DNA from: Arthrobacter sp. 9AX
Lineage (GTDB): Bacteria; Actinomycetota; Actinomycetes; Actinomycetales; Micrococcaceae
Assembly: GCF_902506095.1 (NCBI RefSeq)
Contig: NZ_LR733293.1
Location: 4,197,476 to 4,261,475, forward strand
Direction of reading: 5' to 3'
Length of the DNA stretch: 64,000 nucleotides
The notes below the pieces were generated by a model. That model searched no databases. It saw only the letters and a list, made by a program, of their open reading frames with translations, and was not told where the DNA came from. Every line of letters begins with the position of its first letter. Position 1 is the first letter of the stretch. Both the position numbers and the translations under genes were made by a program. This document shows positions 1-64,000 of this stretch, one piece after another.

Positions 1-520
1 GATCGTGTCCATGAACGGCGCACCCGGTGCCCTGCCAGGACGTCGTCGAGGGCGTCCCTGAGCCATTGGGCATTCTGTTCGGGAACTTCGTGGTCGGCGT
101 CGGGTGCACCGCGGTAGACCAGGGTGCCGGAGCCGTCGAGAACGAAGACGTCAGGGGTGACTTTGGCTCCCCAGTCTTTCGAAACCATCTGGTCTTTATC
201 GCGCAGGTAGTGGCTGGCCATCTCGCCGGCGACGACCCTCTTGTCCATTGCGGCGAGAGAATCGGCCGGGTACTTTTCAGAATCATTGGCATTGATTTGC
301 AGGAAGGTGACCCCACAGGGGAGTAATCCCCAATAACTGTTTGGATGCGGTCGTGCCATGCCAGTGCGTAGGGACAGGGGTTGCATGTCCACACCAGGAC
401 CGTTGCCGGCGCCGCGGAGGGGTCGAGCGTCACGTTCCCGCCCCCTGCACGGGGAAGGGTGAACGGCTGGACGGTCTCCCCGACCTGGTAATGGCGGTAC
501 GTCACTTCATTGGAAGTCAT
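1..520 (-). pseudogene. thioredoxin-family redoxin, frameshifted, 3' end outside window
   Basis: The reading begins at ATG 520 with a GGAGAG Shine-Dalgarno and carries a CNPCPYALAWHDRI segment with a CxxC redox motif, as in small AhpC/TSA-like thioredoxin proteins. After residue 68 (DYSP) the frame is lost. The family continuation (GVTFLQINANDSEKYPADS, then TPDVFVLD, YRGAPDADH and NAQWLRDALDD) runs on in another frame to the window edge. One missing base between 317 and 316 would restore DYSPRGVTF, so this is a single-base deletion or a sequencing error. It follows the sugar permease genes on the same strand and may be the last gene of that transcript. The family assignment is firm; whether the gene is truly inactive is not known. 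Confidence 0.75.
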
Positions 521-590
521 TAATGCACTCTCCATGCGGGACGGGCGGGGACGAACGGTCGCAGACCCGCCGGCCGCATTGCGTCGATAA

Positions 591-1427
591 TTAGCTCTTG
601 ATCCCGCCGGCAAAGCCCTGGATGAACTTTTTCTGCGCAACCAGGTAGAACGCCAGGATTGGAATCATGGAAAGAATCACTGCACCGAAGATGACGTTCC
701 ATTTGGAAACCTGCTCCCCCACAAACCCGTACACGACAACCGGGAGTGGGGCGTTTTGGGACCCGCTCAGGAAAATCAACGACGTGAAAAAGTCGTTCCA
801 GATGATCATTCCGCACAGGATCGCGACGGTTCCGGTGGCAGGGCTCAGCAAAGGGAAGACAATCCGCCGGAACGTCTGGAACGGGGTGCTGCCGTCCATT
901 TGAGCGGCTTCTTCGTATTCCCTTGGCAATGCTTTAGTGAAGCCGGTGTAGAGGAAGACCGACAACGGCATCAGGAGTCCGCTGTACAGAAGGATCATCC
1001 CCAGATGCGTCCCGACGAGACCGAAATTGCGCATCACTACATAGATCGGAACCATACCGAGCTGGAAGGGGAGGATAATTCCCAGGACGAACATGCCATA
1101 GAGCAGTCCGGTGATGCGTCCGGGAATACGGGTGATCGTGTAGGCGGCGATCGATCCGAACGCGATGAGTGTCAGCAGGCTGCCGCCGGTGATGATGATG
1201 CTGTTGAGCACGCCGGCGGGGATGTTCCGGGTCGGCGAACCTGACCACGCCGCTTCGATGCCCTCCATTGAGAGCTGGGGCGGAAGAGCCATTGCCGAGG
1301 TATTAAGCGCGTCCACGTCGCTTTTCAATGCGGTGTTGACCAGGAAGTAGAAGGGCAGCATCAACAGCAGGGCGGCGAGAACTACCAGGCCTTCTCTGGC
1401 CAGGGTCTTCTTGTCGTAGCGATTCAT
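591..1427 (-). CDS. carbohydrate ABC transporter permease (MalG type)
   Basis: A 278-residue inner-membrane permease, the second of a pair. An N-terminal membrane helix (residues about 13-33) is followed by further hydrophobic segments. The EAA loop, EYEEAAQMDGSTPFQTFRRI, lies around residues 170-190 and is the contact site for the ATPase. The length is standard for MalG/UgpE-like CUT1 permeases. It starts one base after the stop of the upstream permease, so the two are co-transcribed. No ATPase gene is nearby; CUT1 importers in actinobacteria commonly share an MsiK-like ATPase encoded elsewhere. Substrate inferred from context: a glycoside or sugar linked to the divergent catabolic genes. 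Confidence 0.92.
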   Translation of the reverse strand: MNRYDKKTLAREGLVVLAALLLMLPFYFLVNTALKSDVDALNTSAMALPPQLSMEGIEAAWSGSPTRNIPAGVLNSIIITGGSLLTLIAFGSIAAYTITRIPGRITGLLYGMFVLGIILPFQLGMVPIYVVMRNFGLVGTHLGMILLYSGLLMPLSVFLYTGFTKALPREYEEAAQMDGSTPFQTFRRIVFPLLSPATGTVAILCGMIIWNDFFTSLIFLSGSQNAPLPVVVYGFVGEQVSKWNVIFGAVILSMIPILAFYLVAQKKFIQGFAGGIKS

Positions 1428-1428
1428 G

Positions 1429-2397
1429 TCAGTTCTCTTCCTTTTTTCCGCGCAACAGCACGATCTGCAGCACTGCGAATACCGCGATGAGCACTGTCAG
1501 CAGGAGCGACAGGGCAGCACCGTATCCGTAGCGGCCACTGACGAAGGTTTCTTTGTAGACGAGGGTGGACAGCGTCTCTGTGGCGTTGAAGGGGCCGCCT
1601 GCGGTCATCGCCTGCACCTGGTCGAACACCCGGAGACCCTGAACAAGGATCAGGGTCGAAGCGACCACGATGGTGGGCCGCAGCAGCGGCAACACAATGT
1701 GGAAGAATCGGCGCCAAGCTCCCGCGCCGTCCACCGCTGATGCTTCTTCGAGCTCCATGGGAACGTTGGCCAGGCCGGCAAGGTAGAGCACCATCGTCAG
1801 TCCAATGTGCTGCCATACCATCACGATCAGGATCGTCCAGATCGCTGAGGAGGGGTCCCCCAACCAGGCGCGGGTCTGGTCCTCGAGCCCGACCGCCCGA
1901 AGCAGGTCGTTGAGCGGGCCCTGCGGCTGGAAGATGAACTTCCAGATGTAGGAGACCGCCAGCGGGCTCAGCACGACCGGCATAAAGAGCAGGGTGCGCA
2001 GCAAATGGCGGGACTTGAGCTGCCGGTTCAGAGCCACGGCGAACGCCATACCGATGACGTTGGTCAGAACGAGGAACCCGCCGGCGAGCAAGAGCGTGTT
2101 CCAGAGGGCCTGGCTTGCCTTGGGATTACGGAAAATATTGATGAAGTTGTCCAGGCCCACGAACTTGAAGGGTCCTATGCCGCGCCAATCCGTGAAGGCG
2201 TAAATCGATCCTGCGGCGATTCCCCCGTAGTGCATTCCGAGGACCAGGAGGACGGCGGGGGCTGCCCACCACCATACTGCGACGCGTCCCATGCGGGGAC
2301 GGCGGGTTGCAGGCCGGGGCGCCTGCCCGGACCGATTCGTCGATCCGGGCAGGCCGCTGGCAGGGCCTTGCTTCTTGGTTATTTCTGGAGCAGACAC
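1429..2397 (-). CDS. carbohydrate ABC transporter permease (MalF type)
   Basis: A 322-residue CUT1 permease with a basic, proline-rich cytoplasmic N-terminus of about 40 residues, then six or so hydrophobic helices. The EAA loop is around ELEEASAVDGAGAWRRFFHI. It forms the heteromeric membrane channel with the next permease, from which it is separated by one base. Its own start lies 37 bases past the stop of the binding-protein gene, giving the usual order binding protein, MalF type, MalG type. Substrate not readable from sequence. The position beside a C-glycoside gene set suggests a glycosylated aromatic or its released sugar. Confidence 0.92.
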   Translation of the reverse strand: MSAPEITKKQGPASGLPGSTNRSGQAPRPATRRPRMGRVAVWWWAAPAVLLVLGMHYGGIAAGSIYAFTDWRGIGPFKFVGLDNFINIFRNPKASQALWNTLLLAGGFLVLTNVIGMAFAVALNRQLKSRHLLRTLLFMPVVLSPLAVSYIWKFIFQPQGPLNDLLRAVGLEDQTRAWLGDPSSAIWTILIVMVWQHIGLTMVLYLAGLANVPMELEEASAVDGAGAWRRFFHIVLPLLRPTIVVASTLILVQGLRVFDQVQAMTAGGPFNATETLSTLVYKETFVSGRYGYGAALSLLLTVLIAVFAVLQIVLLRGKKEEN

Positions 2398-2434
2398 GTG
2401 AAGTATTCCCTACTGCGTTGAAAGGAGTTGGTGC

Positions 2435-3745
2435 TTAGCCCCAGGCTGAGTCCATGGACTGCAGGACCTGGTCGATGGACGCCTGCCCAGTCAGCAGCCC
2501 CTGTACACCGACGCCGAGCGCGGTGTAGACGTCTCCGTTCGGCCAAAACAGGTTGGCCAGCGGCGCGTTCTTCTTGGGGTCAGTCAGGTACTCCTCAATT
2601 CGGGAATAGCGCTCATTGCTGACAGCTTCGCCGGACTGGACGCTGGCCAGGGACACGTTGCCGGTCAAGGATGCGAACTTGTTGAGCTGGTCCTTCTGCT
2701 CCCAGAACTTGAGGAAGGTCTTGGCTGCATCAACGTTCTTGCTGGCCGCGTTGATGCCGAGCGCGTTGGTGGGTGAAGCGAAAACGAATTCATCGGAGGC
2801 GGATTTCCCCGGGAATGCAGCGGTACCAAATTCCGCGTTGGGGTTGATGCTTGCCAGGTCCGCGGCTGAGCCGCCAGGGCCGAAGAAGGACAACGACTTT
2901 CCGGAGGACACTTCATTGAAGAGCGTGTCGAACGTGCCGCCCTCAGCCCCGTCCTGGAAGCATTCGTTCGTCTTCAAGTCGAGGATGGCCTGCAGCGTGT
3001 CCTTCCAACCCTGGGTGTCAGCGAAGCTCACCTTGCCATCAGTTCGTTTGGTGTTCCAGTCAGGGTCCTGCGCGTAGACGCGGGTCGCGGCCAATTGAAG
3101 GGCCATGATGCCCGTGTTGGGAGGTGTCGTTCCCGAGAGGGTGATCAGGCTGTTCTTACCGGCATCGCGCACGGTTTTGCACTGTTTGAGAACGTCGGCG
3201 AACGTCGTCGCCGGCTCCAAACCGAGCTCCTGGTACGCGGTTTCGTTGATGATAGACGGGATCGGTGCCACATCCAACGGGACTCCGACGAGCTGGTTGT
3301 CGACGTAGTAGATGTTCTTGGCGCTGTCGGGAACAGCTGCGGCAGCCCAATCTTCTCCGGAGAGGTCGACGAGCTGCCCGGCCTGTGCATACAGGCCAAG
3401 GGAGTTCGGGTTGCCCGTTCCGGGAGAACCATAGATCAGGTCAGGGGCGTTGCCGGCCTGCAGCTGGGTCTTAATCGTCTGCGCGTACTGCTCGTTCGGG
3501 TATTCCGTCAGCTCTACTTTGATGTCGTCGCTTTGCTTGTTGAATTCGTCGACAATCGTGCTGTACGGCTTGGTTTCGTTTGTCTGTGTCTGGACGGCGA
3601 TTTTGAGGGTAACGGGCCCCCCGTTTGCTCCTGAGCCAGCGCTGCTACCTGAGGAGCAGCCGGTGAGAAGGATTGATCCGGCGACCGGAATGGCGGCGAT
3701 GGCTGCGGCCTGCCGCCAAAACCGGCCCAAGGTTGGCTGTGTCAT
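2435..3745 (-). CDS. ABC transporter sugar-binding lipoprotein
   Basis: A 436-residue extracytoplasmic solute-binding protein of family 1. A signal peptide ends in the lipobox LLTGC with Cys30 as the lipidated residue, followed by a flexible Ser/Gly linker. The mature part reads as a bacterial extracellular binding protein (VTLKIAVQTQTNETKPY, later GNAPDLIYGSPGTGN). It captures substrate outside the membrane and hands it to the two downstream permeases. It is the first gene of this minus-strand operon, and 150 bases separate its start from the end of the LysR-type gene, leaving room for a promoter. No residue pattern fixes the ligand; a glycoside is inferred from neighbours. Confidence 0.92.
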   Translation of the reverse strand: MTQPTLGRFWRQAAAIAAIPVAGSILLTGCSSGSSAGSGANGGPVTLKIAVQTQTNETKPYSTIVDEFNKQSDDIKVELTEYPNEQYAQTIKTQLQAGNAPDLIYGSPGTGNPNSLGLYAQAGQLVDLSGEDWAAAAVPDSAKNIYYVDNQLVGVPLDVAPIPSIINETAYQELGLEPATTFADVLKQCKTVRDAGKNSLITLSGTTPPNTGIMALQLAATRVYAQDPDWNTKRTDGKVSFADTQGWKDTLQAILDLKTNECFQDGAEGGTFDTLFNEVSSGKSLSFFGPGGSAADLASINPNAEFGTAAFPGKSASDEFVFASPTNALGINAASKNVDAAKTFLKFWEQKDQLNKFASLTGNVSLASVQSGEAVSNERYSRIEEYLTDPKKNAPLANLFWPNGDVYTALGVGVQGLLTGQASIDQVLQSMDSAWG

Positions 3746-3895
3746 GAGAATGCCTTTCGAGACTTCGTTGTCACGGTCATCTGGGACCGAAGGGCCGGCT
3801 GAACTGAGCGGGCCGTCCAGATCAGCTTCCTGTGATGAGGACCACCGCGTCCATTGCCGAACAACGATAGGAAGTATCGATCGGGTCGATATGAC

Positions 3896-4804
3896 TCAAC
3901 TCAGCTGTTGGGCGGTTATCCTCAACTGGCTGCGGAGCCAGGTGTGGCCGGCGTCCGCGCCGCCTCGGGGCGACCAGATCATCAGTTCGTGAATGGAAGC
4001 GATGTGGACGGGTGGCTGGAGAATCTTGAAGTGGGCGTCCGGTAGGAGCAGATCCGCGAGCCTCCGCTGGATGATGGTGTACATGCGTGTCCCCGGCAGC
4101 AGGAAGGGCGCCACCACGAAGGATTGGGCAACCATGGATGTGTTGCGGGGAATATGGGCCTCGTCCAGGCGCTGGTCTGCCAGCGACGGCAGCGCCCCCT
4201 GGCTCGCGGCCAGGTAAGGCAACGTGCTTAGCTGATCGGCTGTCAGAGAATCGCCCACTTCCTTATTTCCGATATCCGTGGCACATACGAAGTCGTCTTC
4301 AAAAAGACGTTCCCGGTGGAACGGGGCGTTTATTGGGAGCAGCTCTGCGGGGTAGATCGCAAGGTCGACTAACCCTTGACGTAACTGCTCCAGAAACTCA
4401 GCTCCAATAGGTGACACCCGGACGCTCACCGTCGGCGCCACAACGGCAAGCCGTTCAATGAGTTTGCGCAACAGGACCAGCGAGACGTAGTCGCTCGTGA
4501 CGATGGAGAAGACCCGCTGCGACCTCCCGGGATCAAACTCTGCCGTCGAATGAAGCAACTGTTCGACATCCCTGAGAGCTTGGGTAAGGGGCTCCTGAAG
4601 GGACTCGGCGAACGCCGTTTTGCGCAGTCCCCGGCCCGACCGCACAAGCAAGGGGTCCCGAAAGGATGTGCGCAACCGCGACAGCGTTGCGCTCATGGCA
4701 GGTTGGCCGATGTGCAGGCGCTCTGCGGCCCGGCTAACGCTTTCTTCCGCGAGCAGCGCGTCCAACGCGACCAGCAGGTTCATGTCAAAACTAGCGAGTT
4801 CCAA
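3896..4804 (-). CDS. LysR-family transcriptional regulator
   Basis: A LysR-type activator/repressor. The N-terminal winged helix (VSRAAERLHIGQPAMSATLSRLR) is followed by a periplasmic-binding-like effector domain to the end, about 302 residues in total. I chose TTG 4804 because an AAGGGAG Shine-Dalgarno sits 6 bases upstream and the protein then begins MELASFDMNLLVALDAL, the usual NodD-like opening. The open frame extends to ATG 4864, and ATG 4783 is also possible. It lies divergent to the catabolic operon at 4951, the classic arrangement for a LysR regulator of an aromatic pathway, and a T-N11-A palindrome lies between them. Inducer unknown; the aglycone or a ring-cleavage intermediate is plausible. 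Confidence 0.9.
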   Translation of the reverse strand: MELASFDMNLLVALDALLAEESVSRAAERLHIGQPAMSATLSRLRTSFRDPLLVRSGRGLRKTAFAESLQEPLTQALRDVEQLLHSTAEFDPGRSQRVFSIVTSDYVSLVLLRKLIERLAVVAPTVSVRVSPIGAEFLEQLRQGLVDLAIYPAELLPINAPFHRERLFEDDFVCATDIGNKEVGDSLTADQLSTLPYLAASQGALPSLADQRLDEAHIPRNTSMVAQSFVVAPFLLPGTRMYTIIQRRLADLLLPDAHFKILQPPVHIASIHELMIWSPRGGADAGHTWLRSQLRITAQQLS

Positions 4805-4819
4805 GGCCCGCTCCCTTCT

Positions 4820-4834
4820 ATCGATCTGGTCGAT
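4820..4834. promoter_or_regulatory. candidate LysR operator (T-N11-A palindrome)
   Basis: The inverted repeat ATCGA-N5-TCGAT fits the T-N11-A LysR box and lies between the divergent LysR gene and the FAD monooxygenase gene, just upstream of the regulator's Shine-Dalgarno. Autoregulation plus control of the divergent operon is inferred. Only one clear box was seen. Confidence 0.4.
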
Positions 4835-4950
4835 GAATTGTATGCGTATTAGGGGGTCGATCAACCAAAGCGGAAACCATAGTCTGAAATCCGGACGAAC
4901 AGTGGTCCACCCGGGACGGTGTCGTTCCGAGAAGCGACGAAGGAGTCAGC

Positions 4951-6120
4951 ATGACGATCAACAAGGTCCTCATCGTGGGAGCCGGCATAGGCGGCCTGGC
5001 AGCAGCAGCGGCCCTGGGACAGCGCGGTGTTGAAGTCGACGTAGTAGAGATCCGTGAAACGGCCACCGTGCTGGGAGTAGGAATCAATCAGCCGGGCAAC
5101 TCGCTGCGCGCCTTGCGCGAGCTGGGCGTCCTCGACGAGGTCCTGGCGGCCGGGTTCACCTTCGACGGCAACGACTACCGCGACGCCGACGACGAACGCA
5201 TCGTGCTGGTGCCCTCGTCCCTGGGACAGGACGATGTGCCGGCGAATTGCGGCCTGACCCGAAAAGACCTGCACGCGATCCTGCTGAAGGCCGCCGAAAG
5301 CGCGGGGGCCACCATCCAATACGGAGCTGAAGTTGCCGATTTCAGTGAAGACGCTGATGGGGTGGACGCCACGTTCAGCAACGGAGAGAACGGCCGCTAC
5401 GATCTCGTCGTTGCTTTCGACGGCATCCGCTCCCCCATGCGCCGCCGGGTCCTTGGCCAGGAACTAGTGCCCAGCTACACCGGAAGTGCAGTCTGGCGTA
5501 AGCAGGTCCCGCGTCCGGCAAGCGTTACTCGTACCATGCTTTGGCAGGGTGAGGGAGTCAAGGGCGGAGTCATTCCGCTGTCGGAAACCCACATGTACAT
5601 GCTTCTGGTGACCGTCGAGCCGAGTGATGTCCGGCATCCGGAGCAGGACCTGGCCCCGCTGCTCAAACAGCGCCTGAGCGGGTTCAAGGGCTTGCTGGGA
5701 GACATCCGTGACTCGCTCGATGAAGATCCGGACGGAATCGTCTATAGCCCCCTCGTTGAAATGAATGTTCCACTCCCATGGCACCGGGGACGGGTCATCG
5801 TCCTGGGCGACGCCGTCCACGCCGCTGTCCCGCACCTGACACAGGGCGCTGCGATGGCTGTCGAGGACGCCGTCGTACTCGCCGATGAACTGCAGCGGGA
5901 CCGGCCCCTCGAAGAATCCCTGCAGGTCATAGAACAGCTTCGCCACCCGCGCACCGAACTCGTGTTCCAGGCATCCCACGGCATTTTGGCCCAGGAGCAA
6001 ACCATCACAGCCGAGACACTTCCGTTTGCCATTGATGGCATGCGGGCCCACCTTGCGGAACAGACCGCCCATGTGGAAGCCGTCTTGAACCAGCCGTTCC
6101 GCGCTTTACAACACCAGTAG
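4951..6120 (+). CDS. FAD-dependent aromatic monooxygenase (PHBH fold)
   Basis: A 389-residue single-component flavoprotein hydroxylase. The N-terminal dinucleotide fold GAGIGG (residues 10-15) ends at Glu33, which binds the ribose. The second FAD motif is VLGDAVHAAVPHLTQGAAMA followed by VEDA, at roughly residues 284-308. This is the salicylate/4-hydroxybenzoate hydroxylase class, which uses NAD(P)H and O2 to hydroxylate phenolic rings. ATG 4951 has an AAGGAG Shine-Dalgarno. It is the first gene of the plus-strand operon and is followed 17 bases later by an extradiol-type dioxygenase. Inferred role: ring hydroxylation of the aglycone before cleavage. It is not of the GMC family of known FAD C-glycoside 3-oxidases. 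Exact substrate unknown. Confidence 0.88.
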   Translation: MTINKVLIVGAGIGGLAAAAALGQRGVEVDVVEIRETATVLGVGINQPGNSLRALRELGVLDEVLAAGFTFDGNDYRDADDERIVLVPSSLGQDDVPANCGLTRKDLHAILLKAAESAGATIQYGAEVADFSEDADGVDATFSNGENGRYDLVVAFDGIRSPMRRRVLGQELVPSYTGSAVWRKQVPRPASVTRTMLWQGEGVKGGVIPLSETHMYMLLVTVEPSDVRHPEQDLAPLLKQRLSGFKGLLGDIRDSLDEDPDGIVYSPLVEMNVPLPWHRGRVIVLGDAVHAAVPHLTQGAAMAVEDAVVLADELQRDRPLEESLQVIEQLRHPRTELVFQASHGILAQEQTITAETLPFAIDGMRAHLAEQTAHVEAVLNQPFRALQHQ

Positions 6121-6137
6121 AAAGAGCACCCAAGACC

Positions 6138-7175
6138 ATGAACACCCCGCTGAGCCAGATCGCGTACCTTGAAATTGCGAGCCCGGACACTTCACTTTCC
6201 GCACGTTTCTACACCGAGAAGTTCGGAATGCGCATCGTCGACCAAATCGACGACACGTACTACCTCCGGTGCTGGGGAGACCACCACCGCTACAGCCTCG
6301 TCATCAGCCCCGGCGAAGACGCTGCTCTGAAGACCATGGCGTGGCGGACCACCAGCGCCGCTGCTTTGGACGAAGCCGTTGAACGCATCGAAGCCATGGG
6401 CGACGTCACAGGCCAGTGGTCGGACGCCGGCGTCAGCCACGGTCGTTCCTACAGCTTCAATGGCCCCCTCGGGCACAACATGACCCTGCTCTGGGATTTC
6501 GAAGTTTACGAGGCCGACGAAGAGCACCGGTCGGTCTTCCCCGACCGTCCCGAAAAGCGCAGCAGCCACGGCGCAGCCCCCCGGTTCCTGGACCACGTCA
6601 CCATCGCCGCCACCGACGTAAAGCGTTTCGCCGAGTGGTACTCGAAGGCCCTCGGCTTCCGCATCATGGCGTTCACCGAACTGGAAGAAGCACCCATCAC
6701 AGTGTTCGGTGTCCTCACGACCAACGAAAAGTCCCACGACCTGGGCATCGTGCTGGATACCTCCGACACAGCCGGGCGCGTGCACCACATCGCATTCTGG
6801 GTCGACCACCCCGAGGACCTGGTCCGTACTGCCGACCTGATGACCGAAAACGGCGTGCCTATCGAATACGGTCCCTCCATCCACGGCATCGGCGAACAGC
6901 ACTACCTCTACTTCCGTGACCCCAGCACCCTGCGCGTGGAACTGAACTCCGGCGGCTACCGCAACTATGTTCCCGACTGGGAAGCCCGCACATGGAAGCC
7001 CTCACAGGGATCGAACAACTTCTTCCGCAACTGGAACATGCCCGACTCCATGATGGAAGCCTTCCCGGCCGCCGCGGGCAAGACGGCAACCGAACAGGGT
7101 GCCTCCCCCGAACTCACCGAAGAACTCCTCAACCCCTGGTCGACGACAACGGATGCCAAAGTGACCCACCGATGA
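6138..7175 (+). CDS. two-domain extradiol-type (VOC) dioxygenase
   Basis: A 345-residue protein with two vicinal-oxygen-chelate modules (about 5-125 and 148-275) and a 70-residue C-terminal tail. The type I extradiol ligand set is visible in the second module: His153 (FLDHVTIAA), His217 (VHHIAFWVD) and Glu268 (LRVEL). The signature HYLYFRDP (255-262) supplies the conserved second-shell His and Tyr. This supports an Fe(II)- or Mn(II)-dependent ring-cleaving dioxygenase acting on a catechol or hydroxyquinol-like product of the preceding monooxygenase. The tail is longer than in catechol 2,3-dioxygenase. Its stop overlaps the next start (ATGA). Substrate remains inferred. Confidence 0.88.
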   Translation: MNTPLSQIAYLEIASPDTSLSARFYTEKFGMRIVDQIDDTYYLRCWGDHHRYSLVISPGEDAALKTMAWRTTSAAALDEAVERIEAMGDVTGQWSDAGVSHGRSYSFNGPLGHNMTLLWDFEVYEADEEHRSVFPDRPEKRSSHGAAPRFLDHVTIAATDVKRFAEWYSKALGFRIMAFTELEEAPITVFGVLTTNEKSHDLGIVLDTSDTAGRVHHIAFWVDHPEDLVRTADLMTENGVPIEYGPSIHGIGEQHYLYFRDPSTLRVELNSGGYRNYVPDWEARTWKPSQGSNNFFRNWNMPDSMMEAFPAAAGKTATEQGASPELTEELLNPWSTTTDAKVTHR

Positions 7176-7948
7176 AACTGATTGACCTGTCCATCTCCAT
7201 GGACAACGAGATCCCGGCAGACCCGCCGTTCCAGCGGCTGAACATCGAGTACACCCACCACAAGGAAGGGGCCGAGGCCATCGCCGGCCTCTTCCCCGGG
7301 CTGGAGACGACCGACCTTCCGGACGCACTCGGCTGGGCCGTGGAGAAAGTGACCCTTTCGACGCACAACGGCACCCATGTCGACGCACCCTGGCACTATC
7401 ACCCGACGATGAATGGCGGCGAACCTGCCGCCACCATCGATGAACTCCCGCTGGACTGGTTCTACCGTCCCGGCGTCAAACTCGATTTCCGCAGCATGCC
7501 CGACGGGTACGTCGTCACCGGCGAAGACCTGCAGCGCGAGCTCGACCGGATCGGCTACCAGCTCAAACCGTACGACATCGTCCTGATGAACACCGCCGCA
7601 GGAGCTGCTTACGGCGACGATGACTACATCAACCGTGGCTGCGGTTTCGGGCGTGAGGCCACGCTGTTCCTGACCGAACGCGGCATCCGCGTTGTCGGCA
7701 CGGACGCCTGGAGCTGGGATGCACCCTTCAGCTTCACCGCTGCCCGATACGCCGAAACAAAGGACCCCTCGATCATCTGGGAAGGCCACAAAGCCGGAAT
7801 GGAAGCGGGCTACTGCCAGATCGAAAAGCTGCACAACCTGGAGCAACTGCCAGCAACCGGCTTCACCGTGTCCTGCTTTCCCGCGAAGCTCAAGCGGGCT
7901 TCCGCGGGTTGGACCCGGGCTGTCGCCATTGTGGAGGAAACAGCATGA
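7172..7948 (+). CDS. cyclase-family metal-dependent hydrolase
   Basis: A 258-residue protein starting at the ATG that overlaps the dioxygenase stop. It holds the cyclase/kynurenine-formamidase metal motif HNGTHVDAPWH at residues 65-75. The family hydrolyses amide, ester or lactone bonds using two metal ions held by this motif, and members often sit in aromatic degradation operons. Inferred role here: opening a lactone or hydrolysing an acyl intermediate after ring cleavage. Longer upstream reading in the same frame overlaps the dioxygenase gene and is not expected to be translated. The stop overlaps the following gene by four bases, indicating translational coupling. Confidence 0.88.
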   Translation: MKLIDLSISMDNEIPADPPFQRLNIEYTHHKEGAEAIAGLFPGLETTDLPDALGWAVEKVTLSTHNGTHVDAPWHYHPTMNGGEPAATIDELPLDWFYRPGVKLDFRSMPDGYVVTGEDLQRELDRIGYQLKPYDIVLMNTAAGAAYGDDDYINRGCGFGREATLFLTERGIRVVGTDAWSWDAPFSFTAARYAETKDPSIIWEGHKAGMEAGYCQIEKLHNLEQLPATGFTVSCFPAKLKRASAGWTRAVAIVEETA

Positions 7949-8403
7949 ACCAGCACGACGAAAAACTGTTCAAGCTGCTCTTGGACGAACGGGAAATCTC
8001 CCGTCTGCTTATCAGGTTCTCCCGCTGCATCGACACAAAGAACTTTGAAAAGTACGCCGAACTGTACGCCGCAGATGGTGAGCTCCGCACCCCCTGGGGC
8101 GGACACAGCGGCCGTGAAGGCCTGGCCGAGCACGTCCGCCGCGACCTCGGCAAGTATGAGGGTCTGCACCATGTCAGCGCAGGCCACTCCATCGACGTCG
8201 ACGGTGATACCGCCCAAGTACGCGCGACGCTGCTGGCCACCCACGTCACGAATGACACGGGCACCGAGTTCTGGAGCGTCGGAGGCCACTACGACATAAA
8301 CCTCAAACGCATAGACGGTGCCTGGAAACTCCGGGTCGTGGAGATCCACCCAACTTGGCGGTTTGATACCTCCCCCACCACAGAACAGGAAGAATCACAA
8401 TGA
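7945..8403 (+). CDS. SnoaL/NTF2-like protein
   Basis: A 152-residue protein of the NTF2-like superfamily. An N-terminal helical segment (LLLDEREISRLLIRFSRCID) leads into the cone-shaped alpha+beta fold, with the typical elements YAELYAADGEL, GREGLAEHV and GLHHVSAGHSI. Members include polyketide cyclases, small hydrolases, isomerases and subunits of ring-hydroxylating dioxygenases. Asp and His residues in the pocket could be catalytic, but no reaction can be assigned. ATGA overlaps at both ends place it firmly inside the aromatic-degradation operon. A subunit-like or isomerase role on a ring-derived intermediate is inference. Confidence 0.82.
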   Translation: MNQHDEKLFKLLLDEREISRLLIRFSRCIDTKNFEKYAELYAADGELRTPWGGHSGREGLAEHVRRDLGKYEGLHHVSAGHSIDVDGDTAQVRATLLATHVTNDTGTEFWSVGGHYDINLKRIDGAWKLRVVEIHPTWRFDTSPTTEQEESQ

Positions 8404-9227
8404 GCGTCATCCTGACAGTGGCAACCACAGGCCCGATTGCGACCAAAGCCGACAATCCAGCGTTGCCCACACAGCCCGAGGAGATCGCCAACGCGGTAGC
8501 CGCGGCCTACGAACGCGGCGCCGCCGTGGCCCACATCCACGTGCGCGACGCCCAGGACCGGCCCACCGCTGATCCGGCCATCGCCCGGCGGGTCATAGAC
8601 CTGATCCAGGAACGTTGTCCCATCCTCATCCAGCTCTCCACAGGCGTTGGCCTGTCGGTGCCGTTTGAAGACAGGGCAGGGCTTGTCGAATTGCGGCCAG
8701 CCATGGCCACCCTGAACCCATGCTCCATGTCCTTCGGGGCAGCGGAGTTCCGTAACCCACCCAAAGATGTTGAGAACCTGGCCCGCCGGATGCAGGAACT
8801 GGACATCAAGCCCGAACTGGAAATTTACGACACAGGCCACTTGGAGGAGTGTCTGCGGTTACGTGACCGTGGGCTGATCAGCGGCCGCCCCCAGTTCAGC
8901 ATCGTCCTCGGAGTGCGCGGCGGGATGGCCGCCACCGCCGAGAACCTTGTCACGATGGTCAACCGGCTCCCCAACGACGCAATCTGGCAGGTCATCGCCA
9001 TCGGCAGGAAAAACCTTGAGCTGACGGCCATGGGCCTGGCCCTGGGTGGAAATGCACGCGCCGGGCTGGAAGACACCCTCCACGTGGGTCACCGGCAACT
9101 CGCGGACGGAAACAATCCCCTGATCGAACGCGCCGCAACCTTGGTCCGTGCACTGGACCGGGAGGTATCCACCGTCGAAGAAGCCACCGTCACGCTTCTC
9201 GAAAACCGCACCCCGGCGGAAGTCTGA
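8400..9227 (+). CDS. BKACE-family beta-keto acid cleavage enzyme (DUF849)
   Basis: A 275-residue TIM-barrel enzyme of the 3-keto-5-aminohexanoate cleavage family. It opens with TATGPIATK-like residues (TVATTGPIATKADNPALPT). The zinc-binding HIHVRD (45-50) is conserved, as is the remainder of the barrel. BKACE enzymes condense a beta-keto acid with acetyl-CoA to give acetoacetate and a CoA ester. Inferred role: last step of aglycone side-chain or ring-fission product breakdown. It overlaps the NTF2-like gene by ATGA. A strong hairpin directly after it (9239-9288) separates it from the deglycosidase genes. Confidence 0.9.
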   Translation: MSVILTVATTGPIATKADNPALPTQPEEIANAVAAAYERGAAVAHIHVRDAQDRPTADPAIARRVIDLIQERCPILIQLSTGVGLSVPFEDRAGLVELRPAMATLNPCSMSFGAAEFRNPPKDVENLARRMQELDIKPELEIYDTGHLEECLRLRDRGLISGRPQFSIVLGVRGGMAATAENLVTMVNRLPNDAIWQVIAIGRKNLELTAMGLALGGNARAGLEDTLHVGHRQLADGNNPLIERAATLVRALDREVSTVEEATVTLLENRTPAEV

Positions 9228-9238
9228 CCACCGCCACT

Positions 9239-9288
9239 TTCACCATCCGGCCCCAACCAACCTGTGGGACCGGGGCCCGGATGGTGAA
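9239..9288. terminator. mid-cluster hairpin
   Basis: A 16-bp stem with one bulged C: left arm TTCACCATCCGGCCCC, right arm GGGGCCCGGATGGTGAA, loop about 17 bases. It lies between the BKACE gene and the deglycosidase beta-subunit gene. No U-tract follows, so partial termination or mRNA processing/stabilisation is as likely as full termination. Confidence 0.55.
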
Positions 9289-9343
9289 CAGGGGCACGGC
9301 CCACAGACCTCTGCAGTTCCACCTACCCGAAAGGACGGCGCCC

Positions 9344-9745
9344 ATGACGTTCGCTGGCACCTTCATCGTCGAGGACTCGCTCCAGGCCGACGATCAGAAA
9401 CTGAAATACAAGATCCGCCTGCCCTGGTACCGGAGCCTTCCGCTGTCCTCCGTCACCAACCTTGAGGTCGGACTCGACGGAGTCCCCGTCGACAGCAAAA
9501 ACCTCCGAGTGGAACTGAACGGCAAGATTCTATCCCTGGAGGAATTCGAGCCGCTCTGGGACGAATACTGGTTCGTCCAGGACAACGCCACCATCCTCAT
9601 TGAGGGACATCCCGCACTCGGCGACGCTGTCGAGGTTCGGACCCGGATCAACCTGCGCAGCCCGTACATCATGGTTGCCCCGGACCAGCCCCTGATCACC
9701 AACACTGACGTCACCACCACCTTCCCGGTGAAGGGAGCCAACTGA
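9344..9745 (+). CDS. C-glycoside deglycosidase beta subunit (DUF6379)
   Basis: A 133-residue all-beta protein matching the small subunit of bacterial C-glycoside deglycosidases (DgpC/CarC class, DUF6379). Seen features: FAGTFIVEDSL at the start, LPWYRSLPLSSV near residues 26-37, GHPALGDAVEVRTRI around 88-102 and a C-terminal TFPVKGAN. In characterised complexes this beta-sandwich subunit packs against a TIM-barrel alpha subunit and completes the active site that breaks the C-C bond of 3-oxo-C-glycosides. ATG 9344 was chosen with AAGGA upstream; a longer frame from 9281 runs through the hairpin. The stop overlaps the next start by one base, and that next gene encodes the alpha subunit. The family match is from memory. 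Confidence 0.85.
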   Translation: MTFAGTFIVEDSLQADDQKLKYKIRLPWYRSLPLSSVTNLEVGLDGVPVDSKNLRVELNGKILSLEEFEPLWDEYWFVQDNATILIEGHPALGDAVEVRTRINLRSPYIMVAPDQPLITNTDVTTTFPVKGAN

Positions 9746-10791
9746 TGGCCACCACCCAGCCCCCCCAGCAGCCAAAGCTCGGCTTGACCTTCTATTCCCT
9801 GACCAACGAATGGGTCAGCGGGAAGTACGATCTTGAGTCCCTCGTCAAGAGAGTCGCTGAGGCCGGCATCGGCCCAGGTGTGGAAATTGTCGGCTTCGCC
9901 ACGATCCGCAGCTTCCCCGAAGTGTCCAGCGATTTCGTCAAATCCTGGCGTGATCTCCTGGACAAGTACGAGCTGGAGCCATCGTGCCTGGCAATCAACA
10001 TCGACAGTGCCCTGCGACGGGACCGGATGCTGACCGAGGACGAGGCGGCAGACTATCTGCTCCGCCAGCTTGAATCCGCCCATAAGCTGGGGTTCCCAAC
10101 GGTTCGGACCCAGATGGGCGCAACACCCGGAGTCATTGCCAAGGTCGTCCCCACTGCTGAGAAGTACGGGATCAAGATGGGCATGGAAATCCACGCACCT
10201 GAAGGCGCCGCCAGCCCGAGCGTTTTGCGCGTCCGCGAGGCCTACGAGAAGATCGGCTCGCCCGTGCTCGGATTCACTCCCGACTTCAGTTCAACCATGC
10301 ACTCATTGCCGCCAGGGCAAATCGAAGCGTTCATCCGCGACGGCATGGCGCGCGAACTCGTTGCAGATCTGAACGCTGCGTGGCGCCTGGAAGGAACACC
10401 GCTGGACAGGTTCGAGTTCTTCGCCGAGGCAGCCGCCGCAAAAGGTTATCGCCGCAACTCAATCGCCCACGTCCAAATGGGCTTCAACATGTTCGGGCGG
10501 GAAGCTGTCGAATCCTGGCAGGACATCCTGCCCCAGGTCGTGCACGTACACAGCAAGTTCTACGAAATCGACGAAGCCGGAAACGAGCCTTCCATCGATG
10601 TCCCCCGCATCATGGAGCTCCTCGTAGACGGTGGCTACACCGGCTACGTCTCCAGCGAGTGGGAAGGCCACGTCTTCCGCGAGGCCAACGAGGTCGATCC
10701 GATCGAACTGATCCAACGACACCACCGCCTTGAACGCCGCGGCATCGAAGCGGCACTGCAAAAGCAGCAAAAACACCAGGTCTCCGCCTAG
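9745..10791 (+). CDS. C-glycoside deglycosidase alpha subunit (TIM barrel)
   Basis: A 348-residue sugar phosphate isomerase/epimerase-like barrel with the opening LGLTFYSLTNEW and internal RTQMGATPG. Candidate Mn-binding residues follow the family order: Glu148 (GMEIHAPEG), Asp180 (FTPDFSS), His267/269 (VHVHSKF) and Glu305 (SSEWEGH). The DUF6379 beta subunit immediately upstream, sharing one base, identifies it as the alpha subunit of a C-glycoside deglycosidase rather than a plain isomerase. In known systems the 3-oxo-C-glycoside is cleaved by beta-elimination, giving the free aglycone and 1,5-anhydro-hex-1-en-3-ulose. Substrate range cannot be told from sequence. The pairing is the strongest functional clue in the island. 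Confidence 0.87.
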   Translation: MATTQPPQQPKLGLTFYSLTNEWVSGKYDLESLVKRVAEAGIGPGVEIVGFATIRSFPEVSSDFVKSWRDLLDKYELEPSCLAINIDSALRRDRMLTEDEAADYLLRQLESAHKLGFPTVRTQMGATPGVIAKVVPTAEKYGIKMGMEIHAPEGAASPSVLRVREAYEKIGSPVLGFTPDFSSTMHSLPPGQIEAFIRDGMARELVADLNAAWRLEGTPLDRFEFFAEAAAAKGYRRNSIAHVQMGFNMFGREAVESWQDILPQVVHVHSKFYEIDEAGNEPSIDVPRIMELLVDGGYTGYVSSEWEGHVFREANEVDPIELIQRHHRLERRGIEAALQKQQKHQVSA

Positions 10792-10837
10792 GAGACCACG
10801 TCGTCCAACGACTGAAACCAACCCGAAGGGCACCACC

Positions 10838-11977
10838 GTGTTTGAACCGTTCCCCGGAAACTATGTCTGGAACCTGTCAACCAATATCGCGCTAAATACC
10901 GGAGCGCAACTCAACGAAGTACTGGATGCGATCCGTCCTGTCATCGAGCGGGCATCCGAGGGGGACGACGCCACCGAGGCTTACCTTGAGGCCTACGAGC
11001 GGCTCGGCGATCGAATCGCCGAACTCGCCGACGAAGACCTGCTCGCCGGAAACGCCTTGTCAGCCTCGGACAAATACGAGCGTGCCGCCGTTTACTACCT
11101 CACCGGTGAACGCATGCAGCGGATCGGCTACGCACCACGCGAACGGGTTTACGACAAGATGCTCAGTTCCTTCGATGCGTTCCTCGCCCACACCGACGCC
11201 CCGGCCGAACGTGTGGAAATCCCCTTCGGCGACACAGCATTCCCAGGCATCTTCTACCGCTCACCGCTGGCCGGGGACCGCTCCCCCGTTATCGTGCATG
11301 TCAACGGTCTGGACTCGACCAAGGAAATGATCTATGGCGCACCGCTACGGAACGAACTTGCCCGGCGCGGAATCTCGATGCTCATGGTCGATCACCCGGG
11401 TACCGGGGAAGCCCTCCGCCTGCGCGGCTTGACCGCCCAAGTGGAAAGCGAAGCATGGGGCGGGGCGTGCGTTGACTACCTTGAGTCACGCCGTGACGTT
11501 GATCCGGAACGGATTGGAATCGTAGGCTGGTCCCTGGGCGGGTACTACGCGCCGCGCGCCGCAGCCTTCGAGAAACGCTTCAAACTGTGCGCATGCTGGG
11601 GAGCCAACTATAACTGGGGCGAACTGCAGCGCAGGCGGGCCGAACGCGAAGGTGAAAACCCTGTACCCCACTATTGGGAGCACGTCCAGTGGGTCTGGGG
11701 CAAAGGCTCCTTCGAGGACTTCATGAAGTTCGCACCGGCTGTGACACTCGAGGGCGTCGTATCCGAAATCACGGTTCCATTCCTCGTCACCCATGGCTCC
11801 GGGGACCGGCAGATCCCGCTCGAATACGCCTACGCCCAGTATGAGGGGGCCGTGAAAAGCCCTGACCGTGAGCTGAAGATCCTCACGGAACGCGAAGGCG
11901 GCATAGAGCACGTCGGCGGGGACAACATGCTGGCTGCCTCCTCGATCATCGCTGACTGGGTCGCCGCCCGGCTATGA
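10838..11977 (+). CDS. alpha/beta hydrolase of the FrsA/2,6-dihydroxypseudooxynicotine hydrolase type
   Basis: A 379-residue hydrolase beginning at GTG 10838 with a GAAGGG Shine-Dalgarno. A helical N-terminal cap of about 120 residues precedes the fold. The catalytic triad is visible: Ser232 in GWSLGGYYAPR, Asp323 in GSGDRQIP and His358 in GGIEHVGGDN. This layout matches the C-C-bond hydrolase family that includes the nicotine-pathway enzyme of Arthrobacter. These enzymes cleave an aryl-ketone or acyl side chain from a hydroxylated ring. Inferred role: removal of an acyl chain or hydrolysis of a ring-fission product of the aglycone. An esterase is the alternative. Confidence 0.85.
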   Translation: MFEPFPGNYVWNLSTNIALNTGAQLNEVLDAIRPVIERASEGDDATEAYLEAYERLGDRIAELADEDLLAGNALSASDKYERAAVYYLTGERMQRIGYAPRERVYDKMLSSFDAFLAHTDAPAERVEIPFGDTAFPGIFYRSPLAGDRSPVIVHVNGLDSTKEMIYGAPLRNELARRGISMLMVDHPGTGEALRLRGLTAQVESEAWGGACVDYLESRRDVDPERIGIVGWSLGGYYAPRAAAFEKRFKLCACWGANYNWGELQRRRAEREGENPVPHYWEHVQWVWGKGSFEDFMKFAPAVTLEGVVSEITVPFLVTHGSGDRQIPLEYAYAQYEGAVKSPDRELKILTEREGGIEHVGGDNMLAASSIIADWVAARL

Positions 11978-12008
11978 CAACGAAAACACAGCCGAAGATC
12001 AGTTTCCC

Positions 12009-13049
12009 ATGACAGTCCCCGTAGGGGTGATCGGTTACGGGATGAGCGGGCGACGTTTTCATGTTCCCCTCATTAAGGCGACGAAGGGTCTGACGCTGTG
12101 CGCCATCATGACCCGGACCCCAGACGCCGCAGCTCAAGCAAAGGCAGAGCATCCGGAGGTCACGGTTGTTTCAAACATCGATGAGCTCCAGGCTTCCGGG
12201 GCTGTGCTCGGCGTAGTCGCAACCCCGGACGCAACCCATTCAACGCTGGCGGCGGTCCTCATTGAGCGTGGACTCGGCGTCGTCGTCGACAAACCCTTGG
12301 CGACGTCGGCCGCTGCCGGGCGACGGTTGGTAGACGCAGCAGCGGCCGCAGGGGTCCTGCTTACCTCCTTCCAGAACCGCCGGTGGGACTCCGATTACCG
12401 GACGGTTCTGAAGGTCATCAACAGCGGGGTCCTCGGAGACATCACCCGGGTCGAATCGAGCTTGGCCCGCTGGTTCGTGCCGGATGCCTCCACCTGGCGG
12501 GGAAGACCAACCGATGGGGTGCTGGCAGGAAGCCTCGGCGGCTTTGGCAGCCACCTGGTGGACCAGATGATTGCCGCGTTCGGCCGGGTCGAGCACGTCT
12601 ACGGCGAGGTTGCTGCACGGCACCGGCAGTCCCTTGTCAACGATGATGTCTTTCTCGCCCTCCGCCACGCCAGTGGAGTTAGCAGCCACCTGATCATGGG
12701 CACTGCCCTGAGCGGTGAACGCCCGCGTTTCATGCTCCAAGGCACGCGGGGATCCTTCACCAAATTCGGCTTTGACGGTCAGCAGGAGTCCCTCATGCAG
12801 GGCAGGGATCCGCTGAGTAAGAATTGGGGCCAGGAGGCGAAAGACTGTTGGGGCCACCTGACCATTGACGGGAAGAGGACCCTGCTTCCCTCCGAGCACG
12901 GTGATTGGCGTCAATTCTATGTAGGGTTGGTCGGCGCCCTTGAAGGGGATCATTCGCTCCTCGTGGATCCGAGCGAAGTCGTCCATTCGCTGGAAGTCCT
13001 GGAAGCGGGGGCCTTGTCCGAGCGAACCCGTCAAGTCGTGAGCGTCTGA
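12009..13049 (+). CDS. Gfo/Idh/MocA-family oxidoreductase, candidate C-glycoside 3-dehydrogenase
   Basis: A 346-residue NAD(P)-dependent oxidoreductase. The N-terminal Rossmann motif is GVIGYGMSG (6-14); DKPLA with Lys95 replaces the family EKP motif; GFGSHLVDQ carries His182 and Asp185 in the catalytic region. In the gut puerarin pathway, DgpA of this family oxidises the sugar C3 hydroxyl before the deglycosidase acts. No GMC-type FAD oxidase is encoded here, so this gene is the best candidate for the oxidation step. It could equally reduce the released keto-sugar. It begins 31 bases after the hydrolase stop, in the same operon. Confidence 0.88.
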   Translation: MTVPVGVIGYGMSGRRFHVPLIKATKGLTLCAIMTRTPDAAAQAKAEHPEVTVVSNIDELQASGAVLGVVATPDATHSTLAAVLIERGLGVVVDKPLATSAAAGRRLVDAAAAAGVLLTSFQNRRWDSDYRTVLKVINSGVLGDITRVESSLARWFVPDASTWRGRPTDGVLAGSLGGFGSHLVDQMIAAFGRVEHVYGEVAARHRQSLVNDDVFLALRHASGVSSHLIMGTALSGERPRFMLQGTRGSFTKFGFDGQQESLMQGRDPLSKNWGQEAKDCWGHLTIDGKRTLLPSEHGDWRQFYVGLVGALEGDHSLLVDPSEVVHSLEVLEAGALSERTRQVVSV

Positions 13050-13196
13050 GTCCCGGCGCCTCCTCTACACCAGTCCGACCAGCCACCGCTTATCCCCTGC
13101 CATTGAACGCCCTTGCACTGACCGCATACCCGGCCGCCTTCAAAGTTCGGGGCGCGCGCCTTCGAGCTACAACAAACCCTTGTTCCAGGAGGACCG

Positions 13197-14213
13197 ATGA
13201 CTCCGACCCCGAACACCTTGGCAGCCCCGGATTGGGCTGTCACCATGTTCTCCTTCACTAATGAGCTCATACGAGGAGAGCGAACCCCTCTGCAGCTCGT
13301 CGAAGCACTGCTCGATGCACAGGTCACCGACCAGATTGAAATTGATGCTCCGCAGCACTTTGTCAGCTACCCCCGCATCAATGCCACAGAAGCCTCGGAA
13401 TTGCGCCGACTCATGGAACGCCGTCAGGCCCGCTTGAGCATATTAGGGATATACAACGATGCAGGCAGCAGAAAAGACTACCGTTTCACGCTCGACCAAG
13501 CAGAGGCGTATTTGGCGGATCAGATCCGTGCAGCCTCGGAAATGGGCTTCAGGGCCACCCGCATCATGTTCGGCGTGGACGCCCCCCTCCTGAAACGGAT
13601 CGCAGTTCATGCCGAAAGCTACGGCTTACCGGTCCTGCAGGAGGTCCAGGGCGTGATCAGGCCAGATTCGCCCGAATTTGTACGGCAAATTGAAACCCTC
13701 GATCAAATCGGTAGCGACAAACTCGGATTCGTTTTCGACCTCAGCGCCTGCATGGCGGGCCTTCCCGTGACCTACCTTGAAAGTCTTCGCCGTGAGGGTA
13801 TCCCCACAAACGTCGTCACCTACCTGGAACAGGCATGGCACACGGAACCGGCAGCACGAGTACAGGAACGCCTGGAGCGTCTGACAGCAGATCTGAACCT
13901 CAACGCGGCCACCATGGCACGCCTTGGGATGCCTTTTGGCAGGTTCGGGCATTCCCAGGTCAGCGACTGGCGGGAACACCTCGGCCGATTCAGCGCCATT
14001 CATCTGAAGTACTGGGACTTGTTCGATGAAGACCATCGGGTCTCCAAGCCCATAGCCGACTTACGGCGTGAGTTCGGAGCGATTAACTATAAAGGGATTG
14101 TCACAAGCGAATGGGGCGGCCACGAATGGTCCAGCCCTGAAGACGGTACCCCAATCGAAATGTCCCTAGGGCATCGTGCCCTGTACGACGCATCTCTGTT
14201 CGCCACGGACTAG
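13197..14213 (+). CDS. second TIM-barrel isomerase, paralogue of the deglycosidase alpha subunit
   Basis: A 338-residue sugar isomerase/epimerase-like barrel. Its layout follows the 9745 protein: FSFTNELI versus YSLTNEWV at the start, and metal ligands at matching places, Glu149 (VLQEVQG), Asp181 (FVFDLSA), His269 (AIHLKYW) and Glu305 (TSEWGGH). It has no adjacent DUF6379 partner. It may share the beta subunit, act on the released anhydro-keto-sugar, or epimerise a sugar intermediate. It starts 147 bases after the dehydrogenase stop, behind a GGAGG-type Shine-Dalgarno (caggaggaccgATG). Divergence of body sequence shows the duplication is old. It is the last intact gene before the transposase/HNH debris. 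Confidence 0.85.
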   Translation: MTPTPNTLAAPDWAVTMFSFTNELIRGERTPLQLVEALLDAQVTDQIEIDAPQHFVSYPRINATEASELRRLMERRQARLSILGIYNDAGSRKDYRFTLDQAEAYLADQIRAASEMGFRATRIMFGVDAPLLKRIAVHAESYGLPVLQEVQGVIRPDSPEFVRQIETLDQIGSDKLGFVFDLSACMAGLPVTYLESLRREGIPTNVVTYLEQAWHTEPAARVQERLERLTADLNLNAATMARLGMPFGRFGHSQVSDWREHLGRFSAIHLKYWDLFDEDHRVSKPIADLRREFGAINYKGIVTSEWGGHEWSSPEDGTPIEMSLGHRALYDASLFATD

Positions 14214-14490
14214 TTTCTCCCTGTAATCCTGCCGGCCACTTCCAGTGCTGGGCCACTTTGTCCCGTCTACAAAATTTGGGGAGGAGTCCGAGTTCGTCTC
14301 CTTTGCCATGCACCTGACCGAAGGACTGCCAATGTCGCCATCATCAGTTCCTTAGGAACCTTAGGAGCCTTAGGCAGCAACGGCCTCGACCTTCTGCGCC
14401 ACGTTGGCTGCACCCAACGTGACACCGGCAGTTTCGCTTGACGGAATCTCCATTATCGGCGTTCCAAAGGAACCTAGGTGTACTGCGCCA
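14214..14490. other. intergenic end of the catabolic island
   Basis: No gene is convincing here. Three imperfect tandem copies of CCTTAGGAR lie at about 14350-14375. A minus-strand frame ending at 14370 has a coding-like tail of about 30 residues (ends AQKVEAVAA) that I cannot assign; it may be the stub of a gene cut by the adjoining IS remnant. Confidence 0.4.
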
Positions 14491-14606
14491 TCAGGTTGGT
14501 GACACCCGGGTGAGGGGTGTGGTTCCGATGCCTGTGTGGATTCGTTCAGTGTTGTAGTGCTGGAGCCAGGGCGCAAGTGCTGTTTGGCGGTGGGTGCTGC
14601 TGGTGA
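14491..14606 (-). pseudogene. IS481-family transposase C-terminal remnant
   Basis: The minus strand encodes LAPWLQHYNTERIHTGIG and then TTPLTRVSPT followed by a stop at 14491. This is the typical end of the DDE integrase of IS481-type elements (the HYN..R.H..L/IG motif). Upstream residues SSTHRQTA also fit the family. Everything N-terminal to about 14606 is missing and replaced by a truncated HNH gene, so it is a dead fragment. No terminal inverted repeats were identified. Confidence 0.75.
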
Positions 14607-15302
14607 GTCCCGGCCCCCAAGGCCGACGTCCTCGTCACCGTCCCGGTGTTCGCCCTGCTCGGCCTCACCAACGAAACCGCCCACCTGGACGGTTACGGGC
14701 CCATCCCCGCCTCCATGGCAAGAAAACTCATCACCAACGGCGCCAGCTCCTTCCACCGGGTCCTCGTTGACCCTCGCGACGGTGCCCCGCTGGAAATCGG
14801 CCGCACCAGCTACCGGCTCACCCAGGCCATGAAAAAGACCCTGCAGCTCAGGGATGGCAGATGCATCTTCCCCGGCTGCAACAACCCCTCCCCCGACAAC
14901 GAAACAGACCACCTCCACGCGTGGGAACACGGCGGCACCACCGGCATCACCAACCTCGCCCAACTCTGCCCCAAACACCACCACCTCAAACACAACAGCC
15001 ACTGGGAACCCACCCCCGCCAGCCACGCCGAACCACCCGGCTGGACCTCACCCACCGGCCGCCACTACACAGCCGAACACCCCGACCGGGAACCACCACA
15101 CTGGCCACCCGGACTCCTCCCCACAAACGAAACACCCGGCTTCGTGGAAGCGGAACCACCGCCCTGGCTCCTCGACGACAACCTCGAAGACCCCCACGAC
15201 TTCCCACCCGACCACCCCATCTGGGACGACTTCTACGCCACGCCCCCGAACCTGCCCCAGGACCCGCTCAAAGAATGGGAGTGGAACCTGGCGCCCGTCT
15301 AA
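14607..15302 (+). pseudogene. DUF222/HNH endonuclease, 5'-truncated remnant
   Basis: About 231 codons are open from just after an in-frame TGA at 14604. The fragment keeps the end of the DUF222 domain (LVTVPVFALLGL) and a full HNH module with RDGRCIFPGC, NNPSPDNETDHLHAWEHG and LCPKHHHLKHN, then an acidic Pro-rich tail ending EWNLAPV. Intact DUF222-HNH proteins (13E12 repeat family) are about 450-550 residues, so more than half is missing. It abuts the transposase fragment with no start codon or Shine-Dalgarno of its own. GTG 14646 could serve formally, but expression is doubtful. Confidence 0.75.
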
Positions 15303-15370
15303 GAGGGCCGGAGCACACTCCGGGTTCAGGGTACAAACCGGCCCAACGGGACATCTACGCCGCCGAACAC

Positions 15371-16312
15371 TCAATCGGCTCCGGGAAGGTTCACTTCCAC
15401 GAGGCCGCCGGTGACACGGGTTTCGAACCGGGGCTGCCGGGAGGTGGCCGGACCTGCCTGTACCTCGCCCGATCGCAGGGAGAAGGTGCTGCCGTGCCAA
15501 GGACACACCACACAAGGTTCGCCACCACCGGCACCATCGGCACCACCGCCACCGCTGCCTGAGCCATGCGCCGGGCTGCCCGCTGCCAGGCTGCCGCCCT
15601 TGAGCTTGCCCTCGTGCAGTGGGCCGGAGAGGTGGCTGCAGACGTCGGACAGGACACTCACCGACTCCGACTCGCGGAACACCAGCAGCGGAATCCCTGC
15701 CACAACGCGCTGGTGGAGCTTCCCGTCCGGCAGGTCCTCCAACGGCCCGAGGGGCTGCCACCCACTCGGGAACCGGTGCGGGACATCCTCGGTGTGGTTT
15801 GCGCCGGCAGCCTGCCGGTAGCTGAGGTGCCCGCCCAGGAAGCCGCCAAAGCTGACCACTCCCAGGCCCAGATAAGCCAGCGCCTTGCCCGCATCCTGCC
15901 GCCCCCGGGTACGCGCCACCAACGACGCCGTGTAGAGGCCCACAGCGGTGATGTTGGCTGTCGCATGGACCAATCCCACGCGCTGCTGCTGGGGGTGCAG
16001 CTGCGACCAATCCATAAACCCGGCCACGGCGGACGGCACAGCGGAGGCGCTTCCCACGCCGATCAGCACAGCGGATGCCTTGCCGTTCCCAGGAAGCGCA
16101 TCGAGGACCGCAGCAGAAATCCAGGCACCCAGCGGCACCTGCACGGCCAGTGGATGAACCGGGTGACCGATGGGGACTCCGTGCAGGACGTCCCGGGCCC
16201 ACTGCGGTCGGATGGTGCGTTTGACCAGCTTTCGGACCTTCTTGGCCAGGGGATCCAGCCAGTCGGCATCCTCCAGCCGGGTAACAAGCTCAAGTGCAGG
16301 CAGCGGTTTCAT
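15371..16312 (-). CDS. DUF2231 membrane protein with C-terminal Rieske [2Fe-2S] domain
   Basis: A 313-residue fusion. Residues about 40-165 form a DUF2231 membrane domain with four hydrophobic helices. Residues 180-313 form a Rieske domain with ligands Cys225-x-His227 (CSHLSGPL) and Cys270-x2-His273 (CPWHG). The segment between the ligand pairs is unusually long, about 42 residues, and contains a Gly/Ser-rich stretch (240-265). It probably transfers electrons at the membrane for an oxygenase or quinone partner. It is convergent with the HNH remnant. The function is only class-level. Confidence 0.88.
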   Translation of the reverse strand: MKPLPALELVTRLEDADWLDPLAKKVRKLVKRTIRPQWARDVLHGVPIGHPVHPLAVQVPLGAWISAAVLDALPGNGKASAVLIGVGSASAVPSAVAGFMDWSQLHPQQQRVGLVHATANITAVGLYTASLVARTRGRQDAGKALAYLGLGVVSFGGFLGGHLSYRQAAGANHTEDVPHRFPSGWQPLGPLEDLPDGKLHQRVVAGIPLLVFRESESVSVLSDVCSHLSGPLHEGKLKGGSLAAGSPAHGSGSGGGGADGAGGGEPCVVCPWHGSTFSLRSGEVQAGPATSRQPRFETRVTGGLVEVNLPGAD

Positions 16313-16527
16313 GTGTCTCCCTTACCCCGTTCGTCGGTGCCCAGTCGAACCAGTGAAGCCGAACCAGTGCAGTCGAAAGTCCGCACCCGAAACAGTGCTC
16401 CGAAACAGTGCTCCGAATCGGTGCTCCGAAACTGCGCAGTCGGCACTCTCCACTCGATGCCGGTCAGCCTAGCCGCTGGCGGACGGGAGGCACAGGGCCA
16501 GCGGTCCAGCCGCGGCAAGGGAGCAGG

Positions 16528-16827
16528 TCAGCGCAGCGGCGACCCCAGCACCGTGAACTGGTTCCCGCCCATCTCACCGGAGAGCATGGGCATCGCCTCG
16601 GCGATGGCTGCCCGGACACTGTCGAGCTGCAGCGAGGACTTGTGCGCCGCTGGCGATTCCCACAGTTCGCACACGAACACCGTGTCCGGGGCCTCGTCAT
16701 TTACACCCACCTCGTACAGCAGGCAACCGGCTTCCTTCAGCCCCGGCATGGGCCGAAGAAGGATGGATACAACGGTGTCACGATGGCCGGGCTTGGTCCC
16801 GAGGCTTCCCACATTCGCAAAGGTCAT
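16528..16827 (-). CDS. putative quinol monooxygenase (ABM domain)
   Basis: A 99-residue dimeric ferredoxin-like (antibiotic biosynthesis monooxygenase) protein. Typical elements are MTFANVGSLGTKPGHRD at the start, CLLYEVGVND in the centre and VFVCELWESPAAHKSS. These cofactor-free enzymes, like YgiN, oxidise quinols or anthrone-type phenols. ATG 16827 matches the usual family N-terminus; GTG 16854 would add nine residues without a better ribosome site. It follows dctA on the same strand by 39 bases and may be co-transcribed. The physiological substrate is unknown. Confidence 0.83.
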   Translation of the reverse strand: MTFANVGSLGTKPGHRDTVVSILLRPMPGLKEAGCLLYEVGVNDEAPDTVFVCELWESPAAHKSSLQLDSVRAAIAEAMPMLSGEMGGNQFTVLGSPLR

Positions 16828-16866
16828 GGGGACAGTGTGCAGCACGGGAGCCACACAATCGTGAAC

Positions 16867-18330
16867 CTACCGCGTGGCCGCCGTGGGTGAGGTTTCGACG
16901 GCGGGCCCCGCGGCAACGCCGGACGGCACCTTGGTGCCGATCACCTCGCCGGCCGCGTCCGACGTCGGGACTTCAGCGCCGGCAGAGCCCTCGACGGCGG
17001 CCTTGCCCTCACCATCGCCAGCGCCCTCACCGGCAAAGGCGCGGACCATGGCCTCCCGGTCGAACTGGCCTTCCCACTTGGCCACAACGAACGTGGCCAC
17101 ACAGTTCCCCAACAGGTTTACTACTACGCGCATGGAGTCCATAAGCCGGTCGGCACCAAGGAGGAGTGCAACGCCCGCCACGGGGAAGATCCCCAACGCA
17201 GCCGCCGTCGCGGAGAGCGCCAGGAAGGCGGAACCCGGCACCCCGGCCATACCCTTCGACGTCAACATCAGCACTCCCAGGGCAGCCAACTGCTGGCCAA
17301 TATCCAGGTTGTGGCCGAAAGCCTGTGCCAGGAACAGCAGCGAAATGGACAGGTACAGCGCGGCGCCGTCCAGGTTGAAGGAGTATCCGGTGGGGACCAC
17401 CAGACCGGTGGTGGCACGGGAGCAGCCGGCATTCGTCAGCTTGGTCATGATGCGCGGCAACACCGATTCGGTAGAGGCGGTGCCCAGAGCGAGGAGGAAT
17501 TCCTCCCGCGTGTACTTCATGAACTGCCAGAGCGGCACCCGCGGATACGCCCAGGCCACCACAAACAGCAGCCCGATGAACACCAGGGCGGCACCATAGC
17601 AGGCAGCGATCAGCAGGGCATACGTCCCCAGCGATTCCAACCCGTACTGGCCAATGATGAAGGCCATGGCACCGAACGCACCCACCGGGGCCACCCGCAT
17701 TACCCACGCCATGATCTTGAAAAACAGTTCCAGGACCGTGTCCATCAGCGTGATCACCGGGAGGCAACGGTCGCGTCCCACGACGACGATTGCCGCACCG
17801 AAGAACACCGCGAAGCACAACACCTGCAGGAGGCTGTTGCTGGCAAAGGCCCCCACCACGCTGGTGGGGATGATCCCGAGGAGGAAAGCACCGGCATCCT
17901 TGGGCGGCGCAGTGGTGGTTTTTGCGTTCAGGGCGTCCTGGGAGAGCGACGCCGGATCGACGTTCAGTCCGGCGCCTGGCTGGACCAGGTTCCCCACCAC
18001 CAGTCCGAACACCAGGGCGAAGAGCGTGGCCCCGGTGAAGTACACCAGGGCTTTGATTCCCACCCGGCCCACGGCCTTGACGTCGCTGACCGCAGCGATG
18101 CCGGTGACAATCACCAGGAAAATCAGGGGCGCGATGATCATTTTGATGAGCTGGATGAACCCGTCCCCGAGCGGCCGGAGCGCCGCGCCGGCGTCGGGCC
18201 AGAAGTGGCCGATCAGTATCCCGGCCAGCACCGCCACCAGAATCTGGAAGAAGAGGGATCTGTAGACGGGTCTCCTTTTCGTCGCGGGGTCCGGTTGCGG
18301 GGAGGGTGCTGCAGTGACGGTGACATTCAT
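16867..18330 (-). CDS. dctA: C4-dicarboxylate:cation symporter DctA
   Basis: A 487-residue DAACS-family symporter with about eight membrane helices and two re-entrant loops. Seen motifs: the Ser-rich re-entrant hairpin LALGTASTESVLPRI and the unwound-helix motif VVPTGYSFNLDG, hallmarks of DctA/GltP proteins. It takes up succinate, fumarate, malate or aspartate with Na+ or H+. ATG 18330 (MNVTVTAAP) was chosen over an 11-residue extension. The last 60 residues are a low-complexity Ala/Gly/Glu-rich cytoplasmic tail, longer than in DctA of E. coli. A 15-bp operator shared with hyi and uraD lies 91 bases upstream, linking it to ureide/glyoxylate use. Confidence 0.92.
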   Translation of the reverse strand: MNVTVTAAPSPQPDPATKRRPVYRSLFFQILVAVLAGILIGHFWPDAGAALRPLGDGFIQLIKMIIAPLIFLVIVTGIAAVSDVKAVGRVGIKALVYFTGATLFALVFGLVVGNLVQPGAGLNVDPASLSQDALNAKTTTAPPKDAGAFLLGIIPTSVVGAFASNSLLQVLCFAVFFGAAIVVVGRDRCLPVITLMDTVLELFFKIMAWVMRVAPVGAFGAMAFIIGQYGLESLGTYALLIAACYGAALVFIGLLFVVAWAYPRVPLWQFMKYTREEFLLALGTASTESVLPRIMTKLTNAGCSRATTGLVVPTGYSFNLDGAALYLSISLLFLAQAFGHNLDIGQQLAALGVLMLTSKGMAGVPGSAFLALSATAAALGIFPVAGVALLLGADRLMDSMRVVVNLLGNCVATFVVAKWEGQFDREAMVRAFAGEGAGDGEGKAAVEGSAGAEVPTSDAAGEVIGTKVPSGVAAGPAVETSPTAATR

Positions 18331-18671
18331 GCCAGTGCCTGTTCGTTGAAGGACGGACGGCACGCTGGATGCCGCAAGGTCAGGAGCAACGCTAGGAAAA
18401 ACATGTTTCCGGAAAGATAAATCCGTAATGCGGAACTATTAAGTCGATCGAAAACTATGTCCTGGGGACCTGCGTCCACCTGGGCGACTTTGACGAGATG
18501 GCCATGATGGCGCGCCAGATGCTGGCAGCCACCCGCGGACCGGACGGTGGAGCAGGACCCCTCGCTGCGCTGGCGGTGGCCGTTGGCCTGGCCGGAACGG
18601 CGCGCTCCAAGTACGCCGGAGGCTCCGGGACAGAGCCACAGGCAAGGCGACCCTCGCTGCCGGGGAATAGC
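18331..18671. other. dctA upstream region with coding-like debris
   Basis: The first 110 bases hold the dctA leader and the operator at 18421. From about 18436 to 18660 the plus strand reads ENYVLGTCVHLGDFDEMA with more Ala-rich residues, without a proper start and then running antisense into the cupin gene. It resembles the C-terminal end of a helical regulator, but I cannot assign it. Confidence 0.3.
18421..18435. promoter_or_regulatory. IclR-type operator candidate upstream of dctA
   Basis: ATCCGTAATGCGGAA; its complement TTCCGCATTACGGAT aligns with the sites before hyi (20193) and uraD (37000). It lies 91 bases upstream of the dctA start. A TTTCCGGAAA palindrome sits a few bases nearer the gene. 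Confidence 0.5.
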
Positions 18672-19070
18672 TCAGATCAGCGCGTGCAGACCGAAGCTGC
18701 GGGGCCTGCCGAAGGAGGCGGCACCGAGGAACTCGACGGCGACGAACGGGTCATCGCCCACCACCCACTCATCATGCCCGGGAGGAAGCGCATAGGTATC
18801 GTTGGCATGGATGGTTGACCTCCCGCCGTCGACCGTTTCAATCTCCAACTGCCCGGAGATGCAGTAGCCGAGATGGTGGTGCTCACAGGAGGCAGTCAAC
18901 TCGGCGGGCTTGGCGGACACCGACCATCGCCAGCCGGGCGCCAGGATTAACCGCGCCACCGAGTAGTCATCAACCGTGACAAGGTCGAACTCCGCCTTGT
19001 CCGGGCAGCGCTTTCTGTCTGGATCATCGAAGGACTTGACTGCCAACGCTCGGATGAAATTTGCGCTCAT
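18672..19070 (-). CDS. cupin-domain protein
   Basis: A 132-residue single-domain cupin. The beta-barrel motifs are visible as CEHHHLGYCISGQLEIE (motif 1; His cluster at about 63-65 for metal binding) and PPGHDEWVVGDDPFVAVEFLG (motif 2). A reaction cannot be assigned: small cupins act as isomerases, dioxygenases or sensors. It stands alone on the minus strand, with the long intergenic region 19071-19530 behind its start. Confidence 0.82.
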   Translation of the reverse strand: MSANFIRALAVKSFDDPDRKRCPDKAEFDLVTVDDYSVARLILAPGWRWSVSAKPAELTASCEHHHLGYCISGQLEIETVDGGRSTIHANDTYALPPGHDEWVVGDDPFVAVEFLGAASFGRPRSFGLHALI

Positions 19071-19530
19071 ATGGACACAGCCTGTTGATCAATATGCGGA
19101 CGCCTGGCTGCGAACCAGACGATGGGTTCGGGTACCGACAAGCGGCTAAGAATAGTTGAGACCATCAGCCGTATGCGCCCCTGCCTCCGGCGCACACGCG
19201 TTCACCAGACGTTGCTGGCGTATCTCTAACCGTAGCCCTACGGCCCCCGAAGTCAATGGCGAAAACCCGCCGGTAATAGGTAGTTTGGGCCCTAGCGCCC
19301 GGGCGAACAGCAGGCGCAGGATTGAACTATCGGATCCCACATCAGCATGGATCCGGATTGTCACGCCCCCGTCCAACCGGGGGTGCGCTGATCGAAAAAT
19401 GGGACTGGCAGGCTGCGGGCCGCCACACTGATCAACTGCGACGATACTCAGCCCGTCGGCCTCAGGCTGCCAAAAATGGGAAACCGCACCCTCAGAAAAT
19501 GGTGAATCGCATCCTTACAGGAGCAAAAAA
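19071..19530. other. long intergenic region
   Basis: 460 bases between divergent genes. The only reading frames are short and unlike any family. It must hold both promoters, and an AGGAG ribosome site lies just before the secreted-protein start. No RNA gene or repeat was recognised. Confidence 0.5.
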
Positions 19531-20022
19531 ATGTCCACCCCGACAATGAAAACCCGTTCAACCAGGTCAAGGATCGCCCTGGTTCCGCTCCTCTCATTGG
19601 GTCTCCTCGTGGGTTCCGTGGCAGTCGCTGCCCCGGCCCAGGCATATGACGAGTCCATCAGAGGCTGTACCGTCACACCCTTGAAGCCGACCGACGAGCG
19701 AGGCAACTGGGTCAACTTCAAGATCAGTGTGAAATGTGAAGACGGAAAGAGGACCGTGCACATCAGGCAGGTACGCTTCGAGGCTGACCGCGGCCGCGAT
19801 ACATTCCTGGGCGACAGCTACTTCGTGCGCCACCTCGACCGCCACGACCGCTACAAGGTCATAGACAGCCTCGACCAGGTCAAGAAGAACCTCGACCGGC
19901 ACGGCAGCGAAGAGGTTTATCACAAGATCTCGTTCGCCGTTGAGAATGACAATGGCCGTCTGTCCCGCTGGTCTGAATGGAAGACAAGCGAGGTCCTGAG
20001 GAACGTTAACGTGCACTACTAG
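19531..20022 (+). CDS. small secreted protein of unknown function
   Basis: A 163-residue exported protein. A basic n-region (KTRSTRSR), a hydrophobic core (IALVPLLSLGLLVGSVAVAA) and the AQA cleavage site at about residue 36 form a Sec signal peptide. The mature part, about 127 residues, is charged and contains two Cys residues that could form a disulphide, plus an RHLDRHDRY segment and a C-terminal VNVHY. I do not recognise the family. AGGAG precedes the ATG, and a strong terminator follows, so it is a single-gene transcript. Confidence 0.8.
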   Translation: MSTPTMKTRSTRSRIALVPLLSLGLLVGSVAVAAPAQAYDESIRGCTVTPLKPTDERGNWVNFKISVKCEDGKRTVHIRQVRFEADRGRDTFLGDSYFVRHLDRHDRYKVIDSLDQVKKNLDRHGSEEVYHKISFAVENDNGRLSRWSEWKTSEVLRNVNVHY

Positions 20023-20044
20023 GCGCTCACCAGCGTTCGCCCGG

Positions 20045-20074
20045 AAGAGCCAGGGGTACACACCCCTGGCTCTT
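20045..20074 (+). terminator. rho-independent terminator
   Basis: Perfect 12-bp stem AAGAGCCAGGGG / CCCCTGGCTCTT with a six-base TACACA loop, 23 bases after the secreted-protein stop. A weak T-rich stretch follows. Confidence 0.85.
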
Positions 20075-20141
20075 CTTGTTCCCCAGCCACCTGTTCCGCA
20101 GCCACCCGCCGCTCGTTTGCCAGCGGCCTCGACCGTTCCCC

Positions 20142-20171
20142 TTGACTCCTGCCCCGCACCTTCCCTACACT
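20142..20171 (+). promoter_or_regulatory. hyi operon promoter
   Basis: TTGACT at 20142 and TACACT at 20166 are separated by 18 bases, a good vegetative -35/-10 pair. The predicted start of transcription falls at the first operator repeat, about 90 bases before hyi. Confidence 0.6.
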
Positions 20172-20207
20172 TTTCATAAAGCAGAATCTAAATTCCACAA
20201 AGCGGAA
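20172..20207. promoter_or_regulatory. tandem IclR-type operators of the hyi operon
   Basis: Two 15-bp sites, TTTCATAAAGCAGAA (20172) and TTCCACAAAGCGGAA (20193), lie in direct orientation 21 bases apart, centre to centre two helical turns. They begin immediately after the -10 box, a position suited to repression. Related single sites occur upstream of dctA and uraD. No IclR gene is in the window. Confidence 0.6.
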
Positions 20208-20267
20208 ACGGTAGTAAACCGGGAAGCAGGGGAAGATAGATCAAAGCCCTCCTTGGAAGGACCTACG

Positions 20268-21068
20268 ATGACGTACACAGTGAACTGCTCTATCCTCCTC
20301 ACGGAGCTGCCCCTGCTGGAGCGCCCGGCCGCAGCCAAGGCAGCAGGCTTTGACGCCGTCGAGTTCTGGTGGCCCTTTGAGGCCTCCGTTCCGGCCGACT
20401 CCGAGATCACGAAGTTCGAGAATGCCATCAAGGACGCCGGCGTTCAGCTCACAGGCCTGAACTTCAATGCCGGCAACATGCCCGGCGGTGACCGCGGCCT
20501 GGTCTCTTGGACGGGACGGGAGTCCGAGTTCAAGGACAACATCGACGTCGTCGCCGGCATCGGGGAGCGCCTGGGCTGCAAGGCCTTCAACGCCCTCTAC
20601 GGCAACCGGCAGGACGGCTCCACCCCTGAAGAGCAGGACGAACTGGCAGCCCGGAACCTGGCCGCAGCAGCTGAAGGCGTTGCCCGGATCGGCGGCACGG
20701 TCCTCCTGGAACCCGTCAGCGGCGCACCCAAGTACCCGCTCCTCACCGCCGACGACGCACTCAAGGTTATCGCCCGCGTGAAGGCGGAGGCAGGCGTCGG
20801 GAACATCAAACTCCTCGCGGACTTCTACCACCTGTCCATCAACGGCGACGACGTCGAGTCCGTCATCGGGAACCATGCCAAGGACTTCGGCCACATCCAG
20901 ATCGCCGACAACCCTGGCCGCGGCGCCCCCGGCACCGGCACCCTCCCGCTTGGCGAATGGATCGCCCGGAGCCGCGAACTCGGCTACGAGGGCTACATCG
21001 GCCTCGAATACAAGGAACCGCAGGAAACGGCCTTCAGCTGGGCCATCCGCGAACACGCTTCCCGCTGA
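20268..21068 (+). CDS. hyi: hydroxypyruvate isomerase
   Basis: A 266-residue TIM-barrel isomerase. The opening MTYTVNCSILLTELPLLERP and the metal and substrate segments LEPVSG, LADFYHL, HIQIADNPGRG and GLEYKEP are characteristic of Hyi. It interconverts hydroxypyruvate and tartronate semialdehyde in the glyoxylate branch of allantoin breakdown. ATG 20268 is preceded by GGAAGG; a longer frame from 20076 covers the promoter and operators and is not coding. It is the first gene of hyi-garR-gcl-glxK-allB, controlled by the tandem operators upstream. Confidence 0.93.
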   Translation: MTYTVNCSILLTELPLLERPAAAKAAGFDAVEFWWPFEASVPADSEITKFENAIKDAGVQLTGLNFNAGNMPGGDRGLVSWTGRESEFKDNIDVVAGIGERLGCKAFNALYGNRQDGSTPEEQDELAARNLAAAAEGVARIGGTVLLEPVSGAPKYPLLTADDALKVIARVKAEAGVGNIKLLADFYHLSINGDDVESVIGNHAKDFGHIQIADNPGRGAPGTGTLPLGEWIARSRELGYEGYIGLEYKEPQETAFSWAIREHASR

Positions 21069-21106
21069 CCGGTGGTTGAGCCCGTCGAAATCCGCTCAAC
21101 CACCGG
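21069..21106. repeat. dispersed hairpin repeat
   Basis: Perfect 12-bp arms CCGGTGGTTGAG / CTCAACCACCGG around the loop CCCGTCGAAATCCG, directly after the hyi stop. The same words (gacgggctcaaccaccg, reverse orientation) recur in the hairpin at 55442. It fits a small interspersed palindrome common in Arthrobacter relatives and may stabilise the hyi mRNA end. Confidence 0.6.
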
Positions 21107-21137
21107 CACCACCACCAGACTTAGAAAGAGAACCATC

Positions 21138-22016
21138 ATGAGCAACGTTGCAGTTATCGGACTCGGAATCATGGGCCTGCCCATGGCCATCAACCTGGTC
21201 AAGGCCGGCCACACCGTCACCGGCTTCAACCGCAGCCAGGACAAGATCGACAAGCTCGTCTCCGAAGGCGGCAAGGGCGCCACCAGCATCGCTGATGCCG
21301 TGAAGGATGCCGACGTCGTCATCACCATGGTGCCGGACTCCCCCGACGTCGAGGGCGTCGTCAGTGGCCCCGACGGCGTCTTCGCCAACGCGAAGCAGGG
21401 CACTTTGTGGATCGATGCCTCCAGCATCCGCCCCGACGTCGCCAAGCGCCTCTCTGACGACGCCCGCGAAGCCGGCATCCGCCCCCTCGACGCACCGGTC
21501 TCCGGCGGCGAACAGGGCGCCATCGACGCCGTCCTTTCCATCATGGTGGGCGGCGACAAAGACGACTTCGAAGTAGCCTCGGACGTCCTGAACGCCGTCG
21601 GCAAAACCATCGTCCACGTCGGCCCCTCCGGTTCCGGCCAGACCGTCAAGGCAGCCAACCAGCTGATCGTCGCCGTCAACATCGAAGTCCTGGGCGAGGC
21701 CATCGCCTTCCTCGAGGCGTACGGCGTGGACACCGACGCCGCCCTCAAGGTCCTCGGCGGCGGCCTGGCCGGCTCCAAGGTCCTGGACCAAAAGGGCCAG
21801 AAGATGCTCGACCGCAACTTCGACCCCGGCTTCCGCCTCGCCCTGCACCACAAGGACCTGGGCATCGTCACCTCCGCCGCCCGCGAAGCCAACGTCGCCG
21901 TCCCCCTCGGCGCCGTCGTCGCACAACTCGTCGCCGCCACCGTCAACCAGGGCGACGGCGGCCTGGACCACTCCGGACTCTTCAAGCAGGTCCTCCAGCT
22001 CAGCGGCAGGAAATAG
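21138..22016 (+). CDS. garR: 2-hydroxy-3-oxopropionate (tartronate semialdehyde) reductase
   Basis: A 292-residue beta-hydroxyacid dehydrogenase. The Rossmann motif [13 protein letters not shown] lies near residues 7-19. The substrate motif [11 protein letters not shown] is at about 117-127, and the catalytic Lys lies in [11 protein letters not shown]. It reduces tartronate semialdehyde to D-glycerate with NAD(P)H, between Gcl/Hyi and glycerate kinase. ATG 21138 has an AGAAAGAG ribosome site, and the 21072 extension lies inside the palindromic repeat. The symbols glxR and garR are both used for this enzyme. Confidence 0.93.
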
Positions 22017-22147
22017 ACACCAGCGCCCAAGGCGCCCAAGAAACACGAGCAGGCCACCCGCCGTCGTACATGAAAACGACGGCGGCCCCCTCACCACACC
22101 CAAAAACACCAGACTTCGCCCCAAAGGGGCGCAACAAGGAGCACACC

Positions 22148-23926
<1,779 letters not shown>

Positions 23927-23957
23927 AACCTGCCCGCCCAGAACAGGAAAGACAACC

Positions 23958-25172
23958 ATGCGGATCGTCATTGCCCCGGACAAGTTCAAAGGGTCCCTGT
24001 CCGCCCCCGAAGTCTGCAGCCACCTGGAAAAGGGGCTGCAGCGCGGGGCCGGCGGCAACCTTGAAGTCCTCCGGATCCCGGTAGCCGACGGCGGAGAGGG
24101 CACCCTCGACGCCGCGATCGGCTCCGGCTTCACCCGCCGCAGTGCGGTGGTGGCCGGGCCAACAGGCGTACGGGTCACGGCCGACTTCGCCGTCCGGGGC
24201 AATGAGGCCGTCATCGAAATGGGGGCCGCCTCGGGCCTGGCCCTGCTCCCGGCCGGAGCACTGGTTGGGGGACGGCCAGGCCCGACGGCGGCCCGCACCG
24301 CCACGAGTCTGGGCACCGGGCAGCTCATCCGGGCGGCCCTGGACGCCGGCTGCAACCGCATCGTCCTCGGCGTGGGCGGCAGTGCCAACACCGATGGCGG
24401 CGCCGGAGTCCTGCAGGGCCTCGGCGCCAGGTTCCTCGACAACGGGGGCAACGAACTTCCGCCCGGGGGCGCCGCTTTGGCCCACCTGGACCGGATCGAC
24501 TTCAGCGGCTTCGAACCCCGGCTGAAGGACACACGCTTTGTGCTGGCGTCCGACGTCGACAATCCCCTGCTGGGCACCCAGGGCGCCGCGGCGATTTTCG
24601 GCCCGCAGAAGGGCGCCACACAACAAGACGTCGACCTGCTCGACGCCGCCCTGGCCAGGTTTGTCGAAGTCCTGGCCAGGGAAATCGGACCTGAAGGCCC
24701 CCGCAACAGGGCCATCAAAGCGGCGGAGGCCCCCGGCGCCGGAGCCGCGGGAGGCGTTGGCTACGCAGCCATCGCCGTCCTCGCCGCCACGCGTCGGCCG
24801 GGCATCGACGTCGTCCTCGAATTCACTGGACTGGCAGACCGGCTGGCCGGCGCGGACCTGGTGATCACCGGCGAAGGCAGCCTGGACGAGCAAAGCCTGC
24901 TCGGCAAAACCCCCATGGGCGTCGCCCGGGCAGCAGCAGCCCAAGGCATCCCCGTGATCGCGGTGTGCGGCCGGACCACCCTCGGCCAAGGCCAGGCCAC
25001 CGCCGCCGGATTCGAGGACGTCTACGCTTTGACCGGACTCGAAAGCAATGTAAACAGGTGCATAACAGAGGCAGCGCAGCTTCTGGAGCAGTTGGGCACC
25101 CAGATCAGCGGACGACTGGCAGCCAGTGGGCTGCCGCGCACCGCCACCACCAAGGAGGACCTCCATGTCTGA
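23958..25172 (+). CDS. glxK: glycerate 2-kinase
   Basis: A 404-residue GarK/GlxK-family kinase. It opens [19 protein letters not shown]. The glycine-rich [14 protein letters not shown] is near residues 139-152, and [16 protein letters not shown] is near 302-317, both family signatures. It phosphorylates D-glycerate to 2-phosphoglycerate, feeding glycolysis at the end of the glyoxylate route. The C-terminal 20-30 residues extend beyond the family core. Its stop lies 8 bases inside allB, so the two are translationally coupled. Confidence 0.93.
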
Positions 25173-26508
25173 AGAACGTTTTGACCTGGTCATCCGCGGC
25201 CAGCGCATCCTCACCACCGCCGGCCTGGCACCCCGCGAAGTGGGCGTCCGCGGCGGCAAGATCGTGGCCCTCGAGCCGCTGGGCAACGGCCTGGCCGGCG
25301 CCGAGGTCATCGAACTCGCCGACGACGAAACCCTGATCCCCGGCCTCGTGGACACCCACGTCCACGTCAACGAGCCCGGCCGCACCGAGTGGGAGGGCTT
25401 TGCCTCCGCCACCCGGGCCGCGGCAGCCGGCGGCGTCACCACCATCATCGACATGCCCCTGAACTCCGTCCCGCCCACCACCACTGTGGAGAACCTGAAG
25501 CTCAAGCGCGAAGTGGCCGAGGACCAGGCGTTCATCGACGTCGGGTTCTGGGGCGGTGCCATCCCCGGCAACAAAGGCGACCTTCGGGCCCTCCACGACG
25601 AGGGCGTCTTCGGCTTCAAGTGCTTCCTCCTGCACTCCGGCGTGGACGAGTTCCCGCACCTGGAAGCGGACGAGATGGAGGAGGACATGGCAGAGCTGAA
25701 GTCCTTCGATTCCCTCATGATCGTCCACGCCGAGGACTCGCACGCGATCGACCACGCGCCCCACCCCGGCGGCGCACATTACTCAACGTTCCTGGCCTCC
25801 CGCCCCCGCGGCGCCGAGAACAAGGCGATCGCCGAGGTCATCGAACGGGCCCGCTGGACCGGTGCGCGGGCGCACATCCTGCACCTCTCGTCGTCGGACG
25901 CGCTGCCCATGATCGCTTCCGCAAAGCGCGACGGCGTAAAGCTCACCGTGGAAACGTGCCCGCACTACCTCACCCTGATGGCAGAGGAAATCCCGGACGG
26001 CGCCACCGCCTACAAGTGCTGCCCGCCCATCCGCGAGGCCTCCAACCGGGAGCTCCTGTGGCAGGGCCTGCAGGACGGCACCATCGATTGCATCGTCTCG
26101 GACCACTCCCCCTCCACATTGGACCTGAAGGACCTGGAGAACGGCGACTTCGCCGTGGCCTGGGGTGGCGTCTCCTCGCTGCAGCTGGGCCTGTCCCTGA
26201 TCTGGACCGAGGCCCGGCACCGCGGCATCCCGCTGGAGCAGGTGGTGTCATGGATGGGCGAGAAGCCCGCAGCCCTGGCCCGGCTTTCCAACAAGGGCCA
26301 GCTCGCATTGGGTTACGACGCCGACTTCGCCATCTTCGCCCCGGACGAGGCCTTTGTGGTGGACGTGTCCAAGCTCAAGCACAAGAACCCCATCACCCCC
26401 TACGACGGCAAGGCCCTCTCCGGCGTGGTCCGGAAGACCTTCCTGCGCGGCACCGTGGTGGACGGCCAGATCCCCACGGGCAAGCTGATCCGCCGCGGCG
26501 GAGTCTAG
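25165..26508 (+). CDS. allB: allantoinase
   Basis: A 447-residue amidohydrolase. The metal motif is [17 protein letters not shown] at about 62-78; [11 protein letters not shown] carries the carbamylated Lys, and later metal His residues lie in IVHAEDSH and HILHLSS. It hydrolyses (S)-allantoin to allantoate, the entry step whose glyoxylate product is consumed by the four upstream genes. ATG 25165 sits behind GGAGG, inside the end of glxK. No allantoate amidohydrolase or ureidoglycolate enzyme is in the window, so the pathway is completed elsewhere. Confidence 0.95.
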
Positions 26509-26516
26509 GACGCGCC

Positions 26517-27227
26517 ATGGCAGTGGAAGCCCACCATCCGAGGGGGTTGTCCCGGCACCCTGTTCCGGCCACGCGTGCTGCTGCCCACCCTCCCCGGGCA
26601 GCAGCACGCGGCCTCGCGGTGTGGGTGGTCCCGTCGGAAGGCACCAGTCCCGAACTGCTGGCCCGCGCCGCGCAACTGGTCCTTGCCCGGGCCCTTCAGA
26701 CTGCTCCGGAGGCGGAAGTCCACTGGCCCGCCGCCGGAGCCCCCACGTCCGGGGTCTCCGCCACGGAAGGAGCCGCAAACCACTCCTCCCGCATTCCTTC
26801 CCCGGCGGACCCCGGCGATCCCGGCGAGTTATTGAGCGGGAAACAGGGCCAGGCACCCTGCGAGGCCGACGGCGGCAGGCGCCTGCCGCCGTCGGCCGGC
26901 CCTGTGAGCCGGGTCGCCGTGGACCTGGCAGCCGACAGGGTCCTGCTGGACGGCACCGCTGTGGCGCTGACCGGGGTCGAGTTCAAGGTGCTCCGGTACC
27001 TGGTGACCCACCTGTCCCGCACTGTGGGGAGGGAGGAGCTCCAGGAGTTCCTCGATTCGTTCGAAACCCCCGGCGCGTCGGCCCGGTCCATCGACGTCTA
27101 CGTGGGCCGGATCCGCCGGAAACTCGGCAACGCCCGCCACGCCGTGGCCACCGTCCGCGGCGGCGGCTACCAATTCATTCCGGGCCCGCACGCCACCGTG
27201 CGCGGGCCCGCCGAATACTCCATCTAA
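26517..27227 (+). CDS. winged-helix (OmpR-type) DNA-binding protein
   Basis: A 236-residue protein with a C-terminal OmpR/PhoB winged helix (about residues 140-225: VALTGVEFKVLRYLVTHLS, RTVGREELQEFL, RSIDVYVGRIRRKLG, TVRGGGYQF). The N-terminal 135 residues are Pro/Ala-rich and lack a receiver domain or phosphorylatable Asp, so it is not a classical response regulator. It starts eight bases after allB and may belong to that operon. Similar orphan winged-helix proteins exist in Arthrobacter. Target genes unknown. Confidence 0.75.
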   Translation: MAVEAHHPRGLSRHPVPATRAAAHPPRAAARGLAVWVVPSEGTSPELLARAAQLVLARALQTAPEAEVHWPAAGAPTSGVSATEGAANHSSRIPSPADPGDPGELLSGKQGQAPCEADGGRRLPPSAGPVSRVAVDLAADRVLLDGTAVALTGVEFKVLRYLVTHLSRTVGREELQEFLDSFETPGASARSIDVYVGRIRRKLGNARHAVATVRGGGYQFIPGPHATVRGPAEYSI

Positions 27228-27245
27228 GTCCCATCAAGGAGCAGC

Positions 27246-27725
27246 ATGAGCCCCACCCTGACCGCCAAGCTTCAGCCCGGTACCCCGGCCCCTGATTTCA
27301 CCCTTCAGGACGCCCAGGGCCGCGAGACTGCCTTGGCCGACTACCGTGGCAAAAACGTCATCGTGTACTTCTACCCCAAAGCCGCCACCCCCGGCTGCAC
27401 CACCGAAGCCTGCGACTTCCGCGACAGCCTGGCATCACTCCAGGGCAAAGGCTATGAGGTCATCGGCATCTCCCCCGACGCCCCCGAAGCACTCGCCGGC
27501 TTCACCGGAGACTTCTCCCTGACCTTCCCGCTGCTGTCCGACCCCGACCACGCCATCGCCCTGGCCTACGGCGCCTGGGGCGAAAAGCTTGTCGACGGCG
27601 AAATCGTTGAAGGCATCGTCCGCTCCACCGTAGTAGTAGACCCCGAAGGCAAAGTCACCCTCGCCCAATACCAGGTCCAGGCCCAAGGCCACGTCGCAGC
27701 GCTGAAGGACGAGCTCGGGCTGTAA
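27246..27725 (+). CDS. bcp: thioredoxin-dependent peroxiredoxin, copy 1
   Basis: A 159-residue BCP/PrxQ peroxiredoxin reducing hydroperoxides with thioredoxin. The peroxidatic Cys51 and resolving Cys56 sit in TPGCTTEACDFRD. Pro and Thr of the active site and the downstream GEKLVDGEIVEGIVRSTVV segment are intact. AAGGAG precedes ATG 27246. Bases 27246-27709 are matched almost perfectly by 27902-28365. I see only the codon 7 change (Ala/Thr), one silent third-base change, and different last five codons. Confidence 0.93.
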   Translation: MSPTLTAKLQPGTPAPDFTLQDAQGRETALADYRGKNVIVYFYPKAATPGCTTEACDFRDSLASLQGKGYEVIGISPDAPEALAGFTGDFSLTFPLLSDPDHAIALAYGAWGEKLVDGEIVEGIVRSTVVVDPEGKVTLAQYQVQAQGHVAALKDELGL

Positions 27726-27901
27726 CCACCCCAACGCCCCGAAGCCTTCCAGGGGCAGCTCCAGCCGCGTCCGGAACAGTAACGGGAACGGCGCCACGCG
27801 ACGCTGCGGAATACTGCGTGTGACGCCGGAGTTGTTGGTAGTGGCGGAAAGCCGCTTCACTTGATGTTGGCCATTATTGACCGAATCTCCAAAGGAATGC
27901 C

Positions 27902-28381
27902 ATGAGCCCCACCCTGACCACCAAGCTTCAGCCCGGTACCCCGGCCCCTGATTTCACCCTTCAGGACGCCCAGGGCCGCGAGACTGCCTTGGCCGACTAC
28001 CGTGGCAAAAACGTCATCGTGTACTTCTACCCCAAAGCCGCCACCCCCGGCTGCACCACCGAAGCCTGCGACTTCCGCGACAGCCTGGCATCACTCCAGG
28101 GCAAAGGCTATGAGGTCATCGGCATCTCCCCCGACGCCCCCGAAGCACTCGCCGGCTTCACCGGAGACTTCTCCCTGACCTTCCCGCTGCTGTCCGACCC
28201 CGACCACGCCATCGCCCTGGCCTACGGCGCCTGGGGCGAAAAGCTTGTCGACGGCGAAATCGTTGAAGGCATCGTCCGCTCCACCGTCGTAGTAGACCCC
28301 GAAGGCAAAGTCACCCTCGCCCAATACCAGGTCCAGGCCCAAGGCCACGTCGCAGCGCTGAAGGAAGCCCTGGGAATCTAG
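27902..28381 (+). CDS. bcp: thioredoxin-dependent peroxiredoxin, copy 2
   Basis: A 159-residue near-duplicate of the gene at 27246, with the same Cys51/Cys56 pair. It differs only at residue 7 (Thr for Ala) and in the last residues (EALGI instead of DELGL). Upstream sequences are unrelated and each copy has its own ribosome site, so identity stops at the coding boundaries. That suggests gene conversion between older paralogues or a precise recent copy. Expression of the two may differ through their separate leaders (176 bases between the genes). Confidence 0.93.
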   Translation: MSPTLTTKLQPGTPAPDFTLQDAQGRETALADYRGKNVIVYFYPKAATPGCTTEACDFRDSLASLQGKGYEVIGISPDAPEALAGFTGDFSLTFPLLSDPDHAIALAYGAWGEKLVDGEIVEGIVRSTVVVDPEGKVTLAQYQVQAQGHVAALKEALGI

Positions 28382-28417
28382 CCCTCCCGACGCTCCAGCA
28401 CGTCCTGCAGCTTTCCA

Positions 28418-28456
28418 CCGGACGCTCCAGCAGTTTTGAACTGCGGGAGCGTCCGG
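28418..28456. terminator. hairpin between bcp copy 2 and convergent MFS gene
   Basis: Arms CCGGACGCTCC and GGAGCGTCCGG flank an inner GCAG-TTTTGAA-CTGC stem, with one bulged base on each side. Its place 36 bases after the bcp stop suits transcription termination. The 140 bases from here to 28596 show no convincing gene. Confidence 0.6.
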
Positions 28457-28595
28457 CGTTTAAGCATCATGAGCGTCGAGGTCATTGGCCTGGTTGTCCT
28501 TCCTGCTGTGGCCAGCAGTTCAACCGGTTACGTCAACGATGTCCTGGCCGCGGCCACCGGCGGACACCCGGACGGGGACATCGGCCTGATGCAGC

Positions 28596-30092
28596 CTAGG
28601 CCTCCGCTTCCGCCGATTCCTTCGCCGTTGCCGCCGCCTCCGCATATTCCGCAGACACCCTGCGGTACACAGGGGTGAGGAAGGCCAGCAGCGCAGCCAT
28701 CACCATGATGATCCCGGCGATCAGGAACACCAGGGCGATGCCGCGGGAGGTGCCCTCGCCGAGCAGCGGGGCCAACTGGACCCCGCCGTCGGCCGACCGC
28801 GCGTAGGGGATGATCCAGAACTGGGCGATCGGTGCGATCAGGAAGGCCGTGATGGGCGCTGCCGCTGATTCAAACGCCATGGCGAAGCCGAATACCCGGC
28901 CCTGCCGCTCCAGTGGCACCACCTGTTGGATGACGGTCTGCTCGGCCGCCTCCACAAAGGGGATCAGCACCAGGTACAACCAGATTCCCGCGATGTACAG
29001 CCACGCCCATTCCCGCAGGGTGAACACCGCGCCGAGGACCCCCATGGCCACCACCGCAATGAGCAGGGTGCGCAGCGGGTTGGTTCCCAGGCCGAATTTG
29101 CCGATCAGCGCCCCGCCGATAATGAACCCGGTGGAGCCAAGCGCGAACACGGCGCCCCACATTTCCACGGAAAACATTTCCAGGCCGTAGGGATCCATCA
29201 GCGCCATGTAGACGCCGCCGATGAAGTTGTTGAAGGTGGAGAACAGGATCAGCGCGAACAGTCCGGAAATGGCCAGCACCGCCGCGAGGGAGCCCCTCAG
29301 GTCGAAGCTGCCATGCGCATCCGTGGCGGCCGCACGCACTTCCTCGGGCATCCGGAGGGTGAGCAGGTGCGCGAAGGCAAGCGCCGTGAGGACAAGGGCG
29401 ACGACGATGGTCCACCCCATGCCCAGCAGCCCCACCGACAGCCCCGAAAGCAGGGAGGTGACGATGAACATGAGTCCCTGCACCATGCCCACCATCCCGT
29501 TGGCGTTGGCCCGCCGGTCCGGCTCGATGAGGATGGTGACAGTGGTGGACAGCGCGATGTTCCGCATGTTCTCCACCACCGCGCCGATCAGGATGATCAA
29601 GGTAAAAACCCAGAACCACGGCTGCCTGAGGTCCAGCAGCGAGGAGGCAGGCGTCAGGAGGAACATGACCCCGGACAGCACAAACATCACCAGGGTAAAG
29701 CCGGCGGCGAAGCGCATCACGGCCAGCTTGCGGTAGCGGTCCACGAAGGTGCCGAAGCTGATGCTGGACAGGGCGATCAGCAGCATGTACACACCGCCCA
29801 CCACGCCGGTGGCGATCACGTTGCGGGTCTCCAGGTACACCCAGAACGTCAGTGCGAACCACAGGTAGCTGGTGGTGACGTTGGCGAGGGCAGTGTTCAC
29901 CAGGATCCCGGCGAAGGTGCGGGACCGCTGGGCCGGGGTGCGCAGGGAGGTGTCGACGGCGTCCGGCGCAGCCAGGGGCGAAACCTCGCCGTCCTCCGTC
30001 GCAGTGGAAGTGACGGTAACGTCGTCGCGAAGGCTTTTCCCGCCGTCGGGAACCCCGGCGTCCCTCCCCCGGGCCGGTTCCTGCTCGGTCAT
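28596..30092 (-). CDS. MFS transporter
   Basis: A 498-residue major facilitator with twelve predicted helices starting near residue 65, after a charged 60-residue N-terminal tail. The loop motif between helices 2 and 3 reads GTFVDRYRKL, a variant of the MFS A motif. Segments such as MRNIALSTTVTILIEPDRRANANG recall the macrolide-efflux-like MFS subgroup. The direction is probably export; the substrate is unknown. ATG 30092 was chosen because the longer frame adds an unstructured region overlapping the GNAT gene on the other strand. Confidence 0.88.
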   Translation of the reverse strand: MTEQEPARGRDAGVPDGGKSLRDDVTVTSTATEDGEVSPLAAPDAVDTSLRTPAQRSRTFAGILVNTALANVTTSYLWFALTFWVYLETRNVIATGVVGGVYMLLIALSSISFGTFVDRYRKLAVMRFAAGFTLVMFVLSGVMFLLTPASSLLDLRQPWFWVFTLIILIGAVVENMRNIALSTTVTILIEPDRRANANGMVGMVQGLMFIVTSLLSGLSVGLLGMGWTIVVALVLTALAFAHLLTLRMPEEVRAAATDAHGSFDLRGSLAAVLAISGLFALILFSTFNNFIGGVYMALMDPYGLEMFSVEMWGAVFALGSTGFIIGGALIGKFGLGTNPLRTLLIAVVAMGVLGAVFTLREWAWLYIAGIWLYLVLIPFVEAAEQTVIQQVVPLERQGRVFGFAMAFESAAAPITAFLIAPIAQFWIIPYARSADGGVQLAPLLGEGTSRGIALVFLIAGIIMVMAALLAFLTPVYRRVSAEYAEAAATAKESAEAEA

Positions 30093-30293
30093 GCGTCCCA
30101 GTCTAGTGACGAGTGTCCCGGGCGGACAGGTTTGGAACCCCCTCCGTGGGACCCGGATTGACAGTCCGCACTCCGGGACCCGGCAATAGTTACCGGCCCC
30201 GGCGCGTTTGGCAGGTTGACTGCAACCGAAGGACTCCAGTGCCTGCCTCGAAGCACCGTTGCCGGGCTCCGGGGCCGGTGACAGGATGGCCGC

Positions 30294-30869
30294 ATGGCGA
30301 TTGAGGTCCGTGCGGCCACCGAATTTGAGGACGTCCGGGCGTTGGTGGGGCCGAAGCGGCCCGACGCCAACGTCTGCTGGTGCCTGAGCTACCGCATCCC
30401 GTCCAAGCAGAACCAGGCGTTGCGCGGGACCGGCCGCGGGGACCTGGTGCAGCAGTTGGTGAAACAGGATCCCCCGCCGGGGGTTTTGGCGTACGACGGC
30501 GGGGAGCCAGTGGGGTGGGCAGCGGTCCACCCGCGTGCCGGCACCAGTTTCGCGGGCAACCGGAAGATCCCGCATGTGGACAGCCTGGATGTGTGGTCGG
30601 TCTGGTGTATCCGGGTCCGGCCGGGGCACCGGGGCCACGGGATTTCGCATCAGCTCCTGGCGGGCGCCGTGGAGCTGGCCCGGAGCTATGGGGCGCCGGC
30701 CATCGAGGGCTACCCGGTGGATAACGGCGGGCAAAAAGTGGACCTCACCATGGCGTACGTGGGCACCCAGAAGCTCTTCGAGGACGCCGGCTTCACCAAA
30801 GCGGCGGACACGGAGTCAGTACTGAACGGCTTCCCGCGGGTACTGATGCGGCTTGACCTGCAAGGCTAG
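30294..30869 (+). CDS. GNAT-family N-acetyltransferase
   Basis: A 191-residue single GNAT domain. The acetyl-CoA pyrophosphate loop is seen as VRPGHRGHGISHQLL (about 113-127), preceded by the beta-bulge strand SVWCIRV. The Cys/Trp-rich start (NVCWCLSYRIPSKQNQ) marks a subgroup often called with DUF-like acetyltransferases in actinobacteria. The acceptor is unknown. It converges with a 39-residue membrane peptide gene on the other strand, overlapping by four bases. Confidence 0.88.
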   Translation: MAIEVRAATEFEDVRALVGPKRPDANVCWCLSYRIPSKQNQALRGTGRGDLVQQLVKQDPPPGVLAYDGGEPVGWAAVHPRAGTSFAGNRKIPHVDSLDVWSVWCIRVRPGHRGHGISHQLLAGAVELARSYGAPAIEGYPVDNGGQKVDLTMAYVGTQKLFEDAGFTKAADTESVLNGFPRVLMRLDLQG

Positions 30870-30985
30870 GGTTTCTTCCACCAGCTGCCGGGCCAGCCTT
30901 CGTCAATGGCCCACAAGGCCAGGAGCAGCGCATCCACTGTCATGAGCCCCGCGATGAGGTATGCCCATCCTGTATACCAAGCCAT
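30866..30985 (-). CDS. 39-residue single-span membrane protein
   Basis: Begins MAWYTGWAYLIAGLMTVDAL, has one hydrophobic helix (about 8-26) and ends in WWKKP. A Shine-Dalgarno AGGAG lies six bases upstream of ATG 30985. Trp-rich ends with a basic tail suggest a small inner-membrane protein with the C-terminus inside. Too short for standard gene callers; no family is recognised. The overlap with the end of the GNAT gene in convergent orientation is four bases. Confidence 0.55.
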   Translation of the reverse strand: MAWYTGWAYLIAGLMTVDALLLALWAIDEGWPGSWWKKP

Positions 30986-31038
30986 TGCAATCTCCTGACT
31001 GTGTCCCCCAGCCACTCGATTGCACCTAAGTGTGGCAC

Positions 31039-31458
31039 CTAAACCGCTGCAGCGGAACGCCCCAACTCCACACTCCTGAAAAGTGCCTCCAACCTGTTGT
31101 GCGCGTCGGTCTCCAGCTTGAGGCGGCGGGTGAGCTTCTCCACCTGCGCGGACATCTCCTCACCGACCGGAAGCCGGTCCCCGGGCCAACTGGAAGCCTC
31201 CCGCGAGTCGGCCAGGGCCTGGGCCAGGGCGTTGGCCGCGGCGCGCACCTTCCGTGAGTGGAAATAGACACGCAGCAACGCCTTGCCCTTGTCCACGGCG
31301 GCACCCAGCAGCTCGCGCGGACCCGCCGGCTTTACCGCAGTGTGTTCCCCGCAGGCCTGACCCACCCCTTGCAGCTCCCCCTCGGCTGGTGACGCGCAGG
31401 CGACTGGCGCGCAAGCCGCGGCAGCCGCCGTCGTCCGGTCTGTGTTGATGTGTGCCAT
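31039..31458 (-). CDS. hypothetical protein
   Basis: About 139 residues from ATG 31458 (MAHINTDRTT). The first 55 residues are Ala/Gly-rich. The C-terminal half is helical and charged (LLRVYFHSRKVRAAANALAQ, later SAQVEKLTRRLKLETDAHNRLE), with coiled-coil character. No family is recognised. The open frame continues to 31689, but that extension is low-complexity and lacks a good ribosome site. It is divergent from the response-regulator gene; relation unclear. Confidence 0.55.
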   Translation of the reverse strand: MAHINTDRTTAAAAACAPVACASPAEGELQGVGQACGEHTAVKPAGPRELLGAAVDKGKALLRVYFHSRKVRAAANALAQALADSREASSWPGDRLPVGEEMSAQVEKLTRRLKLETDAHNRLEALFRSVELGRSAAAV

Positions 31459-31723
31459 CGGCTCCGCCTTCCTGCCAGCCGGCCAGCCCCCGGACGGGTC
31501 GTCCTTGACCCTCGTCCTTGTCGAAGCCGGCTCCTGCTTTCGAGTGTCCCGGGCCTTCCTCAACGTCCGGGCAAGCAGGTCCCAAGATTTACGCAAGATC
31601 CCGCCAGGCGGGCATGGCAGCGGACCCAGGTGCCGCCGTCGGAAGAAAATTCGCACGGCTGAATTCAGCACATGTGAAGTCTGCGACATGCTCTGTTGCG
31701 GTTAATACGGTAGAAGTAGACCT

Positions 31724-32836
31724 ATGGTCTCTGCCTCCGAAATCCGTCGTGCTGTTGTCATCGAGGATGACCCGGACATCCGTGGGCTCCTGGTCCGCGT
31801 CCTGGCCAAGCAGGGCTTCGAGGTGACGGAGGCCGGCGCCGGCCTGCCGGGCGTGGAGGAAGTCCGCCGCCGGCAGCCGGACCTGGTCACGCTGGACCTG
31901 AACCTGCCGGACATTGACGGCCTGGAAGTCTGCAACTTGCTGCGGGAATTCTCGGACGCGTTCATCGTGATGCTGACGGCCCGCGCCGATGAACTGGATA
32001 AGTTGACCGGCCTGGACAACGGCGCGGACGAGTACATCAGCAAGCCGTTCAGCCCGCGCGAACTGCAGTCCAGGATCAACGCCCTCTTCCGCCGCAGGCC
32101 CTCAGCCGCCGCGGATTCGGCAAACCGCAGTGAACTGGAACGCGCCACGGAAGTCCAACAAAGCCTCCTGCCCAAGGAAGACATCCGGGTGGACGGGTAC
32201 GACGTCGCCGGCATGTTCCGCCCCTCCCGCAGCGTGGGCGGGGACTTCTATGACTGGTACCAGACACCCGAGGGGCTGCACCTGACCTTCGCCGACGCCA
32301 TGGGCAAGGGCATGGGCGCGGCCCTCATCGCCGCCACCGTCCGCGCCGTGATGCGCTCCACCGGCCGCAGGCAGGACCTCGACGGCGCCTTTGCCTCCGC
32401 CAGCAAAGCGATCGCCACGGACCTGGATTCCTCCAACTCCTTTGTCACGTTGTTCCACGCCCGGCTGGACGCCGCGTCCGGAACAGTCAGCTACGTCGAC
32501 GCCGGGCACGGGCTTGCGCTGCACGTCCGCTCCGACGGCGCTGCCCACCGTCTGCCCTCCGGCGGGCCCCCGGTGGGCGCCTGGGCGGGCTCGCAGTGGC
32601 CGCAGTCCAACCTGGAACTCGCCCCGGGGGATTCCCTGGTGGTGGTCAGCGACGGCGTACTGGACGTCTTTGACTCGGTAGAGGACTTCACCGAAGCCGT
32701 CCGCCGCGCCACGCAGGGCCAGGATTCGGCCCAGGCGGCCAGCGGCGCCATCCTGGCCCTGGCCCCCGCCGAGACGGCGGAGGACGACGTCACGGTGGTT
32801 GTGGTCCGCCGGCTGCCGGATGAGGCAGCTGCATGA
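31724..32836 (+). CDS. response regulator with PP2C (SpoIIE-type) phosphatase output
   Basis: A 370-residue two-domain protein. The receiver domain spans 9-122, with acidic pocket Glu14/Asp15-Asp16, phospho-acceptor Asp58 (TLDLNLPD), Thr85 and Lys107 (ISKPFSP). A SpoIIE-like PP2C phosphatase follows at about 140-365 (GDFYDWYQTPEG, FADAMGKGMGAAL, YVDAGHGLAL, SDGVLDVFD). It should dephosphorylate a STAS anti-anti-sigma-type protein when activated, as RsbU does. The likely partners STAS and ATPase lie two genes downstream, and the histidine kinase at 36867 may phosphorylate it. It overlaps the GT2 gene by four bases. Confidence 0.92.
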   Translation: MVSASEIRRAVVIEDDPDIRGLLVRVLAKQGFEVTEAGAGLPGVEEVRRRQPDLVTLDLNLPDIDGLEVCNLLREFSDAFIVMLTARADELDKLTGLDNGADEYISKPFSPRELQSRINALFRRRPSAAADSANRSELERATEVQQSLLPKEDIRVDGYDVAGMFRPSRSVGGDFYDWYQTPEGLHLTFADAMGKGMGAALIAATVRAVMRSTGRRQDLDGAFASASKAIATDLDSSNSFVTLFHARLDAASGTVSYVDAGHGLALHVRSDGAAHRLPSGGPPVGAWAGSQWPQSNLELAPGDSLVVVSDGVLDVFDSVEDFTEAVRRATQGQDSAQAASGAILALAPAETAEDDVTVVVVRRLPDEAAA

Positions 32837-34809
32837 CCCGATTCTGGACGCGCCTGGTGGTGGTGCTCACCGTCATCACCGGAGTCAACTACATTGCCTG
32901 GCGGTGGGTGGCCTCCCTGAACTGGGACGCCTGGTGGATCGCGCTGCCGTTGGTGATCGCCGAGACCTACAGCCTGATCGACGTCATGCTGTTCGGCATG
33001 ACGGTCTGGCGGCTGAAAATCCGCAAGGCCGCCCCGCCGCCACCGGCTGACGCCACCGTGGACGTCTTCATCACCACCTACAACGAAGACCTGGACATGG
33101 TGATGACCACGGCCCTGGCAGCCCAGAAGATCCGGCATCCGCACAGCACCTGGATCCTGGACGACGGCGCCCGGCCCGAACTCAAGGCCCTCGCGGAGCA
33201 GCACGGCCTGGGCTATGTCACCCGCAGCGAGGACTGGACCTCCAACCTCCCGCGGCACGCCAAGGCCGGCAACCTGAACAACGCCCTGATGCAGACGCAC
33301 GGCGAGTTCCTCCTGATCCTGGACGCGGACCAGATCCCCGAGCCGGACATCCTCGAAAAGACCCTCGGCTACTTCAACAACCGCCGGGTGGCGCTGGTCC
33401 AGACGCCCCAGTACTTCAGCAACGTCCCGGCCAGCGATCCGCTCGGCAGCCAGGCACCGCTGTTCTACGGCCCCATCCAGCAGGGCAAGGACGGCTGGAA
33501 CGCCGCTTTCTTCTGCGGCTCCAACGCCATCCTGCGCCGCGAGGCCCTGATGCAGCTGGGCCTGGTGGGCTATGTGAAGGAAACCGAGAAGAGCATCCGC
33601 CGCGCCCTGGCCGCCTCCCGTTCCGCCATCAGGCAGGCCCGGAAGTCCGCGGATGTAGAGGCTCCCCTGGTGGCTCAGGTGCTCGACGAAGTGGAGGCAG
33701 CCACCCGCGAGGCCCAGCAGGAACTTGAGGCCGGCGGGGCCCTGAGCGAGATCACCTACCGGGTGCGCCGCCGTGTGGACGCCGCCGTGCAGACCCTGGT
33801 GATGGCCGACGTTTCAGCCCTTCAGGCGGACCTCGAAGAGATCGCCGCCATGGAACTGGCCCACGTGGGCGAGTCCGGCGTTCCCGTGGTGGCGGACGAC
33901 GCCGTCCGCCGCATGTCCGCCCGTGACTGGTCGCCGCTGGGCGCCCTGGAATCCGTGCAGGCCGTCCTGGACGCCCTGTCCGTGGAACGCAACGACGAAG
34001 CCCAGCCGGTGATGCCGCTGGCCACCATCTCCGTCACCGAGGACATGGCCACCGCCATGCGCATGCACGCCATGGGCTGGGAGAGTGTCTACCACCACGA
34101 AATCCTGGCCTATGGGCTCGCCCCGGAGGACCTGAAGACCATGCTCACCCAACGGCTGCGTTGGGCCCAGGGAACCATCCAGGTCCTGCTGCGCGAGAAC
34201 CCGCTGGTGCAGAAGGGCCTCAAGGTCGGCCAGCGGCTGATGTACTTCGCCACGATGTGGACCTACCTCAGCGGCTACGCTGCCGTCATCTACTTCGCCG
34301 CCCCCATCATCTACCTGCTCCTCGGCATCCTTCCGGTGACGAGCCTGAGCTGGGACTTCTTCATCCGGTTCATCCCCTTTATGGTGGTCAACCAGATCCT
34401 GTTCGCCGTGGCCGGCAGGGGCATCCCCACCTGGCGCGGCCAGCAGTACAGCCTGGCACTGTTCCCCACCTGGATCAAGGCGTGTTCGACGGCGGCCCGC
34501 AACGTCTGGTTCGGCCGTCCCCTCGGTTTTGCCGTCACCCCCAAAGCCCGCCAGAGCGGCGGACCCAGCTGGAGCCTGATCCAGCCACAGATTGTGGTGT
34601 CGGTGCTGCTGGCGGTGGCCGCCGTCGTCGGAATTATCCGCCTGGCCAGCGGCCTGGCGGAACCGCTCGGCACCCTGGTGAACGTCGCCTGGGTCATTTT
34701 CGACCTGGTGGTGATGAGCATCCTGGTGCGCGCAGTGCTTTACAAGGGTTTCGAACCGGAAGCAGAACCCGCAGTCCAAGAACCAGAGAGGAATCCAGAT
34801 GGAGTTTAG
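32833..34809 (+). CDS. membrane glycosyltransferase family 2 (cellulose/curdlan synthase-like) with helical insertion
   Basis: A 658-residue processive GT2. Two N-terminal membrane helices (6-55) precede the catalytic motifs VFITTYNED (78-86), DD (110-111) and DAD (164-166), then TED (402-404) and QRLRW (440-444). Four or five C-terminal membrane helices follow. A charged helical insertion of about 150 residues (about 247-398) splits the catalytic domain between the GSNAILRREAL and TED segments, where usual synthases have only a short loop. It is encoded between a PP2C response regulator and a STAS/ATPase pair, so partner switching probably controls its activity or synthesis. The product, an exopolysaccharide, is unknown. 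Confidence 0.88.
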   Translation: MTRFWTRLVVVLTVITGVNYIAWRWVASLNWDAWWIALPLVIAETYSLIDVMLFGMTVWRLKIRKAAPPPPADATVDVFITTYNEDLDMVMTTALAAQKIRHPHSTWILDDGARPELKALAEQHGLGYVTRSEDWTSNLPRHAKAGNLNNALMQTHGEFLLILDADQIPEPDILEKTLGYFNNRRVALVQTPQYFSNVPASDPLGSQAPLFYGPIQQGKDGWNAAFFCGSNAILRREALMQLGLVGYVKETEKSIRRALAASRSAIRQARKSADVEAPLVAQVLDEVEAATREAQQELEAGGALSEITYRVRRRVDAAVQTLVMADVSALQADLEEIAAMELAHVGESGVPVVADDAVRRMSARDWSPLGALESVQAVLDALSVERNDEAQPVMPLATISVTEDMATAMRMHAMGWESVYHHEILAYGLAPEDLKTMLTQRLRWAQGTIQVLLRENPLVQKGLKVGQRLMYFATMWTYLSGYAAVIYFAAPIIYLLLGILPVTSLSWDFFIRFIPFMVVNQILFAVAGRGIPTWRGQQYSLALFPTWIKACSTAARNVWFGRPLGFAVTPKARQSGGPSWSLIQPQIVVSVLLAVAAVVGIIRLASGLAEPLGTLVNVAWVIFDLVVMSILVRAVLYKGFEPEAEPAVQEPERNPDGV

Positions 34810-35131
34810 TTATGAGGTCAAGGACTCGTACGCGGAGGTGAAGGCCGACGGGCGGCTGAACATGGTCTCCGCGCCGAAGCTGCGCGAGTTCGTCACCGAC
34901 GTGATCGCCGGTGGATCCAACCGGATCGTGGTGAACCTGGAAAACACCGCATTTATGGACTCCTCCGGCCTGGGTGCCCTGATCGGCTGCCTTAAGGCGG
35001 CCAGGCAGGCGGGCGGGGACCTTCGGATCGCGGCGGTCCAGCCGCAGGTGAAGATGGTCCTGCAGCTGACCAGTATGGACAAGGTCCTCACCGCGTATGG
35101 AACGGCGGAGGAGGCGTTCAGGAATGACTGA
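34799..35131 (+). CDS. STAS-domain anti-sigma factor antagonist
   Basis: A 110-residue STAS protein. The phosphorylation motif MDSSGLGALIG (about 57-67) contains the conserved Asp-Ser-Ser. It acts as the switch protein: unphosphorylated it binds the anti-sigma kinase, and the upstream PP2C domain removes the phosphate. It overlaps the GT2 gene by 11 bases and the ATPase gene by 8, showing coupling. Similar to RsbV/SpoIIAA; the actual output (sigma factor or polysaccharide synthase) is not known. Confidence 0.92.
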   Translation: MEFSYEVKDSYAEVKADGRLNMVSAPKLREFVTDVIAGGSNRIVVNLENTAFMDSSGLGALIGCLKAARQAGGDLRIAAVQPQVKMVLQLTSMDKVLTAYGTAEEAFRND

Positions 35132-35546
35132 GGTGCTGGCGTCGCGCAGCTTCCGTGGGCCGGCTGCCGAGGACGCCATTGAGTCGGTCCACAACAACCT
35201 GGACAGTCTCTGGCTCGACGTTCCATTTGTGCAGGACATGGACCAGATGACTTTTACGACAGCGGTCATCGAGTCCGCGTCCAACATCGTCCAGCACGCG
35301 GAGCCGGCGGGGCCGGACCAGGTGGAGCTGGGCGTGGACATCACCGTCCAGCCCACGCTGCTGCAGGCCCGGGTCAGCGCCTACCACGCCAAACCGCCGT
35401 TTGGGCCGATGGAGCCGGCGACGCCCGGCGAGGACGCCGAGTCCGGCCGGGGCCTGGCGCTGATCCAGGCACTGGTCACCACGGTCACGTTCGAGCGGCA
35501 GGACGGCACCAACACCTGGGTGCTGTCCCGGACGTCGCAGGCCTAG
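35124..35546 (+). CDS. RsbW-like anti-sigma ATPase
   Basis: A 140-residue GHKL ATPase. The N box AVIESASNIVQHA (about 50-62) holds the Mg-binding Asn, and ESGRGLALIQALV (about 111-123) is the G box. It is a serine-kinase/anti-sigma partner of the STAS protein. ATG 35124 (MTEVLASRSF) overlaps the STAS stop; an upstream extension would duplicate STAS coding. No sigma factor gene is adjacent, so its target may be elsewhere or may be the synthase itself. A hairpin follows at 35552. Confidence 0.88.
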   Translation: MTEVLASRSFRGPAAEDAIESVHNNLDSLWLDVPFVQDMDQMTFTTAVIESASNIVQHAEPAGPDQVELGVDITVQPTLLQARVSAYHAKPPFGPMEPATPGEDAESGRGLALIQALVTTVTFERQDGTNTWVLSRTSQA

Positions 35547-35551
35547 CCCTT

Positions 35552-35612
35552 AGGTTTTTGTCCAGATATGCAGGCCTCCGGGGCGCTCCCGTTCGCATAC
35601 TTGGACAAACCT
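35552..35612. repeat. TTGTCCA/TGGACAA hairpin element, copy A
   Basis: Outer arms AGGTTTTTGTCCA and TGGACAAACCT, inner words TATGC and GCATA, GC-rich loop. It lies between convergent genes (ATPase and histidine kinase). A second element of the same design lies at 58524, also between convergent genes. Probably a bidirectional terminator that also spreads as a repeat. Confidence 0.65.
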
Positions 35613-35619
35613 CCAGAGG

Positions 35620-36867
35620 TCAGGGCCCGCCCGGGAACCATACCGACACCGTCACCCCGCCGCCGGGGGTATCGCCAATGGAGAGCTCACCGCCGTGCGC
35701 CTGGGCGATCCTGCGGCAGGTGGCCAGGCCAAGCCCCGTTCCGGGGCCGTCACCGGGCCGGTGGAGCCGCACCAGCGGTTCCACCGCCTTCCGTCGCTCG
35801 GACGGCAGGATGCCCTTGCCGTTGTCCACCACCTGTACGGTCATGCCCTGCACCCCGGGCTTTGCCCTGACAATGACCCGCAACACCTGGCCGGGGTTCT
35901 GGTAGTTCAGGGAGTTCCCCAGCAGGTTCTGCAGCAGGGTCCGCAACTGGGACCGGTCCGCGAAGACCTCCGCGTCCTCGCACAGGATTCCACTGGCCAG
36001 GCCCAGGTCAACACCCAGGTCCTGGGCGGCCTCCGCTGCCACGGCCAGCAACGACAGCCGTTCACGGTGGAGCTTTCCGTCTGCCCGGGAGTAGTCCAGC
36101 ACGTCGTCCAGGGTGGCCAGCATGCGCCGGCCGCCGCTGCCGATGTGGCCCAGATAGCCGGCGGACGGATGGTCCGGCTGGATGTCCGGATCGTCCTCGG
36201 CCAGCTCCACGTAGCCCAGGATGGCGGTCAGCGGCGACCGGAGGTCATGGCTGACGCGGCCGGCGAACTCTGCCAGCATGGCGTTACTGCGCTGCAGCTC
36301 GGCCAGGGCATCGTTGAGCTGCAGGGTGCGGTGCTGCAACTCCAGGAGCTCCACGACCTGCCGGGCCAGCACTTCAACCAGGCTGATCTGCTCCAGGGTT
36401 GGCAATTCGGGACGGTTGGAGAAGACGCACAGGGACCCGAGCACCAGCCCGGAGGCGGTCTGCAGCGGGACGGAAGCGTAGAACCGGACGTCGGCTATCT
36501 CACCGGTCACAAACGGGTTCGCTGCGAAACGGGGGTCCTCGGATGCGTCCCGGACTACGGTGGTCCCGCCGGTCAAAAAGACTGCGGCGCACATCGAGTC
36601 CTCGCGGGAGCAGGCCCCCGGGTCGATGCCGGAGGCTGCTATCTGCAGCTGCTGGTCCGACGTAATGATGTTGACCACGCTGTACGGTACGCCGCACAAC
36701 GAGGCGGCCAGCCGCACCAGGTTCTGCAGTGAGCCCCTTGCCTGGGCGTCTCTTAGTGCCGGCGCCTCGCCGGCGGTAGCAGGTATCAGCCCGTATTCCC
36801 GCAGCCCAAACTCGCGCGCGGCGTCCTGATCGGTCAGCATTTGCATAGCCGTCCCGTCCCTATTCAT
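35620..36867 (-). CDS. GAF-domain sensor histidine kinase
   Basis: A 415-residue soluble kinase. The GAF domain is at about 45-175 (CGVPYSVVNIITSDQQLQ, later GSLCVFSNRP), a helical linker at 176-200, the H box FAGRVSHDLRSPLTAI with phospho-His207, the N box NLLGNSLNY, and G boxes DNGKGI and GTGLGLATC. No membrane span, so it senses a cytoplasmic or redox signal through GAF. It is convergent with the STAS/ATPase genes and may phosphorylate the receiver of the PP2C protein. The pairing is inferred from proximity. Confidence 0.9.
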   Translation of the reverse strand: MNRDGTAMQMLTDQDAAREFGLREYGLIPATAGEAPALRDAQARGSLQNLVRLAASLCGVPYSVVNIITSDQQLQIAASGIDPGACSREDSMCAAVFLTGGTTVVRDASEDPRFAANPFVTGEIADVRFYASVPLQTASGLVLGSLCVFSNRPELPTLEQISLVEVLARQVVELLELQHRTLQLNDALAELQRSNAMLAEFAGRVSHDLRSPLTAILGYVELAEDDPDIQPDHPSAGYLGHIGSGGRRMLATLDDVLDYSRADGKLHRERLSLLAVAAEAAQDLGVDLGLASGILCEDAEVFADRSQLRTLLQNLLGNSLNYQNPGQVLRVIVRAKPGVQGMTVQVVDNGKGILPSERRKAVEPLVRLHRPGDGPGTGLGLATCRRIAQAHGGELSIGDTPGGGVTVSVWFPGGP

Positions 36868-36999
36868 TTTGTTCCCCCAGTAAAAACTGGTTGAGCCTGC
36901 GGCTCTCCCGCGATAATACCGGCTTGGCTCCGCCGCTGCTGTAGTCTCTTGACACCATCGGCAAGGTCCACTTCAATATTACGTATGCTGAAATAACAG

Positions 37000-37014
37000 T
37001 TCCATGATGCGGAA
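37000..37014. promoter_or_regulatory. IclR-type operator candidate upstream of uraD
   Basis: TTCCATGATGCGGAA, an inverted repeat TTCC-N7-GGAA, differing in three central bases from the hyi site. A TTGACA at 36952 could be a -35 element; the -10 match is weak. It lies about 100 bases before uraD. Confidence 0.5.
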
Positions 37015-37112
37015 GCCTCGCCTGCGCAATGCGTCGGTCGGGCGCCGGAAGTCCGGCCTCCGCATAGCCGTCGCCATGGATGCCAGCATTTGTTACCGAG
37101 GAAGCAGCCAGC

Positions 37113-37610
37113 ATGAAGCTTGCCGAATTCAACACTGCGGACCCCGCACGGGCCGCGGAAACCCTCAAGCCCTGCATCGACGTCCAGCGCTGGGTGGACA
37201 CTGTGGTGGCCGCCCGGCCCTTCCCTTCCAGGGATGCGCTGCTGGACTTCGCCGCCGAAGCCGCCCGTCCGTTTTCTCCCGCCGAGGTTGAGTCCGCCAT
37301 GGCGCACCACCCCAGGATCGGGGAACGTCCGACGGCGGCCACCACAGAAGCGTCCATGTCCCGTTCCGAGCAGACCGGCGTGGACCCCGCGGACACTGGT
37401 GTGGCGCAGGCCTTGGCGCAGGGCAACAGGGACTACGAGGAAAAGTTCGGCCGGGTCTTCCTGATCCGCGCCGCGGGACGCACGGCCCCGGAAATCCTGC
37501 AGGCCTTGAACGAACGGCTGGCCAACTCCCCCGCCGACGAAGACACCATTGTGGCCGGCCAGCTGCGTGAGATCGCCGTTCTGCGGCTTGAAGGACTGAT
37601 CAGCGAATGA
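37113..37610 (+). CDS. uraD: 2-oxo-4-hydroxy-4-carboxy-5-ureidoimidazoline (OHCU) decarboxylase
   Basis: A 165-residue all-helical protein. The catalytic motif AHHPRIGER is at about 66-74 (His and downstream Glu/Arg), and the FGRVFLIRAAGR segment is near 109-120. It decarboxylates OHCU to (S)-allantoin, the last step of urate breakdown. ATG 37113 (MKLAEFNTADP) has GAAGC-type spacing; the longer frame adds residues without family match. ATGA overlap with uraH. The shared operator ties it to the allantoin/glyoxylate operon at 20 kb. Urate oxidase is not in the window. Confidence 0.93.
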   Translation: MKLAEFNTADPARAAETLKPCIDVQRWVDTVVAARPFPSRDALLDFAAEAARPFSPAEVESAMAHHPRIGERPTAATTEASMSRSEQTGVDPADTGVAQALAQGNRDYEEKFGRVFLIRAAGRTAPEILQALNERLANSPADEDTIVAGQLREIAVLRLEGLISE

Positions 37611-37945
37611 GCGTTTCCCACGTCACCACCCACATCCTTGACACAGGCGCCGGACGCCCGGCGGCGGGGGTCGCCGTCGTGCTTTACAAAAACGACGCCG
37701 GCACCTGGCAGAAGCTGGCGGGCTCCACCACTGACGCGGACGGCCGGGCGAAGGACCTGGGGCCGGAGCAGCTGGAGCCGGGCCACTACAAGCTCAACTT
37801 CGCCACCGGAAGCTACTACGCCGGCCTGCAGACCGCCACGTTCTTTCCCGAGGTGGACCTGGTGTTCGAAGTCACCGGCACCGAGCACTATCACGTTCCG
37901 CTGCTGCTCAGCCCCTTCGCATACTCCACGTACCGCGGCAGCTGA
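37607..37945 (+). CDS. uraH: 5-hydroxyisourate hydrolase (transthyretin-like)
   Basis: A 112-residue HIU hydrolase. The N-terminal VTTHILDTGAGRPAAGV gives the catalytic His, and the hallmark C-terminal YRGS tetrapeptide is present, with YHVPLLLSPFAYSTYRGS. It converts 5-hydroxyisourate to OHCU, the substrate of the upstream uraD product. The gene overlaps uraD by four bases. A long hairpin (37950) ends the operon. Confidence 0.95.
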   Translation: MSVSHVTTHILDTGAGRPAAGVAVVLYKNDAGTWQKLAGSTTDADGRAKDLGPEQLEPGHYKLNFATGSYYAGLQTATFFPEVDLVFEVTGTEHYHVPLLLSPFAYSTYRGS

Positions 37946-37949
37946 CCCC

Positions 37950-38026
37950 CGTTGCGCTATCACTTACGGTTCCCATTCCGGGGGCGGGTCCAAGGGGGCC
38001 TCGCAGCCGTAAGTGAAGGGGCAACG
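37950..38026. terminator. long hairpin after uraH
   Basis: Arms CGTTGC..TCACTTACGG and CCGTAAGTGA..GCAACG (20 bases each with a small internal mismatch) around a 37-base GC-rich loop. It begins four bases after the uraH stop. Confidence 0.6.
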
Positions 38027-38047
38027 GCGGAAATGTAGGCTTGATGC

Positions 38048-38362
38048 ATGCCTTCTGAACAACCCGCCGCCGAGCGCCGCGAGGTCACCGTCCGCCGCGC
38101 ACCCAAATTTGTGCCATTCCTGATCCTGGGCGCACTGGTGGGCGTGGCGGTGGCGGCCGCCGTGGCCTACGGCCTCCCCGCGACCCCGGACTTCGACGCC
38201 GGCTCGGTGTTCGGGTTCTTTATGGTGCTGTTCGCCGGCGCGGGCGCAATCCTGGGCGCAGGGCTGGCGCTGGTCCTGGACCGCCGGAGCGTCAAGCGGC
38301 AGCAGCGGGCCGTGGTGGAAGCGGTTCCCGATTCGGAGCCTGATCCGGAGAATGGGCAGTAG
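38048..38362 (+). CDS. two-span membrane protein of unknown function
   Basis: A 104-residue protein. A basic N-terminus is followed by two hydrophobic helices (about 22-45 and 55-78), then a charged C-terminal tail ending in acidic residues. Small proteins of this kind commonly precede purF in Arthrobacter relatives, but no function is known. It lies between the uraH hairpin and purF, 58 bases before the latter. Confidence 0.75.
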   Translation: MPSEQPAAERREVTVRRAPKFVPFLILGALVGVAVAAAVAYGLPATPDFDAGSVFGFFMVLFAGAGAILGAGLALVLDRRSVKRQQRAVVEAVPDSEPDPENGQ

Positions 38363-38420
38363 GCCGGTCACAAACGGGCGGCCGGAAAAGCTCTAGCGCA
38401 TATCGTGAGATAATCGACCA

Positions 38421-40094
38421 GTGGCACGCGGCGATGGAAAACTTTCTCATGATCTTCTCCCTGGCGAAAAGGGCCCTCAGGACGCTTGTGGCGTTTTTGG
38501 GGTCTGGGCACCAGGTGAAGAAGTAGCAAAACTTACCTACTACGGGCTGTATGCACTGCAGCACCGCGGTCAGGAGTCGGCTGGTATAGCCACCAGCGAC
38601 GGCAAACGGATCAACGTCTATAAGGACATGGGGCTCGTCTCCCAAGTCTTCGACGAGACCACCCTGAACACCCTCACCGGACACCTCGCCGTGGGGCACT
38701 GCCGCTACTCCACCACCGGAGCCAGCCACTGGGCCAACGCCCAGCCCACGCTCGGCGCTACCAGCACCGGCACCGTGGCCCTGGCGCACAACGGCAACCT
38801 CACCAACACGGCCGAGCTCAACGCCATGATCCAGGAACGCAACGGCGGCCAGCTCACCGGCGAAATGAAGCAGGGCAACACCTCGGACACCGCCCTGGTC
38901 ACTGCACTGCTGGAGGGCGAGCCCGGCAAGACCCTCGAAGAAACGGCCATCGAGCTGCTGCCCAAGATCAAGGGCGGCTTTTGCTTCGTCTTTATGGATG
39001 AGGGCACCCTCTACGCGGCGCGCGACACCTACGGCATCCGCCCGCTGGTCCTGGGCCGGCTGGAACGCGGCTGGGTTGTTGCCTCCGAGCAGTCCGCCCT
39101 CGCCACCGTGGGCGCCAGCTTCATCCGCGAGATCGAGCCCGGCGAGTTCATCGCCATCGACGAGCAGGGCGTGCGGTCCCAGCGTTTCGCCGAGCCGACG
39201 CCGGCCGGTTGCGTTTTCGAGTACGTCTACCTTGCACGTCCGGACGCCGCCATCGCCGGCCGTTCCGTTTACGAGTCCCGCGTGGAGATGGGCCGCCAGT
39301 TGGCCCGCGAAAACACCCAAGTGGCGGACATAGTGATTCCGGTGCCGGAATCCGGCACCCCTGCGGCGGTGGGCTACGCCGAAGAATCCGGCATCCCGTT
39401 CGCGCACGGGTTCGTCAAGAACTCCTACGTTGGGCGTACCTTCATCCAGCCCTCGCAGACGCTGCGCCAGCTGGGCATCCGGCTCAAGCTCAACGCCTTG
39501 GAGTCCGTCATCCGCGGCAAGCGTGTGGTGGTGGTGGATGACTCGATCGTCCGCGGCAACACCCAGCGCGCCATCGTCCGGATGCTCCGTGAAGCCGGCG
39601 CCGCCGCGGTCCACGTCAAGATCTCGTCCCCGCCGGTGCAGTGGCCTTGCTTCTACGGCATCGATTTCGCCTCCCGCGCCGAGCTGATCGCGAACGGCGC
39701 CACCATCGAAGAGATCTCCCAGGCCATCGGCGCAGACTCGCTGGCCTACATCTCCGAGGACGGCATGATCGGCGCCACCCGCCAGCCGCGCGAACGCCTC
39801 TGCACCGCGTGCTTCACGGGCAAGTACCCCATCGAACTTCCGGGCTCGGACAAACTGGGCAAGAACCTCCTGGAGCGCACCGACCTCGGCGGGCTCACGC
39901 CGTCGCCGTCCGCCCTTCCGGGAGAGACCGCCGCACTGGCCGTGGACTCCGAGGAGGACCCGGCAGAAAAAGCGGGCGCCACCGGATGCGACCCCGGACC
40001 GGACTCCGAATTCGAGAACCTGCTGACCGAAGCCGACCTTGTGCCAGACGTGCACGCCGCCACCACCGGTGCTGACAAGAAAGAGTCCGTATGA
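38421..40094 (+). CDS. purF: amidophosphoribosyltransferase
   Basis: A 557-residue two-domain enzyme. A short propeptide precedes the Ntn nucleophile Cys23 (DACGVFG). The glutaminase domain runs to about 270, and the PRPP loop VVVDDSIVRGNT is near 370-381. Conserved Cys residues late in the sequence (RLCTACFTGKYP) suit an Fe-S cluster. It catalyses the first step of purine synthesis, PRPP plus glutamine to phosphoribosylamine. GTG 38421 is the likely start. The last 60 residues are an acidic extension. ATGA overlap with purM. Confidence 0.96.
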   Translation: MARGDGKLSHDLLPGEKGPQDACGVFGVWAPGEEVAKLTYYGLYALQHRGQESAGIATSDGKRINVYKDMGLVSQVFDETTLNTLTGHLAVGHCRYSTTGASHWANAQPTLGATSTGTVALAHNGNLTNTAELNAMIQERNGGQLTGEMKQGNTSDTALVTALLEGEPGKTLEETAIELLPKIKGGFCFVFMDEGTLYAARDTYGIRPLVLGRLERGWVVASEQSALATVGASFIREIEPGEFIAIDEQGVRSQRFAEPTPAGCVFEYVYLARPDAAIAGRSVYESRVEMGRQLARENTQVADIVIPVPESGTPAAVGYAEESGIPFAHGFVKNSYVGRTFIQPSQTLRQLGIRLKLNALESVIRGKRVVVVDDSIVRGNTQRAIVRMLREAGAAAVHVKISSPPVQWPCFYGIDFASRAELIANGATIEEISQAIGADSLAYISEDGMIGATRQPRERLCTACFTGKYPIELPGSDKLGKNLLERTDLGGLTPSPSALPGETAALAVDSEEDPAEKAGATGCDPGPDSEFENLLTEADLVPDVHAATTGADKKESV

Positions 40095-41245
40095 CTTCCG
40101 CTGCCCCCGCCGCAGGCAACTCCGCCAATTCCGGCATCACTTACGCCTCCGCAGGCGTCGATGTTGAAGCCGGCGACCGCGCCGTCGAGCTGATGAAGGG
40201 TGCCGTCAAGGCGACCCACAACTCCTCGGTGATCGGCGGGGTGGGCGGCTTCGCCGGCCTCTATGACGTCTCCCGGCTCCTGACCTACAAGAAGCCGCTG
40301 CTGGCCACGTCAACGGACGGCGTGGGCACCAAGGTGGCCATCGCCCAGGCCATGGACATCCACGACACCATCGGGTTCGACCTCGTGGGCATGGTGGTGG
40401 ACGACATCGTGGTGGTGGGCGCCGAGCCGCTGTACATGACGGACTACATCGCGTGCGGCAAGGTAGTGCCCGAGCGCATCGCCGACATTGTCCGCGGCAT
40501 CGCCGCAGCCTGCTCCGTAGCCGGCACCGCCCTGGTGGGCGGCGAAACCGCCGAGCACCCCGGCCTGCTGGGGGAACACGAGTACGACGTCGCCGGTGCA
40601 GCCACCGGCGTTGTGGAAGCTGACCAGCTGCTGGGCCCGGACCGTGTCCGCGCCGGTGACGTGGTGATCGGCATGGCCTCCTCCGGCCTGCACTCCAACG
40701 GCTACTCCCTGGTCCGGCGCGTGATCAACCACGCCGGCTGGGCCCTGGACCGCCAGGTTTCCGAGCTCGGCCGCACCCTGGGCGAGGAACTCCTCGAGCC
40801 CACCCGCGTCTATGCCGCGGACTGCCTGGACCTGGCGCGCGCCTTCCCCGTCACCGGAACGTCCGCCGTGCACGGCTTCAGCCACGTCACCGGCGGCGGC
40901 CTCGCTGCCAACCTGGCCCGCGTACTGCCCCAGGGCCTCGTGGCCACGGTGGACCGCTCCACCTGGGAATTGCCGGCCATCTTCAAGCTGGTGTCCGAGC
41001 TGGGCAACGTGCCGCTGGCAGACCTGGAGCGCACCCTGAACCTGGGCGTGGGCATGGTGGCCATCGTCTCCGCGGACGCCGCCGATGCCGCGGTATCCCG
41101 CCTCAATGACCGCGGCCTGCCGTCCTGGGTCATGGGCACCGTCACGGAGGACTCGGATTCCATCCTCAAGTCCGGCCCGGACTACGTGCAGGGCGCCAAG
41201 GGTGTGGACGGCGGCGCGGTCCGCCTGGTCAACGCCTACGCCTAA
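40091..41245 (+). CDS. purM: phosphoribosylformylglycinamidine cyclo-ligase (AIR synthetase)
   Basis: A 384-residue PurM. The ATP/substrate motifs STDGVGTKVAIA (about 75-86), DLVGMVVDDIVVVGAEPL and GGETAEHPG are present; GLHSNGYSL and FSHVTGGGLAANLARVLP follow. It closes FGAM to AIR with ATP in purine synthesis, step five. It overlaps purF by four bases, the usual actinobacterial pair. A strong 25-bp hairpin follows ten bases after its stop. Confidence 0.96.
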   Translation: MTSAAPAAGNSANSGITYASAGVDVEAGDRAVELMKGAVKATHNSSVIGGVGGFAGLYDVSRLLTYKKPLLATSTDGVGTKVAIAQAMDIHDTIGFDLVGMVVDDIVVVGAEPLYMTDYIACGKVVPERIADIVRGIAAACSVAGTALVGGETAEHPGLLGEHEYDVAGAATGVVEADQLLGPDRVRAGDVVIGMASSGLHSNGYSLVRRVINHAGWALDRQVSELGRTLGEELLEPTRVYAADCLDLARAFPVTGTSAVHGFSHVTGGGLAANLARVLPQGLVATVDRSTWELPAIFKLVSELGNVPLADLERTLNLGVGMVAIVSADAADAAVSRLNDRGLPSWVMGTVTEDSDSILKSGPDYVQGAKGVDGGAVRLVNAYA

Positions 41246-41254
41246 TCTCTTCAC

Positions 41255-41310
41255 CGAGTGCTCCGTTACTGCCGTTTTGAAGCGTCAAAAGGGCAGTAAC
41301 GGAGCACTCG
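41255..41310. terminator. strong hairpin after purM
   Basis: Outer arms CGAGTGCTCCGTTACTGCC / GGCAGTAACGGAGCACTCG pair perfectly over 19 bp; after one G-G mismatch, TTTTGA / TCAAAA closes an AGCG tetraloop. It is the most stable hairpin seen in the window and lacks a U-tract. Confidence 0.75.
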
Positions 41311-41419
41311 ATGCGTTTAACCCCGCAGGACGTCCAGCGGCACCGTCATTTGTGTAAATGCGAATGATTATTGATAGCGTGTAGCTCGCCACGTAATCCT
41401 GCCACGAAACGACGTCCCG

Positions 41420-43213
41420 ATGCCTGCACCCGCCCTCTCCGTGAAGAACCTCGCGCTCTCCCACGCCGGACGCCCGCTGGTACACCCCCTGACATTCGCA
41501 ATCCAAGGTGGCGAAAGTGTGGCACTGCTGGGTGCCTCGGGCACGGGGAAGTCACTGACAGCCTCGGCCCTCACCGGCACTGTCCCGGACGGCATCACAG
41601 CGAGCGGGGACACAGCTTTTGGCCCTGCCCCTGGCGGCCGGCGGACTGTGGCCAGGAATACCGGCGCCACCCTGATCAGCCAGGATCCGCAAACCTCCCT
41701 CAACCCCCTGGTGCCGGTAGGCCGGCAGCTGATGATCCCGCTGCGCCGGTCGGTACTGAACCGGTCAGGGCTGGGCCGGGCAGGGCTCAGCCATGCAGAC
41801 GCTTCCCGGGAAGCGGAGCGCCTGCTGTCCCGGGCCGGGTTGGCAAACGCGGCGGAGGTCATGCAGCGCTACACCGGTGAGCTCTCGGGCGGACAGCTGC
41901 AGCGCGTGTGCATCGCCCTGGACGCCGTCACCCGGCAGACAGTCCTGGCCACCCTTGGCGCCTGGGTGTCTGAGGGCCGCAGGAACAAGCCGCGCAGTAA
42001 CGGCGGTGGCAGCATGACCGGAACCCTGGCTGTTGACGGCATCTCCTTCAGGTACCCCAAGCGCAGCCTTCGCGGCCGGCAACCGGCAGACACGCTTCGG
42101 AACGTGACCCTGCGGCTCGCTCCCGGCACAAGCACGGCACTGGTGGGAAGCTCCGGCTCCGGCAAATCCACCCTGGTCCGGGTCATGCTTGCCCTGGCAA
42201 AGCCCGCCACCGGCACCGTCACGCTCTGCGGGAACCCAGTACGGCCCGGTCCGGTCCGCGCCCTCCGCTGGTACCGGCGTGCAGTCCAGTACATCCCCCA
42301 GAACCCGGCCGGCAGCCTCGACCCGCGGATGACCGTGTCGCAGCTGCTCCTGGAACCGCTGCGGCAGCTGCGGGTGGACGGCAACCACCGGCAACTGGCG
42401 TGCGAGGCCCTGGATCGGGTGGAGCTGCCGGCAGCAATGCTGACCCGCCGGCCGGGCGAGCTGTCCGGCGGCCAGAACCAGCGGGTAGCCATCGCCCGCG
42501 CCCTGGCGGTGAAGCCCGCCTACCTGCTTGCTGACGAACCCGTCAGCGGCCTCGACCTGCCACTGCGCGACGCCGTCCTCGAACTGCTGGACCGCCGGGT
42601 GCGCGACGAAGGACTGGGCCTGCTCCTGGTCACCCATGACCTCGGCACCGCCGCCAGGATGTGCGGCACCACTGCTGTCCTGTCCGAAGGCCGCATCGTG
42701 GAACAGGGACCCTCGGAGCGGGTGCTGGCCCACCCGTCCTGCCCGGCCGCCGCCTCCTTGGTGCACGCGGCAGCAGCCATGCACCTTTTTTCATCCGCTG
42801 CCCCGGCGGCCGTCCCCCGGCCTCGAGGTGACCAACGCGGCGCCGCCCATCCTCGCCGGTTTAGTGGTGGCCGCCATCACCGGTCCGTCGGCACAGGGGG
42901 CGGCGCTGGCCGTGGCGGCGGTGAGCTGGGCGCCCCTTGCGGCCCACACCGCTGCCCTGGCCCAGGAGGCGCGTGCGCAGCCGCATGTGCAGATCCTCCC
43001 GGTACTCGGCACCGGAAAGAGATCAGGGGACAGCAAAAGCCCGTTGCCTGCGCCGAACTAACGGCGCGGGCAACGGGCTTCATAACTGAGGTCAGCACCC
43101 GTGATCGGCCCGGATCCGGGTGCCAAAAAAGAAGCGCTGCACTGGTCCCATCCTCAGACCCGGATCCTGAATTGGATCCGTTCGTGCGACGGCGTCACAG
43201 GGCTGCCAGGTAA
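41420..43213 (+). CDS. dipeptide/nickel-type ABC ATPase, two fused domains with a degraded first domain
   Basis: One open frame of 597 codons. Domain 1 (7-175) has Walker A GASGTGKS (38-45), SQDPQTSLNP and LSGGQ (155-159), but then jumps from QRVCIAL to DAVTRQTV: the Walker B segment of about 20 residues is missing and the rest is cut short near residue 190. Domain 2 (200-455) is complete: GSSGSGKS (243-250), LSGGQ (348-352), LLADEP (369-374), VTHD (404-407). ATG 42014 could start it separately. Beyond residue 460 the frame reads non-homologous sequence over a permease remnant. It resembles Opp/Nik-type DppD-DppF ATPases after deletions. Domain 2 may still function; the operon is decayed. Confidence 0.65.
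   Translation: MPAPALSVKNLALSHAGRPLVHPLTFAIQGGESVALLGASGTGKSLTASALTGTVPDGITASGDTAFGPAPGGRRTVARNTGATLISQDPQTSLNPLVPVGRQLMIPLRRSVLNRSGLGRAGLSHADASREAERLLSRAGLANAAEVMQRYTGELSGGQLQRVCIALDAVTRQTVLATLGAWVSEGRRNKPRSNGGGSMTGTLAVDGISFRYPKRSLRGRQPADTLRNVTLRLAPGTSTALVGSSGSGKSTLVRVMLALAKPATGTVTLCGNPVRPGPVRALRWYRRAVQYIPQNPAGSLDPRMTVSQLLLEPLRQLRVDGNHRQLACEALDRVELPAAMLTRRPGELSGGQNQRVAIARALAVKPAYLLADEPVSGLDLPLRDAVLELLDRRVRDEGLGLLLVTHDLGTAARMCGTTAVLSEGRIVEQGPSERVLAHPSCPAAASLVHAAAAMHLFSSAAPAAVPRPRGDQRGAAHPRRFSGGRHHRSVGTGGGAGRGGGELGAPCGPHRCPGPGGACAAACADPPGTRHRKEIRGQQKPVACAELTARATGFITEVSTRDRPGSGCQKRSAALVPSSDPDPELDPFVRRRHRAAR
42810..43061 (+). pseudogene. ABC permease remnant (dipeptide/nickel type)
   Basis: In a frame different from the ATPase, residues LEVTNAAPPILAGLVVAAIT, then GAALAVAAVSWAPLAAHTAAL and QEARAQPHVQILPVLGTG, look like part of the inner-membrane loop of a DppC/NikC permease (the W.P.A..T.AL.QE.. 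segment). It has no start, no full set of helices and ends at 43061 within a terminator stem. It points to deletion of most of the permease genes of this transporter. Confidence 0.5.
43037..43080. terminator. 18-bp terminator-like hairpin
   Basis: Arms AAGCCCGTTGCCTGCGCC and GGCGCGGGCAACGGGCTT pair along their whole length with one G-T wobble around the loop GAACTAAC. It lies at the end of the permease remnant, downstream of the convergent DUF3073 gene. Confidence 0.75.
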
Positions 43214-43234
43214 GGCAACAGCACCTTGCGACAA

Positions 43235-43468
43235 CTAGCCGATCCGACGGGTGTCTACCTCGTCGTCGTCTTCTTCCAAATCATCCGCGTACTTATCCAC
43301 ATAAGCCGAATAGTCCGGCTCAACCGGCTCATTCGCGTAATGGCTCGTGGCACGACTGCTCGGGCCCGTCAGCTCACGCTGAAGTGCCGAATAGTCAGTA
43401 TTCGGGGAGTAGTACTTGATATCCCGAGCCTGCTTGGTAGCTTTTGCCTTTTGACGGCCGCGCCCCAT
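43235..43468 (-). CDS. DUF3073 protein
   Basis: A 77-residue small protein widespread in actinobacteria. It opens MGRGRQKAKATKQARDIKYY, continues with SPNTDYSALQREL and ends in an acidic region (DDLEEDDDEVDTRRIG). The highly basic start and acidic end suggest a nucleic-acid or ribosome contact, but no function is established. ATG 43468 matches the family start, and the upstream 29-codon extension does not. It stands alone between the decayed ABC operon and a divergent membrane protein. Confidence 0.9.
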   Translation of the reverse strand: MGRGRQKAKATKQARDIKYYSPNTDYSALQRELTGPSSRATSHYANEPVEPDYSAYVDKYADDLEEDDDEVDTRRIG

Positions 43469-43733
43469 GGCGTGACCCCCTTTTGTACTTGGACCGGAGG
43501 TGGTCACCTTGGCTATCGGTGAGGCCCCGGAATGTTTGGTCAATTTGTCGTACACCTAGATTACATGCTTTCGACTGCCCCCGCTTGCCAGTTGCGGGCC
43601 CGGCCGGTCGCATGCAGTACCATTCCGGCCCAATCAAGGCCGGAATGCCCCTTATTTCTTCGGTAGAGTCGATGAAGCAACTGCCGGGACCGGCTGGCGG
43701 AACCGGCTGCCCGAGCGGACGAAACGCAGGAGG

Positions 43734-44432
43734 ATGCACTCCGTGAACCACCAGGACGTCCCGCCCAAGCCCAGCTCTCCGCCCACCGCGGGCCTTCCCC
43801 GGGTCCCGGCCGCGGAGTACAGCGTGCCGCCGGCCGAGCCGCCGGCACGGACCGAGGGCCAGGGTGGGGCAACCGCCGCACCGGACCCGGACGAGGCCCG
43901 GAAGCAGGGACACCGGCGGACGCTCTGGAAGGCATTCTTCGCCGTCGTCCTGCTCGCCGTCATCGGATCGCTCGTCTGGCTCGGCCTGTGGCTGAACTCC
44001 AATGGGGGCCCGGAAACTTCGGACGGCGCCGCCCGCGGAGTCCTGGAGACGACCGCCACGCCCCCGGCAACTCCACTGCCCCTGCCACGCGATGCGGAAC
44101 CTGCCTCGTACGCGCTGGGCGACTGCTTCACCGATTTCCACCCCGAAGCGCTGAAATCCACCGTGGTGCCGTGCGACACCAACCACTCTGCCCAGCTGGT
44201 GGCGGTGTTCCGGTATCCCGCGGAAGCCGACTATCCGGGCGCCGACGCGCTCAAAGCCAAAGCCTTGGAGGCCTGTCAGGCGTCCAAACTTGGGCCGGCC
44301 GCAGACCAGTTCACGCTGAACTACGAGCGGAGCTTCCCCAGCTCCACCAGTTGGGACTCAGGGGACCGCAGGGTGGATTGCTACGTGACGTCCCCGGCCG
44401 GGAACAACGTCAACGCGAGTGTGCTGCCCTAA
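43734..44432 (+). CDS. septum-formation-family membrane-anchored protein
   Basis: A 232-residue protein. A Pro-rich cytoplasmic N-terminus (1-65) is followed by one membrane helix (about 67-90) and an extracytoplasmic domain with paired Cys residues (GDCFTDF, VVPCDTNHSAQLV, EACQASKLG, RRVDCYV). The C-F-x..V.C..H.A.. pattern is that of the actinobacterial septum-formation domain. Role inferred only from that family name. It is convergent with clpB, 56 bases apart. The start could also be GTG 43743. Confidence 0.8.
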   Translation: MHSVNHQDVPPKPSSPPTAGLPRVPAAEYSVPPAEPPARTEGQGGATAAPDPDEARKQGHRRTLWKAFFAVVLLAVIGSLVWLGLWLNSNGGPETSDGAARGVLETTATPPATPLPLPRDAEPASYALGDCFTDFHPEALKSTVVPCDTNHSAQLVAVFRYPAEADYPGADALKAKALEACQASKLGPAADQFTLNYERSFPSSTSWDSGDRRVDCYVTSPAGNNVNASVLP

Positions 44433-44488
44433 CGCCCCGCAGCGCAGGGCAGCGCCGGCAACCCCCGCGTGCCGGCACTGCCCGGCGC

Positions 44489-47146
<2,658 letters not shown>

Positions 47147-47184
47147 AGAGGGCTCCTTTCGGGGAAATGATCATAAACCCTGGG

Positions 47185-47203
47185 TTGAGTCTACTACGCT
47201 CAA
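47185..47203. promoter_or_regulatory. HAIR element (HspR operator) of clpB
   Basis: TTGAGT-N7-GCTCAA, flanked by G and C, matches the actinobacterial HspR site CTTGAGT-N7-ACTCAAG with one central mismatch. Placed 39 bases before the clpB start. Confidence 0.8.
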
Positions 47204-47357
47204 CTTTAGATCTGGAGTTTTTTGGTTCCTGTTTGCCCACGGCGAACCGGGTCGTTGGCCGCAGAAAAAATCCGTTTCCAACGCGCCCCCTTCCCTCTAG
47301 GATCGCCTTGTGACCGGGGCGGATAGTGCCGCCGGCGCACGGCAGATGGGACAGGCA

Positions 47358-47693
47358 ATGAAGAAGTTTGTTGTTCTTTATATCGCACCGCAATCGGCCC
47401 AGGCGCAGATGGCCGAGAGTACCCCCGAAGCCGCCCAGGAGGGAATGAAAGCCTGGATGGCCTGGGCCGAGCGGGCCGGCGAGGGCATCGTGGACCTGGG
47501 AACTCCGCTCGGGGAGGGCAAGGAAATTACGGCCACCGGCACGTCAGGCACCACCACAGGGCTGGGCGGTTACACAATCCTGCAGGCCGAGGACCTCGCG
47601 GGCGCCGAGGCTCTCCTGGAAGGACATCCCCACCTCATGATGCCGGGAGCCAGCATCCAGGTATACGAAACGCTCGACATCCCGGGCATGTAG
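47358..47693 (+). CDS. YCII-related protein
   Basis: A 111-residue ferredoxin-like-fold protein of the YCII/DGPF family, with KKFVVLYIAPQSAQAQM at the start, AWMAWAERAGEGIVDLGTPLG in the centre and GYTILQAEDLAGAEALLEGHPH near the end. Usually annotated as related to muconolactone-type or transcription-initiation proteins, with no proven reaction. ATG 47358 was chosen; GTG 47310 and ATG 47346 are in frame. Divergent from clpB, so the HAIR box may affect it as well. Confidence 0.85.
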   Translation: MKKFVVLYIAPQSAQAQMAESTPEAAQEGMKAWMAWAERAGEGIVDLGTPLGEGKEITATGTSGTTTGLGGYTILQAEDLAGAEALLEGHPHLMMPGASIQVYETLDIPGM

Positions 47694-47968
47694 GGACGCG
47701 GGCACGAGCCGCGGCCGCAAACTGTAATACCTCAAAGGAGCCGGCGGGCGACTCCCCCAGGAGCCGCCCGCCGGTTGGTCTACCGCCGCCCGATTGTTGC
47801 CGCCGTCGTCAGGACGCGCCCGACTCCGGAGACGCTGGTGATCCAGCTGAGGTTCCGCGCCACTGACGCGTGGTCGTTGTACCAGCCGCCGCAGCTGGAC
47901 GAACTGACCCCTTCTTCGGACGGGCTGCAAGCACCGGTGGGGCCCCGGTTCGCGGCTAGACTTCCTCC

Positions 47969-48838
47969 ATGGCCATCTACATCGACCCGCCGCTTTGGCC
48001 TGCCCACGGGACGCACTTTTCGCATCTGGTGTCGGACTCGTCGCTGGCTGAACTGCACGGATTCGCCGCGGCCGCAGGCATTCCCGAGCGCGCCTTCGAC
48101 GGTGACCACTACGACGTGGCGGAGCGCAGCTTCGATGACCTGGTGGCCGCCGGAGCGGTCCCTGTTGAGGCCCGGGTCCTGGTCCGGAAGCTGATCGCCA
48201 GCGGCCTGCGCATCCCCGCCCGCCAGCGGAACAAGTCACTCAAGGTGCCGCTGTTCAACCGGTGGGAAGCCATCATGCCCGGCCACGACGCCCTCTTCCT
48301 GGACCTCCTGGACCGCTGGAGCGAGCCGCACCGCCGGTACCACGGCTGCACCCACCTGCTCTCGGTGCTGGAAGCCCTCGACCTGCTCACGGACCCCGAC
48401 GACCCGCCGCTCACGGTGCTGCTGGCGGCGTGGTTCCACGACGCCGTCTACCGCGGTGTGGCCGGCCAGGACGAGGAAGACTCTGCCAGCCTTGCGGAGG
48501 AGCGGCTGGAAGCAGCGGGCCTCCCCGGGGCTCAGGTTGCCGAGGTGGCCCGGCTGGTGCTGTTGACGTCGGACCACCGCCCGGAACCAGGGGACGGCGA
48601 CGGCGCCCTCCTCTGCGACGCGGACCTGTCCGTTCTTGGCGCGGAACCTGGGGAATACGCCCGCTACGTGGCGGACGTCCGGCAGGATTATGCGCACATC
48701 GGCGACGCTGACTTCGCGGCCGGACGCGCCGCCGTCGTCCGCCATCTCCTGGAACTTGACCCGCTGTTCCACACCCCTCGGGCAAAGGACCTGTGGCAGG
48801 AAGCTGCGCACCGCAACCTTAAGGGCGAACTCGCGTGA
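47969..48838 (+). CDS. DUF4031 domain fused to HD-type metal hydrolase
   Basis: A 289-residue fusion. Residues 1-80 are DUF4031 (MAIYIDPPLWPAHGTHFSHL, DGDHYDVAE). Residues about 100-289 are an HD phosphohydrolase-like domain with HRRYHGCTHLLSVL, AAWFHDAVY (the HD pair) and LTSDHRPEPGDGDGALLCDADL, which complete the metal site. The fusion suggests nucleotide or small-phosphate hydrolysis, but the substrate is unknown. It overlaps comB by four bases. The stretch 47694-47968 upstream shows only a GC-rich inverted repeat region and no gene. Confidence 0.85.
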   Translation: MAIYIDPPLWPAHGTHFSHLVSDSSLAELHGFAAAAGIPERAFDGDHYDVAERSFDDLVAAGAVPVEARVLVRKLIASGLRIPARQRNKSLKVPLFNRWEAIMPGHDALFLDLLDRWSEPHRRYHGCTHLLSVLEALDLLTDPDDPPLTVLLAAWFHDAVYRGVAGQDEEDSASLAEERLEAAGLPGAQVAEVARLVLLTSDHRPEPGDGDGALLCDADLSVLGAEPGEYARYVADVRQDYAHIGDADFAAGRAAVVRHLLELDPLFHTPRAKDLWQEAAHRNLKGELA

Positions 48839-49653
48839 ACGCACCCGGCTCGAACCCCCGCCACACGGTGACCGCGAGTGCCGCGCACCGGCAGCATCCG
48901 TGCACAGTCCGGCTGGAATGGGGGCTCGACGGCGCCAGGACAGTCACGTCGGGGGCGGACCTCGCCGTGGTGGTCGATGTCCTGTCGTTCAGCACGTGCG
49001 TCAGCGTGGCCCTCGACCGGGGCGCCGCGGTTTTCCCATTTCCCTGGAAGGACATCCGGGCGGAGGAGTTCGCCGCGCAACACCACGCCCGGCTGGCAGG
49101 GCCGCGCAATGGCGGCGGCCTCAGCCTCTCCCCCGCGGGTTTCCGGGCGGCGGAATCGTTGGGACGCGTGGTGCTGCCATCCCCCAACGGTTCCGCGCTC
49201 TGCCACGAACTGGCCCATGATGTCCCGCTCGTTGCCGCCGTGTGCCTGCGCAACGCTGGAGCAACTGCGGACTGGGTGGCGGCCAACCTGCCGCCGGACG
49301 CGGTCATCGCAGTGATCGCTGCCGGGGAACGCTGGCCGGACGGCACCCTCCGCCCGGCTGTGGAGGACCAGATCGGGGCGGGGGCGTTCATTGCCGGCCT
49401 CGCGGCCGCGGGCAAGGGCGGCTACGAGGCTGAGGTGGGCCGGCACGGTTATTCGCCCGAGGCCCTGGCGGCGGCGGCCGTGTTCGAAGCTGCCGAACCC
49501 AGGCTCCGGGAAATGCTGCACGGCTGCGCCAGCGGGCTTGAACTCTCCGGCGCGGGCTACGGCGAAGACGTCGATATCGCCGCGGAGCTGGATGACAGCG
49601 ACGCCGTGGCCCTGTTGGTGGACGGGATGTTCAGCCAGGCTCGCGCCGCTTAA
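48835..49653 (+). CDS. comB: 2-phosphosulfolactate phosphatase (ComB family)
   Basis: A 272-residue protein of the ComB family. The segments AVVVDVLSFSTCVSVALDRGA, LPSPNGSALC, AAVCLRNAGATADW and VIAAGERWPDGTLRPAVED are the conserved core. Family enzymes remove phosphate from 2-phosphosulfolactate in coenzyme M synthesis. Actinobacteria do not make coenzyme M in general, so the true substrate here may be another phospho-acid. GTG 48835 overlaps the previous stop (GTGA). About 30 N-terminal residues precede the family core. Confidence 0.85.
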   Translation: MNAPGSNPRHTVTASAAHRQHPCTVRLEWGLDGARTVTSGADLAVVVDVLSFSTCVSVALDRGAAVFPFPWKDIRAEEFAAQHHARLAGPRNGGGLSLSPAGFRAAESLGRVVLPSPNGSALCHELAHDVPLVAAVCLRNAGATADWVAANLPPDAVIAVIAAGERWPDGTLRPAVEDQIGAGAFIAGLAAAGKGGYEAEVGRHGYSPEALAAAAVFEAAEPRLREMLHGCASGLELSGAGYGEDVDIAAELDDSDAVALLVDGMFSQARAA

Positions 49654-49661
49654 CCGCGTCC

Positions 49662-50063
49662 TTACCGGTACGCCGCTACAAACGGCGCGCTGGTGGGGAC
49701 GATCTGCTTGCCCAGCGGCATCAACGAAACGGGAATGAGCTTCAGGTTGGCGATGGCCAGCGGGATGCCGACGATGGTCACTGCCATGGCGAATGCGGTG
49801 ACCACGTGGCCGATGGCGATCCAGATGCCGGCCACCAGCAGCCAGATCACGTTGCCGAGCAGCGAGAACACCCCGGTTCCGCCGGGCTTGTCCACCACCA
49901 TCCGGCCAAATGGCCACAGCGTGTAGGACGCAATCCTGAACGAGGCGATGCCCCACGGGATGGTGATGATCAGCAGGCAGCAGATCACACCCGCCGCGAA
50001 ATAGCCCAGCGCAAGCCAGAAGCCGCCGAAAACCAGCCAGATGATGTTGAGCAGTGTCTTCAT
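49662..50063 (-). CDS. YccF-family inner membrane protein
   Basis: A 133-residue membrane protein with two similar halves, each with a YccF motif. Half one reads LNIIWLVFGGFWLALGY, then TIPWGIASFRIASYTLWPFG; half two reads LGNVIWLLVAGIWIAIGHV, then GIPLAIANLKLIPVSLMPLG. Function unknown. ATG 50063 was chosen as the family start. It converges with comB, 8 bases apart, and shares direction with trpF behind it. Confidence 0.9.
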   Translation of the reverse strand: MKTLLNIIWLVFGGFWLALGYFAAGVICCLLIITIPWGIASFRIASYTLWPFGRMVVDKPGGTGVFSLLGNVIWLLVAGIWIAIGHVVTAFAMAVTIVGIPLAIANLKLIPVSLMPLGKQIVPTSAPFVAAYR

Positions 50064-50139
50064 CCACCCATTGTGCCCCGGCGGGTCTGACAAAAGGATG
50101 GGGGACTGCCCTGACCGGACCCTGAGCCGGTGAAACCCG

Positions 50140-50751
50140 TCAGACGGTGGCGTCCGACTTTGCCGCGTGCACAAAGGCCCGGATTTTGGCGAGGTCCTTG
50201 ACGCCGCGGGACGCTTCCACGCCGGAGGAGACGTCCACGCCCCACGCATTGGCCGCCACGGATGCCTGCGCGACGTTTGCCGGGTCCAGACCGCCGGCGA
50301 GCAGCCACCTGCGGCCCTGAAGTTCCGGCACCTCGGCCATGGCAGCGTAGTCCCAGGATTCACCCGAACCGGGCACGGCAGAGTCGATCAGCAGCAGGTC
50401 CTCGCCCCAGTCTTCAATCTCTGACCGCGCGGCACCCATGGTGACGCCCCTGATCAGCTTCATGCCGGCGTCGTGCACCGTAGCGACGTCCGCCTGCGTG
50501 CGGCTGCCGTGCAGCTGGATCCACTCCAGCCCCGCGGCGCGGGCGATGGCGAGGGCGTCGGCCACGGGTTCGTGGCGGAACACGCCAACGGGGATCACAC
50601 GGTCCGGGACGTCCGCCAGCAGCGCGGACACCTGCCCCGGCGAGACGACGCGCGGGCTGGCGGTGAGGACGAAACCTATGGCATCCGCCCCGGAATCGAC
50701 CGCTTCCCGCACTGATTCGGGCGTGCTGAGACCACACACTTTGACGAACAT
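50140..50751 (-). CDS. trpF: phosphoribosylanthranilate isomerase
   Basis: A 203-residue TIM barrel. The catalytic Cys6 lies in KVCGLSTPESV, and the general acid Asp is in LLLIDSAVPGSGE. The phosphate-binding segments LAGGLDPANVAQA and GVDVSSGVEASRGVKD are complete. It performs the third step of tryptophan synthesis. It is solitary, away from a trp operon. ATG 50751 (MFVKVCGLS) is the family start; the open frame continues far upstream without homology. Confidence 0.95.
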   Translation of the reverse strand: MFVKVCGLSTPESVREAVDSGADAIGFVLTASPRVVSPGQVSALLADVPDRVIPVGVFRHEPVADALAIARAAGLEWIQLHGSRTQADVATVHDAGMKLIRGVTMGAARSEIEDWGEDLLLIDSAVPGSGESWDYAAMAEVPELQGRRWLLAGGLDPANVAQASVAANAWGVDVSSGVEASRGVKDLAKIRAFVHAAKSDATV

Positions 50752-50856
50752 TCCCGGCTCCTTCAGGCTGTTTTCGTGTTGTTCCCCCGGAGGAGAGTAG
50801 CAGGGAAGGGCCCGGGCCGCGACGGCGGACGCCCGGACGGGAACTAGGCTGGGCGC

Positions 50857-51438
50857 ATGGAAATTATCCGCTTTGCAAACCTCCAGCCCGAGAAATGGCG
50901 CAATGGCGGCGGCGTCACCCGCCAGCTGGCCAGCCAGCCCGGGGCCGGAACATCGCAGGACGGGGGCTGGGACTGGAGGGTCAGCATCGCGGACGTCACC
51001 AAGGCCGGCGATTTCTCGCCTTTCCCCGGGATGGAGCGGGTGCTGACCGTGGTGGAAGGCGAGCTCCTGCTGCTGACCGTGGACGGCGCGGAACGCCCGC
51101 TGGAAAAGTACCGTCCGTTCCGTTTCCCGGGCGGCGCGGCCACCCGGGCGGCGCTCCCCACGGGCGACATCCGGAACCTCAACGTCATCACGCGCGCCGG
51201 GAGTTTCAAGGGCTATACGTCCATCATCGAACTCTCGAAGAAGCGGGCGAAGCCGATTTTCGAAGGCTCGCTGGGGATCCTTCTGCAGGGGCAGGCCACT
51301 GTGGCCGATGCCCTGAATGAGGCCGAACCGTTGGCGCGGTACGACGCCGTGGTGGGATCGGATACCGACACCCCGGACGTCCTGGGCCGCGGCTTCCTGG
51401 CGGTCGTTTCCATCGATCCCGTGGAGGAGTCCGAATAG
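50857..51438 (+). CDS. HutD/Ves-family cupin protein
   Basis: A 193-residue bicupin. The family signature WRNGGGVTRQLAS is near residues 14-26, WRVSIADVTKAGDFSPFPGMER near 40-61, and FRFPGGA in the second part. HutD proteins are linked to histidine utilisation in some bacteria, and Ves is the E. coli relative; the reaction is not established. No hut genes are adjacent. It is divergent from trpF, with 105 bases between starts. Confidence 0.9.
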   Translation: MEIIRFANLQPEKWRNGGGVTRQLASQPGAGTSQDGGWDWRVSIADVTKAGDFSPFPGMERVLTVVEGELLLLTVDGAERPLEKYRPFRFPGGAATRAALPTGDIRNLNVITRAGSFKGYTSIIELSKKRAKPIFEGSLGILLQGQATVADALNEAEPLARYDAVVGSDTDTPDVLGRGFLAVVSIDPVEESE

Positions 51439-51510
51439 GGCAGCCTCGCCTTTGATCAGCCGAGCCTTCCCACACTGGTGGGACCCCGTGGTGGTCCCTA
51501 AACTCGGGCT

Positions 51511-52041
51511 ATGACCACAACATCGTTCAATGCGCTCCTGTCCACCCAGATCGGCAACGAATTCACGGCATCGCAGCAGTACATTGCGGTGGCCACCTGG
51601 TTCGCCAACCAGGACCTCCCCCAGCTGGCCCGCTACTTTTACCGGCAGTCCGTGGAAGAGCGGAACCACGCCATGATGATGGTGCAGTACATGCTGGACC
51701 GGAACATTGCGTTCACCATCCCGGGTGTTCCGGCCGTCCGCAACGACTTCGCCTCCGTCACCGAGCCGCTGGCTCTTGCCCTGCAGCAGGAAAAAGAAGT
51801 CACCAAGAACATCGAGGACCTGTTCCGCGCCGCACGCGGCGAGAACGACGCCCTGGGTGAGCAGTTTATGCTCTGGTTCCTCAAGGAGCAGGTGGAGGAA
51901 GTTGCCTCCATGACCACGCTGCTGAACATTGCCGAGCGTGCGGACAACCTGTTCGATATCGAGAACTTCATCGCCCGGGAGACCATCGGCGACGGCGGCC
52001 GCGACGCCTCGGCCCCCGAAGCTGCCGGCGGCGCGCTCTAA
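51511..52041 (+). CDS. ftn: ferritin
   Basis: A 176-residue non-haem ferritin. The ferroxidase residues are visible as Glu17 (GNEFTASQQY), Glu50 and His53 (SVEERNHAMMM), Glu94 (QEKEVTKNI) and Glu127 region (FLKEQVEEVASM). It stores iron as a 24-mer cage. The last 20 residues are a Gly/Ala-rich tail. An inverted-repeat region (CCCACACTGGTGGG) lies 30 bases upstream. No Fur/IdeR box was recognised with confidence. Confidence 0.93.
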   Translation: MTTTSFNALLSTQIGNEFTASQQYIAVATWFANQDLPQLARYFYRQSVEERNHAMMMVQYMLDRNIAFTIPGVPAVRNDFASVTEPLALALQQEKEVTKNIEDLFRAARGENDALGEQFMLWFLKEQVEEVASMTTLLNIAERADNLFDIENFIARETIGDGGRDASAPEAAGGAL

Positions 52042-52159
52042 CTTCCTCCGTGCCCAACCAGGTGGGTGGTCGGGCGGTGGTGGTGAGGTTGGGCACCATC
52101 TTTGGCCGCCCCGCGCCGGGCGTTGCTACGCTGGAAAGCAAGGCTCCGCGGCGGGGCCT

Positions 52160-52200
52160 CCGGACGACGGTTCAGTACCCGGCACGCGACAAGACTGGCC
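52160..52200 (+). ncRNA. guanidine-III riboswitch aptamer
   Basis: A 41-base stretch opens CCGGACGA, has ACCCGG in the middle and GACAAGAC near the 3' end, the conserved blocks of the compact ykkC-III pseudoknot as known in Thermobifida fusca, with the same overall length. The 3' segment ACTGGCC can pair with upstream GG.TCAGT. An AAAGGA ribosome site for the SMR gene begins right at its 3' end, so ligand binding should control translation. The two downstream genes encode guanidinium-exporter-type SMR subunits, the expected target. Confidence 0.85.
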
Positions 52201-52212
52201 AAAGGATCTGTC

Positions 52213-52536
52213 ATGTCGTGGTTAATCCTCATTCTCTCCGGGGCCCTTGAAGCCGTCTGGGCAGCAGCCCTGCACCGGGCGTTCCAGGCTTCCGGCCGGC
52301 GCCGGCTTGCCCCCGCTTTGCTGTTCCTGGTTTCGGTTGCGGCCAGCACCGGTGGCCTGGCCATCGCCATGCAGTCCATTCCCACCGGTACGGCCTACGC
52401 CGTGTGGGTGGGCGTGGGCGTGGTGCTGACGTCCGCCTACGCCATCCTCACCAAGGTGGAGCGCCCGACGGCGGCGCGGCTCCTCCTGCTGTCCGGGATC
52501 GCCGTGTGCGTGGTTGGCCTGAAGGTGGTGGCGTGA
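52213..52536 (+). CDS. SMR exporter subunit (SugE/Gdx-like), first of pair
   Basis: A 107-residue four-helix small multidrug resistance protein. The essential membrane Glu13 is in SGALEAVWA, and GTAYAVWVGVG (about 58-68) is the SMR signature. ATG 52213 directly follows the riboswitch. The canonical Gdx 'LK.S.GF' segment is replaced by LHRAFQASG, so this subunit probably works as a heterodimer with the next gene, as paired SMRs do. Predicted to export guanidinium in exchange for protons. Confidence 0.9.
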   Translation: MSWLILILSGALEAVWAAALHRAFQASGRRRLAPALLFLVSVAASTGGLAIAMQSIPTGTAYAVWVGVGVVLTSAYAILTKVERPTAARLLLLSGIAVCVVGLKVVA

Positions 52537-52919
52537 TGCTGCGGCGTTCAATTCCCTGGCTGATCCTCCTGGCCTCGGCCGTCCTTGAAGCTGTCTGGGC
52601 AACGGCCCTCGGTTTGTCCGACGGTTTCACGGAGCCCCTGCCCACCGTGGTTTTCGCGGTGACGGCGACCCTCAGCATGCTGGGCCTGGGCATGGCGATC
52701 CGCAGTATCCCGCTGGGCACTGCTTATGCCGTGTGGGTCGGGATTGGTGCAGCGTTGACCGTGGGCTGGGCGATGGCCACCGGAGCGGAGCCGTTCAGCG
52801 TGCTGAAGGTTGTGTTTATCGCCGGGATTGTGGGGTGTGCGGCGGGGTTGAAGGCTTTGCCTTCGCGTGCTCCTGCCCGGGAGGCCGAACCTGCCGCCAC
52901 GTCCGCTTCCACCCGCTGA
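52536..52919 (+). CDS. SMR exporter subunit (SugE/Gdx-like), second of pair
   Basis: A 127-residue SMR protein. Essential Glu18 (SAVLEAVWATALGLSDGFT) and GTAYAVWVGIGAALT match Gdx/SugE guanidinium exporters more closely than the partner does. A 20-residue polar C-terminal tail is extra. Start and stop share one base (TGATG) with the upstream subunit, ensuring equal synthesis. Controlled by the guanidine-III riboswitch at 52160. Confidence 0.92.
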   Translation: MLRRSIPWLILLASAVLEAVWATALGLSDGFTEPLPTVVFAVTATLSMLGLGMAIRSIPLGTAYAVWVGIGAALTVGWAMATGAEPFSVLKVVFIAGIVGCAAGLKALPSRAPAREAEPAATSASTR

Positions 52920-53030
52920 ATCTCCCCACCTATAAGGCAGGCCGACGGCGTGTCCCGGCAAAACGCCGTCGTACCCCACCCCTGCCCGGCAAAAGGTGGG
53001 GAGACCCAGCGGCCGGTCTAGGCTTTGGTC

Positions 53031-53657
53031 ATGGACTCCCCCGAGATCAACGAGGCGATGGACACCCTCCGCGCCAGGCTGGTGCCGGGAACCCGCACCA
53101 TCCTGGGGATTACCGGGGCGCCGGGTTCCGGAAAATCCACCTTCGCGGCATGGATCCAGCAACAGTTCCCGCCCGGCGCGGCCGTAGTAGTGCCCATGGA
53201 CGGCTTCCACCTGGGCAACGCCATCATTGACGGCACGCCGCTGCGGCAGCGCAAGGGTGCCATTGATACCTTCGACGCCGGCGGGTACCTTTCGCTGCTG
53301 CGGCGCCTGGTGCGCCGGGACGAGCCAGTGGTCTACGCACCGGAGTTCCGGCGCACTCTCGATGAACCCGTTGCAGCGTCCATTGCGGTCCCTGCCGAGG
53401 TGCCGTTGGTGATCACGGAAGGCAACTACCTGCTGGTGGAGCAGGAACCCTGGAAGGACATCAGGGCACAGGTGGACGAGGTGTGGTTTGTAGACACACC
53501 CCCTGCCCTGCGGCTGCGCCGCCTGGTGGACCGGCACGTGTCCTTCGGGATGGGCCGGACTGCCGCCGAAGCCTGGGCCAACGGCCCGGATGAAGCCAAT
53601 GCGGTGCTGATCCAGGCCACCCGGCCCGCGGCGGACCGGATCATCCCCTGGGACTAG
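53031..53657 (+). CDS. P-loop nucleoside/sugar kinase-like protein
   Basis: A 208-residue P-loop kinase of the uridine-kinase/pantothenate-kinase group. Walker A is GAPGSGKSTFA (about 29-39), VPMDGFHLGN holds the catalytic Asp, and ITEGNYLLV and RLRRLVDRHVSFG follow. The same group includes fructose and nucleoside kinases of unknown physiology, so the acceptor is not fixed. ATG 53031 is preferred (53025 is in frame). It is followed by an aldo/keto reductase in the same direction, 69 bases on. Confidence 0.87.
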   Translation: MDSPEINEAMDTLRARLVPGTRTILGITGAPGSGKSTFAAWIQQQFPPGAAVVVPMDGFHLGNAIIDGTPLRQRKGAIDTFDAGGYLSLLRRLVRRDEPVVYAPEFRRTLDEPVAASIAVPAEVPLVITEGNYLLVEQEPWKDIRAQVDEVWFVDTPPALRLRRLVDRHVSFGMGRTAAEAWANGPDEANAVLIQATRPAADRIIPWD

Positions 53658-53726
53658 GACGGCTGGAATAGCGCAGCCCGGGACGGGGTTCTTGGCTTGG
53701 ACAACCGCAACGATGGGAGCACGGTC

Positions 53727-54719
53727 ATGACAGCAACGGTTCGGCTCGGCGACGGCCTCGTCGTCAGCCCTCTCGGCTTCGGCGGTATGGCGCTTACCCC
53801 GGTCTATGGGGAGGTTGATCCTGAGGATGCGCTCCGGACGCTGCACCACGCCGTCGACTCCGGTGTCAGCTTTATTGACACCGCGGACATCTACGGCGGA
53901 GGCAGCAACGAGGAACTGATCGCCCGGCTGCTGAAGGAGCGGCGGGACGAAGTCCAGCTGGCCACCAAGTTCGGCCTGGTGGGCTCGCCCGCGGACGGGT
54001 ACACGGACATCCGCGGCGACGCCGGGCATGTCCGGCAGGCCGTGGACCGCAGCCTGCAGCGGCTGGGCACGGACGTGATCGACCTTTACTACATGCACCG
54101 CCGTGACCTCCGCGTTCCGATTGTGGAAACCGTGGAGGCCATGGCGGGGCTTGTGCAGCAGGGCAAGATCAGGCACCTGGGATTGTCCGAAGTCACGGCC
54201 CAGGAGCTCGAGGAAGCCTCCGCCGTCCACCCCATTGCGGCGGTCCAGAGCGAATGGTCCATCTGGAGCCGCGACGTGGAACGCAACGTTGTTCCTGCCG
54301 CGGCGGCCCTGGGGGTGGGTTTTGTGCCGTACTCGCCGCTGGGCCGGGGATTCCTCACCGGCACCGTTGACGCAACGAGCCTGGGCGAGAAGGACTTCCG
54401 ACGCAGGATCCCCCGCTTCGCCCCGGACGCGGCCAGGGCCAACCAGGCAGTGGTGGAAACCGTCCGGGCCGTGGCCGGCGAGCTGGATGCGACCCCCGCC
54501 CAGGTTGCCCTGGCCTGGCTGCTCGCCCAGGGCAAACGGCTGGGCCTGCCCGTCGTCCCGATCCCCGGCACCCGCAAGCGGCACCGGATCGACGAAAACC
54601 TTGGCGCGCTGGCGTTGGACCTGACCCGGGCACAACTGGACGCTTTGGACCAGGCCTCGGACGCCGTCGTCGGCTCCCGCTCGGCGGATCCCAACTGGGT
54701 GTCTGAAGGCCGCGAGTAA
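53727..54719 (+). CDS. aldo/keto reductase
   Basis: A 330-residue AKR barrel (AKR13-type). LGFGGMALTPVYG is at the start; the catalytic Asp-Tyr pair is in FIDTADIYGGG (Asp50/Tyr54 region), Lys in LATKFGL, and His in YYMHRRD. IPGTRKRHRIDENLGAL binds NADPH near the C-terminus. It reduces aldehydes or ketones. ATG 53727 follows a GGGAG site; the TTG at 53697 is less likely. Substrate not deducible. Confidence 0.92.
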   Translation: MTATVRLGDGLVVSPLGFGGMALTPVYGEVDPEDALRTLHHAVDSGVSFIDTADIYGGGSNEELIARLLKERRDEVQLATKFGLVGSPADGYTDIRGDAGHVRQAVDRSLQRLGTDVIDLYYMHRRDLRVPIVETVEAMAGLVQQGKIRHLGLSEVTAQELEEASAVHPIAAVQSEWSIWSRDVERNVVPAAAALGVGFVPYSPLGRGFLTGTVDATSLGEKDFRRRIPRFAPDAARANQAVVETVRAVAGELDATPAQVALAWLLAQGKRLGLPVVPIPGTRKRHRIDENLGALALDLTRAQLDALDQASDAVVGSRSADPNWVSEGRE

Positions 54720-54754
54720 CCGGCGGCGGAAAAAGCGTCCCTAGACTGAAGCCT

Positions 54755-55405
54755 ATGGACTCACTTCTTTACGACCTGCCAGCGCTGACCATCCGCCGGA
54801 TTTCGGTCAGCGGGATGGACAACAACGTGTACCTGCTCACCGCCAAAGCCAGCGGTGCACAGGTGCTGATCGACGCCGCGGACGACCTTCCGGCCATCCA
54901 GCAGCTGCTGCAGGACGGCGCCGGTGATACGTCAGCCGCGCCTAACCTGGCCCTGATCGCCACCACCCACCAGCACTGGGACCACGTCCGGGCGCTGGAG
55001 GAACTGGTGAAGGTTACGGGGGCGCGTACCGCTGCCGGAACGGACGACGCCGGGGCGTTGCCGGTTCGGGTGGACGTGCAGCTTAGTCACGGCGACGTTG
55101 GCAACTTCGACGGCTTTGACCTGACGGCTGTGCACCTGCGCGGCCACACACCCGGTTCGATCGCCTTTGTGTACGAGGATCCCGAGGGTCCGGCGCACAT
55201 CTTCTCCGGCGACTCCCTGTTCCCCGGCGGGGTGGGCAACACGCAGCAGGATCCCGAGCGGTTCAACCAGCTTTTGGACGACGTGACCGCGCGGCTGTTT
55301 GACGCCTACCCGGATTCAGCCATCGTGCACCCGGGCCACGGCAAACCGACAACCCTGGGGGCCGAGCGGCCGCACCTGGAGGAATGGCGCGCCCGCGGCT
55401 GGTAA
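54755..55405 (+). CDS. MBL-fold metallo-hydrolase
   Basis: A 216-residue metallo-beta-lactamase-fold protein. The metal motif reads TTHQHWDHV (about 69-77; HxHxDH with Gln and Trp in the variable places), then GHTPGSIAF, SGDSLF and VHPGHGKPT give the further His/Asp ligands. The glyoxalase II-like subgroup is the likely home; a thioester hydrolase is plausible. It starts 35 bases after the reductase. A hairpin follows and separates it from the convergent helicase gene. Confidence 0.9.
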   Translation: MDSLLYDLPALTIRRISVSGMDNNVYLLTAKASGAQVLIDAADDLPAIQQLLQDGAGDTSAAPNLALIATTHQHWDHVRALEELVKVTGARTAAGTDDAGALPVRVDVQLSHGDVGNFDGFDLTAVHLRGHTPGSIAFVYEDPEGPAHIFSGDSLFPGGVGNTQQDPERFNQLLDDVTARLFDAYPDSAIVHPGHGKPTTLGAERPHLEEWRARGW

Positions 55406-55441
55406 CTGGCCCAAGCCGGCAGCGCTGAGGGAAACCCGGTT

Positions 55442-55476
55442 TTGACGGGCTCAACCACCGGGGTAGAGCCCGTCAA
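55442..55476. terminator. hairpin terminator between MBL and helicase genes
   Basis: Perfect 11-bp stem TTGACGGGCTC / GAGCCCGTCAA with loop AACCACCGGGGTA. It shares GACGGGCTCAACCACCG with the reverse complement of the 21069 repeat. It lies between convergent genes and can serve both. Confidence 0.75.
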
Positions 55477-55492
55477 CACCTGTTGGTGCTGT

Positions 55493-57391
55493 TCAGCGGC
55501 TGCGGCGTTCGTTCGACGCCGGAGCGGAGGCGCGGCGCGGGCCGCTGCGGGCGGGACGGCCGGAGCCGCCGCCGTTGCCTGCGCTGTAGGATCCGCCGGA
55601 GGTTCCTCCGGTGTTGGAGGACCAGACAGCCTTGTTGCCGCCGGTTGCACCCGCAGCCGCGGAGCGCTGGCCACCTGAACGGCCACCGGCACCTGCCGCT
55701 GCGCGCTGCCCGGTTGCGGGGCGGCCGCTGCGCTGGCCGCCGGAGGAGGCGGGACGGCCAGTGCCACCGCGCGGGGCGTCACTGCGGGTGATGCGGGAGT
55801 CGCCCCGGCCTTCAGCAGCGCGGCCGTCCGAACCGCGGCCGGCCGATGCACGGCCACCTGCCGCGGGAACGTCGTTGCGGTGGCTGGAAGCGGTGCCGCG
55901 GCCACGGGCGTTGCGGCGGGCAGCCGCTGCGGCAATGGCGCGGTCCTCGTTCTGCTCGGCAACGCGGTCGAACGCTGCGCGGGCTTCCGTGCGGCCTTCG
56001 AATGCTGCGGCGCGGCGCTCGGCGCGGGGAACGTCGGTGCGGACGGGCTCGGCCCCCACCTTGCCGCGTCCACCACGGCCGCCACGTCCGCCGGCCGAAG
56101 GCGAAGCCTGGCGGCGGGCGCGCTTGCGCTCGGCATTGGCTCCGGTGGAGGTGCCGCCGCCCTGCTTGGAAGCCTTGGCTGCCAGGAGCGCGGCGCGGGT
56201 CCGCGGGTCAACCTTGTCCGCGATTTCACCCACAAGCTCGCCCACAATGGGAGAGGTGGCGGTGACGCGCTCGAAGCTCACGTCCACACCGGCGGCCTTC
56301 ATCAGCTTCTTCACGTCGGTCTGCTGTTCGGGCAGTGTGATGGTCACAACGGTGCCATCGGAACCTGCACGGGCGGTACGGCCTGAACGGTGCAGGTACG
56401 CCTTGTGCTCGGTGGGCGGATCAACGTGGATGACCAGTTCGACGTCGTCCACGTGCACACCACGGGCGGCGACGTCGGTGGCCACAAGGACGCGGACGTC
56501 GCCGGAAGAGAACTCGGCGAGGTTGCGGTCACGGGCGTTCTGCGAGAGGTTGCCGTGCAGGTCCACGGCGGGGATCCCGGCGTCGGTCAGCGTCTTGGCG
56601 AGTTTGCGGGCGTGGTGCTTGGTCCGCATAAAGAGGACGCGGCGGCCGGCTCCGGAGGCGAGCTCCACGATCAGCTGCTTCTTGACGGTCTGGTCGTTGA
56701 CCACCAGGACGTGGTGCTCCATGGTGGTGACCGCTGCCTGCGGATCGTCCACCGAGTGGGTGAGCGGGTTGGACAGGTAGCGCTGGACGATCTTGTCCAC
56801 ACCGTTGTCCAGGGTGGCGGAGAAGAGCAGGCGCTGGCCCTGGCTGGGGGTCATGTCCATCAGCTTCTTCACCACGGGCAGGAAGCCGAGGTCGGCCATG
56901 TGGTCGGCCTCGTCCAGGACGGTGATTTCCACGGCCTCGAGGGTGAGGATGCGCTGGCGGATCAGGTCCTCCAGGCGGCCCGGGCAGGCAATAACAATGT
57001 CGACGCCGGCGCGCAGGGCCTTCTCCTGGCGCGCTTGGGAGATGCCGCCGTAGATCACGGTGGTGTTCAGGCCGGCGGCCTTGGCCAGCGGCTCGATGGT
57101 GGCGTTGATCTGGGTGGCCAGTTCACGGGTGGGTGCCAGCACCAGGCCCATGGGGCGGCCGGGCTTGCGGAAGTACGGGGCTTCACGCTCGGCCAGGCGT
57201 GCCACCAGCGGGATGGCGAACGCGATGGTCTTGCCGGAGCCGGTGCGGCCGCGGCCCAGGACGTCGCGTCCTGCAAGGGTGTCGGGGAGGGTCTTCACCT
57301 GGATGGGGAACGGAGTTTCGATTCCCTGGGCGGTGAGGGTGTCGGCGAGGGCCTTGGGCGTGCCGAGGGCAGCAAAAGTAGTCAAAGTCAA
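55493..57391 (-). CDS. DEAD-box RNA helicase with long Arg/Gly-rich tail
   Basis: About 632 residues. The Q motif and motif I read IETPFPIQ and GRGRTGSGKT, then PTRELA, VLDEADHMADLGF, LLFSAT, LVATDVAARGVHVDDVE and HRSGRTARAG: all helicase motifs are present in residues 15-400. The last 230 residues are a disordered Arg/Gly/Ala-rich tail with RGGRGGRGK-type repeats, which bind RNA and can drive condensation. I place the start at TTG 57391 (MTLTTFAALG), behind GAAAG. A further 47-codon upstream frame is not family-like. Role: ribosome assembly or RNA decay at low temperature. Confidence 0.9.
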   Translation of the reverse strand: MTLTTFAALGTPKALADTLTAQGIETPFPIQVKTLPDTLAGRDVLGRGRTGSGKTIAFAIPLVARLAEREAPYFRKPGRPMGLVLAPTRELATQINATIEPLAKAAGLNTTVIYGGISQARQEKALRAGVDIVIACPGRLEDLIRQRILTLEAVEITVLDEADHMADLGFLPVVKKLMDMTPSQGQRLLFSATLDNGVDKIVQRYLSNPLTHSVDDPQAAVTTMEHHVLVVNDQTVKKQLIVELASGAGRRVLFMRTKHHARKLAKTLTDAGIPAVDLHGNLSQNARDRNLAEFSSGDVRVLVATDVAARGVHVDDVELVIHVDPPTEHKAYLHRSGRTARAGSDGTVVTITLPEQQTDVKKLMKAAGVDVSFERVTATSPIVGELVGEIADKVDPRTRAALLAAKASKQGGGTSTGANAERKRARRQASPSAGGRGGRGGRGKVGAEPVRTDVPRAERRAAAFEGRTEARAAFDRVAEQNEDRAIAAAAARRNARGRGTASSHRNDVPAAGGRASAGRGSDGRAAEGRGDSRITRSDAPRGGTGRPASSGGQRSGRPATGQRAAAGAGGRSGGQRSAAAGATGGNKAVWSSNTGGTSGGSYSAGNGGGSGRPARSGPRRASAPASNERRSR

Positions 57392-57668
57392 AGGTCTTTC
57401 AGGCGGTATCCGTGCGGATATCGGCCCCCGGCGCCGGTTGGGCCAGGGGGTTCGCCGAAGAAAAGTCAGGTGATCAACCAGCCTGTGCCGCTTATGCAAA
57501 GCGGCGGCCGGGACCAAATGGAACGCGTTCATCGACGCAGGATGTGCCTCTCACATGAAAAAAGCCCTGTCCCCTAAATGAAGGGGCACATGGGCATCAC
57601 TGCACATCAAGTTTCACCAGTCTACCATCCCGCGCCAGTTCCCCTTGTCCTCCCCCACCCAGGCAGGT

Positions 57669-57711
57669 AGCGCCAGGTGTCGTTTCGAGCTCCGAAGCGA
57701 CACTTGGCGCT
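57669..57711. terminator. long hairpin upstream of methyltransferase gene
   Basis: 19-bp stem AGCGCCAGGTGTCGTTTCG / CGAAGCGACACTTGGCGCT with two wobbles and a five-base loop. It lies between divergent genes, about 50 bases before the methyltransferase, so it is more likely a repeat or leader structure than a terminator. Confidence 0.55.
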
Positions 57712-57759
57712 GGCTGGTTGGGCGTTGCAAACACTGTTGCCGCAGGGCAGGGTTGAGGC

Positions 57760-58512
57760 ATGACGGAACACGCGGCCCACCAGCATGAACACCAGGCAAC
57801 GCACGACGGCGGCCCCCGCCTCCCGGGGCACGCCGACTCCGCGGATGGTCAGGGAATCAGGGACGCGGCCGCCCTGTGGGATGAGCGGTACCGCAGCAAG
57901 CCCCAGATCTGGAGCGGCAAGCCGAACCCGCAGTTCGTGCGGGAGGCCGGCGGACTCCGGCCGGGACATGCGCTGGACCTTGGCTGCGGCGAAGGGGCGG
58001 ACGCGATCTGGCTTGCCCAGCACGGCTGGACCGTCACCGCCGTCGACGTTTCCGCCGTCGCGCTGGAACGGGCGCAGGGACACGAGAAGGCGGCCCTGGC
58101 GCGGGAAAGCGTGCACGCGGCCGAGGGGGCCATCGCCAGCCGGATCCATTGGCAGCAGGCCGACCTGGAGCAGTGGCAGCCCGCGGACTTGTATGACCTG
58201 GTGACCTCGCAGTTCCTCCATTCCCAAGAGCTGGCCTGGCAGGGGCCGCTTCGCGCTGCGGCGTCGGCCGTGAAACCCGGCGGCACTCTGCTGGTGGTGG
58301 GCCATCACCCGGACCGGTTGCCGCCGTGGGGAGGGGCCCACGCCCACCACAACATGTTTTACACGGCTGATGAACTGGTCGGGGAGCTGGAACTGGACGG
58401 CCCCGGGTGGCAGTTGGAAGTGCAGACCAGCCGGGAACGGCCGGTGACCGGACCGGAGGGCGAACAGGCCACCATCGCGGACGTGGTTCTGCGCGCCACC
58501 CGCCTTGCCTGA
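57760..58512 (+). CDS. class I SAM-dependent methyltransferase
   Basis: A 250-residue protein. A His-rich start (MTEHAAHQHEHQATHDGG) is followed by the SAM-binding fold: motif I ALDLGCGEGADAIWLA (about 71-86), acidic end of strand 2 VTAVDVS, and motif IV-like DLVTSQFLHSQEL. It resembles small thiopurine or tellurite-type methyltransferases (TehB group), as suggested by AALWDERYRSKPQIWSGKPNP. The His-rich end may bind metal. Substrate unknown. Confidence 0.88.
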   Translation: MTEHAAHQHEHQATHDGGPRLPGHADSADGQGIRDAAALWDERYRSKPQIWSGKPNPQFVREAGGLRPGHALDLGCGEGADAIWLAQHGWTVTAVDVSAVALERAQGHEKAALARESVHAAEGAIASRIHWQQADLEQWQPADLYDLVTSQFLHSQELAWQGPLRAAASAVKPGGTLLVVGHHPDRLPPWGGAHAHHNMFYTADELVGELELDGPGWQLEVQTSRERPVTGPEGEQATIADVVLRATRLA

Positions 58513-58523
58513 TTCCCAAGGGA

Positions 58524-58578
58524 TTTTGTCCATTTGTGCAGATTTCAAGGGCCTCCAAGTCTGCATACGTGGACAAAA
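58524..58578. repeat. TTGTCCA/TGGACAA hairpin element, copy B
   Basis: Arms TTTTGTCCA (58524) and TGGACAAAA (58570), inner TGTGCAGA and TCTGCATA. Same design as copy A at 35552. It lies between the convergent methyltransferase and MFS genes, which it probably terminates both ways. Confidence 0.65.
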
Positions 58579-58580
58579 AC

Positions 58581-59981
58581 TCAGGGGGTTTTGGTGGTGA
58601 CCCGGGGCGCAACGGCCACCGCGGCTGCGGCGAGCACAGCGGTCAGCAGAAAGACCCCGGCGAAGGATGCCGCCGTCGTCGTAAATGCCGTGAAGACGAT
58701 GCCTGTGGTGGCCAGCGCCAGCGCACCGCCCAGCGAGTCCGAGATGGACATGGCCGAGCTGTTGAAGCCCTCGTTCTCCTTAGTGGAGAGGGCCAGTGTC
58801 ATCACGCTCAGGCGCGGGTACAGCAGGCCCATCCCGCCGCCCGCGAGGATCCAGCCGGCAATCACGACGGCGGGCGGCCAGTGCAGCGCGGCGGTCGCCA
58901 GTGCGAGGAGTACAGCCCCGAGGACCATCACGGAGCCGATCCGGACGGCACCGCGGTGGGACAACCGGGGGCCGAGCCGCCCCTGGACTGCCGCGGCGCC
59001 AGCCCAGGCGAGTGCGCCGCCGGTGAGGGTGAGGCCCGCGAAAGTGGGCTGGAAGGCATACTGCTCGATCAGCAGGTATGGCAGGTAGACCTCCGCGCCA
59101 AAGAACCCGGCAGAGGCGAGCCCGCGCACCAGGATCACGCTGGGCAGGCCGCGGCGGGCGGCGAGCGTACCCCGCGGCACCAATGGCCGCACGGCCACCA
59201 GGGCAATCACGACGGCGGCCACCGCCAGGAGCGCCGGCGCCGCAGGGAATGCCGGGAGGCGGGCCTCCCGCGAGAGATTAAGGCCGAGCACGGCAAGTGC
59301 GGCCAGGCTGGCCCAGGCGATCCGCCGCGGGGCCCATGGGGTGGGCGGTTTGTCCCCGGCACTGCCCTGCCCTTGGACGGGTGCCAGGTTGCGCAGCACC
59401 GGAACGATCATCACCAGCGCAGGAATGACCAGGCCCACCACCCCCAGGAACACCCAGTGCCAGCTGAACGCCTGCGCCACGATTCCGGCAGCGAACGGCC
59501 CCACCAAGGACGGGATCACCCAGGCTGCGGAGAATGCGGCGAAGATCTTCGGGTGCAGCACCCCCGGGTAGATACGGGCCACAAGGACGTACAGCGCCAC
59601 CGTCAGGGCACCGCCCCCGAGCCCCTGCACCAGCCGGCCTGCCACCAGCAGCGGCATGGAGACGGCGGTGCCCGCAATCAGCAGGCCCGCCACGAACAGC
59701 ACCACCGAGCTGTAGAGGGGAACGGTGGGGCCACGGCGGTCGGACCAGTTGCCGGCCGCAACCATGCCGATGACTCCGGTGGCCAGCGGTCCGGCGAACG
59801 CAAGGGCGTAGAGGTCGGCGCCGCGCAGTTCCCGGCTCACCACCGGCATGATGGTGGTCACCGCAAGGGATTCGAACGCGGCCAGGAACACCAGCGCGCA
59901 CGTGCCGATGGTCACCCACAGGTACGGCCGGTGCAGGATGCCGGACCGGGTGTCTGCCGGTGGAAGGGTTGTGTCGCGCAC
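58581..59981 (-). CDS. MFS transporter, drug-efflux type
   Basis: A 466-residue major facilitator with about fourteen hydrophobic segments. MPVVSRELRGADLYALAF opens helix 2, ATGVIGMVAAGNWSDRRGPTV is the A-motif loop (NWSDRRG), and LVQGLGGGALTVALYV is the motif C-like antiporter region. It resembles multidrug DHA2-type exporters. Substrate unknown. Its stop lies at the edge of the hairpin copy B. Upstream lies the Lrp-type regulator gene in the same direction, 84 bases away. Confidence 0.9.
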   Translation of the reverse strand: MRDTTLPPADTRSGILHRPYLWVTIGTCALVFLAAFESLAVTTIMPVVSRELRGADLYALAFAGPLATGVIGMVAAGNWSDRRGPTVPLYSSVVLFVAGLLIAGTAVSMPLLVAGRLVQGLGGGALTVALYVLVARIYPGVLHPKIFAAFSAAWVIPSLVGPFAAGIVAQAFSWHWVFLGVVGLVIPALVMIVPVLRNLAPVQGQGSAGDKPPTPWAPRRIAWASLAALAVLGLNLSREARLPAFPAAPALLAVAAVVIALVAVRPLVPRGTLAARRGLPSVILVRGLASAGFFGAEVYLPYLLIEQYAFQPTFAGLTLTGGALAWAGAAAVQGRLGPRLSHRGAVRIGSVMVLGAVLLALATAALHWPPAVVIAGWILAGGGMGLLYPRLSVMTLALSTKENEGFNSSAMSISDSLGGALALATTGIVFTAFTTTAASFAGVFLLTAVLAAAAVAVAPRVTTKTP

Positions 59982-60065
59982 GCTGTTGGGCCGATCGGTT
60001 GCTGATTGACGTGTTCCACAGCATAGCCGCAGGGCCCGACAGGCCTGCCCGGCGCTTGCCGGAAC

Positions 60066-61106
60066 CTACCCCGCGCTTGCCACCGCGGCCGGGACGATGA
60101 CGCGCCCCGTGGCGGTGGAGTCCCGGTTCAGCATCCAGCCCACCCGTTTGACGGTACTGAGCATCACCACGCTCTCCACGAGGTCGATTCCCGGGATCCG
60201 CTGCTGCAGGGCCAGCTCGGCGCTCATCACATCGGCCAGCGACTGCAGCCACATGACGATCACGAAGTTGGTGCGGCCGGTGGTGGAGGCGCTGAGCCGG
60301 ACGTTGCGGAGGCCCCGGAGTTCGGCGGCCGCAGCCTCATGCCGCCCTGGCGGAACATTGGCGAACCACTGGCAGGTGACGGGATAGCCTGAGAACTTTT
60401 GCGCCACTTCGCAGCGGAAGGAGAGGACCCTGCTGGCGAGGACGCGGTTCAGCTGCCGCTGGACGGTGGCAGGGTGGCGGCCCAGCGCACGGGCAATGTC
60501 GGCCGCCGTCGCCCGCCCGTCCTTTGCCAGGAAGGGCAGCAGGGCCTGATGGCTTCCAGGCAGGGGCTCGACGACGGCTTCCGGGGGCGCGGATCCTGCC
60601 GCCTCCGGGCCTGCCTTGGCCTGCAGCGCCGCGACCTGGGCGCGGTCCAGAACATTCAGGCGCCAGGCGTAGCCACCGGAGTGCAGCCTGGTACACAGCG
60701 CGGTCTGGTATTTCAGCAGTCCTTCAATGTCCTGGAGCCGTGAGGCCACGGCTGTAGTGAACTCCTCGAGGGACTGCGTGAGGACGGTCAGCATGAGGTC
60801 ACGGTTGCTGGCGGCTTCCTCGATGGTGACAATCTCCGGGACCGCTGCCAGCGCCTCGGTCACCTCGGCACGGCGGTGCATCTCGCAGTCGATGTCCACC
60901 AGGGCCAGGCACATTTGTTTGGGGTCACCCATCAGGTGGGCCGTCACCCACGCGGCACCCGCACCGCGGACCCGTTCCCACCGGGCGGCAAGGGTGGTGG
61001 CGTGGACGCCCAGGATTTCGCCGGCGTCAGCCCAGCTGATCCTTGGTGCGATCTCCAGCGCGTTGATAAGCGCCAGGTCCTCCTCACTCAGTTCCATGAT
61101 CCCCAT
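60066..61106 (-). CDS. tandem Lrp/AsnC-type transcriptional regulator
   Basis: About 346 residues made of two Lrp/AsnC units. Unit 1 (3-150) has the HTH ALINALEIAPRISWADAGE-ILGVHATTLAARWERV and an effector part MCLALVDIDCEMH. Unit 2 (about 190-346) has LPFLAKDGRATAADIARALG, RHPATVQRQLNR, and a second RAM-like region. Single Lrp proteins are about 150 residues, so this is an internal duplication or fusion seen in actinobacteria. ATG 61106 or 61097 are both possible starts. It is divergent from the M20 gene and probably controls it. Confidence 0.88.
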   Translation of the reverse strand: MGIMELSEEDLALINALEIAPRISWADAGEILGVHATTLAARWERVRGAGAAWVTAHLMGDPKQMCLALVDIDCEMHRRAEVTEALAAVPEIVTIEEAASNRDLMLTVLTQSLEEFTTAVASRLQDIEGLLKYQTALCTRLHSGGYAWRLNVLDRAQVAALQAKAGPEAAGSAPPEAVVEPLPGSHQALLPFLAKDGRATAADIARALGRHPATVQRQLNRVLASRVLSFRCEVAQKFSGYPVTCQWFANVPPGRHEAAAAELRGLRNVRLSASTTGRTNFVIVMWLQSLADVMSAELALQQRIPGIDLVESVVMLSTVKRVGWMLNRDSTATGRVIVPAAVASAG

Positions 61107-61230
61107 TGTTCCCCAGCAGTGCACAAAACGTGGGGCCATGAACCGGGCACTGCATTTTTCGAGGACTTCTGACGAATGTGAACCAAGTCACCGGACACTG
61201 GACACAGCCCATTCTTTGGAGGAGCAAGAA

Positions 61231-62499
61231 ATGACCATCACCGCCGCGGCCAGGGAACTCCAGCCCCAGTTGATCCGGTTCCGCCACGCCATGCACCAGG
61301 AACCGGAAATCGGCCTCAACCTGCCCCGGACGCAGGAGAAAGTCCTTCAGGCCTTGGACAGCCTGCCCTACGAGATCACCGTTGGCAAGGACACGACGTC
61401 GGTCACGGCGGTCCTGCGCGGAACCGGCGGCACAGCAGGCTCAGGGGACGAAGCGCCCGGGGAAGCCGGCCACGGCCGGCGCGTGACGCCGTCGGTCCTC
61501 CTTCGCGCCGACATGGACGGCCTGCCCGTCCAGGAGAAGACCGGCGTCGACTACACCTCCCGCCTGGATGGTGCCATGCACGCCTGCGGCCATGACCTCC
61601 ACACCGCCATGCTGACCGGCGCCGCCGCCCTGCTGGCCGAGAACCGTCATAAACTGGCGGGCGACGTGGTCCTGATGTTCCAGCCCGGCGAGGAAGGCTT
61701 CGACGGCGCCGGCTACATGATCCGCGAAGGCGTCCTGGACGCCCCCGGCCGCCGCGTGGACGCCGCCTACGGCATGCACGTGTTCTCCTCGCTGGAGCCG
61801 CACGGAACGTTCGCCACGAAGCCCGGCGTGATGCTCAGCGCCTCCGACGGCCTGGTGGTCACCGTGCTGGGCGCCGGAGGCCATGGCTCCGCGCCGCACG
61901 CTGCCAAGGATCCCGTGACGGCAGCAGCCGAGATGGTCACCGCACTGCAGGTAATGATCACCCGGCAGTTCAACATGTTCGATCCCGTGGTGCTCTCCGT
62001 CGGTGTCCTCCACGCCGGCACCAAGCGCAACGTCATCCCCGAAACGGCCCGGATCGAAGCCACCATCCGAACCTTCTCGGAGGCCTCCCGCGAAAGGCTG
62101 ATGGACTCGATTCCGCGGCTGCTGAAGGGCATCGCGTCGGCACACGGCCTGGAAGTCGACGTCGACTACCAGCAGGAGTACCCCCTCACCATCACGGACG
62201 AGGACGAAACCCATACCGCCGAGAACGTCATCACGGAGCTGTTCGGCGAGTCCAGGCTCTCCCGCTGGGCCACTCCCCTGAGCGGTTCGGAGGACTTCTC
62301 CCGGGTGCTGGCCGAAGTGCCGGGCACCTTCATCGGCCTCAGTGCCGTCCCCCGCGGCGCCGACCACGCAGCGTCCCCGTTCAACCACTCACCGTACGCA
62401 ACGTTCGACGACGGCGTGCTGGCTGACGGCGCCGCGCTCTACGCCGAGCTGGCAATGCAGCGTTTGGCCGCCCTTTCGCACTCCCGCACCAACTCCTGA
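61231..62499 (+). CDS. M20-family amidohydrolase (carboxypeptidase/aminoacylase type)
   Basis: A 422-residue metallo-amidohydrolase. Metal ligands are visible as Cys119 and His121 (MHACGHDLHTAML), Glu154-Glu155 (QPGEEGFDGAG), a His in GAGGHGSAPH, and a C-terminal His in FNHSPYATFDDG. It resembles hippurate hydrolase or N-acyl-amino-acid amidohydrolase. ATG 61231 has GGAGGAG upstream. A divergent Lrp-type regulator and a downstream MHS permease suggest that it hydrolyses an imported acylated or amino-acid-like compound. The longer open frame from 60727 is antisense to the regulator. Confidence 0.93.
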   Translation: MTITAAARELQPQLIRFRHAMHQEPEIGLNLPRTQEKVLQALDSLPYEITVGKDTTSVTAVLRGTGGTAGSGDEAPGEAGHGRRVTPSVLLRADMDGLPVQEKTGVDYTSRLDGAMHACGHDLHTAMLTGAAALLAENRHKLAGDVVLMFQPGEEGFDGAGYMIREGVLDAPGRRVDAAYGMHVFSSLEPHGTFATKPGVMLSASDGLVVTVLGAGGHGSAPHAAKDPVTAAAEMVTALQVMITRQFNMFDPVVLSVGVLHAGTKRNVIPETARIEATIRTFSEASRERLMDSIPRLLKGIASAHGLEVDVDYQQEYPLTITDEDETHTAENVITELFGESRLSRWATPLSGSEDFSRVLAEVPGTFIGLSAVPRGADHAASPFNHSPYATFDDGVLADGAALYAELAMQRLAALSHSRTNS

Positions 62500-62525
62500 T
62501 CCACCCTCCCAGGAAGAGAACTGAG

Positions 62526-63815
62526 ATGACCACTATCGTGAACCCGCAGCGCGCGGCGCGTACTGCCATGCGGAAAACCATCGTTGGTACCGGGATCGGC
62601 AATGCCGTGGAGTGGTACGACTGGGCGATCTACGCCACCTTCACCCCCTTCATCGCCAGCCAGTTGTTCAGCAAGGCGGACCCGGCGTCGGCCGTCCTGT
62701 CCACCCTGGCGATCTTCGCCGTGGGCTTTGTGGCACGGCCCTTCGGCGGCTTCCTTTTCGGCTGGATCGGGGACCGGGTGGGCCGCAAAACCTCCATGAC
62801 ACTGGCCGTGGGGCTCGCGTCCCTGGGCAGCCTGATGATCGGCATCGCCCCCGCGTTCGCGAGCGTCGGCGCCTGGGCGTCCCTGATGCTGCTGGCGGCC
62901 CGGCTGGTGCAGGGCCTGGCACACGGCGGCGAGCTGCCGTCGTCGCAAACGTATCTCTCCGAAATGGCGCCGAAGGAAAAGCGCGGCTTCTGGGCCACTC
63001 TGATCTATACCTCGGGCACGGTGGGCATCCTGTTCGGCACGCTCCTGGGCGCGGTCCTGAACATGGCGCTGAGCACCGAGGCCATGAACGCCTGGGGCTG
63101 GCGGATCCCGTTCCTGATCGGCGCGGCGCTGGGGCTGTACGCGCTGATCATGCGGTCCCGGCTGCACGAGACCGAGGCCTTCGAAAGCGAATCCGTCCGC
63201 GAGAAGCGCGCTCCGATCTGGCCGCAGGTGGTCCGCCACCGCAAGCAGGCGCTGCAGGTCATCGGCCTGACTGTCGGGCTCACGGTGATCTATTACATCT
63301 GGGGTGTTGTTGCCCCCAGCTACGCCACCACCGCCCTGAAGATCGACCGCGGCGAAGCCCTCTGGGCCGGAGTGATCGGCAACATCGTGTTCATCGCGGC
63401 GCTGCCGGTGTGGGGCAAACTGTCAGACAGGATCGGCCGCAAGAAGGTGCTGTGGTCCGGTGCCATTGGGTCTGCGGTGATGCATTTCCCCATGACCTGG
63501 CTGCTGAAGGACTCGGCCTGGCAGCTGGCCGTCGGCATGTCCGTGATGCTGATCTTCATCGCCGCGAGCGCCGCCATTGTGCCGGCCGTGTACGCCGAAC
63601 TGTTCCCCACCAGCATCCGTACCGTGGGCGTGGGCGTCCCGTACTCCATCTGCGTGGCACTGTTCGGCGGCACCGCCCCGTACCTGCAGCAGTGGCTGGG
63701 CACCACCCTCCACATGCCGGACCTGTTCAACGTCTACGCCGTGCTGCTGCTCGTAGTGAGTGCAGCGTTCGTCTTCACCATCCCGGAGACCAAGGGCAAG
63801 GACCTGACGCACTAG
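62526..63815 (+). CDS. MFS metabolite:H+ symporter (MHS family)
   Basis: A 429-residue permease with twelve helices. The family start GNAVEWYDWAIYATF (about 24-38), the loop GWIGDRVGRKTSM (about 78-90), VQGLAHGGELPSSQTYL and WGKLSDRIGRKKVLW are MHS/ShiA-ProP signatures. It imports organic acids or zwitterions with protons. It begins 26 bases after the M20 gene and is likely co-transcribed, supplying its substrate. The transported compound is unknown. Confidence 0.93.
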   Translation: MTTIVNPQRAARTAMRKTIVGTGIGNAVEWYDWAIYATFTPFIASQLFSKADPASAVLSTLAIFAVGFVARPFGGFLFGWIGDRVGRKTSMTLAVGLASLGSLMIGIAPAFASVGAWASLMLLAARLVQGLAHGGELPSSQTYLSEMAPKEKRGFWATLIYTSGTVGILFGTLLGAVLNMALSTEAMNAWGWRIPFLIGAALGLYALIMRSRLHETEAFESESVREKRAPIWPQVVRHRKQALQVIGLTVGLTVIYYIWGVVAPSYATTALKIDRGEALWAGVIGNIVFIAALPVWGKLSDRIGRKKVLWSGAIGSAVMHFPMTWLLKDSAWQLAVGMSVMLIFIAASAAIVPAVYAELFPTSIRTVGVGVPYSICVALFGGTAPYLQQWLGTTLHMPDLFNVYAVLLLVVSAAFVFTIPETKGKDLTH

Positions 63816-63841
63816 TTCTCCCAACTAAGGAGCGCCAAGTG

Positions 63842-64000
63842 TCACTCTCCGACGAAGCGGTTCCGCCCGGCCCGGTACCCGAAGACAGCCGCGAGCAGCC
63901 CCACCGCAAGGAACAGGATGCCGGCGGTGGTGAACGATCCGGTGGCCTGGTGCAGCTGGCCCACCATCAGGGTTCCCGTTGAACCGAGGCCGTAGCCCAC
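63842..64000 (-). CDS. MFS transporter, C-terminal part (start outside window)
   Basis: The last 52 codons of a minus-strand gene enter at the right edge. The reading GYGLGSTGTLMVGQLHQATG, then AGILFLAVGLLAAVFGYRAG and RNRFVGE with stop at 63842, is a final membrane helix and short charged tail, typical for MFS exporters of the CynX/NimT group. The family call rests only on this tail. It converges with the MHS permease, 26 bases apart. Confidence 0.6.
   Translation of the reverse strand: MGYGLGSTGTLMVGQLHQATGSFTTAGILFLAVGLLAAVFGYRAGRNRFVGE

Follow-up and report, generated by a model that had tools for sequence, protein, structure and literature searches.

The locus described here is probably a gene island for breaking down an aromatic C-glycoside, most likely one of flavonoid type, whose A-ring would be opened by meta-cleavage. 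It lies in the soil bacterium Arthrobacter sp. 9AX within a window of 64,000 nt (the whole stretch of DNA analysed; GCF_902506095.1, NZ_LR733293.1, positions 4,197,476-4,261,475 of the forward strand). Positions 4951-14213 of this window hold a run of ten genes, all on the (+) strand, with a LysR gene and a sugar ABC importer diverging on the (-) strand. A preliminary description had proposed a candidate complete locus for aromatic C-glycosides, in which a C-glycoside deglycosidase (CGD) shares an operon with ring-opening enzymes. Each gene that it named was found where it had been placed, with Pfam, PDB or profile matches, and so were the divergent LysR regulator and importer (PF00126, SBP_bac_8, PF00528). 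Its reading of the whole holds as regards the CGD pair within the ring genes and a coupling that recurs elsewhere, whereas the assignments of the sugar-oxidase gene and of the second barrel have changed. The features are as follows.

4951-6120, (+): class A flavin monooxygenase P0001, proposed aglycone (A-ring) hydroxylase; PF01494 FAD_binding_3, 114.9 bits
6138-7175, (+): type I extradiol dioxygenase P0002; PF00903 Glyoxalase, in two stretches
7172-7948, (+): cyclase-family metal hydrolase P0003; PF04199 Cyclase, 131 bits
7945-8403, (+): SnoaL-like protein P0010; PF13577 SnoaL_4, 101.7 bits
8400-9227, (+): BKACE beta-keto acid cleavage enzyme P0004; PF05853, 295 bits, HIHVR motif
9344-9745, (+): CGD beta subunit P0005; CGDB PF19906, 47.9 bits (cut-off 27.6)
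9745-10791, (+): CGD alpha subunit P0006, a TIM barrel; AP_endonuc_2, over the cut-off
10838-11977, (+): alpha/beta hydrolase P0007, proposed C-C hydrolase; Peptidase_S9 and FrsA-like Pfam matches
12009-13049, (+): Gfo/Idh/MocA oxidoreductase P0008, proposed keto-sugar reductase; GFO_IDH_MocA
13197-14213, (+): CGD-alpha-like barrel P0009; AgCarB2 at 2.7e-33, AP_endonuc_2 at 30.6 bits, just below 31.1
3896-4783, (-), divergent: LysR regulator; PF00126, with a 54% relative adjoining the ring module in Subtercola
2435-3745, (-): solute-binding protein of the sugar ABC importer; SBP_bac_8, with a 37% relative in a Deinococcus gene run
1429-2397, (-): importer permease 1; PF00528
591-1427, (-): importer permease 2; PF00528

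The hydroxylase and dioxygenase genes are separated by 17 bp, and the dioxygenase, cyclase, SnoaL and BKACE genes follow one another with successive 4-bp overlaps. A gap of 116 bp leads to the CGD beta gene, which overlaps the alpha gene by 1 bp; the remaining gaps are about 45 bp (CGD alpha to hydrolase), 31 bp (hydrolase to Gfo) and 147 bp (Gfo to barrel). The CGD pair sits between the BKACE and hydrolase genes, within the run of ring genes. Probable starts were picked by eye for the cyclase (7172), SnoaL (7945), CGD beta (9344), hydrolase (GTG, 10838) and LysR (4783) genes. Consensus scans returned 2 promoter-like sites against 2.0 expected from shuffles and 7 terminator-like sites against 10.1; since neither exceeds the shuffles, transcript boundaries are not fixed. 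The SnoaL protein is an additional operon member absent from the preliminary description.

By family, gene adjacency and residues, P0005 and P0006 are identified from their sequences as a CGD pair. P0005 matches AgCarC2 at 3.4e-15 and P0006 matches AgCarB2 (7dnm_A) at 6.8e-94. Both P0006 and P0018 retain all five metal ligands (E147, D179, H269, K271 and E305, AgCGD2 numbering) and the two catalytic residues H149 and E307. Matches shorter than 200 residues were excluded from the residue alignment, in which two sequences are gapped at four of seven columns and three more only at Y17; 13 sequences carry Gln at the H269 position. A chance match was ruled out by the whole-protein E-values, the cut-offs and the residues, and the beta (9344) plus alpha (9745) pair noted earlier is real, with all seven metal and catalytic residues kept. 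The genome contains two CGDB-family genes, of which one is the window copy and the other lies beyond the window at a distance of about 11 kb. In subunits, metal and catalytic residues and gene pairing the 9AX proteins are like AgCGD2, CarBC and PurBC of Arthrobacter, Microbacterium and Paenarthrobacter, from which they differ in being embedded among ring-opening genes.

Pfam and PDB matches also bear out the presence, in the same gene run, of a flavin hydroxylase, an extradiol dioxygenase, a cyclase-family hydrolase, a further hydrolase and a BKACE enzyme. P0001 exceeds the NF005313 cut-off (398 bits against 372) and carries the motifs GAGIGG and GDAVHAAVPHLTQG; its 58% relative in Subtercola adjoins a dioxygenase gene. 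P0002 scores 237 bits against TIGR03211, under the equivalog cut-off of 320. A complete His-His-Glu set (H153, H217 and E268), which from the extradiol dioxygenase family we take to be the iron ligands, is unchanged across six aligned sequences. P0003 matches isatin hydrolase A at 44 bits and has a 73% relative located after the dioxygenase in Subtercola. The best PDB match of P0007 is 2,6-dihydroxy-pseudo-oxynicotine (DHPON) hydrolase (2jbw, 7e-18), followed by a yellowish-green 1-like protein, both of which presumably act on C-C bonds of aryl ketones or polyketides; its GWSLG, HGSGD and EH motifs are, by eye, compatible with a Ser-Asp-His triad. No genes for the B-ring were found in the operon.

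The importer's strand continues past the window into a PsG3Ox-type GMC 3-oxidase (P0017), a second CGD pair and a thiolase. The closest solved relative of P0017 (PF05199 and PF00732) is PsG3Ox (7qf8, 505 bits); because 6'''-hydroxyparomomycin C oxidase (7dve, 461 bits) scores close behind, its substrate is not fixed by similarity. P0017 resembles the 3-oxidases PsG3Ox, CarA and PurA and adjoins a CGD pair as in P. siccitolerans (PMC10646112), differing in its position on the divergent strand outside the window, where it was invisible to the preliminary description. That description had offered the Gfo gene as the candidate sugar-oxidising dehydrogenase. The gene is present, but P0008 scores 176.5 bits with YvaA, an uncharacterised oxidoreductase, against 77.6 with P581a DgpA2 and 39.5 with DgpA, and the sugar-oxidising step appears better assigned to P0017. 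A first-step oxidase is present and P0008 is probably not the one, since the PsG3Ox-type enzyme adjoins the window; P0008 may act later, reducing the keto-sugar once it is released.

The second barrel, P0009, is related to CGD alpha as proposed, yet two catalytic residues are missing: H149 is replaced by Gln and E307 by Gly, with the metal ligands retained, and the same holds for 14 of 14 relatives from the fetched loci. From its residues, P0009 is classed as a member of a CGD-alpha-like subfamily without the catalytic His and Glu. A structure predicted without an alignment gave a mean pLDDT of 44.5. The AtOGE/AtHYD/Gfo operon of Agrobacterium likewise joins a Gfo protein and a second sugar isomerase-like barrel to a 3-keto-glycoside eliminase, but acts on O-glycosides through an eliminase unrelated in sequence (PMC10628242). 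In the available text of that report the Gfo protein reduces 3-keto-glucose and the barrel is suggested, on preliminary evidence, to be a hydratase.

Coupling of CGD and dioxygenase recurs within the genus. Among 150 sampled genomes the dioxygenase is present in 29 of the 31 with CGD and in 17 of the 119 others (Fisher 7.6e-17, a test that here and for the order below counts genomes as independent although they are not); 17 of the 46 dioxygenase genomes therefore lack CGD. The 31 count 9AX itself and omit four of 35 with partial matches near 1e-19 (G037, G048, G067 and G099), and dioxygenase matches at 29-35% identity were excluded as another subfamily. The two genes lie within 25 kb in 24 of the 31, mostly 18-25 kb apart. 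This count becomes 26 when P0009-type barrels pass as CGD, with distance taken to the nearest P0006 match; the difference is made up of G057 (27.7 kb by CGD alpha) and G071 (different contigs). In five of the 24 close pairs the sole CGD alpha carries Gln at a metal-ligand position. Elsewhere the genes are far apart (184 kb in G137, over 540 kb in G016) or lie on tiny contigs that give no distance (G119), and G007 and G095 are without the dioxygenase. An order-wide sample of 396 genomes, with at most five candidates scored per genome, has the dioxygenase in 11 of 14 CGD genomes (Fisher 5.2e-12); four of these 11 have the genes within 25 kb, and seven have them far apart or on different contigs. 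Genome lists and distances were compiled by hand.

In most genus relatives the CGD alpha shares about 45% identity with P0006. Arthrobacter globiformis NBRC 12137 has dioxygenase, FAH, cyclase and hydroxylase genes 19 kb from its CGD alpha gene on one contig. G095, source of the closest CGD alpha (61%), has a CGD pair followed by Gfo and a TIM barrel, with a GMC oxidase also present; ring genes are absent from 37 kb around its CGD. On plasmid NicSoilB11 a rhamnosidase accompanies the GMC gene and CGD pair, and the 25 kb examined there yielded no ring-gene match. A scan of genome contigs with P0006 (56 stretches) gave no relatives. The coupling recurs in the genus, but the ten-gene order is absent from every neighbourhood examined and was ruled out as a common arrangement.

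Nearly the same gene set recurs on one strand of Deinococcus aetherius plasmid pDAETH-1 (NZ_AP026561.1, 359-372 kb): solute-binding protein, two permeases, CGD alpha, CGD beta, GMC oxidase, dioxygenase (59%), cyclase (45%), FAH, hydrolase (54%), flavoprotein and hydroxylase (40%). It shares with 9AX the importer, CGD pair, GMC oxidase, dioxygenase, cyclase, hydrolase and hydroxylase, and differs in gene order and in its FAH-family gene; no BKACE or SnoaL match was found in the 30 kb at 1e-5. No paper on this gene run appeared among the matches listed. We surveyed the neighbourhoods of the best 80 of 201 dioxygenase relatives, several with flanks under 10 kb, and found CGD-ring linkage also in Leifsonia and Sinomonas, and in Microbacterium as a P0009-type barrel with CGD beta. 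Eleven of these 80 loci have a CGD-alpha-like protein, three of them (L147, L155 and L169) as a P0009-type barrel only and one (L165) as such a barrel plus a weak 24% match. The count of cyclase neighbours, 3 of 80, is too low because the P0003 query misses distant cyclases such as that of L110, which Pfam finds. Nineteen named loci among the 80 combine the dioxygenase with a P0007-type hydrolase; four are flanked by a CGD-like barrel, and CGD was found in none of seven whole genomes picked by hand from the other 15.

Among the same 80, the closest ring module found is that of Subtercola (hydroxylase 58%, dioxygenase 70%, cyclase 73%, hydrolase 71%, LysR 54%), with others near in Herbiconiux and Georgenia; all three genomes are without CGD. 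The closest relatives of the ring module (Subtercola and Herbiconiux) and of the CGD pair (G095) differ. Because the ring module's closest relatives sit in CGD-free genomes, the window operon resembles an aromatic operon that has received a CGD pair.

Flavonoid catabolism offers the nearest precedents for the ring genes. Both ifc (Variovorax, daidzein) and fde (Herbaspirillum, naringenin) hold a flavin hydroxylase and a glyoxalase-type dioxygenase in one cluster, as 9AX does (PMC11069340). The ifc cluster also contains a DHPON-hydrolase-like gene, akin to P0007 in gene type, whose disruption left daidzein degradation unaffected; its cupin IfcD has no counterpart among the ten operon proteins by Pfam. 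In the available text of that report IfcA homologs come from Proteobacteria only and, unlike in 9AX, a C-glycoside step is not mentioned. For the characterised soil enzymes covered here it is fair to say, as the preliminary description did, that known C-glycoside systems end at the free aglycone. Paenarthrobacter No. 37, however, grows when puerarin is its only carbon source (PMC12724307), and in gut Catenibacillus reductive flavonoid enzymes carry the breakdown of many aglycones further (PMC11170127). No paper joining C-glycoside cleavage to aromatic ring cleavage appeared among the matches listed, subscription journals and supplements lying outside the search.

From these identities we infer the reactions, their order and the aglycone. 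The importer would take up the C-glycoside, or sugars trimmed from it, and the PsG3Ox-like enzyme would oxidise C3 of the sugar. Metal-assisted elimination by either or both of the CGD pairs could then break the C-C bond and release the aglycone together with a keto-sugar (2-hydroxy-3-keto-glucal or 3-keto-glucose), which P0009 and the Gfo protein may hydrate or isomerise and then reduce to glucose. P0001 would hydroxylate the phenolic ring at an ortho position and P0002 would open it; the cyclase-family hydrolase and P0007 might cut the ring-opened product, and BKACE with the outside thiolase might bring the remaining beta-keto acid into CoA metabolism. Flavonoid-type aglycones would be likeliest, given the A-ring hydroxylation and meta-cleavage of fde and ifc. 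Counting against this reading are the ring loci and dioxygenase genomes that lack CGD, the close pairs whose sole CGD alpha has Gln at a metal-ligand position, the wide separation in seven of 11 double carriers of the order sample, the absence of ring genes around the closest CGD alpha, the missing cupin and B-ring genes, and the ifc results on IfcA homologs and the dispensable hydrolase.

A non-flavonoid polyphenol (a xanthone, dihydrochalcone, anthraquinone or simple phenolic C-glycoside) handled by the same enzyme types is a rather unlikely aglycone, though one with some backing: soil CGDs and 3-oxidases accept several classes, including carminic acid and flavonoids (PMC8563793) and mangiferin (PMC10646112), P0007 resembles both DHPON hydrolase and yellowish-green 1, and the ifc hydrolase is dispensable for daidzein degradation. 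Against it, flavin hydroxylase, glyoxalase-type dioxygenase and DHPON-like hydrolase are reported together in the isoflavone cluster, and the first two also in the naringenin cluster (PMC11069340).

An improbable alternative makes the Gfo protein a DgpA-like first oxidase, leaving the GMC oxidase to the second CGD pair only. The Gfo gene does share a run with the first pair and matches P581a DgpA2, but its DgpA score is far below that with YvaA, G095 has Gfo and a TIM barrel after its CGD pair despite a GMC oxidase, and the analogous Agrobacterium protein reduces 3-keto-glucose (PMC10628242). We regard as quite improbable an ordinary operon for a free aromatic, in which the CGD pair is a chance insertion or works solely in sugar salvage, with no substrate link. 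The CGD-free genomes of the closest ring modules and the 17 genus genomes with dioxygenase alone would suit it; the CGD genes, however, lie inside the ring-gene run, not beside it, and the linkage recurs in the genus, Leifsonia, Sinomonas and Microbacterium (there with the P0009-type barrel) and on one strand in Deinococcota.

C-glycosides, plant compounds whose sugar is attached through a highly stable C-C bond, withstand ordinary glycosidases, and the soil studies, in their available text, characterise oxidation and C-C cleavage only (PMC8563793, PMC12724307), the fate of the aromatic part lying beyond. Together with the Deinococcus operon and with relatives that neighbour CGD clusters in A. 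globiformis and P. siccitolerans, the 9AX locus supplies a gene list for those later steps, and the P0009-type barrel is flagged as an enzyme without an assigned role. Tentatively, aerobic bacteria of at least two phyla may carry C-C cleavage through to ring opening as one genetic unit, assembled on more than one occasion by moving a CGD pair into or beside a flavonoid-type ring operon, with the P0009-type metal-site barrel, bearing Gln and Gly for the catalytic His and Glu, as an uncharacterised enzyme of the route.

The Arthrobacter sp. 9AX genome measures 4.43 Mb, with the window at C5:4197476-4261475. Protein families were assigned via Pfam, NCBIfam and PDB sequences to an operon of ten genes, mostly separated by short gaps or joined by 4-bp overlaps:

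4951-14213, plus strand, in order: flavin hydroxylase (P0001), extradiol dioxygenase (P0002), cyclase-family hydrolase (P0003), SnoaL-like protein (P0010), BKACE enzyme (P0004), C-glycoside deglycosidase (CGD) beta (P0005), CGD alpha (P0006), alpha/beta hydrolase (P0007), Gfo/Idh/MocA protein (P0008), CGD-alpha-like barrel (P0009)

Divergent from the operon lie a LysR gene and three genes of a sugar importer, encoding its solute-binding protein and two permeases. The genes named in the preliminary description were confirmed by matches from the same three sources. Further along the window, two features were recognised by eye:

15371-16312, minus strand: gene fusing a DUF2231-like membrane part with a Rieske-like CxH/CxxH domain
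20076-25172: ordinary glyoxylate cluster (hydroxypyruvate isomerase, tartronate semialdehyde reductase, glyoxylate carboligase and glycerate kinase look-alikes)

The crystallised AgCarB2 matches P0006 over 329 residues (6.8e-94), and AgCarC2 is the match for P0005. The AgCGD2 paper identifies five residues as metal ligands and two as catalytic, and covers mutants of homologs (PMC8563793); all seven are kept in P0006. In P0009, which is 28% identical to P0006, the five metal ligands are kept and the catalytic residues H149 and E307 are replaced by Gln and Gly, respectively. Both changes recur in 14 of 14 relatives from the fetched loci, which argues that P0009-type barrels form a stable subfamily, probably catalysing a different reaction from CGD alpha. 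In an Agrobacterium operon, a Gfo protein is described as reducing 3-keto-glucose, and passages of the same account suggest, on preliminary evidence, that a second barrel is a hydratase (PMC10628242). By analogy, P0009 and P0008 would process the keto-sugar. Separately, 13 CGD-alpha-like sequences were seen to carry Gln at the position of metal ligand H269:

L153 12960-13877; also in L027-L031, L034, L037, L038, L041, L084, L087 and L122

The minus-strand genes run on past the window start, comprising a broken redoxin-like gene, a small protein, a GMC oxidoreductase (P0017), a second CGD beta (P0024), a second CGD alpha (P0018) and a thiolase. P0018 is 40% identical to P0006 and keeps 7/7 metal-ligand and catalytic residues; both CGDB-family genes of the genome lie inside this island. 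The top PDB match of P0017 (511 residues) is PsG3Ox, at 505 bits, and by this likeness P0017 would supply the oxidase for the first step of the pathway. The preliminary description had placed a candidate sugar-oxidising dehydrogenase within the operon; that role is reassigned to the GMC oxidoreductase, which lay beyond the sequence then in view. Other features at this end of the window and in the adjoining stretch (L001) were:

window 1-640 / L001 15422-16116, minus strand: redoxin-like gene (family by eye)
L001 3739-6804, past the GMC and CGD genes: GH106 alpha-L-rhamnosidase (PF17132)
L001 to 9900, divergent after the rhamnosidase: MFS-like, MarR-like and alpha/beta-hydrolase-like genes (by eye)

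Because the redoxin-like gene starts in one frame (P0020) and ends in another that overlaps it (P0026), it is either frameshifted or the site of an assembly error. The rhamnosidase could trim rhamnosyl flavonoids.

Linkage of CGD with the ring-opening genes was assessed across 150 genus genomes. Of these, 31 had a full match to CGD alpha, 46 a dioxygenase ortholog and 29 both, an association (Fisher 7.6e-17) that is overstated since the genomes are related. In 24 of the 31 CGD genomes, the dioxygenase and a CGD alpha gene are no more than 25 kb apart, mostly at 18-25 kb; in five of these 24 the sole CGD alpha carries Gln at the H269 position. Counting P0009-type barrels as well gives 26/31 within 25 kb, mostly at 14-22 kb, and the other CGD genomes comprise two without the dioxygenase, two with a distant one and one that was not measurable. 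Around the dioxygenases, a hydroxylase 35-40% identical to P0001 was found in 13 of 17 loci and was absent from the other four. In A. globiformis, the source species of AgCGD, a single 79-kb contig of strain NBRC 12137 holds dioxygenase-FAH-cyclase-hydroxylase-FAH-SDR genes; the distance from these is 15 kb to a P0009-type barrel accompanied by a CGD beta and 19 kb to a CGD alpha gene.

Across 396 genomes of the order, the dioxygenase occurred in 27, CGD in 14 and both in 11; four of these 11 (the window genome included) have them within 25 kb, three distant on one contig and four on different contigs. Of 201 named dioxygenase relatives, the best 80 were examined; the flanks read contained the hydroxylase family in 71 cases, a P0007-type hydrolase in 19, a GMC oxidase in 13 and a CGD-alpha-like barrel in 11. 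Dioxygenase, GMC and CGD-alpha-like genes are consecutive in Sinomonas atrocyanea, where H269 of the alpha is replaced by Q. The interpretation in the preliminary description is partly supported: coupling of CGD with ring-opening genes is real and recurrent as gene linkage, the first oxidase is a different one, and completeness of the locus stays a candidate reading. The strongest independent support for the coupling comes from Deinococcus aetherius, since this plasmid belongs to another phylum and has another gene order:

pDAETH-1, one strand: solute-binding protein, two permeases, CGD alpha, CGD beta, GMC oxidase, dioxygenase, cyclase, FAH, P0007-type hydrolase, flavoprotein, hydroxylase

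The plasmid CGD alpha is 30% identical to P0006 and keeps all seven metal-ligand and catalytic residues; identity to the window proteins is 59% for the dioxygenase, 45% for the cyclase, 54% for the P0007-type hydrolase and 40% for the hydroxylase.

A flavonoid-type aglycone is the leading guess, because the gene set resembles that of the Variovorax ifc cluster, including P0007, whose top PDB match is 2,6-dihydroxy-pseudo-oxynicotine (DHPON) hydrolase. Passages of the ifc report describe a flavin 8-hydroxylase, an A-ring dioxygenase of the glyoxalase type and a DHPON-hydrolase-like gene, and a resemblance to the fde genes for naringenin (PMC11069340). Against a flavonoid, the same passages state that disrupting the DHPON-like gene left daidzein degradation unaffected and give IfcA homologs only from Proteobacteria (PMC11069340). 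The window set would work like fde/ifc; since the comparison covers gene content, and Pfam detected no cupin among the ten operon proteins, membership is not claimed. The genome also scores above cut-off for a protocatechuate 3,4-dioxygenase beta gene, which could serve a B-ring acid.

The individual parts of the locus are already known; in the literature searched, CGD and ring-opening genes united in one operon were not found described. Several findings speak against the coupling. Among the best 80 of 201 dioxygenase relatives, the closest ring module belongs to Subtercola (hydroxylase 58%, dioxygenase 70%, cyclase 73%, hydrolase 71%, LysR 54%), with near modules also in Herbiconiux and Georgenia. 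Of the 19 loci in this set combining the dioxygenase with a P0007-type hydrolase, four (Leifsonia, Diaminobutyricibacter) are flanked by a CGD-like barrel; CGD was absent from 7/7 whole genomes searched, picked from the other 15. The genus genome with the closest CGD alpha (61%) has GMC, MFS, Gfo and barrel genes and no ring genes in the 37 kb examined. The window operon therefore appears mosaic, with a CGD pair set into an aromatic operon able to exist without CGD. On a Rhizobium rhizogenes K84 plasmid (L088), a hydroxylase (42%), dioxygenase (40%) and P0007-type hydrolase (51%) lie within 14 kb, accompanied by an FAH gene, and no CGD match was found in that neighbourhood; Alphaproteobacteria thus have the ring module as well. 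The ring module does not, in general, serve C-glycosides exclusively; for the window and for Deinococcus, the simplest reading is that it acts on the aglycone once released.
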